Below are positions 1-64,000 of a DNA stretch of 64,000 nt, one piece after another. The DNA comes from Tricholoma matsutake (Eukaryota > Basidiomycota > Agaricomycetes > Agaricales > Tricholomataceae): the NCBI GenBank assembly GCA_026075535.2, contig AP026546.1, forward strand, positions 7,936,001 through 8,000,000, given 5' to 3'. The position numbers and the translations under genes were made by a program. Positions within the stretch are counted from its first letter, which is position 1; each line of letters opens with the position of its first letter. The notes beneath the pieces were generated by a model. It saw nothing but the letters and a program-made list of their open reading frames with translations. It had not been told where the DNA came from and ran no database searches.

Positions 1-336
1 ATGTGCAACTACAACTTCACAAAAGGCAATTTCGTGCTACTTTGAAACACACACATCGAGAAGTCCCTCAATTGCAAGATGCAACCTCAATATTTAGGTC
101 CCCTCATCATCATTGATCAAAACTATGGAGGAGCCTACATCCTTTGCGAGCTTGATGGATCAGTACTCCATTGGCCTGTTGCCACATTTTGACTCCTGCC
201 ATACCTAGCTCAAAATTTGATTCCACTCCCTCCAAATTTCCTTAACATTGACTCAGAATGTCTTGAAACACTTTGAAAAACTTCAAACATCGATGAAGAT
301 ATTCCCAAAGACATTCTGGACTTCAAAGACAATTAA
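1..336 (+). pseudogene. Ty3/gypsy integrase C-terminus (element G1, 3' end of pol)
   Basis: Frame 1 reads the tail of a gypsy integrase: a stretch of the type F-x-K-G-x-F-V-L-L, then a YLGPLIII core, a GGAYILCELDGSVL segment and a final LLPYLA. This is the usual post-catalytic region of fungal gypsy integrases that lack a chromodomain. The 5' part lies outside the window. In-frame TGA stops occur at 43-45, 190-192 and 274-276; the first two sit where family members have arginine, so CGA to TGA decay is likely. The reading ends at TAA 334-336. It belongs with the polypurine tract and 3' LTR at 5119-6216, with an antisense gene in between. Function is lost. Confidence 0.8.
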
Positions 337-594
337 TTATTCTCTTTTCTTTGTTCACAATTACTTACCTATGACCTCAATTTCTTTTAGTGTACAATAC
401 AAGTCATGATATTGCATTATGCCATGGTCATGCAAACTCCAAAAGGGTTTTTTGGCCATGATGATCTACTGAGCCTTTCCCTTTTTCTTTTACTTTTCTT
501 ATCGCTACCTTCGAGACTCACAAAATTTAAAATTGTAAAAAGAGAAAGAACTACAAAGTTTTCATTCCTCCAACATTTCCTCCATCACTTCTAT
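337..594. other. spacer between G1 pol end and the antisense gene
   Basis: AT- and CT-rich sequence with no coding signal that I can support. It separates the end of pol on the plus strand from the stop codon of the gene on the minus strand, so the two run tail-to-tail. Transcription terminators for both could lie here, but no specific signal is clear. Confidence 0.5.
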
Positions 595-710
595 CTACCT
601 ACATAAGACCTCCAATTCAACCTTCATGCCTGCCAATTTCTTTGTGAGGATCTGGTGATGCATTGCCCACTCCTCATCTACAGCCTCAGCCTCCTCGAAC
701 CCCTGGACTT

Positions 711-758
711 CCTTTGCCTTTGCCTTTGCCTTTGCCTTTGCCTTTGCCTTTGCCTTCG
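711..758 (+). repeat. (CCTTTG)7 hexanucleotide repeat that encodes Lys-Ala repeats on the minus strand
   Basis: Seven perfect CCTTTG units followed by CCTTCG. Read on the minus strand, in the frame of the antisense gene's last exon, they give alternating Lys and Ala codons. It is therefore probably a coding repeat, not a neutral microsatellite. Confidence 0.8.
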
Positions 759-765
759 ATGCCCT

Positions 766-2324
766 TAGTGTTTAAAGGTCCAGTTTGGTCCATCTTGATG
801 CCCAGCTCACCAAGACCACAACCGAACCAAATAGGACCAGTCCTATTCAGTTTGGTTGCCTCCAAAAGACTGGTTTTAACTGGTCTTACTGGTGTTTTTT
901 CGAGTATAGCTTAATTCTATTATATACTAAATAAAACTAACTACATTTACATGCTGCAAGCAGTTGCTCGCAGCTGTGGTGTATGAGAATGAAAATGAAA
1001 ATGAAAAATGAAATAGAAAATGAAATAGAAAAAAGAAACGGCCCCACCATCTCGCATTTGTAGCAAGGGTGGGGGTCCTGCATTCCTGCATGTTGTCGTC
1101 CCTGGTGTTCATCATCCCCTGTGTTCATTGTTGTCGTGTTCATTGTCCCTGCCACCTGTCATCATCCCCAGCATTCATCCCTGCTATTTGTTGTACCCAG
1201 TGTTTGTCCTCCCCGTCATTCATCCTCCCTGGTGTTTGTTGGCATGGCTGTTTGTTGGTGCAGCTGTTTGTTGTCATGGCTGTTTGTTGTTGCAGCCATA
1301 CCCACAGTTTGTTGTCCTGGCTGTTTGTTGTCCCCTGTTCATGGCTACCATCGTCATCAGCACCTCCAATTCCCCCTACAAGCAGTGGCTCATAGGCAGG
1401 TTGGTGGTGCTTGTGACATGGCAGTGGTGGCGGCCGACATTGCTGGTGGGAGGGTGGGGCTTGCTGGCCGTTGCCATGTAAGAACAGAACCTGTTGCCAC
1501 CCTGTGAGCAGAGGCTCACAGCAGTGGTGTAGGGCATGAGGAGGGGAAGGAGAGGGCATGGGTGTGTCTGTTGTTAGGTGGTAGCTGTCTTTATCAAAAG
1601 TAAGTTAGTAAAAGAAATAACTCAGATATAAAAAAACATACCATGAGGCCCAAACAACGATGAGTGTCATTTGGGCCCACTTTGCAGGTGGTGTGGTGCC
1701 AGTGTCGTTATCAAGATGCAAAAACCTAAAAATGAAGTAAGACAGGTAGTTAGTAAAAGAAAGAAGAAATAAACTATAAAAACATACCCTAGGGGGGCCA
1801 AACAATAAACTAGCATCATTTGGGCCCCCTAATTTGTGTTAGTTGGTTTGCGTGGTTGTGGTTGCAGACCAGGGTGGTGACGTGGCATGATTGATGTTGT
1901 GGTGGTAGATGTGGGAAGTCATTTGGCAAATGGCGCCACTTTGTTTTTGGGAGCACAAACATGACCACATGGTCTGTGTGCAGCCACAGGGTATATAAGT
2001 ACCCACCCAAATGACTCCTTTTCCCCTGGGCTTGTTCTACTTTATGTACATATACTATAAATAGTCATAGCATATACTTTTATTCCTGTATTTTGTATCA
2101 ACTTATACTATATATCTAGTGGTATAAACATGTCTAAAAGGCTGGTTAAGACTGGTTTCAACTGGTCTTACATTGGTTTTTGTGAGTTTACAAAAGTGAT
2201 CAACTGACAACTGAACTGACCCAAATATGGGGTGAACCAAGACCGACGGTTTGGTCTCTTATGGTTAAGTTTGGTTAAGGGTCTGGTCATTTTCTGGTCT
2301 TATGGACTGGACCCTTGAACACTA
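766..2324. mobile_element. hAT-like non-autonomous element (hAT-A)
   Basis: The element starts TAGTGTTTAAAGGTCCAG and ends in the inverted counterpart TGGACCCTTGAACACTA. It is flanked by a perfect 8-bp duplication, GATGCCCT (758-765 and 2325-2332); an 8-bp TSD is the hAT hallmark. No transposase is encoded. Near both ends there are many GGTC/CTGGTC-type subterminal repeats. The interior carries, on the minus strand, two intron-like units (GT-AG, 1726-1787 and 1585-1641) preceded by GGGCCCAAAT hairpins, plus three palindromes of the GAGC...GCTC type (near 955, 1378 and 1503). It lies in the last exon of the antisense gene, between codons of the same frame. Confidence 0.85.
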
Positions 2325-3335
2325 GATGCCCTCTTTCTCTCCTTTGCTGGTTTTGAAGGTCCTATGACTGGTTTGACTTCAGTGATGGGGCCCATGACAT
2401 GAATTTGAGGCACTTCACGATCCAAAAAATAGGTTAGCATACACTACAAAATTACTTCAACTGACTTTTGTACCTGGTTTTGGGTGTGTTGCCCATTTCA
2501 ACCCCCTGCTCTTTGTTCCCCCGACCTTTGCTGTCTTGCCCTTCCAAAGCCCCCTCCTCAAAACTCCCTCCCAATAGCATCCCTGCACTTCCTGGGTACA
2601 CTTCTGACACTTCGCTGCCCCATTGTTGATGATACACATTGGCCGACTTTTGAATTGAGTGCATTGATCGCACTATAAAAAACTGATTAGCGTTGACAGT
2701 GATTCAAAATTGTCGACTTACCTGTCCTTCAAATTCGAGAAGACCTTCCTCCTTGAATTTTGCCCTCTTTGCTATGGTTTCCTCAACTTCGACCTTGCCC
2801 TCACCCTTGCTGTCATCCTCGTCCTGTGGCAGCTTCTGCTTTTGCATCCCTAAGATGATGACCCCATTGTTGTCACTGTCGTCCTCCTCCTCACCAAGCT
2901 CTGCCCACTTGATGGCTTTGCCCTCCACCTGCAATGCAGCGCTCTGTTTTTTCAGCTCCTCCTTTGAAATCATACCAGCACAAAATTTGGATGCTAAAGT
3001 CGTCTGAGCAGTCTTGTATGCTTTGCATCGACCTTCGAGCTTCTCTGCCCTAGCTGCTGCCACCTGTTGTTTTGCTTCTTCCTCTTCCTCCTGACATTTC
3101 GCCTCCGCCATCTCTGCCTCTTCTCACACTTTTGCCTTGGCTTCCTCTGCTTCTGCCTTTGCTTTCACAATTGCCACCTCCCACTCCTCGCACTCTACCT
3201 GCTCTGCTAATTCCAAAAATAGTACTTCTCCACCCCATGGAAGCCACTCACATTGAGCCATCAGTGCGAACAAGTCACAAGCTTTGTCCATGATCTTCTG
3301 GATGGCATCTGAACATTCTTCCTTGAGACCTTCGG

Positions 3336-4788
3336 TGATAGGTCCACCTTGTCGTTCAAGCTCGGAAAATCACATCTACAATCATCGTCGAACCTCTACG
3401 AACCCATATGAACCTCTACGAACCCATGCAAACCCCTCTGAAGCTCTCCGATGCTCTACAAAGCTCTACAAAATCATGAGAATGCTTCGAAATCCTTTGC
3501 AACGCTTCGAAACTCTTTGCGACACCTCGAAATTCTTCGTATGCCTTTGGCCACTATAGTACAACTCCCCCGACCTTCGGACAGCTCGGGATAGACACTT
3601 GGAGCATTGTCGACGAGTTCCAAACCAGTATTGAGCAATATCGCAGCGATATTGGCCTTCAAACAAGTCCGATATTTTCTTGACTGACTTCAAAAATCAT
3701 CAAACATTGCAAATCAACATCGGACACTATATTGCCATCTGAATAATCATCGCACACATGCCAGACGTATTCCCTACCATTGTCAAACAATATCGCACCG
3801 ATATCAGGCCACGAATGAAGTCCAAAGAATCTTCAAAAATCTTCAAAAAACATCAAACCTCGAAAAACATCGTCGGACACAGTATTTCCTGTTCGAATGA
3901 TCTTTGGATGCATGCTGGACACATGGGACACTATATCGAGTATATTGAACACATTTTGACCGCATGTGCACGCCTACAATCCGCTTGAAGCAGTTTCCAA
4001 TCTTTTATTCAATTTATAACAAGGACAGTCCGGTTTTAGCTATTCTTTCTTATTATTTCTTCATCATGTGTTATATTCACCCCTTCTAGGCTCGCTTTAT
4101 TGTTCCAATATACTTATATTGTCTTTTGCCTCTAGTTTTCCACATGTTTGCCTCATGTTCTCTAGCCTTTTTAGGTACTTTCTTTATTTTATATAAAAAG
4201 ATGTACTAGATACAAAGAAAAACAAGAAAGTCATCGTCTTCCTCCCAGATCACAGTGATTTGAGAGTTTGGTTTAGTCTTATTCAGTCCAAAGTTTGGTG
4301 TTTTACGCTAAACTTCCTCGAAATTCCTCGCATTACACTATTTTCACTCTCGCTTCCCTCAATTAACCTTTTCTTCACTTCTACTACTCGTCTAGTCCCC
4401 CGATCTTGCATCTGAACATATCTGCACACTCAAAATTCCTCGAAACTTCTTTGAAAAATATCACAACATCTCGAAAAGCATCACGACATCTCGAAAAGCA
4501 TCGCAACACCTCGCAAATCATCGCAACATCTTGAAAAGCATCGCGACATCTTGAAAATCATTGCAACGTCTCGCAAATCATTGCAAAGTCTCACAAATCA
4601 TCGCAACCCCTCGAAAACCATCACAACATCTCAAAACACATTCTTCTAGCCTCGAACTGCTTTGACAAGATGTTGTTTTATGACAATTTGTGACATCTAG
4701 AGGGCCTCGCAACCTTCCTCTGACTTGTGTTATACCATCTGAAGCCATTTTGTGGGTTTTGTTTGGGTTTCCGGATTGAGTATCATCA
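3336..4788 (+). repeat. solo LTR, G1 family (LTR1)
   Basis: It starts TGATAGGTCCACC and ends GAGTATCATCA, is 1453 bp long and is flanked by TCGG on both sides (3332-3335, 4789-4792). Related copies are at 5133-6216, 14028-17524 (reverse) and 48571-49919. A block of about 19-20 bp imperfect tandem repeats, CATCTCGAAAAGCATCGC-like, covers 4440-4630. It has no coding content. It sits in exon 2 of the antisense gene, and removing it with one TSD copy keeps the frame. Confidence 0.85.
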
Positions 4789-5043
4789 TCGGTGAGCTCA
4801 TCGTATTCAACCTTGAAAAACATCATCAGCAGACAAAAACACTACAAAAGACATGTCAGAACTCACCATTCTCTCACAAAAGCCCTTGCCCCATATTTCA
4901 AAGCTGAGCTCTTCAGCTTTGCTAACTTTGGGCATAGCTTTTGCGAACTCGAGGACAATGGTTTCAAAGTCTTGAAGCAGTGACATGACCAGAGGATAAG
5001 TGGAACTCAAGGATGGAGGAAACAGCCAGGTTTTTGAGCCACC

Positions 5044-5049
5044 TTTATA
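5044..5049 (-). promoter_or_regulatory. putative TATA box of the antisense gene
   Basis: The minus strand reads CCTATAAAGG here, 58 nt upstream of the chosen ATG at 4986 and about 85 bp inside the 3' LTR edge. Position and sequence suit a fungal core promoter that drives transcription away from the 3' LTR. Inference from sequence only. Confidence 0.5.
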
Positions 5050-5118
5050 GGTTTTTTTCAACACAATCACGCATTTTGCATGTGACTCTGATCAGCTGAC
5101 TGGGACAGTCAGTATTTC

Positions 5119-5132
5119 AGTAAGGGGGAGGA
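5119..5132 (+). promoter_or_regulatory. polypurine tract of G1
   Basis: AGTAAGGGGGAGGA lies directly before the LTR start TGATAGG. It is the expected primer for plus-strand DNA synthesis. It fixes the orientation of G1 as plus and shows that the LTR at 5133 is its 3' LTR. Confidence 0.75.
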
Positions 5133-6216
5133 TGATAGGTCCACCTTGCACTCCAAGCTCTGGGAATGTTTCCAAATGCTTCAATACATCACCACACATG
5201 CTCCCAACCCCTATGAACCCCACAAAATGACTATGAACTCCTCAAAACCACTCCAAAACTATTTTGTGGCACTTTGAATGACTTTGAATGACTTTGATTG
5301 ACTTTGAATGACTTTGATTGACTTTGAATGACTTTGATTGACTTTGAATGACTTTGAATGACTTTGCAGCACCTTGAACACCTTCGGCCACCATATGCCT
5401 ATTGCACCACCATTCAGACACACACACCACACCTTGCACAAGTTAGTGTGTTGCATATCGAGCACTACCAGACATGAGGAGATACGACAATGCACTTTTA
5501 GGACATGATTGCGGTGCTTTGACACTTCGATGATATATTGGATCAATAGGACAGGTACTCTTGATATATTGTGACTCTACATGTTTCCCTTCTCATCATT
5601 TCTCATTTATTTTCTGATCTGGAAAGTCATTTATTGTTTTATATCTTGCCTCATGTAGTCCTCATGTTCTATTTCCTTTTTAGTACTATCTCTCAAAACT
5701 TATATAGCCTTGTACTAGCTACCTAAAAAGAAGGAAATAGATTGTCCTCTCATATCCATTGTCTGATTTAAGAGCAATTCTCTTGAGTCCAAGCCCCTCA
5801 ATTAGTCCAGAAGTTTAGCGAGTTACTGTGAACTTCCTCAAAAATTCCATACTAGCTTCTTGAAACTATTGGTCATTGTCTATCCTCTTGAGACCTTTTT
5901 GCATCACTATTGTATATCTCCATTGGCTTTCAGAACTATTCTCATTTTCTACAAAAGCTCTCGAACCTCTTCAAACTCTCTCAAACTCTCTCAAACTTCC
6001 TCAAACCTCTTTCGAACTTCTTTTGAAGCACTTTGCATAACTTAAAACCCCTTCAGACTGCAGTGAATCTTGTTAAAACCCTTCAAGCTTAGGTCCCCCA
6101 CTCTTGGTTAGCAGTGGTGATATTTAGTGCCACCTCGCACCCTTCCTCTAGCTCGTGTTATACCATCTGAGGCCTATTTGTGGGTTTTGTTTGGGTTTCC
6201 GGGTCAAGTATCATCA
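5133..6216 (+). repeat. 3' LTR of gypsy element G1 (LTR2)
   Basis: This 1084-bp copy starts TGATAGGTCCACC and ends AAGTATCATCA. It is preceded by a polypurine tract, and its right edge abuts LINE coding sequence, so G1 had inserted into the LINE. The matching 5' LTR and its TSD lie outside the window. It is shorter than the other family members and contains a private 10-bp tandem repeat. Confidence 0.8.
5270..5365 (+). repeat. tandem repeat of GACTTTGAAT / GACTTTGATT units in LTR2
   Basis: About nine 10-bp units, GACTTTGA followed by AT or TT, run in a row. The other LTR copies of the family do not show this expansion, so it looks like a recent local expansion. Confidence 0.85.
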
Positions 6217-8327
6217 CTGACCCCACCTTTGTTGCTGAGGAAACAGGGCAATACTTCACTGGACTCTACAACCGCCCAGCACCTCCTGACAAGCCCAAAC
6301 CATGGCTCAATACTCCCTCAGTCACAGCAGTCAAGAACTGCATCTTGGATGACCCCTTTCTCTGGCCAATAACTGCAACACTAGCAGACTTTTGCGCCAT
6401 GCTTCACAAAGGGAACTCACAACCCTCACCGGGCCCTGATGGATGGGAAAAATGGTGTGTCAAGAATCTTTCTGACAAAGTTCTTCAGCTTGTTCTCGAC
6501 CTTCATAACTACTCAGTCATCAATGCAAGTTTCCCTGGAAATATCAAAGACACACACCTCATCTATTTCCACAAGTGTGGGATCCAAACTGACTTGGCTA
6601 ATTGGAGAGGCCTCCTCATATCCAACTTTCTAGCTAACTCAACTATGACCTGGCTCAATTTCAAGCTCTCACCCTATGCTGCACAGATGGGTATTATTCC
6701 TGAGACCCAAGTTGCCATGCAGCCTGGCATATAGACTCGCGATATGATGAGTTTTCTCAGTGGACTGAAGACTTGGAGTCATTGCACAAAGACTCCCCTC
6801 TATCTCCTAAAGCGAGACCAGATGAAAGGTTTTGATTATCTTGCCCCACAAGGGTTTTATGATGCATGTGCTGCTTACGGTTTACCACAGGCAGTGGCAG
6901 ATCTGGACTGTGCAGCCCAATCCTCAACATGATGCTTTCCTTGAACAGCATTCAGCATCGCTGATCCTATCATTGTCAATGATGTCACCAAGCAGGGCAG
7001 ATCAATGTCGCCGTTCAAGGCCACCATCACCACTAGCCTCGGACATCGCTACCTAGACAACTTAGCATCCTCAGACCCTGACTGTGTCATCATTCAAAGC
7101 ACCTCAAAATTGGTAAACAACCCCCATCTCCTGGATGATGCAGCCTCACTACATTTCTCTATGGCCGAAGCTACTGATGACTCCTACATTGTAGCTCTTA
7201 CCTTCCCAGCCCTCCAGTGTTTTGCACTGGCCATGGAGCACTTTCAATTTCTATATGGATGGCTGACATCATGGGAAAAGACAATCTTAATTGTCTAGAT
7301 ACACCACCGAAGACCCTCCCACTACTCTTGATCACCAACATTCAGGATATTGACCCCTGGACAATCACAGAGCATGAGGTACCTGTCTCTACTAATGAGT
7401 TCAATTTTCTATGCACCCAAGTTGACGATCCCAAGACCCAATACCTGGAACTCATAGATATTATTGATAAGGCAAGGCAGGGGTAGGAGTATACTCTTGT
7501 GTTTTTGGGCTAAGGGTATGAGGGGTAAGGGTAGGGGTTTGGAAGTTCATACCCTTGCATACCCCTGTACCCTTACTAAGGGTACAGGGGTATGCCAGGG
7601 GTATGCTTATGTAAGAATATCATTTGATTTTTTCAGCTACAAAGACTCATATTCAAGATTTTCATGAATTAAATTCAGATTTTGGGATTGTCCAACATGA
7701 TAATGCCCTTCATATGTTAATAAGAGGTATTAATATGTGATATTAATAGTAAATACAACAGTTATCAACATTTTTCAAATGAAATTTGCTCTAAATATGT
7801 TGATTTTGTGCCAAACCCTTGTACCCTTGACAAACCCTCCCATACCCTTGGCAACCCTTATATGTTTCCATACCCTTACCCCTAAGGGTAGGGTGTTCAG
7901 GGGTAGGGGTAAGGGTATGAGATTTGACACCCAGGGGTAACCCCTGCCTTGCCCTAATTATTGACTCCTTCTCCTTCCCAGCTATCTTGTTTTGCACTCC
8001 CTTTATGCTTCTGCGCAAGATTATTTCACAGAACATCATTTCCCATTGTTGAGCGCTACTATCCATCCAACAAATTCTTCAAGAAGATGTGATTTGACTG
8101 GACCAAAAAATCATGAAACATGTACACTCCTGCCTTGGCTTTTCCTTCTGCCCCTCATTGACATTGTCCACCCTCCCCCTGGCACTTGGTGGATTTGATT
8201 TCCCTCTCTGGCATGCATCAATGCTGGCATCACCATTGATGGTCTTGCATGGGATTTAAATCATCATATCCCGGCCTATAGAATGATGGCTTGTATTACG
8301 TTGGCCGACTGGACTTGTCAGATCAAC
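6217..8327 (+). pseudogene. LINE (non-LTR retrotransposon) reverse transcriptase, 5' part
   Basis: The frame reads ETGQYFTGLYNRPAPP, then SPGPDGWEKW, a segment GIxTRDMMSFL, LLKRDQMKGFDYLAPQG and finally EATDDSYIVALT. These are landmarks of the reverse transcriptase of mushroom LINEs; the catalytic box reads TDD where most families have ADD. The frame breaks near 6732 (TAG), 6930 and 7298. A small hAT-type element sits at 7468-7956, after which the thumb region resumes (SFSFPAILFCTPF, then LPLALGG) up to LADWTCQIN at 8327. The 3' part is at 54256-55628. The start is replaced by the G1 insertion. Confidence 0.8.
7468..7956. mobile_element. 489-bp hAT-type MITE in the LINE
   Basis: Perfect 8-bp TSD ATTATTGA (7460-7467 and 7957-7964) flanks termini TAAGGCAAGGCAGGGG and its inverted partner TAGGGCAAGGCAGGGG. 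It has no coding capacity. The interior is full of GGGTA(A)GGGTATG-like repeats, mostly G-rich on the left and C-rich on the right. There is a perfect palindrome at 7557-7595 with 19-bp arms around one base. Confidence 0.9.
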
Positions 8328-9129
8328 TAGTGTTTAAGGGTCCAGTCCAGTTCAGTTTTTTGACCCAAAAATGTAAAGACTGCAACCTAAACCAGTCCAG
8401 GACTGACCCAGATATTGCTAGAACCAAACTGGACCACCTAGGACCAGTCCTTTCCAGTTAAAAGACCGAAAAAGACTGGTTAAGACTGGTTCAGACCAAT
8501 GTTTTGTCGTATTAAAATATAACCTATATGTATCTTAGCAAATATTACCAGGACCTTATAACCACTGTACAGATGGATAGACATTGTAATTCCCCATCAT
8601 TCGGTCTAACTTTTAAGACATTTCATCAAGATTTGACTTGGCTATGATCAATATAAAAATACATCTACTGAATGACTCGTGCTGAACACCAAGAAATGTA
8701 ATGTGACAACCATAAATTATGTGGGAGTATTATTATACATGTTAGTCCTATGATCATTAATAGAATCAAGCAAATGATCAACATATGAGTAAGATGAAAT
8801 GAAAATCAATCTGATACAACAAAATACTCATACAAAAATAGATTTGGTTATATCTTGCTCAATTCTTAACCATTTTTTATGAACCAGAGGTCGAATTTGC
8901 CGGATTTCATGTGGGAACATGGTCCAATATATGTTCCCACGATAAAATTGGTCCTAACCAGTTTAGACCAGTTTTCTTTGGTTTTACAACATTTTTCAAA
9001 ATGGAAAGACTGCTAACTGAACTGCAAAAGACCAGTCCATAAATAGACCACTGGTCCGGTCTTTTCTGGTCCAATTCAGTCCGATTTCGGTCTTTTTTTT
9101 GGTCCTATGGACTGGACCCTTCAACACTA
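8328..9129. mobile_element. hAT-like element copy D1 (802 bp)
   Basis: It starts TAGTGTTTAAGGGTCCAG and ends GGACCCTTCAACACTA. It has no coding sequence. It is almost identical to 10145-10945 in opposite orientation. Its flanks do not match each other (AGATCAAC left, TCAGTGGC right), but its right flank is the reverse complement of the right flank of the other copy, which indicates a later inversion. Confidence 0.88.
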
Positions 9130-10144
9130 TCAGTGGCCATTGACTTCGTGGCCTCCTTCCTAGAGATGACAGCTTTGACACTATAGTCAGCATGACAGAC
9201 AGGCTAGGAGTGGACATACAGCTGTCAGCATGCAAATCTGACATGAACACTGAAGAATTCACATACATTTTCTTTGACAAGTGGTACTGTGAAAATGGTT
9301 GCCCACTGGAGATCATCAGTGACTGAGACAAATTGTTCATCTTGAAATTCTGGTGAGTGTTGATGAAACTCACGAGTATACAGCACAAACTCTCCACCTC
9401 ATACCATCCTCAGACCGATGGGTCATTGGAATGGACAAACAAGACAGTAATCCAGTGCCTATGCTTCCACATCAAACATAATCAGAAAGGTTGGGCAAGA
9501 GCACTCCCGAAAGTGCATTTCAACATCATGAACACATACAACGCATCCACAGGACTTTCACCCTTCATGCTGAAGATGGGGAGATACCCAAGACTGCTCC
9601 CACCCCTCATTTCCACAACACCGCCATCAGACGCTACTATTGACATTACAGCTGCACAAAACTTCATGAATGAAATGGAGGAACAGACAAATGCTGCAAA
9701 GGACTGCCTCCTCACAGCAAAGATCCAGCAAGCACACGAGTCCAACAAAGATTGGAATGCTGACCCTGCATACAAAGTAGGAGACCAAGTCTTACTGGCA
9801 ATGGCGCATCAACGAAGAGACTATATGCAGACAAAAGATGGGCACGTCGCCAAATTCATGCCATGCTTCAATGGCCCATACAATGTTCTGAAAGCTTACC
9901 CAGAGTTGTCCTCTTACACCCTTCAACTACCAGCCTCGTCCAAAGCGCACCCAACATTCCATGTCTCCCACTTGTGACCACACATACCAAACGACAATGA
10001 CCTGTTCCCTTCATGGGCACACCACCCATCCAAACCTCTTGTCACAGTGGATGGGACTACAGAATACTTCATCAACTGGATCCTTGACAGGCGGCCTCAC
10101 AGGAGGGGCCACCAATACCTCATTCAATGGATGGGATATGGCCC
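9130..10144 (+). pseudogene. inverted segment with integrase and chromodomain of gypsy G-III
   Basis: The plus strand reads VAIDFVASF (first catalytic Asp), then CENGCPLEIISD, then SYHPQTDGSLEW, the catalytic D-D-E regions of a gypsy integrase. It continues through the C-terminal region KVGDQVLLAMAH to a chromodomain ending YLIQWMGYGP at 10144. Stops occur near 9324 and 9354, and at 9976. The rest of G-III is on the minus strand. Flipping this segment and joining it to 10954 at the shared TCAGTGGC gives a continuous frame PDSRFDSVAIDFV. It was therefore inverted after insertion of the hAT copies. Confidence 0.82.
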
Positions 10145-10945
10145 TAGTGTTGAAGGGTCCAGTCATAGGACCGAAAAAAAGACCGAAATTGGACTTAATT
10201 GGACCAGAAAAGACTGGACCAGTGGTCTATTTATGGACTGGTCTTTTGCAGTTCAGTTAGCAGTCTTTCCATTTTGAAAAATGTTGTAAAACCAAAGAAA
10301 ACTGGTCTAAACTGGTTAGGACCAATTTTATCGTGGGAACATATATTGGACCATGTTCCCACATGAAATCCGGCAAATTCGACCTCTGGTTCATAAAAAA
10401 TGGTTAAGAATTGAGCAAGATATAACCAAATCTATTTTTGTATGAGTATTTTGTTGTATCAGATTGATTTTCATTTCATCTTACTCATATGTTGATCATT
10501 TGCTTGATTCTATTAATGATCATAGGACTAACATGTATAATAATACTCCCACATAATTTATGGTTGTCACATTACATTTCTTGGTGTTCAGCATGAGTCA
10601 TTCAGTAGATGTATTTTTATATTGATCATAGCCAAGTCAAATCTTGATGAAATGTCTTAAAAGTTAGACTGAATGATGGGGAATTACAATGTCTATCCAT
10701 CTGTACAGTGGTTATAAGGTCCTGGTAATATTTGCTAAGATACATATAGGTTATATTTTAATACGACAAAACATTGGTCTGAACCAGTCTTAACCAGTCT
10801 TTTTCGGTCTTTTAACTGGAAAGGACCGGTCCTAGGTGGTCCAGTTTGGTTCTAGCAATATCTGGGTCGGTCCTTGACTGGTTTAAATTGCGGTCTTTAC
10901 ATTTTTGGGTCAAAAAACTGAACTGGACTGGACCCTTAAACACTA
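10145..10945. mobile_element. hAT-like element copy D2 (801 bp), inverted relative to D1
   Basis: It starts TAGTGTTGAAGGGTCCAG and ends TGGACCCTTAAACACTA. It is nearly identical to the reverse complement of 8328-9129. The right flank GCCACTGA is the reverse complement of TCAGTGGC at 9130-9137, so this copy originally had a proper 8-bp TSD in the integrase gene of G-III. Confidence 0.88.
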
Positions 10946-12894
10946 GCCACTGAGTCAAATCTGCTATCAGGAATTGGTAAGGGGTGCAAGGGTCCGGCTC
11001 ATTTAGAGGTGCTTGCTTTGTTTCGCTGGCAGTTGGGGCATCCAGGTACATATCCACATGCCAAGTCTCTTTGCATGTTGGGCCAATAGAAGTTGTCGCG
11101 CAGATTAGTGTAAGATTTCTCCATTCCAAAGTGGCCGAGGTTGTCATGGGCCAGTTGGAAAAGGTGCTCACGAAGGTGTTTGTATTTGGGAATAATCAAG
11201 CAATTCCCAATGAAAAGTAGGCTGTGCCTGAGATTGATGTGAAGCTTTGTGTCTACAACTCCTTGTTTAAGATCATCGAGGATACCGATGCACCAAGGGT
11301 CCTCTCGATACCCATTTTTGATATGCGTGATGAGTTTTGGGTCACTCTATATGGTGAACACAGAGGCAGTGATCAAGATGGAGGATTTCTCATTGACAGA
11401 GTCAGGGAGTCAGGACAGTGCATTGGCGACCATATTTCATTCACCATTGATATATGTGATTGTGTATTCATACTGAGACAGATACTCCATCCATCGTGCT
11501 TGTCGTTGGGAAAGGTCTCTCTGGAAGTCAAAGTTTTGCAGTGTCTTGTGGTTGGTATGGATGTGGATGTGTGTTACAAGTAATCAACTCTCCACTTTTG
11601 CAGCGCTTGCACGATTGTGAGCATTTCTTGTTCATGAACAGGGTAGTTTCATTCAGCACTATTCAGCTGTCTGCTCTCGAATGCAACAGGCCAGGCTGAC
11701 TCCCATGAGGGGCCAAAGGCAAGGATGGCGCCCATGCATTGCTTGCTAGCATCGCACGTCACAAAAATCTTGTTATCTCCGGGACCTTTGTTGTCAATTG
11801 TCATGAGGCAGTCCCAGCTCACAACCAGACATTTTATGCTCTTGAATGCATATTGGTGTATTGAGGTCCACTGTGGGAAGGAAGTGTTGCATTCTTTGCG
11901 TGTGAGCAGTGTCAGGACAGCCATGTGTTCTGCAAGTGTCAGCAGGAAAACTGAGATATATCTGACTAAACCCAGGAATTGTCAAACATGTTTGGCTGAT
12001 TTTGGTGCTGGCCAGTTAAGGATCCATTTGACTTTGGAATTGTCAGCCTCAATCCTTCCCGCTGAGATGTGATGGCCAAGGAAATCAATCTCCGTCGTGA
12101 ATAATGTTGATTTCTTTAGAGAGCAGCATAATTCAGCTTTCTGAAGGGCCTTGAGGATGAGTGCCATGTTTGTCCTGTGTTCTGCCAGTGAATTAGACCA
12201 GATAATAATGTCATCCAGATAAACGTGGCAAATCTTCCCTATGTAGTCCTTGAGTGCAAGAGTTACTCATTGCTGGTGTGTTGCAGGTGAGTTCCTCATG
12301 CCCATTGGCATTACCACCCATTCCCATAGTCTGAATGGTGTCAGCATAGCTGTGTATTTGACATCATCAGGGTGCACCAATGTTTGAAAGAATGAGTTTG
12401 TCATGTCTATCTTCCCCCAGATCTTCCCCTTTGCGCAGTCAGCAAGGATATCATCAATACATGGTAGGGGATAATTGTTGGGAATGGTCAAGCGATTCAG
12501 GTGCCTGTAGTCATTCACCCATCATGGTAGTACCGTTCGGTCAGTCTTTGGGATGATGAAGGAAGGAGAGGCATATGGGAGATGAGGAGGGCTGAATTTG
12601 ACCAGCAGCAGCATGTTGGTCAATCAGTGTCTTCCACCCAGCGTGGTATTTTCAGGGGCATGCATAAGTGCGAGCAACCGAGATGGGTGCTCCAGGGAGA
12701 AGCTTTATATGGTGGAAAACATCTCATGGGAGATCCTTCACATGGGGAATGTCGGTTGGGAACCAGTCGGCATATGATTCTTTCATTTTTTTGTCCAATT
12801 TTAACAGTGTGGCTTCTCCAGCAAGTTGTTCGATCTGGCTTTTGATTGACGCAATGATATCTGGTGGTCCAGTAGTGAATGGTTCCATGTTGAA
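10946..12894 (-). pseudogene. gypsy G-III reverse transcriptase, RNase H and integrase zinc finger
   Basis: Read from 12894 downwards: a pre-RT region FNMEPFTTGPPD, then KLLPGAPISV, RT motifs WVNDYRHLNRL, KIDMTNSFFQT, VMPMGMRNSPATHQQ and the catalytic YLDDIIIWSN near 12220. RNase H follows (VTCDASKQCMGAILAFG), then an integrase zinc finger with His-His (LAHDNLGHFG) and CPNCQRNKAS near 11010. Stops and frame changes are scattered. The first half (gag and protease) is at 50487-52235. The two halves share TTGAA and a continuous frame, so G-IV was inserted here. The integrase core continues in the inverted segment at 9130-10144. Confidence 0.85.
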
Positions 12895-13104
12895 TGTAAC
12901 AATGTTACTTGTTGACACTTATTTACCCTATTCCTCAGATTACATCCTCGGACATTACACGGATGCAACCTTTACACTACACACCATCATCATCCTTATT
13001 ATCACTCATAGAGATCTCACGCTTATAAAATACCTCTTTTGCATGCTTAGCTCTGGATTCGGACTCTAGTGAAGTACATGTCCCTAACACAGCATGCACT
13101 TACA
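12895..13104 (+). repeat. 5' LTR of G-IV (210 bp)
   Basis: It starts TGTAACAATGTTACTTG and ends GCATGCACTTACA. The TATA-like TTATAAAATA near 13022 could serve transcription. The sequence after it begins CTTTTTTTTAAGC, so the primer-binding site is not of an obvious tRNA type. Confidence 0.85.
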
Positions 13105-14027
13105 CTTTTTTTTAAGCTTTGCTAAACAAGGATTGCTGATCATCTGTACTTGTTGAGGCAGGTTTTCAACTCCTTGCCGTGCTAGAACCGCTGTATCACA
13201 GGTCAAAAGACCTCACTGTCCAAACTGCCGTTCACATGCCTGCAAGTGCTTGCTGCTTCCAACGCCCCTGTGGGCCTGTTGTCACTGTCATTACTGCTGC
13301 TTATGCCCAGCATAGAACGCTCAAATTTGCCGTGCACTTCTGTTGTTGAGGATAATACTGAACATCCTGAAGACTTTTTAGACCCTGCTGGAGCACATAC
13401 ACTGACCTTGCTGCCACCTGACAACAACTCTGACACATCTTCCTCTTCTTCCCTTGAATCTTTTTTCATACCTGCTTCGAAAATGTCTGTGTCTGGTCCT
13501 GCTGAATGTCTACATGCTGAACCAGGTGTATCCCTCTTCTCACACCTGGCATGGTCTTGCCAATGGTAATGCACCAGTGGGAGATGGCCTGTGTAGATTT
13601 CTTCAGGGCAAACAAAAAGATTGACATGGACGAGCGCATTGCTGCTGTTTTACATGGACTAAAGGATATGCAAGCTCGAGACTGGGTGGCAACCCATGGA
13701 GATCATCTGTCGAATTTGACGTTTGCCAAGTTCATCATAGAGCTTCAGAAGGAGTTCCTTCCCGATGGTTGGGATGATGAACTCCACGTGAAGATCTGCA
13801 ACGCATGCCTCAAGTCATCTGATTCTTCCCCGAAGTGGGTAAATGACATCTGACCCTTAAACATTGTGCTATGCAATACCAAATACCATTTCTCTGATGT
13901 TGCACTACAACTACAGCTTGATAGCCTCTTGGACTCTGACCTGCAAAATTGTTGTAAGAATTGTAACATCAAGGAGGTGATTGATAAAATTATGAAGGAT
14001 ACTCCAGTGAAAATGGAGGAGGCACAG
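13105..14027 (+). pseudogene. G-IV leader and gag, N-terminal part
   Basis: About 140 bp of leader follow the LTR. From about 13246 a Ser/Pro/Asp-rich region (LPPDNNSDTSSSSSLESFF) is read. With a frame change near 13560 comes the capsid-like part: NKKIDMDERIAAVLHGLKDM, then FAKFIIELQKEFLPDGWDDE. It ends at KMEEAQ, where a solo LTR is inserted. Such capsid helices are typical of gypsy gag. The zinc-knuckle part follows at 17525. Confidence 0.7.
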
Positions 14028-14675
14028 TGATGATACTCAACCTGGAAACCCAAACAAAACCCACAAAAAGGCTTTGGATGGTATAACACAAGTCAGAGGA
14101 AGGATACAAGGCCCTCTAAATGTCACCTGGAGGTCTTTACACTCTCCCACCTTTCCTAGTGGACTCCAACTGGAGTCTGACTGGACTGACCAGAGTCTGA
14201 CTGGAGTCCACTTGGACTGGTCACCAGCCAACTGCCTGCAAAGTTGCCAGTCCAGTCCCAGTCCAGTCCGACCAGACTCTGAGTGGAATCCACTCAAACT
14301 GGTCCAGTGGAGTCCAGTTGGAGTCCAGTTGGAGTCTGGTTGGAGTCCACTGGGAGTCCAGTTGGATTCCGCTGAAAAAGTGTGTAAGAAAAGGAATAGA
14401 ACCCAGATCCCTGTAGGTTGCTTATGTAATTATAATATGCAATATAACCATGACACCACAGTACCTTGTGTAAGGTATCATCTATTTGCATTAGGTACCA
14501 TGGTGCGGCTGTGTATGACAAAGCATATAGCCGCGTCATCAAATGTGCCAGCTCATCACTCACCACCACCACCACCACCACCACCGTTGACGCCACCTCC
14601 CTCCTCTCCACTCTACCACCACCACTACTGCATGGACACCCACCACCACCACTCCCACGCCCAATCTGCCATCAC

Positions 14676-15060
14676 CACCACCCACAAACGAGCCGACTGG
14701 ATGGAATGCGGGCCCAACATAAGTTTTTTTTTTGTTTGCTTTTTGTTTTTATAAACTAACTAACCTGTTTCTTTAGCTTTCTAGGTTATAATCTACTGGT
14801 AACGACACCACCACCCACAAACAAGCCAACGTGGGCCCACGTAAGTTTTTTTTGTTTGCTTTTTGGTTTTATAAAATAACTAACTCATTTTTTAGTTTTC
14901 TAGGTTATAATCTACGAGTAACGGCACCACCACCCACAAACGAGCCAATGCAGGCCCATAAGTTTTTTTCATTTGATTTTTGTTTTTATAAACTAACTAA
15001 CTTGTTTTTTTAGTTTTCTAGGTTATAATCTACTAGTAACGACACCACCACCTGCAAATG
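14676..15060 (+). repeat. three tandem intron-like units in hAT-E
   Basis: Each unit has CACCACCCACAAACGAGCC, a GGCCCA box, a T-rich stretch after ATAAGT or GTAAGT, CTAACTAAC and TTTAG, then TTCTAGGTTATAATCTA. In the middle unit the signals are perfect for an intron at 14841-14903 (GTAAGT to TCTAG). Confidence 0.75.
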
Positions 15061-15589
15061 AGCCAACACACCCACCCCACGCCTATGAGCCCCTGCTCGT
15101 AAGGTGGATTGTGAGTGTGTGCAGTCGACGATGATGATGATGATGATACTGCCTACCAGCACCAGGACCCAAAACAACCCAGACCCGATGACACCCATGC
15201 CAGCCCCCTCCTCCCTGTCCAAATGGGATGTGAGGGTGTTGATAAAGGATAGGAGATGGCAGAGGGGTACCGGGAGACCTGCGGAGCAGGATACCCACCT
15301 GGTAAGCACCCACCTACCCCCTCCCTCACATGCCACATCACTGACCCCTCCCCCCAACCCCTCCGAACTAGGAGACCCACAAAACTGACAACACACCCAC
15401 CCCACGCTGATGAGCACCTGCTCATTGGGTGGATGGCAGGTACACCAGGGCTACGATGACCACAGCACCCATCCCCATGCCTACGAGCAGAGGCTCGTAG
15501 GGTGGATGACAAGTGCTGCTTGCTACAGCGACGGACACGTGCAAGGAGAGGTGGGCGATGACACCCACCCCAGACCACATCCCCCAACC

Positions 15590-15842
15590 CCCCCTCCCCA
15601 TGCAAAATGTGGGGGAGGGGTCTTTATTATTTTGAATTTATCTCTGCCCCCCCCCTCGCACCAAATGCGAGGGGTATATATATTGTAGTACTTACGAATC
15701 CCCCCCTCACGTTTGGTGTGAGGAGTTTAGTTTTTTATGTACATAGTAATAATCCCCCCCCTCTCGCAAGATGCGAGAGGGGTTTTTTTTTGTTTATTAT
15801 TATATTATACCCACTCCCTCGTGTCCTACATGAGGGATGTGG
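15590..15842 (+). repeat. array of C-run/G-run hairpins in hAT-E
   Basis: At least four consecutive hairpins of similar plan: CCCCTCGCA with TGCGAGGGG near 15650, CCCTCACG with GTGTGAGG near 15705, CCCTCTCGCA with TGCGAGAGGGG near 15755, and CCCTCGTG with CATGAGGG near 15815. They are separated by AT-rich spacers. The loop sequences differ, so the stems are conserved more than the sequence. Confidence 0.75.
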
Positions 15843-15940
15843 TTAATTAAAATTTTTTGATCTTAATTGTTTGAAAAATGCCTCCTTGAAGAATATGAAA
15901 AGTTGAGTCATAAATAAACCTTATATTGATTTCTAATAAA

Positions 15941-16031
15941 TCTCCTGTGGCTCAAGTGGTTGAGCACACTTGTTTGGTTTGTCATGTGATTCCTTATAGT
16001 GAGGTCTTGAGTTCAATTCCTGCAGTACACA
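15941..16031 (+). ncRNA. degenerate tRNA-like sequence (possible SINE head)
   Basis: TGGCTCAAGTGGTTGAGCA resembles a RNA polymerase III A box, and GAGTTCAATTCC about 55 bp later resembles a B box. I could not fold a good acceptor stem or T stem, so a functional tRNA is unlikely. A tRNA-derived SINE fragment carried inside the hAT element is the best guess. Confidence 0.4.
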
Positions 16032-17524
16032 GATTTATTTTGTGGGTACTTTATGAAATTCACCAAGTCTGAAGTCCTTTGAGCTCACATCTAATTGACT
16101 TATCATTTGGTTGAAATGCATTCCACTTGGACTCCACTTGGACTCCAGTGGGGGATTGAACTCTACATGACTTAGTGTAGTTCAATTGGACTCCACTCAG
16201 ACTCCACTCAGACTCCAGTTGGACTCTGGTCAGTCCAGTCAGAGTCCACTAGGACAGGTGGGGGACTGTAAAGTACTGGTCACCTGTCAGACCGACCATC
16301 AAATAGTCATAAAACAACTGCTTGTTGAAGCAGTTCAAAGCTAAAAGAATGTGTTTTGAGGACTTGCGATGATTTTCGAGGAGTTGTGATGATTTTCGAG
16401 AAGTTGCGATGATTTTTGAGACATTGCGATATTTTTCGAGGTTCTTTCAAAGAAGTCTCGAGTAATTTTGAGTGCGCAAATATGTTTGGATGCAAGATCG
16501 GGGGACTAGACGAGTAGTAGAAGCAAAGCAAAGGCGAATCGAGGGAAACGAGAGCAAAAATAGCATAATGCAAGGAATTTCAAGGAATTTCAAGGAAGTT
16601 TAGCATAAAACACCAAACTTTGGACTGAATAAGACTAAACTGAACTCTCAAATCACTGTGATCTGGGAGGAAGACGATGACTTTCTTGTTTTTCTTTGTA
16701 TCTAGTACATCTTTTTATATAAAATAAAGAAAGTACCTAAAAAGGCTAGAGAATATGAGGCAAACATGTGGAAAACTCAAGGCAAAAGACAATATAAGTA
16801 TATCAGAACAATAAAGCGAGCCTAGAAGGGGTGAATATAACACATGATGAAGAAATAATAAGAAAGAATAGCTAAAACCAGACTGTCCTTGTTATAAATT
16901 GAATAAAAGATTGGAAACTGCTTTGAGCAGATTGTATGCATGCACATGCGGTCAAAATGTGTTCAATATACTCGAGATAGTGTCCCATGTGTCCAGCATG
17001 CATCCAAAGATTGTTTAAATAGGAAATACTGTGTCCGAAGATGTTTTTCGAGGTTCAATGTTTTTCGAAGATTTTCGAAGTTTCTTCGGACTTTGTTCAT
17101 GGCCCGAAATCAATGTGATATTGTTCAACAATGGTAGGGGATACATCTGGCATGTGTGCGATGACCATTTGGATAGCAATATAGTGTCCAATGTTGATTT
17201 TCGATGTTTGATGATTTTTGAAGTCAGTCGAGGAAATATCGGACTTGTTCGAAGGCCGATATTGCTGCGATATTGCTCAAAACTGGTTTGGAACCCATCG
17301 ACAATGTTCCAAGTGTATATCCTGAGCTGTGTGAAGGTCAGGGGAATTGTATTATGGCAGCCGAAGGCATACAAAGAATTTCGAGGTGTCATGAAGAATT
17401 TCAAAGCATTCTCGTGACTTTGTAGAGCTTTGTAGAGCTTCAGAGGGGTTCATATGGGTTTGTAGAGCTTTGACAACAATTGTAGATGTGTTTTCCAAGC
17501 TTGAACAACAAGGTGGACCTATCA

Positions 17525-18490
17525 GCGGCTAACTTGCTGGATCACTGAGGTTTGAAAACTGGCAGAGGAACACATGAATGACACAAAGCGCTACCTAGAG
17601 GCAGCAGAGGATTTGCAGTGTATGCCTAAGAGACAGGCTTTGGCCAACCCATCCCAAAACTCAAACACCGTGGGTGGTTACAAACCTCGTGGGTCTGCTG
17701 TAGCGGCGGGCACGTCCAACTCTGCTGCTGGTGGCTCCTGGAAACCACCGCATCTTACAGATAACAAATGCTCATTGCTTTTTAAACACCAGGGATGCCT
17801 TAAGTGTTGACATGGATACCAAAGCCACCATGCTGGAGAATGTCCTAATGACTTCCCAGATGGCTGGAACTACAAAGAGATTACTGAAGACATACTGCTT
17901 GGGCACAAGAGACAAGTCAATGTGCCATCTGGAAGCAAACCTGTTGGAGTGGTTACTGGTAACACGAGCCATATCGAGGAAGTGTTGGAGGAGGAGAATT
18001 CTTTCATAGCAGGCACTGTGATGCCATCAGCAGTTTTGGGATCTGGTTCTGAGTCGGAGGAGGAGGAGGTAAGCCCACTCACAGTGCTGCATCTGCGATG
18101 GCCATGCACGTTAATGGGGCCTGCTGCTGATGAACCTGTTTCAGTGAATAGTATGCTGGACTGCGGTGCACATGTTGTGCTTATTGACAGCACATTTGTT
18201 GAAGAATTGGGTCTTCATCGTTTCCGCTTGCACAAACTGTTACTGATTTCCGTGGCACTGAACAACTTGGCCAGCTCCAAAAGCCACCTGTATGAATATG
18301 TGAAGATCGCACCTTATTCCCTTGACTCTGCATGGACCTCTCAAACATTAAAAGCTGTTGTTATGCCAAAATTATGTGTACTGCTCTTACTTGGACTGCC
18401 TTTCCTTAGTGTAAATCACATCATTGCCAATTTCAAATTACGTTCAGCTATTGATAAAATGAATGACTACAATTTATTGAAACCTCTGGT
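17525..18490 (+). pseudogene. G-IV gag zinc-knuckle region and protease
   Basis: The reading continues gag after the solo LTR: NDTKRYLEAAEDLQCMPKRQ, a Ser/Gly-rich linker, then a damaged knuckle CLKC, stop, HGYQSHHAGECP near 17810. From 17922 a protease domain is read. Its active-site triad reads D-C-G (SMLDCGAHVVLID), whereas functional aspartic proteases have D-S/T-G. The sequence ends at NYNLLKPL, where a hAT element with TSD CCTCTGGT is inserted. Confidence 0.75.
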
Positions 18491-19237
18491 TAGTGTTTAA
18501 AGTTCCGGTCCTATGAACCGGAAAAAGACAGAAACCGAACCAAACTGAACTGAAGTCTGGTTCACCAGGGGGCTATTTATAGGACCAGTCTTTTGCAGTC
18601 CAGTTGCCAGTCTTTCACTTTGAAGAATATCATTGAACCAATGAAAGCCGGTTTAAACCGGTTGCAACCGGTTCATATGTCACGTGATCTATGCTCCCAC
18701 ATTTCCACACATAATCTCATCAATTCCGCTCCCTGGATCATCGAAAACGGTTAAGAACTGAGAGAGATATGACCAAATACATTTTGATATGAGTATTTTG
18801 TCGTGATTTGAGTAGTTGTGATTGTACTGCTTATACCTTGTGCTACAAGAATATTGGGCACAATTGGACAGTATCCAGGGCAAAGGAATAGCATACATAA
18901 ATGTTTGTACCATGTGCATTTGATTCATTTAACACCCCTGACAAGTTGTAAATACACATGACTACAAACTACAACATGTAATACAATGTACTTTTGTTCT
19001 GGTCATATCTCAGTCAGATCTTAATGAAATCTCTTAAAATTTAGACCAATTGCCAGGAAATTACAATGTCCAAGGGCCTACATAACGATTAAACTGTCCA
19101 CATAATAGTTATTGAGAAACAGATAGGTTGTATTGGCACAACAAATCTTACAACAAAAAACTGGTTTGGACTGGTTGTGGTTCCAGTTGCCCCATTTAGA
19201 CATAAAAAACCGGACTTAACCGGACCTTAAAATGCTA
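18491..19237. mobile_element. hAT-like element B (747 bp)
   Basis: It starts TAGTGTTTAAAGTTCCGG and ends CGGACCTTAAAATGCTA, with perfect TSD CCTCTGGT (18483-18490, 19238-19245). Its interior is a diverged relative of D1/D2, for example the GGTTAAGAACTGAG and GAGTATTTTGTCG segments. It is non-coding and splits G-IV pol between protease and reverse transcriptase. Confidence 0.88.
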
Positions 19238-21932
19238 CCTCTGGTTACTAAGACTCCAAAGAAAGTAGGGAAGTCTAAATTTACAGTAGCAGAAATCAAG
19301 AAATCTAAAAAGCAAGTGCTGTTGGAACTTGTCAAGGTTTGCAAGCAGTATCTCGCTGATGGAAAGATGGTGCTGGAGGTAATTAAGCCACTGAACATGG
19401 TGGGTATGATCAAGGATCGGATCGAAATGCTGAGTTTTCAGCAGAAGGTAGAGGGAATAGAAAAGGAGATGCTTACAGAGTTCAACGATGTATTCCAGCC
19501 GCTGCCACATGTTGACAAACTCCCTCATAGTGTAACAGCAAGAATCAAGCTCAAGAATGCAGAACAAACAATTAAAACTCACATGTATGCTTGCCCGTGG
19601 AAGTTTTGTGATGCATGGAAAACGTTGATCCAACAGCATCTGGATGCTGGGCATATCAGACCATCTTCATCTCCACACACGTTGCCAGCTTTCATCATTC
19701 CAAAAGCTGATCCCTCTGTGCTGCCAAGGTGGGTGAATGACTACAGACAGCTGAACAAAAACATGGTTGCAGACTCACATCCACTCCTACGCATTGATGA
19801 CATCTTGAATGATTGCGTGAAAGGTAAAATCTGGGGGACAATTGACATGACGAACAGTTTCTTTCAGACACCAATGGAGCCCCTCAATATTCCTCTCACT
19901 GCTGTTTCCACCCCATTTGGACTATTAGTGGATGGTAATGCCTATGGGTTTGAAAAATGTGCCTGCAATCCATCAACAATGTGTAACTGCCATGCTTTAT
20001 CCATGGATTGGTAAAATCTGTTATATTTATTTGGATGACATTGTGATCTGGTCGAACACTCTGGAGGAGCATTGTGAAAATGTACACACCATCCTCAAAG
20101 TGCTAAGGAAGGCTGGGCTTTATTGCAACCTGCAGAAAATGCATCTGTTCCAGGTGGAGATCAATTTCTTGGGTCACCATGTGTCTGCCTGAGGAATTGA
20201 AGCAGATTCAAGCAAAATGGAGCACATTTTGAAATGGCCTCAGCCGCAGTCTGCAAAGGAAGTATGCCAATTCTTGGGTCTGGTGCGGTATGTGTTGTCA
20301 TTTCTCCCACACATCACACAACACACACAAATTTGACAGAACTAACGTTGAAAGAATGTAACAAGGATTTTCCAGGTTGGGAGCAAAGACACCAAGTCGC
20401 ATTTGACTGCGTCAAGAAGGCAATTGTGGGCAGGGAGTGCCTAACAACAATTGATTTCACACTGATGCCGGGGCAGAAAATTTTTGTCATGACCGATGCC
20501 AGTGACTACCAATTGGGTGCCATTATGTCCTTTGGAGAGTCTTGGGAGACATCCCACCCCATTGCATTCAATTCTATGACCTTCAAAGGTGCAGAATTAA
20601 ACTATCCAGTGCATGAAAAAGAAATGCTGGCGATCATTCATGCATTGCAAAGGTGGTGTTCTGATCTTATTGGAGTGCTGTTTAATGTATACACTGATCA
20701 TAAGACTCTGGAAAACTTTGATTGCCAGTGTGATCTGAGCTGATGACAGGCCCACTGGATGGAATTCATGTCGCAATATGATTGCAAAATTGTGTACATC
20801 AAAGGAGAGGAGAACTGTGCGGTGGATGCATTATCACGGACATTGTTTGAAGCTGAAGAGGCTGCAGGGGTTCCATATCCTCCAGACAATGTAGGTCCTG
20901 TGGCTTTGGTTCAGGGGACTGATGACAGCTCTTTGGCGTGTGCCAAAGTCATGGCAGAGCCAGAAATGTTCCCACCAGATGCGCCTGCAGTGGCACTGAC
21001 ACTGATGATATTGGTGGATGTGGGATTGCTGGACGCGATATGTTCTGGTTATCCAGAAGACCCATGGTGTAGCCGACTGCTGAAGGGGCCTTTCCTACCG
21101 CATGGTGTTTGATTGGAAGATGGGCTTCTATATGCTGGCGAACGTTTGGTGGTGCCTAGAAAATCTCATGTGCGTGAATCATTGTTCCATCTGGCTCACG
21201 ATGTGCTGGGTCATTTTGGGTTTATGAAATCTTACAGATCGCTTCGTGAATCATTCTACTGGCCAAATATGCATCGCGATTTGGAGCTAGCCTATGTTCC
21301 TAGCTGTGCGGAGTGCCAATGGAACAAACCCACAACAAAGAAGCCAATGGGGCCCTTACATCCACTGCCTATGCCTGATCAATGTGGTGACTTGGTAGCA
21401 ATGGATTTCATTGGGCCACTACCTGAGGACAAAGGTTATGATTGCATTGTGACTTTCACTGACAGGCTAAACAGTGACATTCGGATTGTACCAACTCAAA
21501 CTAACATCACAGCTGAGAAATTGGCAGTCATTTTCTTCAATGAATGGTACTGCAAAAATGGGTTGCCCCTGGAGATTGTATCGGACCACAATAAACTTTT
21601 CATGTCGAAAATTTGGGAGGCTTTACACAAGCTCACGGGGGTAAAGCTTAAGATGTCCTCTGCTTACCACCCACAGACAGACGGTGCTAGCAAGCGGTTG
21701 AACAAATGATCCATCAATGCCTGCGGTACCATGTGGAACACAACCAGCTGGGGTGGCGAAGAGCACTATGCCGGGTACATTTTGACATCATGAATACAAT
21801 TAATGGGTCAACAGGTTTCTCTCTGTTTCAACTGTGGATGGGATGAAGCCCACATATAATACCACCACTGGTGAGATCACTGGATGGTGAAGTGGAGGAT
21901 ATATGAACCATTGAGGTAATCAAAAGGCTACA
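19238..21932 (+). pseudogene. G-IV reverse transcriptase, RNase H and integrase
   Basis: After VTKTPKKVGKSKF come RT motifs WVNDYRQLNKN, TIDMTNSFFQTPM, MVMPMGLKNVPAIHQQ (after a frameshift near 19925) and the catalytic YLDDIVIWSN near 20030. RNase H reads VMTDASDYQLGAIMSFG and AELNYPVHEKEMLAI. The integrase zinc finger follows (LAHDVLGHFG, CAECQWNKP), then MDFIGPLPEDKGYD, LEIVSDHNKLF and SAYHPQTDGASK. Stops occur near 20190, 20741, 21110 and 21708. It stops at EVIKRL, where G-V is inserted; it resumes at 48154. It is closely related to G-III. Confidence 0.85.
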
Positions 21933-22638
21933 TGTTAAGAACTGATCCTAGAGGCCACTTTGGAATCTGACTGGACACTGCGGGTGATGATAGCGGGAGA
22001 TTGTTGGGTCGATGCAGATTCTGTGGGAGGGGGAACGGAAAGGACTTGGCTTCAGCTTGTAAGAAGCTGCACCCTTCACCTCGTCTGGTGTCCTAATTTC
22101 AAGTTGAGGGTTTAGAGGTAGGAGTGGGAAAGTGCGGGTAAATGCGGGGAGGAGTATGGAGGGACTTAGGTTGAGTTCAGATGAGACTAGAACTTCAGAG
22201 GGAGACTAGAGGTTGAGTCGAATGTAGTTCAGACTCTTAGAGGACAGGGGTTGGAGTAGAAGGAGGTTTTAGATTGGCAGGGTAAAGTCGAATCTATGTT
22301 GATATACGAACTGAGGAATACAAGGCGAAACTAACTAAGCTTAAATACTGTAGTCCGGAATAATGCGGAACAGGAACAAAGACTGTGGCAGTGTCTTGAC
22401 TGCATAGATAAATTATTTATGGGAGCCACACAGGAATCCGTAGTCGAATTTGCAATAGAGACAGCAGCCTTGGAAAGGCAGCTGTGGATGCTGTACAAGG
22501 CGGCATGATGCACAGCAATGTGGGCAGTGCAAGGCGGCCAGGAACAAAATCGGGAGGCGTAGACAAAAGTCATGTTTGACATGTGGGAAAGAGTCAGATG
22601 GATGCAGGTTCCGATCAGGCGAGGAATGGTTCTTGACA
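21933..22638 (-). repeat. 3' LTR of G-V (706 bp)
   Basis: Plus-strand ends are TGTTAAGAACTGATC and GGTTCTTGACA. The homologous 5' LTR is represented by 40201-40244 and 47812-48153, which match 22253-22638 closely. Confidence 0.82.
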
Positions 22639-22653
22639 GTATTTCCCCCTTAG
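22639..22653 (-). promoter_or_regulatory. polypurine tract of G-V
   Basis: The minus strand reads CTAAGGGGGAAATAC immediately before the LTR start TGTCAAGAAC. It shows that this is the 3' end of a minus-strand element, in agreement with the direction of pol. Confidence 0.7.
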
Positions 22654-23170
22654 TGCCGAGCCTATGAGGCACATGAGGGTTTGAGTCCAAATGAGGAAGT
22701 TGGTTGAATTTTCCGAATGCGGTAATTGGTTGAAAAAATTTTCATGTTCTTTCCTTCCCCCATCAACTATCAATTATGTCCCCTCCAGCAGTATCCGCAC
22801 AGATCAAATTGGCCGAGATGAGGGGTCAACACGAACAGAGGGAGCGGGCAATGAAGGAGCAGATGGAATGGGAGATGAAGGAGCTGGAGGAAGCAGCGAG
22901 GGAGGAGGAACGCCAGGCGCAGGAGGCGCAGAAGGCAGCAGAGGAGGCTGCAAAGGCTGAGGAGGCACATCAGGCAGAGGCATGGAAAAAGGAGTCATCA
23001 GCTGCAAGACGAGCAGAGAAGAAGTGGGCAGCTGCAGCTGCAGGTTTGGAGGATGAGGCTGAGGGGAGCAAGTCCCCCAAGAAAAAGAAAGTCGCCAAGT
23101 CAAAGGCGCGAGTGGGGTTGGAGGAGTCGGAGGGTCCGGTGCAGGTGCAGGCTGCATTGCCTTGCAAAAG

Positions 23171-23220
23171 GTACGTACTTGTTTCCCTTTCCAGTCTCTT
23201 TTTACTGACAAGTGGCCTAG
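23171..23220 (+). other. intron of the G-V antisense gene
   Basis: 50 bp, GTACGT donor, TTTTACTGAC branch region and CCTAG acceptor. Splicing joins the second half of the first CxxC pair, giving CKRCKYQK. It would not be removed from the sense genomic RNA of the retroelement, which explains how it could survive retrotransposition. Confidence 0.7.
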
Positions 23221-23315
23221 GTGCAAATATCAAAAGATCGCTTGTTTCAAGATGGGTGCAAAGGGACGCGTGTGCGACAACTGCACGCATGTCAAACATA
23301 AGTGCAAGGAGGTAG

Positions 23316-24083
23316 TGTTACAATTTGTCATAACCCACGATGACCAGACGTACGCCAGCAAGGCCGGGTACTGTAATTTTTCCATTCGACTCGACTCACC
23401 TCCGATGGCAGACGCCTTGATGCATGGTGACTCCATGCACCCAAACCACTCCCACATGCACCATGGTACAACAACCCCTTTACTTGAAGTCTGTGACATT
23501 GGATCCTTGACATTGGATCCATGACATCGGACGCCTCATGCTATGCATGAGGCTTATCTCTTATTGTTCTCTGACATGCTGCGCCGCAGCACTCCATGGC
23601 ATCGGATGCCTCATGCAAGGCATGAGGCCTGTCTTTTCTATTGTTCTTTCTATTTATACTTGATAACGATCTTACATTCCGATTGGACGATAGACATCTT
23701 TGAACCGTATATAAGCCATAGTAATACTGTCTGTATTCCTCAGCTTGACCTAATTCAACCAATGGTCTTAGACTCAACCTGAACACTTGACAACTAAGGA
23801 AGTCCCTTAGTTGTGATACACTCGAACTCGACAGCTTAGGAAGCCCCTAGCTGTGATAACCCGAACTCGACAGTTGGAAAGCCTCCAACTGTGACACACG
23901 AACAAACAGTCTACTCAGAAAGCCTCTGAGTACGGATAGCTGTGACTACTTGAGGAAGTACCCAAGTGAAGGCAGGAAGCCCAATACACTAGGAAAGTCT
24001 CCTAGTGCGATACGAGACAGTTGGAAAGCCTCCAACTGTAACACACAAAGCTGAGGCCGAGTTAAAGACCTATAGTCTTAACA
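23316..24083 (+). repeat. 5' LTR of G-I with a seven-stem-loop array
   Basis: 768 bp, starts TGTTACAATTTG and ends TAGTCTTAACA. A TATA-like TATATAAGCC lies near 23710. From 23790 to 24039 seven short stem-loops with a GGAAAGCC/GGAAGTCC loop follow one another. It contains a block of about 90 bp, with CATGAGGC palindromes, that is missing from the 3' LTR. Confidence 0.9.
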
Positions 24084-24130
24084 AAAGGTCAAGCTGATCT
24101 ACGAAGTCCACCTACCTAGGTGCAGACACA

Positions 24131-25225
24131 ACATCTTTCAGACAAAGCCCAGACAGACCTCCGACAGGAGCATCGACATCAGGAAGAACCTTGTGGTATA
24201 GATACCAAGGTCGACTAGTACAATACTCAGAACCAACACAAAGGTGGTTCTCGAAGCAAACAGAAGACGAGGAACCAAGATACCTCACTGAAGAAGACTT
24301 CAGATTAACAAGCAAAGAAGAAACCCCAGAATGAGACCCATTCTCCTTATCCAATGACGACATCCCCGATAACATGTCTACTGAACCCACCACATCAAAC
24401 AATGAGATTAGAATCTGAACCCCCTCCAACTTCACAGGGGACCGAACTAGAACTGCAAAGTTCTTACAAGAAGTGAAACTCTATCTGAGAGTAAACCATG
24501 GAATCTATGACACAGATGAAAAGAGAATCATCTTCGCATTGTCATTTATGAATGGAGGAACCGTCGTACCCTGGGCACAGACATGGGCAGAAAAGAAAGA
24601 CCTAGGGACATGGCCAACCTTTGAAACGGTGCTCAAAGTAGCATTCACCCCGATCGATGAAGCTGGCAGAGCCAGAACCAAAATGAAAACACTAAAGCAG
24701 GGACAGGACCTGGAGGATTACATCGCGCAATTCCAAATCCTGCGAGAGAAGGCAGGGATCAATGACGATACTGCCCTCATTGAACTCTTTATGGATGGGT
24801 TGAACCCCAAGCTCCTCAAAAGAGTTTTCAACATGGAAACGATCCCTACGACCTTGGAAGGAATGATCAACGCCACCTCCAAGTATGATGGACAATGGAG
24901 GAGAGCAAAAGCCATAGCAGGGAGGCTGCAGGAGACTTTTACGAAGAAGCTCCCGGCCTCTAAGGCAAAGGAAACCCCACTCGAGATCAACCGCCTCTCC
25001 TACCAGGAGAGGATCGAACACATGAAGAAAGGGTTGTGCTTTGTGTGCCACCAGCCCGGACACAGAGCAACTGAACACAAGAAAGGGGAAACAAGGACTG
25101 AGGACCAGCCTTTCCCAAAGAACAAAGGCAAAGAAGCCTACCCGAAGATCCAAGCGATCTTGAACAAACTCGATGGAAAAGAGAAAGCGACTGCTGTCAC
25201 TGCCATCGGAGATGAGGGTTTTTAA
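24131..25225 (+). pseudogene. G-I gag
   Basis: From about 24131 a Pro/Arg-rich N-terminus is read with TGA stops at 24332-24334 and 24416-24418. From 24431 the capsid region is open: FLQEVKLYLRVNHGIYDTDE, GGTVVPWAQTWA, FTPIDEAGRARTKM and GLNPKLL. The zinc knuckle CFVCHQPGHRATEH near 25040 is C-x2-C-x4-H-x4-H, with His where the canonical knuckle has the last Cys; G-II has the same His. The frame ends at TAA 25223-25225. In the same place G-II has an ATG (46964), but here the site reads ACATC, so the start is unclear. Confidence 0.85.
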
Positions 25226-25239
25226 AGGGGTGGCCTGCC

Positions 25240-28200
25240 TCGATGCCAGGTACCACTGAACTTTCCATCTGCTCTGTACTACTAGCCACTTTGAAAAATC
25301 AATCTATGCACTTAGATGTCAAAGTGGCAGAGACAGGCAGAGGAAAAGACATTGAAACCGAAGCCCTACTCGACTCAGGAGCGGGAGGGATATTCATGAG
25401 CCATGAATTCGCATAAAGCAGTGGATTTGAATTGCACCCCCTGGAGAGGGTAATCAGAGTCAAGAACGTGGATGGAACCCCAAACAAGAGAGGGGAAATC
25501 TCCCACTGTGCCAGAGGACTCTTAACAATCAACGGAAGGACTTTCCCAACGACCTTTCTGATTGCAGGACTGGGAAAGGAATCAATCATCCTAGGTCTGC
25601 CATGGCTCAGAAGGATCAACCCAGTGATCGACTGGAAGATCGGAACCTTCCAGTTCAGGATGAAGGACAAGACTTACCCAGAGTTCTCATATGGAAAAGG
25701 AAGAACCCTTATTGGTAGGGTACTGACCAAGAAAACCAACAATGAACACCTGTCATGGCACCGAAGGGGAACTGAAAATAAGAAGAACCCCCTTGACATG
25801 ACAAAAGAAGAACGACAGGCATGGTGCCGAGGCATCATTGCTAGAGATCAAGAAAAGCTTGCCCTCAAGAAGAAGACTGCCGAGGAAGAACAAGCACAAT
25901 GGAAAAAGGTGGCCACCAGAGAACTGGAGAGACTGGCCACCAGAAAAGAAGAAGGACGACTGGCATCAGCCTGAATAGTCACGAAACTAAGGGAAATGCT
26001 TACCCCAAAGAAAGAGAAACCAACAAATGAAGAACAACGAGCGGATTGCCGAAGAATCGTCGCCAAGGCAAGATTAATGGGGGGAGCCCTCCATGCTGAA
26101 CCAAGAGGAAGCAAGATGCCCATCGAGACAAGAAAGGCGATGATTGAAGAAATAGAAGATGAAGAGATCGCGATCACGACTCTTCAGAATGCGGAACCCA
26201 TTGGGCTGCAAGATGAAGAAGACACTGGGAAGGAAAACCCAGCACAGGCAAACCACGAACAGGCAACGGAACAGGCAATGGAACAGGCAATGGAACAGGC
26301 AATGGAACAACCGAAAGAGACACCCACACCAAAGATCAAAGATGACGAGCTACTGGCCGCCTACATCCAAGGAGAACCCATCATTGGAATATTTGAACCA
26401 GCTAAGACACTGCTGACAGAGGAATATGACGAGCCAAGATACGGATATTCTCAGATGATGAAGAAAATCTCTCGGATCGTGAAGGCAAAAGGATCACTGC
26501 GATATGCTTATGGACAAAACATCTGGATTAGGGCAAAGACATCGGTCTCTCAACACCTGACACACAAGAAGGAAGGAGACCCTGAACAGAAGACCCTAGA
26601 TGAACTACTCCCTGAACAGTACAAGGAGTACCGATGGATATTCGAAAAGGAAGCATCGGAACGATTCCCAGAATCAAGAGCCTGGGATCATGCGATTGAA
26701 CTGAAACCAGACTTTGTAGCAAAGGATTGCAGGGTTTACCCATTGTCACCGGCAGAACAGAAGAAACTCGATGAGTTTCTTGACGAAAGCCTGCAGAAGG
26801 GATACATCCGACCATCGAAATCACCCATGGCGTCGCCATTCTTCTTCGTTGTGAAGAAGGACTCGGATGTGCTATGACCCTGCCAAGATTACAGGTACTT
26901 GAATAATGGGATGATCAAGAACACCTACCTGCTGCCACTGGTAGGAGACCTGTTGGACAAACTAAGAGGGGCAAAATGGTTTACGAAATTGGACATCCAA
27001 TGGGGATATCACAATGTCAGGATCAAAGATGGAGATCAATGGAAAGCAGCCTTCAAGACAAATCAGGGGCTGTTTGAGCCAATGGTGATGTTCTTTGGAT
27101 TATGCAACTCACCAGCGACCTTCCAGGCGATGATGAATGAGATATTCCATGACATGATCGGAGAAGGATGGCTCGTGATTTACATGGACGACATCCTGAT
27201 ATTCTCCAAAGATCAGAATGAACACCAGGAAAGGACAAAGAGGGTACTGCAAAGACTGGCAGAGAATGACTTATACCTGAAGCTGGAGAAATGCAAGTTT
27301 GATGTCCACGAAGTGGAAATCTTGGGTCTGATCATCTGACCCAATGAGATTGCCATGGACAACACGAAACTGGCAGGTATACAGGATTGGCCAACCCCGA
27401 CAAACATAAAAGCAGTCAGATCTTTCCTGGGATTTGGAAACTTCTACAGGAAGTTTATCGGACATTTTGCGGAGACAAGCAGACCGCTTAATGAGCTGAC
27501 GAAGAAGGACAAAATGTTCAACTGGACAACTGAATGCAAACAGGCCTTTCAGACACTGAAAAGGAAATTTGCAGAAGCACTGGTACTGCTGATGCCAGAC
27601 CCGACAAAGCCATTCATGATCGAATCAGATGCCTCAAAACATGTGACAGGAGGAGTGCTGAGACAAAGGGATACAAATGGAGACTGGCATCCATGCGGAT
27701 ACATATCGCATGCGCTGACACCAACGGAACAGAACTACGAGATATACGACAGGGAACTTCTGGCGATAGTACAATCACTGGAAACTTGGAGACACTACTT
27801 GCTGGGTTCAGAACACCCAGTAGTAATCCTCTTGGATCACAAGAACCTAACGTACTTCCGGACAGCACAGAAACTGAACAGATGACAGGCAAGATGGAGC
27901 TTATTCCCATCAGAATTTGACTTGCAACTCGTCCACATACCTGGATCTCAGATGGTACAGAGCAATGCGCTATCATGGAGAGCAGACCATATACCGGAAG
28001 AAGACAATGATAATGAAGACGTCACGATGCTGCCAGAAACAGTATTTGTGAAATTCATTGATACCGAAATGCATGATTTACTCGCTGGGAGTATCATGAA
28101 AGATGACCTGGTGAAGAGCGCAATCGAGGCACTAAAGACCAAGGGAATGCCACCGATAAAGTCGGCACTAGAAGATTGGAAAATAAAGGATGGCCTTCTA

Positions 28201-29499
28201 TTTTTCCGAGACAGATGCTATGTCCTGGACAACAGAGATCTACGGAAGAAGCTGGTGCAAAAGTACCATGAAGGAGTAACCAGTGGACACCCGGGACAAT
28301 GGCAGACTACTGAAATGATCAGGAGGGACTACTGGTGGCCAGGAATGATGACATACATCAAGAACTATGTTGCTGGATGTGCCACATGCCAGCAAATGAA
28401 GGTCAATACCCACCCGACGACACCCCCACTGCAACCGATCAAATCCAAAGCAACGAGACCATTTGCGATGGTGATGACAGATTTTATAACCGACTTGCCA
28501 GAGTCCGATGGTTATGATGCACTCATGGTCATGGTAGACCATGGGCTTACAAAGGGGGTAATTTTTATCCCTTGCAGGAAAACGATAGATGCATTGGGAG
28601 TGGCCACCCTCTACCTAGACAATGTCTACAAATGATTCGGCCTCCCAGACAAGATCATCTCCAACAGAGATCCCAGATTCACCTCGCAGCTGTTCCAAGA
28701 GCTAGGAAGGCTGCTCAGAATCAAGCTGGCAATGAGCACAGTGTACCACCCCCAGACTGACGGGGAGACAGAATGGGTGAACCAAGAAGTGGAAGTATAC
28801 TTACGGATCTTCTGGTCGAACAACCAGGAGAATTGGAAGCACCTCCTCCCAACCGTGGAGTTCACGCACAACCAGAGAACGCCCTCCATACAGAAGAACT
28901 CCCCGTTCTACCTCATTATGGGCTATGAGCCCAAGGCGATCCCACTCCCCTACCTGAAGACAAACATACCGGCCATAGAAAAACGAATAGTTGCACTGCA
29001 ATGGGCCCGAGACAAAGCGAAGGCAACTCATGAGTTGGCCAGACAAATGATGGTGGAAAGAATGACAAAACACTTCACCCTGTTCAAAGAAGGAGACAGA
29101 GTGTGGCTAGAAGTGAAGAACCTCAGAACAATGCACCAAACGAAGAAGCTCGCACCGAAAAGAGAAGGACCGTTCTCTATCGAGAAGGTCCTAAGCCCAC
29201 TCTCCTATCGACTGAAGTTGCCAGAACAGTGGAAAATACACCCAGTATTCCACGTGGCACTTCTTTCCCCATACAAAGAAACTGAGACACATGGACCAAA
29301 CTTCCCAGAACCACCGCCCGACCTGATAGAAGGCAAATCAGAGTACGAAGTGGAAGCGATCATTGGACATAAGAAGAAAGGAAGGACCATGCACTTCTTA
29401 GTGAAGTGGGTCAGATACCTGACCTCGGAGAACTCATGGGAGCCCGAGGGAAACCTGAAACATGCCAAGACAATCCTAGGAACATATAAACAGCAATGA
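25240..29499 (+). pseudogene. G-I pol (protease, RT, RNase H, integrase, chromodomain)
   Basis: The protease reads ALLDSGAGGIFMSHEF with a TAA at 25414-25416. A Glu/Gln-rich linker follows, including an EQAMEQAM repeat near 26270. RT motifs are [40 protein letters not shown] and [11 protein letters not shown] near 27185. RNase H reads [14 protein letters not shown]; the integrase has GHPGQWQTTEMIRRDYWWPGM, MTDFITDLPESDGYD and YHPQTDGETEW. The chromodomain is EYEVEAIIGHKKKGRTMHFL, and the frame ends at TGA 29497-29499. Stops also at 25972, 26875, 27337, 27883 and 28633, most of them TGA where CGA or CGG is expected. Confidence 0.9.
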
Positions 29500-29559
29500 C
29501 AGCTGTAGAACCCCCAAGACCAAGACACCCACCGAACCAACCACAAAAGAAACCACAGA

Positions 29560-30025
29560 ATGCTCCCCACCCCATCGACACTACACCTACCACGAACCCC
29601 AGCAAGGACTGGGCAAATGGTCATCGACCAACGACCACGGACGAACATACTCCCTGGCAGACCCGCATGGGATTCCCTTCTGGATTACAAGGGATGACTG
29701 GATAAGAAGGATGTCCTCAACCTGTCCCAAATGCTGCCTCTTTGCCTGGAGGAGCACAAAGGCGGACTACACCTGGGTGAGGACCCAATATGAAGAATGG
29801 TGTTTTGAGGAAGAGCGAGACGGGGAAGACTACAGCCCAGAGGATTTCTGCATCGACTGGACAGGACTTTGTCCAGGCATGAGGCCACTGGTGGGTGTGA
29901 ACAGACCCCTGTGGATCGACCTCCTGTGGAATGCCCATTATGATGAAGAAAGTGGATATGGTCTGGCAAGAAGACTCCTACTCGGAGAACACGGAGAGTT
30001 GGGAACGCTGCTGCACTCCAACTGA
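29560..30025 (+). pseudogene. G-I third reading frame (ORF3), broken by a 14-bp deletion
   Basis: It corresponds to the intact 171-codon frame at 41104-41619 in G-II. The second part (from 29711) keeps MSSTCPKCCLFAWRSTKADY, a Glu/Asp-rich middle and LLLGEHGELGTLLHS. Near 29670, 14 bp are missing between two CCCGCATGG direct repeats that G-II still has, which shifts the frame. The role is unknown; the CxxC pairs suggest metal binding. Confidence 0.65.
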
Positions 30026-30122
30026 TTCCCTCAAACCCAACGATTCCACCCCACCTCTTTACTAGGAAGGAGAAAAAAGATTTTGATCGAAGTCAGTGAC
30101 TTTGAAGATAGAGAGAGGGTGA

Positions 30123-30801
30123 TGTTACGATTTGTCATAACCCACAATGACCAGACGTACGCCGGCAAGGCCGGGTACTTTAATTTTTCCATTCGACTCA
30201 ACTCACCTCCAATGGCAGATGCCTTGACGCATGGTGACTCCATGCACCTGAACCACTCCCACATGCACCGTGGTACGACAACCCCTTTACATGAGGTCCA
30301 TGACATCGGATCCTTGACATTGGACGCCTCATGCAAGGCATGAGGCCTGTCTTTTCTATTGTTCTTTCTATTTATACTTGATAATGATCTTACATTCCGA
30401 TTGGATGATAGACATCTTCAAACCATATATAAGCCATAGTAATACTGTCTGTATTCCTCAGCTTGACCTAATTCAACCAACGGTCTTAGACTCAACCTGA
30501 ACACTCGACAACTAAGGAAGTCACTTAGTTGTGATACACTCGAACTCAACAGCTTAGGAAGCCCCTAGCTGTGATAACCCAAACTCAACAGTTGGAAAGC
30601 CTCCAACTGTGACACACAAACAAATGGTCTACTCAGAAAGCCTCTGAGTATGGATAGCCATGACTACTTGAGGAAGTACCCAAGTGAAGGCAGGAAGCCT
30701 GATACACTAGGAAAGTCTCCTAGTGCGATACGAGACAGTTGGAAAGCCTCCAACTGTAACACATGAAGCCAAGGCTGAGTTAAAGACCTATAGTCTTAAC
30801 A
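30123..30801 (+). repeat. 3' LTR of G-I
   Basis: 679 bp, TGTTACGATTTG to TAGTCTTAACA, preceded by the polypurine tract at 30110-30122. It carries the same seven-stem-loop array (about 30508-30759). Confidence 0.9.
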
Positions 30802-31255
30802 GGTAGTGTGGGAGGGGCAGGAAGCCCCTGCAGCAAAACCGGCGGGAACAATGGGGGCAACCAGGGAAAACCCGGAAATAATGCAACAAATGATGAAGTT
30901 GATAAGGAAGGGGTTTGCTGAGGTAGCTACTGCGGTGCAGGAATTAATGGGAGAGATACGGGACGCCTTGGACCCAGAGTGGGTGGAGGAAGAAAGTGTC
31001 AGGGAGGAGAGCGACAAGGGTGATGAAGAGGTGGAGCGGGCAGTGTGAGAGTCCCGGCGGGAAAGACGCAGGATCCGAAAGTCTGGAGATGACTGGGAGG
31101 CCTTCCAGAGATATCTGGAGAAAAGGCGAGCAGATGATGAGGAGGAGAGTGAGAGTGGAGATGAGGAGGGTGGAGAGAAGGACGAGGGTGGAGAAGAGGG
31201 CAAGGTTGGGGGAGAGGGTGATGAAGACAGAGAGGGAGAAGCGGAGGTAGTGTAG

Positions 31256-31341
31256 GGATCCGGTCAGATCCAAAAAAAATCTTTTTTCAATGAATTTTGT
31301 TTCTGAGTACAAACCGAGTGAATAAGCAATGTGAATAGCCT
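31256..31341. other. short convergent spacer in G-V
   Basis: 86 bp between the stop of the antisense gene and the end of the G-V pol frame. It holds the run AAAAAAAATCTTTTTT, a small A/T palindrome. Transcription terminators for both directions could be here. Confidence 0.4.
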
Positions 31342-34300
31342 TTAAGTGGGTAATGAACCAGGTTTTTGCAGGTAGCGGGTGTGAAAATCTGCAAGGAGTT
31401 CTTGGGCGTGCTCAAGTTCTGTAACAGGTAGCCAGGAGGTCTCTTCATCGGTTCCCTGGTAACCTTCCCATTGGACAAGGTAGAGAATCTTGCAGCGATG
31501 TTGGTTGTCAACTTTGGAGTCGAGGACTTCAGCAATCTCATATTCAAGCTCGTCGTCGATGGTGATCAGAGGAGGTGGAGGTTGCACTTGATTTGGAATT
31601 GTGTTCGGGGAGTGTTTCTCTAGTTGAGAGACATGGAAAACAGGGTGAATGGCCCGCATGTGATCCGGGAGCTGCAGAGTGACTGAGTGAGTGCCCAGGC
31701 GGGCGATGATTTTGAAGGGCCCATGGTGCTTTTCAGAAAGTTTCTTGGAGGGATGAGTGGTGCAGATATTTTCCGCAGTGATGTAGGCAGAGTCACTAAT
31801 GTTGAAGTCAGGTGCAGGTGCCCAATGTTTGTCTGCAGGACCTTGATAACACTCTTGAGCAGCCGCAAGCTGTTTCCAAAGCTCCTGATGAAGGTTGTCT
31901 AAGTCGACGATGAACTCGTGGGCACGCTGTGAAGCTAAGTCGCATTCTGGAAAAATGGAAATGTTCGGGTGATAGCCTTTGTTGGCAAAGAAAGGGGATA
32001 CACCTGTAGAGGCAGAAGGAGCATTGTTGTAGGCAAATTCACCCAAGGGTAAGAGGTGAGACCAGTCGTCCTGCTGATAGTTGCAGAAGATCTGGAGGTA
32101 CTGCTCCAGGGTTTGATTAAGTCATTCTGTCTGACCATCACCTTGTGGGTAATAACCGGAAGTGAAATGGATCTGCATGTCGAGCGCTTTTCTGAGGGAG
32201 CGGAAGAAATGGGAGACAAACTTGGATCCCCAGTCGCAAGTGACATGCAATGGAACGCCATGCTTGGAGAAGATGTGGAGGACAAACAGGTTGGCTAGTT
32301 CTTGGGCTGTGATTTCATTGACAGTTGGGATGAAGATGCCTTGCTCGGTGAGGCAGTCAATGATGACCAGGATAGCGGTGTGACCATTGGAGTTGGGTAG
32401 TTGTTCAATGAAGTCCATGGAGATGGAGTTCCAAGGTCGTTCCGGAACCGGAAGTTGCTTTAGGAACCCGTAGGGCTTGTGTCGGGGTGATTTGGATTGT
32501 TTGCAAGTGGTACAGGATTTGCAGAATTCTTGCACAAAGGTGCGGAGGTTTGGCCAGACATATTCCCGGCAGACAAGCTGCTGGGTTTTGTTTTGTCTGA
32601 AGTGGCCAGAGAGGATGTGATTGTGTTTGTACTGAAGGACTTTGAGGCAAAGATCCACAACGTCCAGAACATAAATCCGGTTGAAGTGGTGGAGAAGACC
32701 TGCCTTGTCTATGGCCCAGTTGGGGTTGGTAGGTGTCAGAAGATGTGCAGATGAAAAGGGGTCAAGGGGTAGGGAGGTGCAGATGTCGTGGTGAAGTTTC
32801 TCAACATCCATGATTACTGCTTGTCGAAGGACGGGTGTGGTGAAATAGGTGGCGCAGAGGGAAGAGGTGAGCTGTTCCTGTGTGAATACAGGTCGGAAGT
32901 TGGTTGGGTTTACAGAGGCAAAGTCGCTATTTCCCCCTTTGCAGTAGACGAGTGAGTGCATCTGGTTTGGCCCCTAGTTTTCCAGGGCGGAAGCGGATGA
33001 CAAGATTGAACTGGGAAAGGTACTCAGACCAACGGGCCTGGCGGCAGGTGAGCAACTTGGTAGTGCTGAAGTACTCAAGAATTTTGTGGTTGGTGACCAC
33101 ATCAATCAGGTTTGTGGAACCCTCAAAATACTGCTGCCAGTGTTTGAAAGCTTCGAAAATGGCCAAGAGTTCCTTATCATGGGTGTTGTAATTTAGTTCA
33201 GCGGGATTGAAGGAGCAGGAATGAAAAGTGACTGGATGGATTTCTCCATCCGCAGTGTAAACCGAAAGGATAGCCGCTAGGGCGTAGTTGGAAGCGTCGG
33301 TTTTGAGTACCATCTGTGAGTCAGGTACCCATTGTGTTAAGATGGGGGCATGGGTGAATTCTTGTTTGAGCTTTTCAAAAGCGTCACGGCACTTCTTGTT
33401 GAAGTCCCATGGTGCAGATTTCTGCGTCAAGTGGGTGAGTGGGATGACAATGTCTGAATAGCCATTAATGAAGCAGTGGTAAAAGTTGCAAAAGCCTAAG
33501 AAGGATTGAATGTCCTTAACTTTCCTAGGCTTGGGCCAGTCAAGCACGGTTTTGACTTTATCCTCGGACATCCGCAGTCCATCTGGTGAAAGGATGAAAC
33601 CCAAATATTTGACAGTGTCTTTGTGGAACTCACATTTCTGTGGAGAGGCGTAAAGTCCATTTTTCTGGAGACGGCGGAGGACTTCTTTGATGTGAGCCCT
33701 GTGCTGGGACTTGTCATCGGAATAGATTAGGATGTCATCGAGGTATACGATGACACAAACATCCAGCATGTCACTGAAGATGTCGTTCATAAACCGCTGG
33801 AAAGCTGCGGGTGCATTAGTGAGCCCAAAGGGGACCACCAACCACTCAAAGGATCCGTAGTGGGTGCGGAAAGTAGTTTTCCACTCATCACCATCAGTGA
33901 TGCAGACTAGGTGATAAGTGTGCTGCAAGTCTATTTTGGTGAACAAGCGGGCTTTGCGGGGAGAGTCAAGTAGGTCGGAAATGAGAGGAAGTGGGTAGTG
34001 GTCTTTCTTTGTAAGACGGTTAAGTCCTCGGTAGTCAACACAAAGTCAGAGACTACTGTCCTTCCTCTTGACAAAGAGAATAGGGGTGCCATGTGGCGAC
34101 TTGGATGGGCGGATGAAACCTGAGTGGACGTTTTCATCAATAAAGACTCGTAAGGCTTCTAATTCAGAGGGGGAGAGAGAATACATTTGGCCCAGAGGCA
34201 GAGGAGTATTGTCTTCTGTCTCTATCTTGAGGTCGTAAGACCGATGTGGAGGAAGGGTATCTGCTTTAGTCTTATTAAAGACATCAGCAAATTCATGATA

Positions 34301-34960
34301 CTCAGGCGGAATCTCGGAAAGGTCAGAAGAGTTAGCGGAATGGGCAGAGCAGGCAGATAACCCTTCTGGAGTGAAGGTCATCTGAAAAGCTACTGCCCCA
34401 GGAAGTTTGCTAGCATGCGCATAAGTGGCAGCATTGATGAAGGAGATGTCAGGAGGTGTAAACTTAGGAGGAATGGGGGGTTCGGAAAGTGTGGAGGAGT
34501 CGAGGATTTCTACTGGAAGATTCAGGGACAAAGGTGACGTCAAGGGTGCTGGACCTCTATGATCTGCAGAGTGGAAAGCGAGTTGGCTTGAAGACCAGTC
34601 AATCAACGGATTGTATTGCTTCAGCCAGTTATGACCGAGTATGGCAGAACAGGAAGAGTCGAGCAAGGTTACATAAAATGACAAATTGAATACTTCACTG
34701 GCAGGGAAGGTGACCAGAAGTTTGATGATCTGAGTTATGGTGGAGTTGCAAGTTCCATCAAAGAGTCGTAAACCGATCAGGTTAATGGATTCCATGCTGA
34801 GTTGGTTATTCAACATGAAAGAGGAGTCAAGGAAGCAGTGGGAGGAGCCAGAGTCGATAAGGGTTCGGAAAGGGGCAGAAGATTTGGGAAAGGTTAAAAG
34901 AATGGTTAAGGAGTCAGGGTCGGAAAGAGCGGACACGTTGAGACAAATGTAGGCAGCCAA
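31342..34960 (-). pseudogene. G-V pol (protease, RT, RNase H, integrase, chromodomain)
   Basis: Read downwards from 34960: protease TLIDSGSSHCFLD, RT approach KSPHGTPILFVKRKDSSL, then LTKKDHYPLPLISDLL, TKIDLQHTYHLVCI, LVVPFGLTNAPAAFQRF and the catalytic YLDDILIYSDD near 33740. RNase H reads LKTDASNYALAAILSV. The integrase has a His-Cys finger (GHFRQNKTQQLV, CTTCKQSK), MDFIEQLPNSNGHT and SGYYPQGDGQTE. The chromodomain is EYEIAEVLDSKVDNQ, then LYLVQWEGY. Only two TGA stops (34047-34049, 32119-32121) and one frameshift near 32940 break it, so it is among the least decayed elements here. Confidence 0.9.
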
Positions 34961-35016
34961 GTGGGTAAGGTCAATGCAACCCCCAGTCCCAATGGCTGTA
35001 TCCTGAGGGTTGCAGA

Positions 35017-35474
35017 CTATTTTTCCGAGTCCATAGTCTTGGGAACGACAGTGGATGCACAGGCTTTTGCAGCTTTGGATTTCGGGCAGTTTCCTGCTAC
35101 GTGCCCTTCCTCACTGCAGTAGAGACAAAGTCGTTCTCTCATGCGACGTTCTCGTTCCTCCCCAGTAAGCTTGCCGTTCTTCCCCAACTTATCGGAGATG
35201 GACAACTTGGGCTTGTCCCGGGAAGTGTTCTTTGTCGCAGAAGACTGCTGGTTGGAGGTGTTACTGCAGGCAGAGTTTGAAGATGCTTGGTTTGTCAATG
35301 GGGAAGGGCTTTTTGAAGAGTCCTTCCAACTAGAGTTAGTGATGTTACTGGAATTCTTTGTTTCAAAACAGGATTCATCTTCTTGCATCCAGTAGATGTC
35401 GTCGCTGTCCTGCACTTTCAAGCACAGTTCTGCAAGAGTATTGGGTTTACCACCCTGGAGAACTCTGTGACGAG
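35017..35474 (-). pseudogene. G-V gag C-terminal part with zinc knuckle
   Basis: The minus strand reads LQGGKPNTLAELCLKVQDSDD, a Ser/Asn-rich stretch and a CCHC knuckle CLYCSEEGHVAGNCP. It lies in a different frame from the pol frame that begins at 34960, as usual when gag and pol are linked by frameshifting. The N-terminal half is missing: near 35474 the sequence switches to plus-strand G-VII gag. Confidence 0.78.
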
Positions 35475-35870
35475 AACCAATTCACAAATGCGGCGTTTAA
35501 TGCTGCATTCCGTGCTCCAACTACCACTCATATGCCCTACACCTTCAATCGAAGCCTCCCCCGCCCTAACCCCATTCCTGTTTGTCAAACTCCCACACCA
35601 GCTGTCAATGTCCCAGTACCAATGGATGTTGATGCAGCCCGCAGCCGTGCACATAAGTTGGATCTCTGCTACCGTTGTGGGGAACCTGGACACAGGGCTG
35701 GAGCGTGTCCCCATCGTCAGGATATCTGCATGCTCACCCCCGAGGGACAAAACGAACTCCTGCAAGATTTGTTGGCGCTTGTAGATGTTGAGGAAGCGAA
35801 GGATCAAGTTGCAGAGGAGATTAAGTTGGAAGTTGTAGAGGAGCAGGATTTTTCTATTTGCAGCGAGTGA
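35475..35870 (+). pseudogene. G-VII gag C-terminal part with zinc knuckle
   Basis: The plus strand reads NQFTNAAFNAAFRAPTTTHM, then VPMDVDAARSRAHKLDLCYR, with the CCHC knuckle CYRCGEPGHRAGACP and an acidic tail ending at TGA 35868-35870. The N-terminal half and the 5' LTR are gone. It overlaps the pol frame that starts at 35858. Confidence 0.8.
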
Positions 35871-38800
35871 ATTGTACACCCTCACTGCCTGTCCATAACC
35901 GCTTTGAAGTCTTGTCAGTTGAATCCCCGGAGAATGAATCCATTTCTGTGACTACTCCCCTCTCTGACCCTTCGAAGTTGGCTAAAGACGTACCTGCTCT
36001 CCCCATCTCTCCTTCTACTCCACATCCCAAAATTAAATCATGGGAGCGTAAACTACCACGCAAGTATATTGTGGCATCCACTCCCTCTGCACATTCCTTA
36101 AACCTAGCCATTGAACTGCAGACGACCAACACTGGACAGATACTCAGTGTCTCTGCGCTCCTGGACTCTGGTGCGACTGGTCTCTTCATCGATTCCCATC
36201 TGGTACAACAACATCACCTAAATACTCGCTCACTCTCACATCCGATACCTGTATATAACGTGGATGGATCCCCAAATGAAGCTGGTGCCATCCAAGAGGT
36301 TGCAGACCTGGTTCTCCATTACAAAGATCATAGTGAGCGTGCCCTTTTTGCTGTCACTCAATTAGGAAAGCAAAAGGTGATTTTGGGATATCCATGGCTT
36401 CGAGACCATAACCCAGAGGTTGACTGGCATACCGGGGAGGTTACCATGAGCCGATGTCCATCCCGTTGTCGGACGTGTTTCACAGAAGCCAGGCAAGAAT
36501 GTCGTGGACAGAAGGCGGCAATACGACGTACTCAGAAGTGTCATGCTGGACCCCTGCCTATACCTGAAGTGGAATTGGAAGGGGTTCCTGATCTAATGCC
36601 GGACTCGGATGATGATGATGAGGACCCAGAGGAAGTGGAGGAGGGTGATCGGATCTTCTACACTGCGATTCGCTCATTGCATGAGGTGTGTGCCACATCA
36701 AACATATCCCAACGCCTCGCCGAGGCCTTCCACAAAAACAATGCTGCTAAATCCTCTACTAACTCCTTACTCCCTCATCTCCATGAGTTTGAAGACATGT
36801 TCTCCAAGGAGTCATTCGACTCTCTTCCTGTGCGCAAGCCATGGGATCACGCGATCAAACTCACCCCCGGCGCAACTCCTTCATCCTGCAAGGTCTATCC
36901 TCTCTCTCCGGAAGAACAATGGCAGCTTGACCAGTTCATCGATGAGCACCTGGCCTCTGGATGTATTCGACCATCAAAGTCACCCATGGCCTCTCCCTTT
37001 TTCTTTGTCAAGAAGAAGGATGGCTCACTTCGACCGGTTCAAGACTACAGAAGGCTCAACAACATCACGGTCAAAAATTGCTACCCACTACCTCTCATCT
37101 CCAAACTCATAAACCAGCTCCGTGGAGCCTGATACTTCACCAAGCTCGATGTCCATTGGGGCTATAATAATGTGAGGATAAAGGAGGGAGATGAGTGGAA
37201 AGCAGCCTTTCATACCAACCATGGTCTTTTTGAACCGCTTGTCATGTTCTTTGGCCTTACTAATAGCCCTGCCACCTTTCAGACCATGATGAACAACATC
37301 TTCCATGACCTCATCCTTGAAGGCGTTGTCTGCATCTATCTCAATGACATCCTCATCTTCACTCGCATGGTTGAAGAGCACCGTCGCATCACGCGCCTCG
37401 TCCTAGAGCGACTTTAACAGTACAAACTCTACCTTTGTCAGGACAAATGCAAGTTTGAAAGGACCAAGATCGAGTACCTCAGCCTGATTATCTCAGAGGG
37501 TCAAGTGGAGATGGATCCTATCAAGGTAAATGGGGTCACAGCTTGGCCGACACCCATGAACAAGAAGGAGGTGCAGTCTTTCCTGGGCTTCATCAATTTC
37601 TATCGGCATTTTATCAAGGATTTCTCACATCATGCACGACCACTGTTCGACTTGACAGGAAAGGAGGCATGGAGGTGGGATAATGCACAACAGGAGGCAT
37701 TTGAAAAGCTTAAGGAGATGGTCACTTCCGCTCCGATCCTTACCTTTGCTGATGATTCACATCCTTTTTGTGTAGAAGCTGACAGTTCTGACTTTGCGAC
37801 GGGCGCCATGTTGTCTCAGCAGTCTCCGGAGGACCAGAAGTGGCATCCTATTGCGTTCTACTCCAAAAGCCTTAGTGCTGTAGAGCGAAACTACGAGATC
37901 CATGACAAGGAGATGTTGGCGATAATGCGTGCGCTTGAGGAGTGGCGACACTTCCTCGAGGGTGCCCAACACAAGGTGGAAATTTGGACAGATCACAAGA
38001 ATCTCGAGTACTTCATGACGGCCAAGAAATTGAACTGTTGTCAAGCTTGTTGGTCCCTGTATCTATCTAGATTTGACTTCTCCTTGCACCACCATCTGGG
38101 TCGCAGCATGGGGAAGACCGATGCCCTATCCTGACATGCAGACCATGGGGATGGCAGCGGTGACAACCAAAACATTGTGCTGTTGCAGCCAGACCTGTTC
38201 ACCATTCGGGCACTGGAAGGCATCGCACCCCAGGGTGAGGAGCAGGACATCCTATGTGACATTCATCATGCAAACCGTAGCGGTTTACATGAGGATGTTG
38301 TCACCCGAGCTGTTAAAGAACTGAGGAAGGGATTGACCCTTTCCTTACATGCGGCAGAGTGGGCTGAAAAGGAGGACTTGTTGTATTTCAGGGATTGCAT
38401 CTATGTTCCCAATGACCCAGACCTTTGCCGGCACATCATATCCCAACACCATGACTCACAGATTGCTGGCCACCCCGGATGCTGGAAGACCTTGGAGCTC
38501 ACCTCACGGAACTATTGGTGGCCACAAATGTCACGGCTCATTGGTCAGTATTGTCACACTTGTGACCTTTGCTTACACACCAAGGTTCCTCATCACAAGC
38601 CTATTGGTGAGCTACACCCTCTTCCTGTTCCAGAGAGTCATTGGGATGTCATCAGCGTCGACTTTGTGGTCGAATTGCCAGAGTCAAATGGGTTTGATGC
38701 GGTGATGTGCACAGTTGACTCAGTGGGAAAACACGCTCACTTCATTTCCACTCACACCACTGTCAGTGCCCTAGGTGCCGCTCGACTCTACCTCCACCAT

Positions 38801-39764
38801 GTGTGGAAATTACATGGACTTCCTGGTGCCTTCCTCTTGGATCATGGCCCTCAGTTCATGGCAGAGTTCACTCGTGAGCTGTACCAACTCCTGGGGATCA
38901 AACTCCTCGCTTCAACTGCTTATCACCCACAAACTGATGGCCAGATGGAGCAAGTCAACCAGGAACTGGAGCAGTACATCTGCCTCCTTGTCAATGAATG
39001 CCAGGACGATTGGGATGATCTCCTTCCTTTGGCCGAGTTTGGATACAACAACCATGTCCATGCTTCCACTCAACAGACCCCTTTCCTCTTAGACACTGGA
39101 TGACATCCACGCATGGGATTTGAACCTCGCCAAACTCCCTCACACATCGAGATGGTGAATGAGTTCACAGAATGCATGAGGGATAGCTTGGAGGAGGCAA
39201 GGGCAGCCTTAGCAAAGGCAAAGGACGACATGGCATGATTTTACAACCAATGCCACTCCCCAACCCCTCAGTACAAGGTTGGTGATCGAGTTCTCCAGTG
39301 ACGTCTCCACTACACATCCATCCAAGAAACTCACTCATCGCTTCTTGGGACCTTTCCCCATTGTCAAGTGCATTGGAATGCATGCCTATCGTCTATGCCT
39401 CCCAGCCTCCATGTCCAGACTCCATCCTGTCTTCCATGTCATCAAATTGCTTCCAGCTCCCCCAGATCCATTCCCGGGATGCCATTCACACCCACCACCA
39501 CCACCACCTACAGTGATCGAGGGAGAACCCCAATACAAAGTCGAGTCAATCTTGGACAGCCGTTTGCGTCGAGGAAAACTCCAGTATTTGGTACATTGGA
39601 AGGGTTATGGGTATAAGGAGAACTCATGGGTTGAAGAGTCTGACATAAATGCCCCTTGGTTAATCAAGGAATTCCACCGATGGCACACTGCTGCACTGCA
39701 TCACATTCAAGTCACGGAATTTGGTTGTATGCGATTTCGAATGCATCGGGGCGATGCATCTTAG
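35858..39764 (+). pseudogene. G-VII pol (protease to chromodomain)
   Basis: The first 424 codons are open to 37132: protease ALLDSGATGLFIDSHL and ILGYPWLRDHNPEVDWH, an Asp/Glu tract near 36605, then RT motifs KSPMASPFFFVKKKDGSLRP and DYRRLNN. After TGA 37130 come [34 protein letters not shown] and YLNDILIF, where the second catalytic residue pair reads N-D in place of D-D. RNase H reads VEADSSDFATGAML. The integrase has HHDSQIAGHPG, VDFVVELPESNGFD and YHPQTDGQMEQ. After a frameshift near 39295 the chromodomain follows (VESILDSRLRRGKLQYLVHW). Other stops: 37415, 38132, 39101, 39236, 39299. Confidence 0.9.
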
Positions 39765-39775
39765 AGAGGGGGTGA

Positions 39776-40200
39776 TGTAAGGGGATTAGGGGGGTGCCCT
39801 GTGTGTTTTTCCTATTTTTTATGTTCGTCCTATTTTTTCCCCACCTCATTTCCTTCTATTCTTCATTTTCTATGATTTTTCCGGATTTTATTACTAATTT
39901 TCCCTTGCTATCATGTTTGTACATGTTGACACTTTTATATTTAGAGGCGGAGTACCCCTTCTGACACATACCCCTTGGTATGATGTCATTCGGCGGCCTT
40001 GATCCGCCTATCTCCGCCTTTTTCTATTTTTAGGTTATATTTGATTTTTGTCATCTTCACATATACTGGGCATCAGCAAGGGGATCCTTAGAGTTTTCTC
40101 TTTGGATTTCCCTTTGCTAGGTGTGTCCCCAATTCCTGTATTATGTAGTATAATTTTAACTTCGGATTTCCCTTTGCTAGAGGCTTAGGTTGCCCTTATA
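39776..40200 (+). repeat. 3' LTR of G-VII (425 bp)
   Basis: It starts TGTAAGGGGATTAGG after the purine stretch AGAGAGGGGGTGA and ends TTGCCCTTATA, the imperfect inverse of the start. It contains TTTAGAGGCGGAGTACCCC and GGCGG-rich repeats near 39950-40020. It abuts G-V LTR sequence at 40201. The 5' partner is deleted. Confidence 0.7.
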
Positions 40201-40244
40201 GGAGTAGAAGGAGGTTTTAGATTGGCAGGGTAAAGTCGAGTCTA
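40201..40244 (-). repeat. G-V 5' LTR fragment between G-VII and G-II
   Basis: GGAGTAGAAGGAGGTTTTAG and the bases after it match 22253-22296 in the 3' LTR of G-V. The last five bases, GTCTA, are the target duplication of G-II. Confidence 0.8.
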
Positions 40245-41043
40245 TGTTAAGACTATAGGTCTTTAACTCAGCCTCGGCTTTGTGTGTTACAGTTGGAGGC
40301 TTTCCAACTGTCTCGTATCGCACTAGGAGACTTTCCTAGTGTATCGGGCTTCCTGCCTTCACTTGGGTACTTCCTCAAGTTGTCACGGCTTTCTGTACTC
40401 AGAGGCTTTCTGAGTAGACCGTCGGTTCATGTATCACAGTTGGAGGCTTTCCAACTGTCGAGTTCAGGTTATCACAGCTAGGGGCTTCCTAAGCTGTCGA
40501 GTTTGAGTGTATCACAACTAAGGGACTTCCTTAGTTGTCGAGTGTTCTGGTTGAGTCTAAGACCGTTGGTTGAATTAGGTCAAGCTGGAGAATACACAGA
40601 GTGTAGCTACAGCTTATATACTGTTCCAGGACTATCTATCATCCAATTGGAAAGTGAGATGCTTATCAGGTAAATATAGACAAGAACAATAGAGACAATA
40701 GGCCTCATGCCTCGCATGAGGCATCCAATGTCAAGGAGTGCTGTGGTGCAGCATATCAGAGAACAATAAGAGAATAGCCTCATGCCTGGCATGAGGCGTC
40801 CGATGTCATGGATCCGATGTCAAGGATCCGGTGTCAAGGACATGCTGCAGCACAGCATGTCGATCATGAGTGTCTGACGTTATGGACCTCGTGTCAAAGG
40901 GCTGTCATATTGCAGCATGCATGGGAGTGGGTTCAGGTGCATGGAGTCACCATGCATCAAAGCGTCTCCCGTCGGAAGTGAGTCAAATTGAACAAGAAAA
41001 ATGAAGTGCCCGGTCTTGTGGGTCCAGATAACAAATTGTAACA
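40245..41043 (-). repeat. 3' LTR of G-II with stem-loop array
   Basis: 799 bp, plus-strand ends TGTTAAGACTATAGG and AACAAATTGTAACA. The seven stem-loops lie at about 40290-40541. The polypurine tract AGAGAGAGGGTGA (minus strand) follows at 41044-41056. Confidence 0.92.
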
Positions 41044-41103
41044 TCACCCTCTCTCTATCTTTGAAGTCACTGACTTCGATCAAAATCTCTTTCTCCTCTC
41101 TGG

Positions 41104-41619
41104 TCAGGAGGTGGGGTGGGATCGTGGGGTTTGAGGGAATCGGTCAGAGTGCAGCAGTGTTCCCAACTCTCCATGTTCTCCAAGCAGGAGCCTTTTTGCC
41201 AGGCTATATCTGCTCTCATCATCATAGTGGGTATTCCACTGCAGGTCTCTCCACAGGGGCACACTTACCCCAGATAGTGGTCTTCTGCCAGGGGCGAGTC
41301 CTTCTCGATTGATGTAGAAGTCCTCTGGGAAGTAGTCCTCCTCGTCTAGTTCTCCCTCGAAGCACCACTCTTCATACTGTGCCCTCACCCAGGTGTAGTC
41401 TGCCTTTGTGCTCCTCCAGGCAAAGAGGCAGCATTTGGGACAGGTCGAGGACATCCTTCTTATCCAGTCGTCCCTTGTAATCCAGAAGGGAATCCCATGC
41501 GGGCATGTCCATGCGGGTCTGCCAGGGAGTATGTTCATCAGTGGTCCTTGGTCAATGACCGTTCGCCCAGTCCTTGCTGGGGTTCGTGGTAGGTGTAGTG
41601 TCGATGGGGTGGGGAGCAT
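41104..41619 (-). CDS. G-II third reading frame (ORF3), 171 codons, intact
   Basis: The frame lies between the end of pol and the polypurine tract, in sense orientation. It begins MLPTPSTLHLPRTPARTG, with CPHGIPFWITRDDWIRRM, CPKCCLFAW and a Tyr/Glu-rich middle, and ends near LLLGEHGELGTLLHS. The C-P-H and C-P-K-C-C groups could bind metal. I do not recognise the family. The position corresponds to env or accessory genes in other LTR elements, but no signal peptide or membrane segment is visible. G-I carries a frameshifted copy, so the frame belongs to the family. Confidence 0.6.
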   Translation of the reverse strand: MLPTPSTLHLPRTPARTGRTVIDQGPLMNILPGRPAWTCPHGIPFWITRDDWIRRMSSTCPKCCLFAWRSTKADYTWVRAQYEEWCFEGELDEEDYFPEDFYINREGLAPGRRPLSGVSVPLWRDLQWNTHYDDESRYSLAKRLLLGEHGELGTLLHSDRFPQTPRSHPTS

Positions 41620-41658
41620 TCTGTGGTTGGTTCAGTGGGTGTCTTGGTCTTGGGGGTT

Positions 41659-44600
41659 CTACAGCTGTCGTTGCTGTTTATATGTTCCTAGGATTGTCTT
41701 GGCATGTTTCAGGTTTCCCTCGGGCTCCCATGAGTTCTCCAAGGTCGGGTATCCAACCCACTTCACTAAGAAGTGCATGGTCCTTCCTTTCTTTTTATGT
41801 CTGATGATTGCTTCCACTTCATACTCCGATTCGCCTTCTATCAGGTCGGGCGGTGGTTCTGGGAAGTTTGGTCCATGTGTCTCAGTTTCTTTGTACGGGG
41901 AAAGAAGTGCCGCGTGGAATACCCGGTGTATTTTCCACTGTTCTGGTAACTTCAGTCGATAGGAGAGTGGGCTTAGGACCTTCTCGATAGAGAACGGTCC
42001 TTTTCTTTTCGGTGCAAGCTTCTTCGTTTGGTGCGTTGTTCTGAGGTTCTTCACTTCTAGCCACACTCTGTCTCCTTCTTTGAACGGGGTGAAGTGCCTT
42101 GTTGTTCTTTCCACCATCATCTGTCTGGCTAACTCGTGAGTTGCCTTCACTTTGTCTCGGGCCTGTTGCAGTGCAACTATTTGTTTTTCTATGGCCGGTA
42201 TGTTCGTCTTCAGGTAGGGGAGAGGGATCGCCTTGGGCTCATAGCCCATCATGAGGTAAAATGGGGAGTTCTTCTGTACGGAGTGCGTTCTCTGGTTGTG
42301 CATGAACTCCGCGGTCGGGAGGAGGTGCTTCCAATTCTCCTGGTTGTTTGAGCAGAAGATCCATAAGTATACTTCCACTTCCTGGTTCACCCATTCTGTC
42401 TCCCCATTGGTCTGGGGGTGGTACACTGTGCTCATCGCCAGCTTGATTCCGAGCAATCTTCCTAGCTCCTGGAAAAGCTGCGAGGTGAATCTGGGGTCCC
42501 TGTCAGAGATGATCTTGTCTGGGAGGCCGAATTGTTTGTAGACATTGTCTAGATAAAGGGTGGCCGCTCCCAATGCATCCACAGTTTTCCTGCAAGGGAT
42601 AAAAATTACCCCCTTCATAAGCCCATGGTCTACCATGACCATGAGTGCATCATAACCATTGGACTCTGGTAGGTCGGTTATGAAATCTGTCGTCACCATC
42701 GCAAATGGTCTTGTCGCTTCGGATTTAATCAGTTGTAGCGGGGGGTTGGTCGGGTGCATGTTGACCTTCATCTGCTAGCATACTGCACATCCAGCAACAT
42801 AGTTTTTGATGTATGTCATCATCCCTGGCCACCAGTAGTCTCTCCTGATCATTTCGGTTGTTTTCCATTGTCCCAGGTGTCTGCTGGTTACTCCTTCATG
42901 GTATTTTTGCACCAGCTTCTTCCATAGTTCTCCATTGTCCGGGACATAGCACCTGTCTCGGAAGAATAGAAGGCCATCTTCTATCTTCCAGTCTTCTAAT
43001 GCCAACCTTATCGGCAGTGTTCCTTTGGTCTTTAGCGCCTCGATTGCGCTCTTTACCAGATCGTCTTTCATGATACTACCCGCAAGTAGATCATGCATTT
43101 CTGTGTCAATGAACTTCACAAATACTGTTTCTGGCAGCATTGTGACGTCTTCATTATCGTTGTCTTCTTCTGGTACATGATCTGCTCTCTGTGACAATGC
43201 ATCGCTCTGCACCATCTGTGATCCAGGCACGTGGATGATCTGCAAGTCGAATTCCAATAGGAATAAGCTCCATCTTGCCTGTCGCCTGTTCAGTTTCTGT
43301 GCCATTCGGAAGTACGTCAAGTTCTTGTGATCTGACAGGATTACCACTGGGTGTTCTGAGCCCATCAGGTAGTGTCTCCAGGTTTCTAGCGATTGTATTA
43401 TCGCTAGTAGCTCCCTGTCGTAGATCTCGTAGTTCCGTTCTGTTGGTGTTAGCGCATGCGATATATATCCACATGGGTGCCAGTCCCCATTCATGTCCCT
43501 TTGTCTCAGCACTCCTCCTGTCACATGTTTTGAGGCATCAGATTTGATCGTGAATGGTTTTGTCAGGTCTGGCATCAGCAGTACCGGGGCTTCTGCGAAT
43601 TTCCTTTTCAGCATTTGAAAGGCCTGTTCGCATTCCTTTGTCCAGTTGAGCGTCTTGTTCTTCTTCATCAGTTCATTAAGTGGTCTGCTTGTCTCCGCAA
43701 AATGTCTGATAAACTTCCTGTAGAAGTTTCCAAATCCCAGGAAAGATCTGACTGCCTTTACGTTTGTCAGGGTTGGCCAATCCTGTATACCTGCCAGTTT
43801 CGTGCTGTCCATGGCAATTTCGTTGGGTCAGATGATCAGACCCAAGAATTCCACTTCGTCGACATCGAACTTGCATTTCTCCAGCTTCAGGTATAAGTCG
43901 TTTTCTGCCAGTCTTTGCAGTACCCTCTTTGTCCTTTCCTGGTGTTCATTCTGATCTTTGGAGAATATCAGGATGTCATCCATGTAAATCACGAGCCATC
44001 CTTCTCTGATCATGTCGTGGAATATCTCATTCATCATCGCCTGGAAGGTCGCTGGTGAGTTGCATAATCCAAAGAACATCACCATTGGCTCAAACAGCCC
44101 CCAATTTGTCTTGAAGGCTGCTTTCCATTGATCTCCATCTTTGATCCTGATGTTGTGATATCCCCATTGGATGTCCAATTTCGTAAACCATTTCACCCCT
44201 CTTAGTTTGTCCAACAGGTCTCCTACCAGCAGCAGCGGGTAGGTGTTCTTGATCATCCTGTTATTCAAGTACCTGTAATCTTGGCAGGGCCATAGCGCAT
44301 CCGAGTCCTTCTTCGCAACGGAGAAGAATGGCGACGCCATAGACGATTTCAATGGTCAGATGTATCCCTTCTGCAGGCTTTCATCAAGAAACTCATCAAG
44401 TTTCTTCTGTTCTGCCAGTGACAACGGGTAAACCCTGCAATCCTTTGCTACAAAGTCCAGTTTCAGTTCGATTGCATGATCCCACTCCTTGTACTGTTCA
44501 GGGAGTAGTTCATCTAGGGTCTTCTGTTTGGGGTCTCCTTCCTTCTTGTGTGTCAGGTGTTGAGAGACCGATGTCTTTGCCCTAATCCAGATGTTTTGTC

Positions 44601-45858
44601 CATAAGCATATCACAGTGATCCTTTTGCCTTCACGATCCGAGAGATTTTCTTCATCGTCTGAGAATATCCGTATCTTGGCTCATCATATTCCTCTGTCAG
44701 CGGTGTCCTAGCTGGTTTGAATATTCCAATGACAGGTTCTCCTCAAATGTAGGCAACTAGTAGCTCATCGTCTTCGATCTTTAGTTTGGGTGTCTCTTTC
44801 GGTTGTTCCGCTGCCTGTTCCATTGCCTGTTCCGTTGCCTGTTCGTGGTTTGCCTGTGCTGGGTTTTCCTTCCCAGTGTCTTCTTCATCTTGTGGCCCAA
44901 TGGGTTCCACGTTCTGAAGAGTCGTGATTGCGATCTCTTCATCGTCTATTTCTTCGATCGTCACCTTTCTTGTCTCGACAGGCATCTTGCTTCCTCTTGG
45001 TTCAGCATGGAGGGCTCCCTCCATTAATCTTGCCTTGGCGACAATTCTTCAGCAATCTGCTCGCCATTCTTTGTTCGTCAGTTTCTCTTTCTTTGGGGTA
45101 AGCATTTCCCTTAGTTTCGCGACTATTCAGGCTAATGCCAGTCGTCCTTCTTCTTTTCTGGCGGCCAGTCTCTCCAGTTCTCTGGTGGCCACCTTTTTCC
45201 ATCATGCTCGTTCTTCCTCGGCAGTCTTCTTCTTGAGGGCGAGCTTTTCTTGTTCTTTGGCGACAATCTTTCGGCACCATGCCTGTCGCTCTTCTTTCGT
45301 CATGTCAAAGGGGTTCTTCTTCTTTTCAGTTCCCCTCTGGCGCCATGATAGGTACCCTTCATTGGGTTTCTCAGTTCGCACCCTTCCGATAAGGGTTCTT
45401 CCTTTCCCATATGAGAACTCTGGGTAAGTCTTGTCCTTTGTCCTGAACTGGAAGGTTCTGATCTTCCAGTCGATCACTGGGTTGATCCTTCTGAGCCATG
45501 GCAGACCTAGGATGATTGATTCCTTTCCCAGTCCTGCAATCAGGAAGGTCGTTGGGAAAGTCCTTCCGTTAATCGTTAAGAGTCCTCTGGCACAGTGGGA
45601 GATTTCCCCTCTCTTGTTTGGGGTTCCATCCACGTTCTTGACTCTGATTACCCTCTCCAGGGGGCGCAATTTGAATCCACTGCTTTCTGTGAATTCATGG
45701 CTCATGAATATCCCTCCTGCTCCTGAGTCGAGTAGGGCTTCAGTTTCGATGTCTTTTCCTCTGCCTGTCCCTGCCACTTTGACATCTAAGTGCATAGATT
45801 GATTTTTCAAAGTGGCTAGTAGTACAGAGCAGACGGAAAGTTCGGTGGTACCTGGCAT
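41659..45858 (-). pseudogene. G-II pol (protease to chromodomain)
   Basis: Read downwards from 45858: MPGTTELSVCSVLLATL, protease ALLDSGAGGIFMSHEFTESS (intact here, unlike G-I), the Glu/Gln linker with [37 protein letters not shown] and [11 protein letters not shown], RNase [15 protein letters not shown], integrase MTTDFITDLPESNGYD and ISDRDPRFTS, and chromodomain EYEVEAIIRHKKKGRTMHFL. The end is TGA after KQQRQL. Stops include TGA 45127-45129 and 43828-43830 (shared with G-I) and TAG 42772-42774. Residues 42771-41659 form one open stretch of 370 codons. Confidence 0.9.
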
Positions 45859-45875
45859 CGAGGCAGGCCACCTCT

Positions 45876-46964
45876 TTAAAAACCCTCGTCCTCAATTGTG
45901 GCGAGAGCTTCTTTCTTTTCTTCTTCGTCTAGTTCTCCTATGATCGCTCGGATCCTAGAGTAGGCTTCTTTTCCTTTATTCTTTGGGGATGGCCGGTCCT
46001 CGGTCCTCTTTTCCCCTTTCTTGTGTTCGGTTGCTCTGTGTCTGGGCTGGTGGCACACAAAGCACAATCCTTTCTTCATGTGTTTGATCCTCTCCTGGTG
46101 GGAGAGGCAGTTGATCTCGAGTGGGGTTTCCTTTGCCTTAGAGGCCGGGAGCTTCCTTGTAAAAGCCTCCTGCAGCCTCCCTGTTATGGCTTTTGCTCTC
46201 CTCCACTGTCCATCATACTTGGAGGCAGCGTTGATCATTCCTTCCAAGGTTGTCGGGATCGTTTCCATATTGAAAACTCTTTCAAGGAGCTTGGGGTTCA
46301 GCCCATCCATGAAGAGTTCGATGAGGGCAGTGTCCTCGTTGATTCCCGCCTTCTCTCGCAGGATTCGGAACTGCACAATGTAGTCCTCCAGGTCCTGTCC
46401 CTGCTTCAATGTCTTCATCTCAGTTCTGGCCCTGCCAGCTTCGTCGATTGGCGTGAACGCTGTCTTGAGCGCCAATTCAAAGGCTGACCAAGTTCCTAGG
46501 TCATCTCTTTCTGCCCATGTCTGTGCCCAGGGTGCAGCGGTTCCTCCGTTCATGAAGGACAATGCGAAGATGATTTTCTTCTCGTCGGTGTCGTAGATTC
46601 CATGGTTTACTCTCAAATAGAGTTTTACTTCTTGTAAGAACTTTGCAGTTCTCATTCGGTCGCCTGTGAAGTCAGAGGGGGTTCAGATTCTAATCTCCTT
46701 GGTCAATGCAGTGGGTTCGGTAGACATGTTGGCGTTGTCATCGGATAGGGAGAATGGATCTCATTCTGGGGTTTCTTCTTTATCGAAGGGTCTAAAATCC
46801 TCTTTGTCGAGGTATCGGGGTTCTTCATCACTGGTTCTCCTTGAGAACCACTTCTGTGCTGGTTCTGAGTATCATACTAGTCGACCCTGGTATCTATACC
46901 ATGGGGTTCTTCCTGATGATGATGCTCCAGTTGGAGGTCTGTCTGGGCTTTGTCTGAAAGACAT
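45876..46964 (-). pseudogene. G-II gag
   Basis: A start ATG at 46964 gives MSFRQSPDRPPTG. TGA stops at 46761-46763 and 46683-46685 are at the same codons as in G-I. From 46655 the frame is open: FLQEVKLYLRVNHGIYDTDE, WAERDDLGTWSAFE, then the knuckle CFVCHQPRHRATEH, in which the Gly of the knuckle is also replaced by Arg. It ends at TAA 45876-45878. Confidence 0.85.
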
Positions 46965-47007
46965 TGTGTCTGCACCTAGGTGGACTTCGTAGATCAGCTT
47001 GACCTTT

Positions 47008-47806
47008 TGTTAAGACTATAGGTCTTTAACTCAGCCTCGGCTTTGTGTGTTACAGTTGGAGGCTTTCCAACTGTCTCGTATCGCACTAGGAGACTTTCCT
47101 AGTGTATCGGGCTTCCTGCCTTCACTTGGGTACTTCCTCAAGTTGTCACGGCTTTCTGTACTCAGAGGCTTTCTGAGTAGACCATCAGTTCATGTATCAC
47201 AGTTGGAGGCTTTCCAACTGTCGAGTTCAGGTTATCACAGCTAGGGGCTTCCTAAGCTGTCGAGTTTGAGTGTATCACAACTAAGGGACTTCCTTAGTTG
47301 TCGAGTGTTCTGGTTGAGTCTAAGACCATTGGTTGAATTAGGTCAAGCTGGAGAATACACAGAGTGTAGCTACAGCTTATATACTGTTCCAGGACTATCT
47401 ATCATCCAATTGGAAAGTGAGATGCTTATCAGGTAAATATAGACAAGAACAATAGAGACAATAGGCCTCATGCCTCGCATGAGGCATCCAATGTCAAGGA
47501 GTGCTGTGGTGCAGCATATCAGAGAACAATAAGAGAATAGCCTCATGCCTGGCATGAGGCGTCCGATGTCACAGATCCGATGTCAAGGATCCGGTGTCAA
47601 GGACATGCTGCAGCGCAGCATGTCGATCATGAGTGTCCGACGTTACGGACCTCGTGTCAAAGGGCTGTCATATTGCAGTATGCATGGGAGTGGGTTCAGG
47701 TGCATGGAGTCACCATGCGTCAAAGTGTCTCCCATCGGAAGTGAGTCAAATCGAACAAGAAAAATGAAGTGCCTGGTCTTGCGGGTCCAGATAACAAATC
47801 ATAACA
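47008..47806 (-). repeat. 5' LTR of G-II with stem-loop array
   Basis: 799 bp, the same length as the other LTR of G-II. The stem-loop array lies at about 47053-47304. Minus-strand internal sequence after it starts AAAGGTCAAGCTGATC; no clear tRNA-type primer site was recognised. Confidence 0.92.
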
Positions 47807-47811
47807 GTCTA

Positions 47812-48153
47812 TGTCAATATACAAACTGAGGAATACAAGGTGAAACTAACTAAGCTTAAATACTGTAGTCTGGAATAATGCGGAACAGGAATGAAGACTG
47901 CAGCAGTGTCTTCACTGCGTAGATAAATTACCTATGGGAGCTGCACAAGAATCCATAGTCGAATTTGCAATAGAGACGGCAGCCTTGGAAAGGCAGCCGT
48001 GGATGCTGTACAAGGTGGCCTGATGCACAGCAGTGTGGGCAGTGCAAGGTGGCCAGGAACGAAATCAGGAGGCATAGACAAAAGTCATGTTCGACGTGCA
48101 GGAAAGAGTTGGATGGATGCGGGTTCTGATCGGGCGAGGAACAGTTCTTGACA
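47812..48153 (-). repeat. G-V 5' LTR, outer part
   Basis: It matches 22297-22638 with scattered C/T and G/A differences and ends GTTCTTGACA, followed by the G-V target duplication CTACA. G-II separates it from its neighbour at 40201-40244. Confidence 0.85.
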
Positions 48154-48570
48154 CTACAGCTGGATGTGAAGGAAGCTCAGGATAACATGCTATGCACTGA
48201 AATTTCGCAAGCCCTCTCTGCTAATGAGCATCATTCTGATAAGTTCCCTTTTCAGAAGGGTCACTGAGTTGTACTGTCAACATTGAACAGGCAGCATGAC
48301 TATAAATCAAAAGGCGAGAAGTGTGTGGCAAAATTTATACCTCGCTATGATGGCCCATATATTGTGACAGACACAGCAGCTGAAGTATCTACCATCACTG
48401 TCGACATGCCTAATAATCTGAACACATTTTCAACTTTCCATGCCTCTCAAGTGCTACCATTCGTGGAGAATGACAAGGATCTTTTCCCTTCCCAGGAGCA
48501 AGAACAACCACAACCGGTAGTCATTGAAGGTGAGGAGGAGTACTATGTGGATCAAATCCTGGATGAATGT
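48154..48570 (+). pseudogene. G-IV integrase C-terminus and start of chromodomain
   Basis: The frame continues from 21927: LQLDVKEAQDNMLCTEISQA, then KFPFQKGH, KCVAKFIPRYDGPYIV, FHASQVLPFVENDKDLFPSQ and EEEYYVDQILDE, the beginning of a chromodomain. A TGA occurs near 48268. The solo LTR at 48571 cuts the chromodomain, which resumes at 49920. Confidence 0.8.
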
Positions 48571-49919
48571 TGATAGGTCCACCTCATCGTTCAAGCTCGG
48601 AAAGCACATCTACGATCATTGTTGAAGCTCTATAAAGTTCTACAGACCTCTCCAAAGCTCTACAAACCTCTCAGAACCTCTACAAACCTCTACAAAGTCA
48701 CGAGAATGCTTCGAAATCCTTCGCAACGCTTCAAAACTCTTTGCGACACCTCAAAATTCTTTGTACGCCTTCGGCCGCCATAGTACAACTCCCCCAACCT
48801 TCAGACAGCTCAGGATATACACATGGAGCATCGTCGATGAGTTCCGAACCAGTATCGAGCAATATCACAATGATATCAGCCTTCAAACAAGTCCAATATT
48901 TCCTTGACCGACTTCGAAAATCATTGAACATCAAAAATCGACATCAGACACTATATCGCTATCCAAATAATCATCGCACACATGCCAGACGTATCCCCTA
49001 CCATTGTCGAACAATATCGCACCGATATCGGGCCACAAATGAAGTCCGAAGAATCTTCAAAAATCTTCGAAAAATATCAAACCTCGAAAAACATTGTCAG
49101 ACACAGTATTTCCTGTTCAAATGATCTTTGGACGCATGCTGGACACATGGGACACTATATCAAGTATATCGAACACATTTTGACTGCATGTGCATGCATA
49201 CAATCCGCTCGAAGCAGTTTCCAATCTTTTATTCAATTTATAACAAGGACAGTCTGCTTTTAGCTATTCTTTCTTATTATTTCTTTATCATGTGTTATAT
49301 TCACCCCTTCTAGGCTCGCTTTATTGTTCTGATATACTTATATTGTATTTTGCCTCGAGTTTTCCACATGTTTGCCTCATGTTCTCTAGCCTTTTTAGGT
49401 ACTTTCTTTATTTTATATAAAAAGATGTACTAGATACAAAGAAAAACAAGAAAGTCGTTGTCTTCCTCCCAGATCACAGTGATTTGAGAGTTTGGTTTAG
49501 TCTTATTCAGTCCGAAGTTTGGTGTTTTACACTAAACTTCCTCAAAATTCCTCAAAATTCCTTGCATTATGCTATTTTTGCTCTCGTTTCCCTTGATTCA
49601 CCTTTGCTTTGCTTCTACTACTCGTCTAGTCCCCCAATCTTGCATCCAATCATATTTGCGCACTCAAAATTCCTCAAAACTTCTTTGAAAAGCATCATGA
49701 CATCTCAAAAATCATCGCAATGTCTCAAAAATCATTGCAAGTCCTTGAAACACATTCTTTTGGCTTTGAACTGCTTCGACAAGCAGTCCTTCTATGGCTA
49801 TTTGACAGTCAATCTGACAGGTGATGTCTAGAGGGCCTCGCATCCTTCCTCTGACTTGTGTTATACCATCTGAAGCCATTTTGTGGGTTTTGTTTGGGTT
49901 TCCGGGTTGAGCACCATCA
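48571..49919 (+). repeat. solo LTR, G1 family (LTR3)
   Basis: 1349 bp, TGATAGGTCCACC to GAGCACCATCA. The 4-bp flanks ATGT and ACGT differ by one C/T change. It lies inside the chromodomain of G-IV and matches LTR1 and LTR4 over its length. Confidence 0.85.
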
Positions 49920-50067
49920 ACGTAAGCAAGGAAGGGGGACTCAGTATCTCATACATTGGCATGGCTATGGACTGGAGGAAGACTGCTGGCTACCAGGATG
50001 GGAAGTTCTAGACTGTGAGGCTCTAGATATCTGGTTGGCATGGAAGAAAACAAGTTGCAGTACATAG
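49920..50067 (+). pseudogene. G-IV chromodomain, C-terminal half
   Basis: Reads RKQGRGTQYLIHWHGYGLEE, then DCWLPGWEVLDCEALDIWLA, a typical chromodomain end, to TAG 50065-50067. The conserved Trp and aromatic residues are present. It completes the part that ends at 48570. Confidence 0.8.
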
Positions 50068-50184
50068 CTTTTCTTTTGTTTGCTGGCCAGTAGCTTTTCC
50101 CCACTGGGGTTTTTGAGGCACCCGTGTGCATGCCCCCTTTTTTTTAGTTAATTTTTCTTGCTTGGTGGATTTTTTTAAATTTTT

Positions 50185-50198
50185 CAGGGGGGGGAGGG
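50185..50198 (+). promoter_or_regulatory. polypurine tract of G-IV
   Basis: CAGGGGGGGGAGGG lies directly before TGTAACAATG at 50199 and marks the start of the 3' LTR of this plus-strand element. Confidence 0.75.
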
Positions 50199-50486
50199 TG
50201 TAACAATGTTACTTGTTGACACTTATTTACCATATTCCTCAGATTACATCCTCGGACATCACATGGACACAACCTTTGTAAGTGCATGCTGTGTTAGGGA
50301 CACATACTTCACTAGAGTCCAAATCCAGAGCTAAGCATGCAAAAGAGGTATTTTATAAGCGCGAGATCTCTATGAGTGATAATAAGGATGATGATGGTGT
50401 GTAGTGTAAAGGTTGCATCCATGTAATGTCCAAGGATGTAATCCGAGGAATATGGTAAATAAGTGTCAACAAGTAACATCGTTACA
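50199..50486. repeat. abnormal 3' end of G-IV: 78 bp of LTR plus a complete inverted LTR
   Basis: 50199-50276 repeats the first 78 bp of the 5' LTR in plus orientation. From 50277 to 50486 a full 210-bp LTR follows in reverse orientation and touches the target duplication TTGAA. An ordinary element would end with a complete plus-strand LTR. Confidence 0.85.
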
Positions 50487-52235
50487 TTGAATCATTCACA
50501 ATTTTCTTTGAATAAGGCCATGAGTTCCATATGAACCAGAGTCCTCAATTTGTGAGTGGCTGTTTGCCCTGACTTGATTTGTTGTGCCTCAAGTTTGCGC
50601 CGCTGATGTGGTGTTCTTACAGGCAGTTTCTGATTTGACTTCACATTGGGTGGGTTTAAAAGGTCAAAGCCTGATTCTTTGGCTATGGCAGTATGGAGAT
50701 GAGCGTCAACAACAATTTTATTCTTCACTAGAAAATCAAGTCCTAGAATAAGGTCAGTATGGAGGTTGGGACAAATGACTGTGTTGATTGTGCATGACTT
50801 CCCAATGGCGTCCAGTGATTGGATGAGTAATCTACAAAAATGCATTAAGATGAGAGGACTGGAATTGAGAGTATTTTCTTTGTCGAAGGCGCCAGAAACA
50901 GAAAGAGTCTTGAAAAGTGGTCGAGGTGTGAGGCAAAGTATCTCTGCAAGGTTACTAGAAATCAAGACTGCGGAGGAACCATGGTCAATAAGGGCTTCCA
51001 TGGGTGTAGGCACACAGGTGGCGGGTGCATTAATGCAACAAGTCCAGATGAGATGGGGAGGGAGAGAGAGTGATGGAGGCACGTACTCATCTGCTTCATT
51101 TGCATCCACAAATTCATCTGAATCTTCATTGCTCACATCATCCTCAAAGACAGCTGCTCCTTCAAAGATGGCAGCAATGGTGGTGGTGCCTTGCTTTTTC
51201 TTCTTGTATGCCACTCTGGCCTTGGCGGCATGCACGGGTGTCACCTTTTTGCAGTCTTCAGCTGTTGGATGGGGGTTGGTGCAGTTGTGGCTGATATGTT
51301 CCACATAGAAAACTCGGCACTTGAAGCATCCTTGGTGAAGCTTGAGTAGTTCCTTCTCAGTGTCAGTGAGATGTACGAGAGGTGTGAAGCCACTGTATGT
51401 GGGGGTGGAAGTGGAAGTGCTGTTGGATGTGTTCAGGATGCTTGAATCGCACAAAACATTGCCAGCCTTTGTAGCATGAGCTACCCACCCAGAACCTCGG
51501 GCAGCTTGAAGGTCCAATTCCAAGAGTTGAAGGCACTCCAACCAGTCATTGAAGTCTGTGATAGCATCGAGAGTTCCCTTGGTGGCACCCAGGGCCACAC
51601 CATTGTTCACTTTGTAGAGTCGCTTCAGTCTGTCAGAGAGTCGGGGAAGTAAATGAAGTCAGAAATGGTCTTCGGGGGTGTGATATGGGGATTTAGCAGC
51701 TTTGAGCTTGTCATTTGCATTGCGGACTTTGTTAACCCAGGTCAAGAAATTCATGGAACCCTGAATGGTGATTTGGTCCTGCACAAGGTTGTCCTCCCAG
51801 GTATGGGGCAAGAATTTCTTCTTGAACGTGACGAGGAATTTGGGGGAAGGTGAGTGCTACAAGCCGAGCTTCTTCAGCCAAGATCCATGACTGCACAGTG
51901 CTGGACTCAAAGTTGTAGATAATCTTTCCTATGCGGTCGGCCGCATCAATGTCTTTCATCAAAAAGTAACATCAGCAAGCATTGTCAAATTGATGCATGA
52001 CATGGACTGTCAAACATCTGGCAGATAAGATGGGAGCTGCAGAAGGGGACACCTGGCAGACTTCCGCCAGCACATACAAGGGGTCAACAACTGGGGTCAT
52101 GGCTGTAGGGTGAACAGGGCAGGGTGCAAAAGATTCAGAGTCTGAGTTGGATGACGGGATGTGTCTGAGTGTGAGGTTATGTGTTTGTTGAGGAAGAGGG
52201 GCAGGCAACACATTTAAAGAGGTCAAGGGTGACAA
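50487..52235 (-). pseudogene. gypsy G-III gag and protease
   Basis: Read downwards: a Ser/Pro-rich N-terminus (MSPLTSLNVLPAPLPQQTHN), capsid region (RIGKIIYNFESSTVQSWI, then VTFKKKFLPHTWED), then an open frame 51610-50492 with DWLECLQLLELDLQAARGSG, a zinc-knuckle-like CFKCRVFYVEHISHNC and a protease segment. The active site reads D-H-G (ALIDHGSSAVLIS) in place of D-S-G. The frame ends FKENCE, TGA, FN and then continues as NMEPFTTG at 12889. Upstream to about 52640 the Pro/Leu-rich frames are too broken to define a start. Confidence 0.78.
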
Positions 52236-52702
52236 TGCGGCTTCGATGGGGGCTGGTGTGGCAAGTCATGCTCGACTCCTGGTGGTGAGCGGGGTAGGCA
52301 GTGATGGGAGTCGAGACAGGTTGTATGTTTCTGTTGGAGGGGGTGTAAAGGTGGTGGTTGTGGTATAAAAAGGATACCAGGTCAATGGAGGTTATATGTA
52401 TTTGACAGGTATTGCCTTTTGCATGGGGATTGGGGCAAACCTAATCGCTTGGGCATGATAAGATGATAGGCTCACAGTTGCGGCAGGTGAGGCTCCTGAG
52501 TGTTTCTCACTTAAAAGGGTTTGATTTGGCTCAGAATAGGCAGACTTTGTTCTCTTAGTGGCAATTAATTGACAGCTTGTGGCATACAGTGGGGTGCAGT
52601 GTTTGTGTGGAGATGTGGACAGCTGGGTTTTTAAACAAGTGATGCAAGTGGGGTGGTTTTGATTGTTGAGGAGTCCAGGCCAAGTTCAAGTTTAAAAAAA
52701 AG

Positions 52703-52852
52703 TGTAACAGAAGTACTCTTGTATGACTGGCACTCAGAGGGAGCAGAATGACATAAACTGGAAGTTGGTATGAATTCAAGAGTGAATGAATATCTAAGAC
52801 ATTGTATGAGAAAGGTCAACCTACATACACGTGACCGTGTGTATTAGTAACA
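52703..52852 (-). repeat. candidate 5' LTR of G-III
   Basis: A 150-bp stretch bounded by TGTAACAG and TAGTAACA. The minus-strand sequence after it, CTTTTTTTTAAAC, resembles the sequence following the G-IV LTR. No second copy is left in the window to prove it. Confidence 0.35.
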
Positions 52853-54255
52853 TGGTGGCTATGTATGGAACTGGTAAGAGAATATGGAATTCTCTTACAT
52901 ATACTCATGGAAAAGTATCTACATTACAAGAAAATACAACTAATATATACTATTAATACTATTGATACTAAATATGTGGTATAGGAATAAGCCATGGGAA
53001 GGAAAAGCACTCATGAAATGAGTGCTTATATACCCCGTGGCTGCACACAGACCATTTGGTTGTGCTTGCGCCCCAAAAAAAGAAAGTGGCACCACTTGCC
53101 AAACAATTCCCACAACCACCAACAACTCACAACACTGCTTCCTCTCTCTCCACTTCCTCTCACTGCCAACAGTACCCACTGCCTACCTTAGAAACACTGC
53201 ACCTCAACCACAAAGTGGGCCCAAATGATGAGCTAGTCATCATTTGGGCCCCAGGTATGTTTTTTATTGTTCATTTCATCTTTTTTTCTACTAACAATAC
53301 ATTTCTTTTTGTTTAGTTTTTTGCATCCCAAGCCCTGCCCCACGCCCCTCCCAATGCCATACTGACACCAACACCAGCTGACAGAATAGCGATAATGTCG
53401 CAAAGTAAGCCCAAACGACACTAGTTAGTGTCATTTGGGCTGTAGGGTATGTTTTTTATGATTCATTTATTGTGTTTACTAACTAACTAGCTATTATTTC
53501 TTCTTTTTAGGTTCTTGCTTGTTCACAATGATGCCTACCTGTGCCCTACACTGCCACTGTGAGCCTCTGCTCATGGGGCCACAATGTTGGACAACAACAC
53601 CGAGATGCCATGTCACGCAGCGCCACCACCCCATCTGCGAGCCACTGCTCATAGGGGGCAATGGAGGTACTGACTACGAACAACGGTGAAAATGGGGAGG
53701 ATGGCAACAAACAACAGGGAGGGGATGACAAACATCAATGCAAGGGCAATGAATGGCAATGCAAGGGCAACAAATGATAACAATGCAAGGACAGCAGACA
53801 ACAATGCAAGGACAACAAATGACAATGCTGGGGTAAAGTGAACGCAGGGTACAACAAACAACAAGGCTGACAACAATGAATACCGGGGGACGACATATGA
53901 TGCCCCACTCTCGCTACAAACACAAGACAGTGGGGGCTTTCTATTTCTTTCTTTTTTTGTTACCTCTTTTTTTCTTTTTTCTTTCTATTAGCAACTGCCC
54001 CCACCGCTGCGAGCACCTGCTCACAGGGTGATGTAATTAGTTTCAATAAGTATATAATAAAATTTATCTATACTGTAAAAATAGTAGTAAAACCAGTCGA
54101 AACCAGTCTTTTTGGGGCAACTGAACTGAATAGGACTGGTCCTATTCAGTTTGGTTGCAGTCCTCCAAGTTTGGGCAATGGTTTGGACTGGTTGTGGTCC
54201 ACGGTTGCCCTCTTGGGGGTCGAAAAACTGGACTGAACTAGACCTTAAAACACTA
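52853..54255. mobile_element. hAT-like element C, related to hAT-A, left end not found
   Basis: The right terminus GACCTTAAAACACTA is of the TAGTGTT family. From about 53010 the sequence matches the reverse complement of hAT-A (GTGGCTGCACACAGACCAT segment). It contains two good intron-like segments (53255-53316, 53447-53510), each preceded by a GGGCCCAAAT or GCCCAAACGAC hairpin, and three GAGC...GCTC palindromes (53558, 53636, 54009). No 8-bp TSD could be paired, and no left terminus was found. Confidence 0.65.
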
Positions 54256-55628
54256 CCCAGAAATTGGTCTTTTACCCAAAAGAAGAATTGGAACATGATC
54301 AAAACCTTTCTCTCTCTAGCTTGAGTTGGAGTGCTTTACTCTGGCCCTGCCAACTTGCTGCTCTCAAGATGGCAACATGCAGAAAAGTTCATTCAATCTA
54401 TATTGTTGGCTAATTTCTTTTCCCCCTCTGAAGTATCCTGAGACACCCAACTTTGGGGAATGGATGGTTCCATGATCCCCACATCTGCAGGCCCTCTAGT
54501 TGACAAATTGGTCACATCTGGCCCACATACCATCATCATGAAGCTCCTTGGCTGCAACGTCTTGATCCTCCATGGTGAACTTGTTGGGATTATTGGTGGT
54601 CTTGTCCTCTCAGATTCTCAGAATAATTCTGCAGTGATTTACACTGACCATCCTCAACTCAACAAGACTCATTGACGATAGCAAAACCTCTGCTAATATT
54701 GAGGCTCGCCTTCATCACATGAATGGCCGCTCCTATTATAAGTGGATACTTCATCTTATAAGTTCTTGACAGGCAGTCATCCACTACACAAGGGGGCCAC
54801 TCAGCTGAGTCTTCTACTACTTCTATTCTCAATGTGTCCGCAGACTATTATGCCTCTAAATCTCAACACATCCATTCATACATACATTATGCTCCTCTCC
54901 CCACCTTCTTCATGGATCCCTTCACCTTTTTCACCCCTATTGACAGCTGGATCAAGTCAAACATTTGAAGCTTCACTGATCATGTGCTCTCAGATCAATG
55001 CTCTCAGGAACTTGAGCTAAATCATGGCCTCCACTTAGTATGATCTGTCTATGACCCAACCCCTCCCCCAGCCTATCCCTACCTGTGCTCCTTATCATGC
55101 TATTCTGCACTTGTTCAACTTTATGCATGTTCTGGACAGCTCCCCACAGCAATGCATCTCCACTCCTGACAAAAAATCAACTCCTATCAATGCCAGTTTG
55201 GCTGCCTTGACACTCCGGAGGATGAACACCACCTCTTTGTTGAATGCCCCTACTTTGCTAAACTACGGTCCAGCAGCCTCACAGCCATTATGGAATACAC
55301 AGAAGTCAAGTGTCAGGACTTGGTTGAAAAGCACCTACTGTCTAGTGAAATAGTGCAACACCTCATAATTGCAGCTAAGTCCCTGTTCTCTGATGACAGT
55401 GCCACATGGCCACTACACTGTACTGCCTTCTACCTAGGTCAGATCCCTGACATCATCAAACTCCTGGGGTTCAAGCAGTGTGCACTACATTCCTCCCTAC
55501 ACCCCTCTATTTGATTGTCTCATGACTTACACTCCATCGCATCAGAATGGCATACTCAGTCAATTGGTCTTGCCAGTCGCATTTGGGGCCAAGTTCAACG
55601 TGTGACTGCCGCTGGAGCTGGTTTTTGA
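54256..55628 (+). pseudogene. LINE 3' part: RNase H-like and C-terminal zinc-finger region
   Basis: The frame reads GVLYSGPANLLLSRWQHAEK, then LWGMDGSMIPTSAG and LHGELVGIIGGLVLS, the start and second motif of an RNase H domain, followed by IYTDHPQLNKTH. Further on comes a C-terminal finger CQFGCLDTPEDEHHLFVECP near 55190, as in mushroom LINEs. It ends GLASRIWGQVQRVTAAGAGF with TGA 55626-55628. Frames change several times. It is the continuation of 6217-8327. Confidence 0.75.
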
Positions 55629-55678
55629 TTTTAATGACAGTATATTACGCATTGCACATTACAGTGTATTTTCCACCG

Positions 55679-58137
55679 CAGTGGTGGCACGCTTTACTGT
55701 GGACCTAGCACAATATGATTTTCAGCCATTTAAATGCAGAAATGTGAATTTAAACTCAGAAATGTGAATTTCCTAACATAAATGGCTGAATTCAGGGTGG
55801 ATGAATTTGGGATGAATTTTCATCCCAAATATTTCAGCCATCCAAGGGATGGAGTTCATATGTGCTACCTTACAAAATATTCTTAACCTAATGGGATGAA
55901 TTTTCATTTTACAAGGGGATGAAATACAGGGGATGATTTTAATCCAAGATGAGGGTATGGATTTGCAACCATCTTAATGTATGAATTTTCATCAAACTTT
56001 TCAACAATTTATGGGATATTGTTTCCTGCCACAAAGGTGTGAATAACAGGGTGTATTTTCAGCCTGAAATAACATACAAATTTCATACTATTATGAGATG
56101 ATTTTAGTAGGGAAATTTCTTTCATTAAATATTGAATTGACTGTTCCTTGCTCAGGTATTGTTTTCAGTCAGAATGAGAGGATAGTTTTCACACTTCAGG
56201 ATTACAAGTGTTAAGAGAATTTTTTTCATCCCAAAAAAGGGGATTTTTCATTTGTGTTGTAATTGTTTTACTGACAAGTCATTTGCAGCCCACCCTCAAC
56301 ACATCACATGATGAATGTTGAACATCCATCAACCATAACCACTTTGACAACGCTGCTGCCCTCCCTTCCTCACCACTACCCACTCCGTCAACATCCACCA
56401 TCACCACTCCCACACCCATGGAACAACAACAACAACAGCGATTAGGGGAGCGCGACGCCAATGACAACCAGCACCCCCCACAACTGCCACAAGCAACTGC
56501 TCACATGGTGGATGGGGGGTGCGAGGATGAGGGTGCCCATGACAACCAGGAGGAGGGGGGGACAATGGGAGACCCAGGCCAGACAGGAATGACAAAAAAA
56601 GGCCCAGGTAAGATTTTTCTTTTCTTTTCTTTTCTCATTTCATTTTTTCATTACTAACAAACTCTTTTAGGTACTAACTAACTACTGGCCACAACGAGAG
56701 GCGGCACCCACAATGGCACCCCCCAAATGCCTACAAGCAATGGACTACATCAGACCCACACAATAACAATGTCATGTGGGCCCCAGGTAATTTTTTTTCA
56801 TGTTCTTTCTCTTTTTGTTCGATTAATTAATGTTTTCTTTTTTTTTTTTTTAGGTTCCAACTGCTATAATAATGAGACCGCACCAAGACGGCACACCCAC
56901 ACCCACCCACTTTAACCCCCCACCTGCAAGATACACCACCATGAATGGCTGGCATGAGACAGCAACCAAGACACCACACCAGCACCCTCAACTGCCACCA
57001 CGAGCGCTTGTGGGGTGGGATGGGGAACAACGAGGCCAATGACAGGAATAACCCAGCAGCTGCCCCCAGCCCTGCGAGCCACTGCTCACAGGGTGGATCA
57101 CAAGTGCTAGCAGCCAATGATGAGGTATGATGGAACGGGGACAATGACAAACAGGGGATGGGGATGTGAGGGATGACAGGGAGATGAGGAAATAGAAATA
57201 TGGCCCAAGAGATGTCAACATCTCTTGAGCCATAGGTAAGTTTTGTTTCTTCTCTTACTTCATACTAACCAACTTTTTTAGGTACTATTTATGATAACCC
57301 ACCCACCCCTACTGCCATGAGCCCCTGCTCGTGGGGTGAGGAGGGAGTGGGACAATGAGGACCAGCACAATGACAGGACAGGACACCACACCACACCATG
57401 ACAACCTCGACTGCCACACCGGACGAGGGACATGACAGGACAAAGGGACATGGACACCAAATGTGGACAAACAGGGATGGGATGTCAAACAATGGGACAA
57501 CAGGACAGACAGATGACGACGATGGTGATGGCGATGACAGTGACATGATGGGCTGATGGGGACACGATGATGGGGCATCAGGGGTCAGGGGGATTTTTTT
57601 GCTTCTTTCAAGTAGATTTTGTATTTTAGTGGCTTGAAATTTATTCTGATACATGATGAAACTATTCTATCAATGGTCTGAAAATTCCTTTGTAAAAAGG
57701 AGAAATTCATCCAGCCAACATCCCTAATGGGATGAAAATACATTGTAGGCAGGTTCTTTCATTCCTCTTAAACCCCTGGAAAGTTGATGAAATTCAACCC
57801 AGGTAGAGGGGTGTTATTTATGCCCATATAAAGATGAAAACCATCCCATGGGATGAGTTTGGTGTGGGATGAACTGGGGACAAAATGTGGGAGGTTTTCA
57901 TCCCATTGACTCATCCCTTACAGGTAGGAAAAAGCATTCTTTTTCACTCCTCTTAGTGGTAGATTCTCATGCCAACTCCTGATGAAACTTATTCCATTTT
58001 GGGGTTTATCAATACATGAAAACTATACCATAAGTATATCATTTTACACTATCTAAAGGTATGAAATGTGGGATAGTTTTCCTACCCCTTGGGCCCCATA
58101 GTGCTTTCCTCATTGTAGTTTTGATGCTACCCCACTA
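55679..58137. mobile_element. probable hAT-like non-autonomous element (hAT-F)
   Basis: Ends CAGTGGTGGCACGC and (reverse complement) TAGTGGGGTAGCATC are similar but no TSD is recognised, so the borders are approximate. About 600 bp at the left and 500 bp at the right are dense in GGGATGAAAA / TTTTCATCCC repeats in both orientations. The centre (56280-57580) is C/A-rich and holds three intron-like segments (56608-56670, 56787-56852, 57236-57281) and four GAGC...GCTC palindromes. No long coding frame is convincing. Confidence 0.6.
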
Positions 58138-58180
58138 GCACCCTTTACTTATTTGTTCATACTTTACTTGGTCTATTGAG

Positions 58181-58454
58181 TGTTGAAATTAATCCCTGTG
58201 ATGCATGCTGTATACATGAGGCAATACATGCAGCATACACATGTTACTGTGCTTACTGTGCATACATGTGGTAAACACATTCCTGAGTCATGTGACTGCC
58301 TTATATTTATGTATAGAAGGAGAACCTGTACCATACTAGGAATACAGTGTTCTTACCTCTGCTAACCCTAGCTGTAAGTCTTACTAAACCCCAGGTAGGT
58401 TGTAAGGAACTTGTTGTCTCTTCTGCTGTGCAGCATATATAGTCTGCTCCAACA
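58181..58454 (+). repeat. 5' LTR of the copia element
   Basis: TGTTGAAATTAATCCC to GTCTGCTCCAACA, 274 bp. It contains a GCATACATG/CATGTATGC-rich palindromic part near 58203-58270. Confidence 0.92.
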
Positions 58455-58466
58455 GGTTATGGGCCC
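58455..58466 (+). promoter_or_regulatory. primer-binding site, half-tRNA type
   Basis: GGTTATGGGCCC directly follows the LTR. It is nearly complementary to the anticodon arm of initiator methionine tRNA (GGGCTCATAACC with one wobble), which fits the half-tRNA priming known from several copia elements. Confidence 0.6.
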
Positions 58467-58704
58467 TGCTGGCCATGTCGCGAATGCGCCTTAACTGGCT
58501 GTGAACAATATTGACATCATAGTCTCCAAATTATAACCTTGCACTCTTCATGAGCTGCATTGCACTCCCCCGTGAGCTGCACTTAAAACCTAGGTTGACT
58601 AGGGTTACACACTCTGAAGGAGTGCTTTTTCCTGAGATTGTTAAAATGTGTTTTATTGAGTAAAAAGACTGATTGAGTGCTTTTACCAGCCACCATCAAA
58701 GATC

Positions 58705-60327
58705 ATGTCTTCAACTCTTGAGAAACTCATAAAAACTTTTGATGGATCAAATTACATTCAATGGGCCAACTCAATGAAGGCATGGCTCAGGTCTCAAGGC
58801 CTATGGCAGATAACTAGCGGGGTGGAAATCAAACCGCCTCTGGCGCCTCCTTTGACAGCAACAAACACTACTCTCATAGCAGATGCTACTGCCAAGCTCC
58901 AGACCTGGAGCAACAAAAATGACCAGGCAATTGGTAGCCTAGTGCTCCACCTGGCCCCCTCCATTTGGCAGTGTGCCAACACCAAGGACACTGCTGAGGA
59001 GGTGTGGGACCTCATTCGCACCGATTATGGTGTTGATGGCCCCTCCCAAGTCTTTGTGGACTTTAGGTCTGCAATAGTGATCAAAATCCTGGCTGCAAAC
59101 CCAGTGCCAGAGATCGCTAAAATGGCTGACAAGTTCGAGCGCCTCATGGCTGCCAACGTCAGCATCCCCGAACTAGTACAGGCAATGATCCTACTTGCTG
59201 CAATGCCACACAAGTATGATTCATTATCTGCCATGGTCCTTAACATGACTGCTACTAGTGCCTTGACATTCAAACACATCAAGGACTCCATTGTTGCTGA
59301 AGCCTCTAGGCACACAGCAGTTGGAAAGCCCACCAGCCCACCTCAGGCCAATAAACTTTCCGCTGTCAAGTGCAAAGGGGGAAACCCCAAATGGCAGCCC
59401 AAAGAAGGGCAAGACAACAATGGAGAGTCATCCCAAAAGTGTGGACAACACGGGAACAAAAAGACTAAGGAGGATAAGTCCAAAGAGAAGCATACCCACC
59501 TCGCCTCCAGTGCCTTTACCACCATAAATGGTAATGGCACCATCATACCGCTGATGCCGCTCATTCAGTGCATTGAACAGCATGACCACACTCCCACAAG
59601 GGACCCTCGCCGCCGACCACCTGCACAGGCATATATGGGTGTGGCCTCTACCTCTCATTCAGTTTATGCCAAATATCAGCAAGCTCGAGACACCCTCGAG
59701 CAAATGCAACTTCCACGCAGCGCAAAAAATCTGCAACTGCTGGAAGAGCACCTGACAGTGCGAGAAGGTAAGAGAAGGAGGATCAAACCAGAAGAACCGG
59801 AAGAACCTAGGATCGTGGAGGTCGAAGACAATACTGTTTCCCTCGGATCAGAGCCTCCAGTTTCTGATGAAGAAGTGTGGAAGGCCATCAATGAGATGCT
59901 CATCGATGAACTGCTTGAAACAGGTGGATATGATGACAGGTCAGTCCTTTTCCCTGCCACAAGCACAAAGATTAATATTCCAATGATTACAGCAAACTTT
60001 TCATGTGAAATCTTACTGCTATTAAATGTATCATGGAACTATTTAAATCTTAATATATGTGTTATGTGTGCAAACGGAAATTGTAAGAAAGGTGCTGACT
60101 GGATCATGGATTCAGGCGCATCAAAGCACTTCACTGGTGAAATGAAAGATTTCACTTCTTATGAGCCTTTACTGAGAAAGGACTCTACCTTGGTCCAAAC
60201 AGCCACAGGTACTACTCATATAGTAGGAAAGGGAGCAGTCTTCCTTAAACATCAGGTAGTATGTCACAGGAAGACAGAGATGCGTGAAATGCAATTATAC
60301 CCCATCTACTACATACCTGAACTGTAG
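58705..60327 (+). CDS. copia gag-protease, 540 codons
   Basis: The start MSSTLEKLIKTFDGSNYIQW matches the usual copia gag beginning; a UBN2-like capsid domain follows (WANSMKAWLRSQGLWQITSG, EEVWDLIRTDYGVDG). No CCHC knuckle is visible; a Lys/Gly/Gln-rich segment lies at residues 215-265. A coiled-coil-like region (RDTLEQMQLPRSAKNLQLLE) is followed by an acidic part. The protease active site is WIMDSGASKHFTG near residue 470. The frame ends after YYIPEL at TAG 60325-60327; a one-base shift leads into the integrase region. Confidence 0.85.
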   Translation: MSSTLEKLIKTFDGSNYIQWANSMKAWLRSQGLWQITSGVEIKPPLAPPLTATNTTLIADATAKLQTWSNKNDQAIGSLVLHLAPSIWQCANTKDTAEEVWDLIRTDYGVDGPSQVFVDFRSAIVIKILAANPVPEIAKMADKFERLMAANVSIPELVQAMILLAAMPHKYDSLSAMVLNMTATSALTFKHIKDSIVAEASRHTAVGKPTSPPQANKLSAVKCKGGNPKWQPKEGQDNNGESSQKCGQHGNKKTKEDKSKEKHTHLASSAFTTINGNGTIIPLMPLIQCIEQHDHTPTRDPRRRPPAQAYMGVASTSHSVYAKYQQARDTLEQMQLPRSAKNLQLLEEHLTVREGKRRRIKPEEPEEPRIVEVEDNTVSLGSEPPVSDEEVWKAINEMLIDELLETGGYDDRSVLFPATSTKINIPMITANFSCEILLLLNVSWNYLNLNICVMCANGNCKKGADWIMDSGASKHFTGEMKDFTSYEPLLRKDSTLVQTATGTTHIVGKGAVFLKHQVVCHRKTEMREMQLYPIYYIPEL

Positions 60328-61735
60328 TACTCAACTACTGTCAATGGGTGTCTTTTTACAAGACGGAAGTGATGTGCATGGTTCCTCTGCACACATTTCA
60401 TTTTTTGAGAAAGGAAACCCAATATTAGATTGTGTCCCTCTTAGGAGATGCGACACGATCTATTGGGCTCGGACTCATATATTGAACACCAAGAGGATCA
60501 ATGTCATGACCATGTATGTTGCTGACTACTTGACTTGGCATAGGCGACTTGGACACCCATCCAAAGAGGTGCTAGGGAAAATGCCTAACAGCACCATAAA
60601 ATTCCCAAGGAATTTAATTATTCCTAAAGACAAAATTATATGTCCAGGGTGCGCTGAAGGGAAAATGACATCAAAATCTTTTCCCAAATCAAATTCATGT
60701 GCAGAGAAATCCTTTGAATTAATACAGAAAGGAACTCCCAGTACAATCATACCACAAACATAAATACTTCATTGTATTTCTAGATGACAAAATGTCAAAT
60801 ATCTGGGTCCAGTGCCTTAGAAATAAGTCTGATGCTGCTGCAGCAATTAGACAATTTCAGGCAATGGCTTTGACCCAGTATGGCACTACAATCAAGTGCT
60901 GGCGTGTTGATCCAGGGGGGGAGTTCAAAGATCGTGAGCTACAAAATACACTCAAGAATTTCGGCATCAAAATAGAGATGTCCACACCCCACATTCACCA
61001 ACAAAATGGGCATGCAGAGCATGCCATAAGGACAATAATGGAAAAGTCGCAAACCCTGCAATTTACCGCTTGTCTACCACAATTATGGTGGGAATTTTGC
61101 ATTGAACATGCAACACACCTATACAACTGAACCACAATAAGGCCGCCTGAAATGGCTGACACCTTTTGAGGACCTGAATAAAGTCTGCCCAGATCTAAAT
61201 GACCTGAAGGTCTTTGGTTGTGGTGCTTATGTCTATCTACCCAAGGAGAAACATCCAACCATATTAGCTCCTCAATCGGAGTTAATGATGTACCTTGGAT
61301 TAGAAGATGGCATTAAAGCATACCATTTCATGCGACTTAGTGGCGCAATATTCATTGGTGCTACAACACTATTTGATGAAACATTGTTCCCATGCTGTCC
61401 TGGAGCTAAAACTCCTGCCAAGACAGTCCTTGGTGATTTTCCACCTCCAGAACCAGAAGATGACGACCACTCATCTGGAATGGATGGCAATGATTCTATA
61501 CTGCCACAAAATCTGCCCCTTCCTCCGTCATCAGAAAAAGATGATGATGATGTACCAAGCGAGCAAAAGGTGCATGACAATGTGACTGACACTCCTCCTC
61601 TGCTGCCTCCAATATCCACTGAGGACTTTCGTCCAAGACGTGATGATCAACAGGAATGGCAGCAATTGCCCCATCAATCAGGCAGGCAGAGGAACATCCC
61701 AAACTGTCCTGGCAATACCTATGGAGAGAAGTGAC
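60328..61735 (+). pseudogene. copia integrase
   Basis: The pre-integrase region reads LLSMGVFLQDGSDVHGS, then WHRRLGHPSKEVLGK and CPGCAEGKMTS, the HHCC finger. The catalytic core follows after a frame change near 60760: FIVFLDDKMSNIWVQCL, VDPGGEFKD and HQQNGHAEHAIRTI. From 61150 comes FGCGAYVYLPKEKHP, then MMYLGLEDGIKAYHFM and an acidic, Pro-rich tail (PPPEPEDDDHSSGMDG), which ends at TGA 61733-61735. Stops lie at 60761 and 61128. Confidence 0.82.
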
Positions 61736-61860
61736 TCCCCTCTGACATAGAGAGAGACATTGCACGTGATCAATATTGGAAGAGATCTGTGGGTCAAGAT
61801 TCAGATCATAACCAAACACGACCATGATCTCAACAGCAAGAACTGGTTGCTGGACCAAGT

Positions 61861-63570
61861 TTGGCACCCCACGAGAGTGTGCCCAGTTCCAATAATCAAG
61901 AACATGATCACCCAATGGGGGAACTGGATGAAGCAGGTTATATTAAAAAGATAACCAAGGAAGGTGGAGATAAGCTTATTCACTGGCTGTTGTCAAAAGC
62001 AGTCACACCATCAAGCAAAATAAGCCAAGTTCCAAACCAACTTCACGATATTGTGTGCCTACCATGGCAGCAGCAACTTGAGTGGAAACAGGCTTGTCAT
62101 GAAGAATTAGAGGCTCTTCACAAGCAACAAGTCTATGACATTGTCGATCTTCCACATGATCAAAAAATGATCAAAAATAGATGGGTTTTCTCCATGAAAT
62201 TGGATGGAAGAAAATGAGCCAGACTTATGGCCAAAGGCTTTTCACAAGTTGAAGGTGTTGACTTTGATGAGATTTTCTCACCAGTAGTCCACTACGAGAC
62301 TGCACGCCTCATGTTTGCACTTGCGTCTCTAGAAGGCATGTATATGACTGGTCTAGATGTAAAAACCGCATTTTTATATCGCAAACTAGATGAGGAGATC
62401 TATATGGATCAACCTGAGGGTTTCAGACTTGAGGGAAAAGAGCACAAAGTAATGCACTTATGCCGAGCATTGTATGGCCTTAAACAGGCCTCACTAGCAT
62501 GGTGGAAAGAGCTAGAGGCATTTATGCACACCATTGGGTTTGTGCATGCCAGTTCCAATGCCATTTTCATACACAAGGATCCTAAGACAGGCAGCATTGT
62601 TATTGTGCTGGTCTATGTTGATGATGGCTTGTTCATGGGGAAGAACAAGAAACTTGTGGATGAAAAGAAGAATGCTTGTCTGAAGCATTGGGAGTGCCAT
62701 AGTACTGAAAAAGTCACAGAATTCTTAGGCATGCATGTCACCCAGACTGCAAGCAAAGTCAAACTTGATCAAACTGAATATCTTGCCAAAGTGCTTGAGA
62801 GGTTCGAGATGACAAATGCCAAAGTTGCCCCCACTCCACTCCTGACTGGTTACAAACTGTCAGAAAACACAGTGATGCCAAACATGGCGCTTAGATCAAA
62901 ATATCAGTCTGTGATCAGATCTTTATTGTATCTAATGCTCAGAATGCGACCTGATATTGCTTATGCAGTAATTAAGATGTCACAATTCTCGGCTAATCCT
63001 AGCCAAGAACATCTAGACAAAGCAATGTACATCATGCACTATCTGGTGGGAACCCAGAAATATAATATTGTCTACGATGGAGAGAAATCCAAAGGGCTAC
63101 AGGCCTTCACAGATTCTGATTGGGCAGCTGACACTGTCAAGCGCTGATCTACAATGGGTTACTTTGCTACTCTAGCGAGTGGGATTGTGTGCTGGCAATC
63201 CCATTTACAAAAAACTGTAGCACTGTCATCCACAGAAGCCGAATATATGGCTCTCTCTGACACTTGTTGGCAGATAGCATGGATAGAGTCCTTATTCCAG
63301 GAACTTGGATATATACTGAAGTGCATACCAATCTGCGCTGATAATCAGGGATCCATCTTTATCAGATCAAATCCAGTTCAGGAAAGAAGGACCAAACATA
63401 TAGACATTCACTACCACTATACCCGTGAATGCATAGAAAATGACAAAGTCACAGTCGTTTTCATTCCTGGAAGTGATAATCCAGCTGACATGTTCACAAA
63501 GAACCTTGGCACTATCCTATTCAGGAAATTTAGAGACTCTCTCAGAATTACTTTTGAGATTCAAACTTAG
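61861..63570 (+). pseudogene. copia reverse transcriptase and RNase H
   Basis: RT begins WKQACHEELEALHKQQVYDI, then NRWVFSMKLDGRK with TGA 62215-62217. It continues LMAKGFSQVEGVDFDEIFSP, LDVKTAFLYRKLDEEIYMDQ, LCRALYGLKQAS and the catalytic VLVYVDDGLFMG near 62610. RNase H reads FTDSDWAAD, TGA 63145-63147, VALSSTEAEYMALS, ADNQGSIF and RTKHIDIHYH. It ends at TAG 63568-63570. Only two stops break this part. Confidence 0.9.
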
Positions 63571-63602
63571 CTGCTTAGAGTGCTGTGCAGTTTGAGGGGG
63601 GG

Positions 63603-63876
63603 TGTTGAAATTAATCCCTGTGATGCATGCTGTATACATGAGGCAATACATGCAGCATACACATGTTACTGCACTTACTGTGCATACATGTGGTAAACAC
63701 ATTCCCAAGTCATGTGACATCCTTATTATTATGTATATAAGGAGAACCTGTACCATACTAGGAATACAGTGTTCTTACCTCTGCTAACCCTAGCTGTAAG
63801 TCTTACTAAACCCCAGGTAGGTTGTAAGGAACTTGTTGTCTCTTCTGCTGTGCAGCATACATAGTCTGCTCCAACA
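63603..63876 (+). repeat. 3' LTR of the copia element
   Basis: 274 bp, the same ends as the 5' copy, with a small number of C/T and G/A differences. It is preceded by the G-rich polypurine tract at 63594-63602. Confidence 0.92.
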
Positions 63877-63881
63877 TCGAG

Positions 63882-64000
63882 GCTTACTTATTAGTTTGTC
63901 CTTAGCTACTTATGTAGCATAGGTAGATATCAAAATAGTAACATAGTAACAGATGGCTTTTTGGAATTGTGAGCTAAGATCAGAGTTCAGTCGATGTGAT
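63882..64000. other. unassigned right flank
   Basis: About 120 bp after the copia element. No coding frame, repeat partner or RNA signal was recognised. Confidence 0.4.

Follow-up and report, generated by a model that had tools for sequence, protein, structure and literature searches.

The window analysed here is a stretch of 64,000 nucleotides from the Tricholoma matsutake genome, and it holds the 3' part of a Ty3/gypsy element designated G1. The 3' end of pol, encoding the C-terminal part of the integrase, occupies positions 1–336 of the plus strand (integrase match at contig positions 7936007–7936330) and carries three in-frame TGA codons. Between this pol end and the polypurine tract with the 3' LTR (together 5122–6216), a gene of four exons runs on the minus strand, and a conserved noncoding block (390–481, plus strand), delimited by an alignment of 17 loci, follows the pol stop and separates the two convergent genes. 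The polypurine tract lies at 5122–5132 and the 3' LTR (TGATAGG..ATCATCA) at 5133–6216, both on the plus strand; the range of 5119–6216 in the first-pass annotation includes the polypurine tract.

Exon 1 of the antisense gene (4867–4986, 120 nt, ATG at 4986) is followed by intron 1 (4812–4866, GTGAGT..CAAG) and by the first 23 nt of exon 2 (4789–4811), which were placed by comparison with other loci. Exon 2 is then interrupted by a plus-strand solo LTR of a related family (3336–4788, TGATAGG..ATCATCA, 1453 bp), flanked by the 4-bp TSD TCGG (3332–3335 and 4789–4792). Its main part (2722–3335), which includes the TSD copy at 3332–3335, is Glu/Lys-rich and contains an in-frame TGA at 3124–3126. 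Intron 2 (2673–2721, GTAAGT..ATAG with CTAAT) leads to exon 3 (2474–2672), which holds a six-cysteine cluster of the form CX2CX8CX8CX2CX6C, and intron 3 (2413–2473, GTACAA..GAAG with CTAAC) leads to exon 4. The latter is divided into a proximal part (2325–2412) and a distal part (595–757), both with a profile match, by a hAT-like insertion of 1559 bp (766–2324, ends TAGTGTTTAAAGG / CCTTGAACACTA) with the 8-bp TSD GATGCCCT at 758–765 and 2325–2332, the second copy of which belongs to the proximal part. The distal part starts with a (KA)n tract and ends with the stop codon at 595–597.

By arithmetic on these coordinates, exons of 120, 633, 199 and 248 nt plus the stop codon give 1203 nt, a coding sequence split by two insertions and broken by a single in-frame TGA. 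Re-examination of the sequence thus reproduced the exon sum and the single internal stop of the first-pass annotation, as well as its positions for the pol end, the polypurine tract, the 3' LTR, the four minus-strand exons and both insertions. The TATA motif TATAAAGG (5042–5049, minus strand) is also present where it had been placed, about 60 nt before the ATG, in the interval from there to the polypurine tract and outside the LTR.

A search with the 3' LTR of G1 found no 5' LTR in the 8.8 kb upstream (L059), and the gag pieces used as queries had no match in the same region. There, G1 pol is split by about 2.9 kb. By profile, no copy of the antisense gene is present at two other gypsy pol regions of the window (24.4–29.5 kb and 31.3–34 kb) or in L062 and L063, two stretches of 4 kb that follow other integrases. 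The profile gives no support to a few weak tblastn matches in these regions (best E 4e-4).

Pairing of the gene with integrase across the lineage

The Tricholoma matsutake genome searched comprises 161.04 Mb in 13 contigs, and in it a large lineage, which belongs to Ty3/gypsy by its paired LTRs and its internal order of protease, RT, RNase H and integrase, regularly carries the antisense gene. The LTRs of L043 (757–1767 and 7777–8787) are 94% identical over 1011 bp, and those of L039 93.5% over 767. In Pfam, Asp_protease_2 and Integrase_H2C2 each scored over the cut-off, and RT_RNaseH_2 (E 5e-6) and RVT_1 (E 0.025) remained below theirs. No chromodomain was matched in the pol pieces scanned. 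For one copy these include the C-terminal 109 aa, where the only match was SH3_Tf2-1, below threshold.

Besides the window, 48 distinct loci were examined, and at 47 of them an integrase of the lineage is convergent with the gene: in 44 cases the fetched locus contains it, in two it was placed by match coordinates, and at L061 it was recognised as an integrase core. The sole exception, L013, has no lineage integrase within 6 kb. Among the gene matches listed, 77 of 150 have a listed integrase-tail match within 5 kb, compared with a mean of 1.5 and a maximum of 5 such pairings in 200 random placements, so the pairing is not due to chance. All 79 pairs within 10 kb, among the matches listed, are on opposite strands with the integrase 3' of the gene. 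The first-pass annotation had named two outcomes that would overturn its proposal, and neither was seen in the samples taken. Homologues of the gene are not mainly at non-transposon loci, as the 47 loci with a convergent integrase show. Family members lacking the gene did not turn up either: 14 integrase loci, drawn from the 71 of 150 listed integrase matches without a listed gene match within 10 kb, all carry it (14/14). Broken copies prevail, with the exon 2 piece stop-free in only 32 of 150 among the matches listed. The gene and integrase have also diverged together, since their distances correlate (Mantel r 0.64 and 0.71; 43 loci) and none of 2000 permutations reached values as high.

Selection, introns and the predicted protein

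Purifying selection (dN/dS below 1), which had been put forward as a test, is evident in the main group, in a second group and also when groups are compared with each other. Over 36 pairs from 9 copies, the median dN/dS is 0.33 in frame, the shifted frames giving 0.59 and 0.78, and a divergent copy gives a pN/pS of 0.33 against 0.98 and 1.02. Three between-group pairs, with dS near saturation, yield 0.11, 0.21 and 0.25 in frame and 1.0–1.4 in the shifted frames; two further such pairs were saturated. As judged from these substitution patterns, the protein sequence is maintained by purifying selection. The value for the gene (0.33) is close to that of the integrase tail (0.30), and median amino-acid p-distances are 0.58 for exon 2, 0.37 for exon 3 and 0.24 for integrase. 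One opposite-strand frame is also low (dN/dS 0.41, a median possibly affected by undefined pairs), which is expected because this frame and the gene share their third codon positions. A further gene opposite exon 2 was rejected: the three frames contain 0 to 11 stops and none is kept open across 19 copies, one being stop-free in two of the 19 (L043, L054) with few stops in several others, so that this strand is not fully closed.

Three introns lie at matching positions in 19 aligned copies. In these gene models, two of which are reference copies that agree with the splice signals by construction, 56 of 57 introns start with GT, 56 of 57 end with AG and 47 of 57 contain a CTRAY site; exon 1 measures 120 nt in 17 of 19. 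Conserved introns within a retrotransposon are unusual, and introns in the sense strand of such an element would be lost once its RNA is spliced and copied back. Reversed orientation accounts for the survival of introns in the antisense gene, whose splice sites go unread in genomic RNA because that RNA is sense-stranded. All 10 loci of the main aligned group have the TATA motif, as does the window; it was not seen in nine loci aligned from other groups. Compared with the main group, L015 has a nucleotide identity of 0.47–0.58 in introns, 0.56–0.73 in exons and 0.84–0.89 in the block behind pol.

The predicted protein of about 370–400 aa combines a long helical region, the cysteine cluster and a basic tract. 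None of the six cysteines varies among 8 aligned proteins, and their spacing recurs in 40 of 48 loci, compared with 0 of 48 after one shuffle each (six frames, whole locus). Eight members scanned against Pfam at E up to 1 gave no significant match (best E 0.03). Membership in TRP28 (PF04195), which was not among these matches, in bZIP, for which there was no Pfam match, and in Zn2Cys6 (PF00172), with no match in 8/8 members and a first loop of X8, was rejected. A PDB sequence search gave no match to the antisense protein. The AlphaFold model of the cysteine exon was poor (pLDDT 54) and unusable; a model of P0121 (see below) with two window pieces contains a long helix at residues 30–86, with a pLDDT of 80–90 in the best parts and below 50 in much of the remainder.

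A protein search with a single 301-aa family ORF found no match. A profile built from 8 gene models found one homologue outside the Tricholoma matsutake genome, the metagenome ORF P0121, which is 58% identical over 49% of the first profile row and apparently reads on into intron 2. No match came from IMG/VR, which was scanned with one RT as well as with the gene profile. Relatives of the lineage's reverse transcriptase are common in the protein database (1030 matches), with Meripilus, Mycena, Grifola and Sphagnurus among the 120 matches listed; such relatives occur in several Agaricomycete genera. Because the gene changes faster than pol and has introns, the null results in databases do not show that it is absent from other fungi.

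Proposed role and known counterparts

On balance, we consider it probable that the element itself encodes this accessory gene and that its spliced transcript yields a nuclear, nucleic-acid-binding regulator of the element. Counting against this reading are the broken state of most sampled copies, the exceptional locus L013, the poor model of the cysteine exon, the negative Pfam and PDB results and the single homologue met outside this genome although relatives of the reverse transcriptase are common. Transcription would start from its own promoter adjoining the polypurine tract, and the antisense transcript would be spliced and translated into the protein of about 370–400 aa. The protein may pair via its helical region and bind nucleic acid via the six-cysteine cluster and the basic tract. 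DNA binding, suggested in the first-pass annotation, is plausible in view of these three features, yet no domain was matched. In the nucleus, the protein would tune the element, most likely by way of transcription from the LTR or of silencing, comparable to the action of HBZ in HTLV-1. HBZ is a regulator encoded by a spliced antisense gene that starts near the 3' LTR, a layout that is predicted from sequence for the mushroom gene. The mushroom protein differs in having no bZIP match, and the candidate promoter of its gene is internal to the element instead of being part of the LTR.

The protein could instead act on RNA, in a Rev-like or nucleocapsid-like manner, binding unspliced element RNA, for example at the block behind pol, for export or packaging. 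The combination of basic tract and cysteine cluster would suit such a factor, and the block is more conserved than the exons and recognisable in 17 aligned loci chosen from all groups. However, it is just as conceivable that both convergent transcripts have their 3' end in this block, and its RNAalifold structure is weak (-8.9 kcal/mol), with compensatory changes in 8 of 22 pairs, several pairs disrupted in 3–5 of the 17 sequences and no Rfam match (window 1–6300, E up to 0.5). We regard this alternative as rather unlikely.

It is improbable that a host gene was captured once and has since been carried passively. On reasoning, a host gene in reverse orientation would keep its introns, but 47 of the 48 loci sampled have the gene inside the element, selection acts on its sequence and its divergence follows that of integrase. 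Capture concerns the origin of the gene and not its present use. Slightly less probable still is that a natural antisense RNA is the functional part and the reading frame incidental. In its favour, one group keeps the TATA box without exception, and the excerpt available (PMC7264820) considers regulation of plant elements by antisense RNA; against this, a protein is indicated by the frame-specific purifying selection and by cysteines that stay unchanged even where copies have diverged strongly, and splicing by introns that are less conserved than exons but retain their splice signals. Chance open frames in repetitive DNA, which the twice-interrupted window copy with its stop and the exon 2 frames open on the opposite strand in 2/19 copies might suggest, are refuted by the frame controls, the conserved introns and the random placements.

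Among known DNA-binding proteins, fungal Zn2Cys6 factors have the spacing CX2CX6CX5-12CX2CX6-8C. Like the mushroom protein, they combine six cysteines, CX2C pairs among them, with a helical region. They differ in the first loop (X6 instead of X8), in the Pfam result for all eight members and in the position of the cluster, which in the mushroom protein comes after the helical region, at about 60% of the total length.

For mushrooms, in which the first-pass annotation knew of no such case, no description of such an antisense gene was found in the papers available; for fungi as a whole there is a precedent. According to the available excerpts, Boty-like gypsy elements of the ascomycetes Botrytis cinerea and Sclerotinia sclerotiorum carry an additional antisense gene, brtn, between pol and the 3' LTR (PMC7264820, PMC4227169, PMC8365987, PMC5987419), which is missing from the last B05.10 annotation (PMC8365987). 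The mushroom gene shares with brtn, as described there, the fungal gypsy setting, the orientation and the location; it differs in its host group and in the absence of a CHROMO domain from the lineage pol pieces scanned, such a domain being reported for Boty gag-pol (PMC4227169).

Plant aORF-3R genes (Grande gene23, RIRE2, and Retand with TRP28) are likewise described in excerpts as antisense, located between pol and the 3' LTR, present in most copies and proposed nuclear regulators, with an antisense promoter reported upstream of the Grande gene (PMC7264820, PMC11963269). The mushroom gene corresponds to them as an antisense coding region in the same place, present in most copies sampled and under constraint similar to that of pol. 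It differs in lacking a TRP28 match, as compared by Pfam, and in having three conserved introns, of which the excerpts of the plant accounts make no mention (PMC7264820, PMC11963269). The kind of gene is thus already known from plants and from ascomycete Boty, and the mushroom gene with its conserved introns is a new variant.

More speculatively, and in our estimation doubtfully, it may represent an undescribed class of fungal retroelement regulators, which would be old and general in this gypsy lineage in mushrooms. Here, the six-cysteine product of a multi-exon antisense gene would counter host silencing (CpG methylation or RNA interference) or switch the element from a sense to an antisense programme and back, and its target would be the conserved block that separates the convergent genes.

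With a large fungal lineage, the gene in nearly every sampled copy, conserved introns and frame-specific selection, the function of such antisense genes, known from the LTR elements of plants and from Boty, becomes testable across many natural copies. Since a spliced minus-strand read can come only from the antisense gene, the introns also provide a clean test of expression. As far as its sequence tells, the element probably uses this gene to control itself or its host.

Layout of the antisense gene in the window

The Ty3/gypsy element G1 enters the window with the end of its integrase (1-336, plus strand, with three TGA codons). It closes on the same strand with a polypurine tract (5122-5132) and a 3' LTR (5133-6216); no 5' LTR was found in the 8.8 kb upstream with the 3' LTR as query. 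Behind pol lies a conserved noncoding block (390-481, plus strand), recognisable in 17/17 loci of alignment A3 (L023, L041, L044, L053 and others), with a core near GGGTTTTTYGGCCATGATGATTTACTGAGCCTTTCCC. The antisense gene occupies the minus strand: exon 1 (4867-4986), intron 1 (4812-4866), exon 2 (2722-3335 and 4789-4811), intron 2 (2673-2721), exon 3 (2474-2672), intron 3 (2413-2473) and exon 4 (595-757 and 2325-2412). The motif TATAAAGG (5042-5049, minus strand), between exon 1 and the polypurine tract, is present in the window and in 10/10 aligned main-group copies, and was not seen in the nine aligned copies of other groups.

Two insertions interrupt the window copy. When they are set aside by arithmetic, the first-pass annotation's figures are reproduced: 1203 nt of coding sequence including the stop, with one internal stop, an in-frame TGA at 3124-3126. 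Exon 4 is split by a 1559-bp element (766-2324) with an 8-bp target duplication, GATGCCCT; from this duplication and its inverted ends we take it to be hAT-like. The window holds related sequence a second time, at roughly 52.9-54.2 kb. Exon 2 is split by a solo LTR (3336-4788) flanked by the 4-bp duplication TCGG. It belongs to an LTR family (TGATAGG..ATCATCA) that has further long stretches at about 16300-17527 and about 48571-49922 and many more copies genome-wide. The window also contains an inverted repeat (8327-9109 / 10164-10946) with 783-nt arms, 98% complementary and spaced by 1054 nt.

Gene structure, selection and the predicted protein

Gene structure was derived from 19 aligned copies, ten from the main group and nine from other groups. 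Three introns of 44-61 nt lie at matching positions in all 19; L023 and L053 define these positions and so agree by construction. Introns begin with GT and end with AG in 56/57 cases each, and a CTRAY site is found in 47/57. Exon 1 is 120 nt long in 17/19 copies, and exon phases are concordant save where a copy carries a small insertion or deletion.

Purifying selection, with dN/dS below 1, had been proposed as a test and is borne out. The main group has a median dN/dS of 0.33 (36 pairs, nine copies), or 0.29 (21 pairs) after removal of two frameshifted copies, against 0.59 and 0.78 in shifted frames. For the divergent copy L015, pN/pS is 0.33 in frame versus 0.98 and 1.02 shifted; for five copies of a second group (without the frameshifted L055) it is 0.30 versus 0.68 and 1.26. 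Among five between-group pairs, two are saturated in dS and three give 0.11, 0.21 and 0.25 with dS near saturation; shifted frames give 1.0-1.4. The integrase tail, for comparison, has a dN/dS of 0.30 (14 copies, 91 pairs). One opposite-strand frame is also low (0.41), as expected because third positions coincide. The antisense gene is protein-coding and intron-bearing.

The majority of copies are broken, since a stop-free exon 2 piece was counted in 32 of the 150 matches listed. In exons 1-3 of the aligned copies, 25 of 28 stops are TGA, which fits decay of CGA codons at CpG sites; CpG hypermutation has been reported in the T. matsutake genome (PMC6980582).

The eight gene models, out of 19, that were compared as proteins all share an N-terminal exon, a Glu/Lys-rich middle, a cysteine cluster and a basic Lys-Gly-rich tract. 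The cluster, CX2CX8CX8CX2CX6C, is invariant in the eight and followed by YW; its spacing occurs in 40/48 loci versus 0/48 after shuffling (one shuffle each). The protein had no significant Pfam match (best E 0.03) and no match among PDB sequences at E up to 1. In the protein database, pol relatives are abundant (1030 matches, 120 of them listed), and the antisense-gene profile has a single match, the metagenome ORF P0121. In an AlphaFold model of P0121 (three sequences), residues 30-86 of the middle region form a long helix; the cysteine exon gave no usable model.

Linkage to the gypsy lineage

The search covered one genome (161,040,721 bases, 13 contigs; the window lies at C9:7936001-8000000), which holds at least 150 relatives of the exon 2 piece (150 of 543 candidates scored) and at least 150 matches to the lineage's integrase tail (150 of 628). 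By coordinates, an integrase match lies within 10 kb of 79 of the 150 antisense-gene matches listed; in 79/79 pairs the two are on opposite strands with the integrase 3' of the antisense gene, most frequently about 890 bp away. Within 5 kb, 77/150 listed matches have an integrase, versus 1.5/150 under random placement.

The first-pass annotation had asked whether the gene always lies between integrase and polypurine tract. Among 48 distinct loci besides the window, 34 picked for resemblance to the gene and 14 for resemblance to the integrase, a convergent integrase accompanies the gene in 47. Gene and integrase tail were read directly in 44, all convergent. At L034 and L038 the tail is farther away on the expected strand, by coordinates, and at L014 the integrase core appeared on the expected strand once the locus was extended (L061). 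Only L013 has no lineage integrase within 6 kb (extended locus L060), so in this sample homologues do not reside mainly off transposons. Nor did family members without the gene emerge: the 14 integrase-picked loci, drawn from 71 listed integrase matches with no gene match within 10 kb, all carry it on the opposite strand. Elements with both LTRs exist in the lineage, as the paired 1011-bp LTRs of L043 (94% identical) demonstrate.

By profile search, the antisense gene is absent from two other gypsy pol regions of the window (24419-29499, plus strand; about 31342-34045, minus strand), which by eye have a chromodomain-like end and whose RT is 20-23% identical to the G1 lineage, and from behind two other integrases (L062, L063). 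From these four gypsy stretches, the gene looks like a lineage trait. Gene and integrase distances are correlated (r 0.64 and 0.71, 43 loci), which fits common inheritance. In a gypsy family spread genome-wide (e.g. C6:4624572, C1:2463503, C2:1614576), numerous open frames spanning the integrase zinc domain are each exactly 1314 aa long, suggesting recent copies.

Possible role and precedents

Position, orientation, gene structure and selection are demonstrated for the antisense gene. As predicted from sequence, minus-strand transcription would start in the conserved stretch that separates the polypurine tract from the ATG, and the transcript would be spliced at the three introns. Retrotransposition would not remove these introns, the genomic RNA being the sense strand, and an intron-bearing gene can therefore persist. 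The product would be a nuclear, paired, nucleic-acid-binding protein that would regulate its own element. A rival, less likely role, binding of the element's RNA, is encouraged by the block behind pol, whose conservation exceeds that of the antisense exons, although the folding evidence for it is weak; the block is possibly an RNA element or a shared 3' end.

Comparable antisense genes have been described in plant elements (PMC7264820, PMC11963269), and papers citing its description report brtn as an antisense gene of the ascomycete element Boty (PMC7264820, PMC4227169, PMC8365987, PMC5987419). The earlier suggestion that fungal elements may encode such genes was thus already in print for Botrytis; for mushrooms, no description of this kind was found in the literature searched, which most subscription journals lay outside. 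New here are the lineage, the near-universality of the gene in the sample, the conservation of its introns, its cysteine cluster and the evidence of selection.
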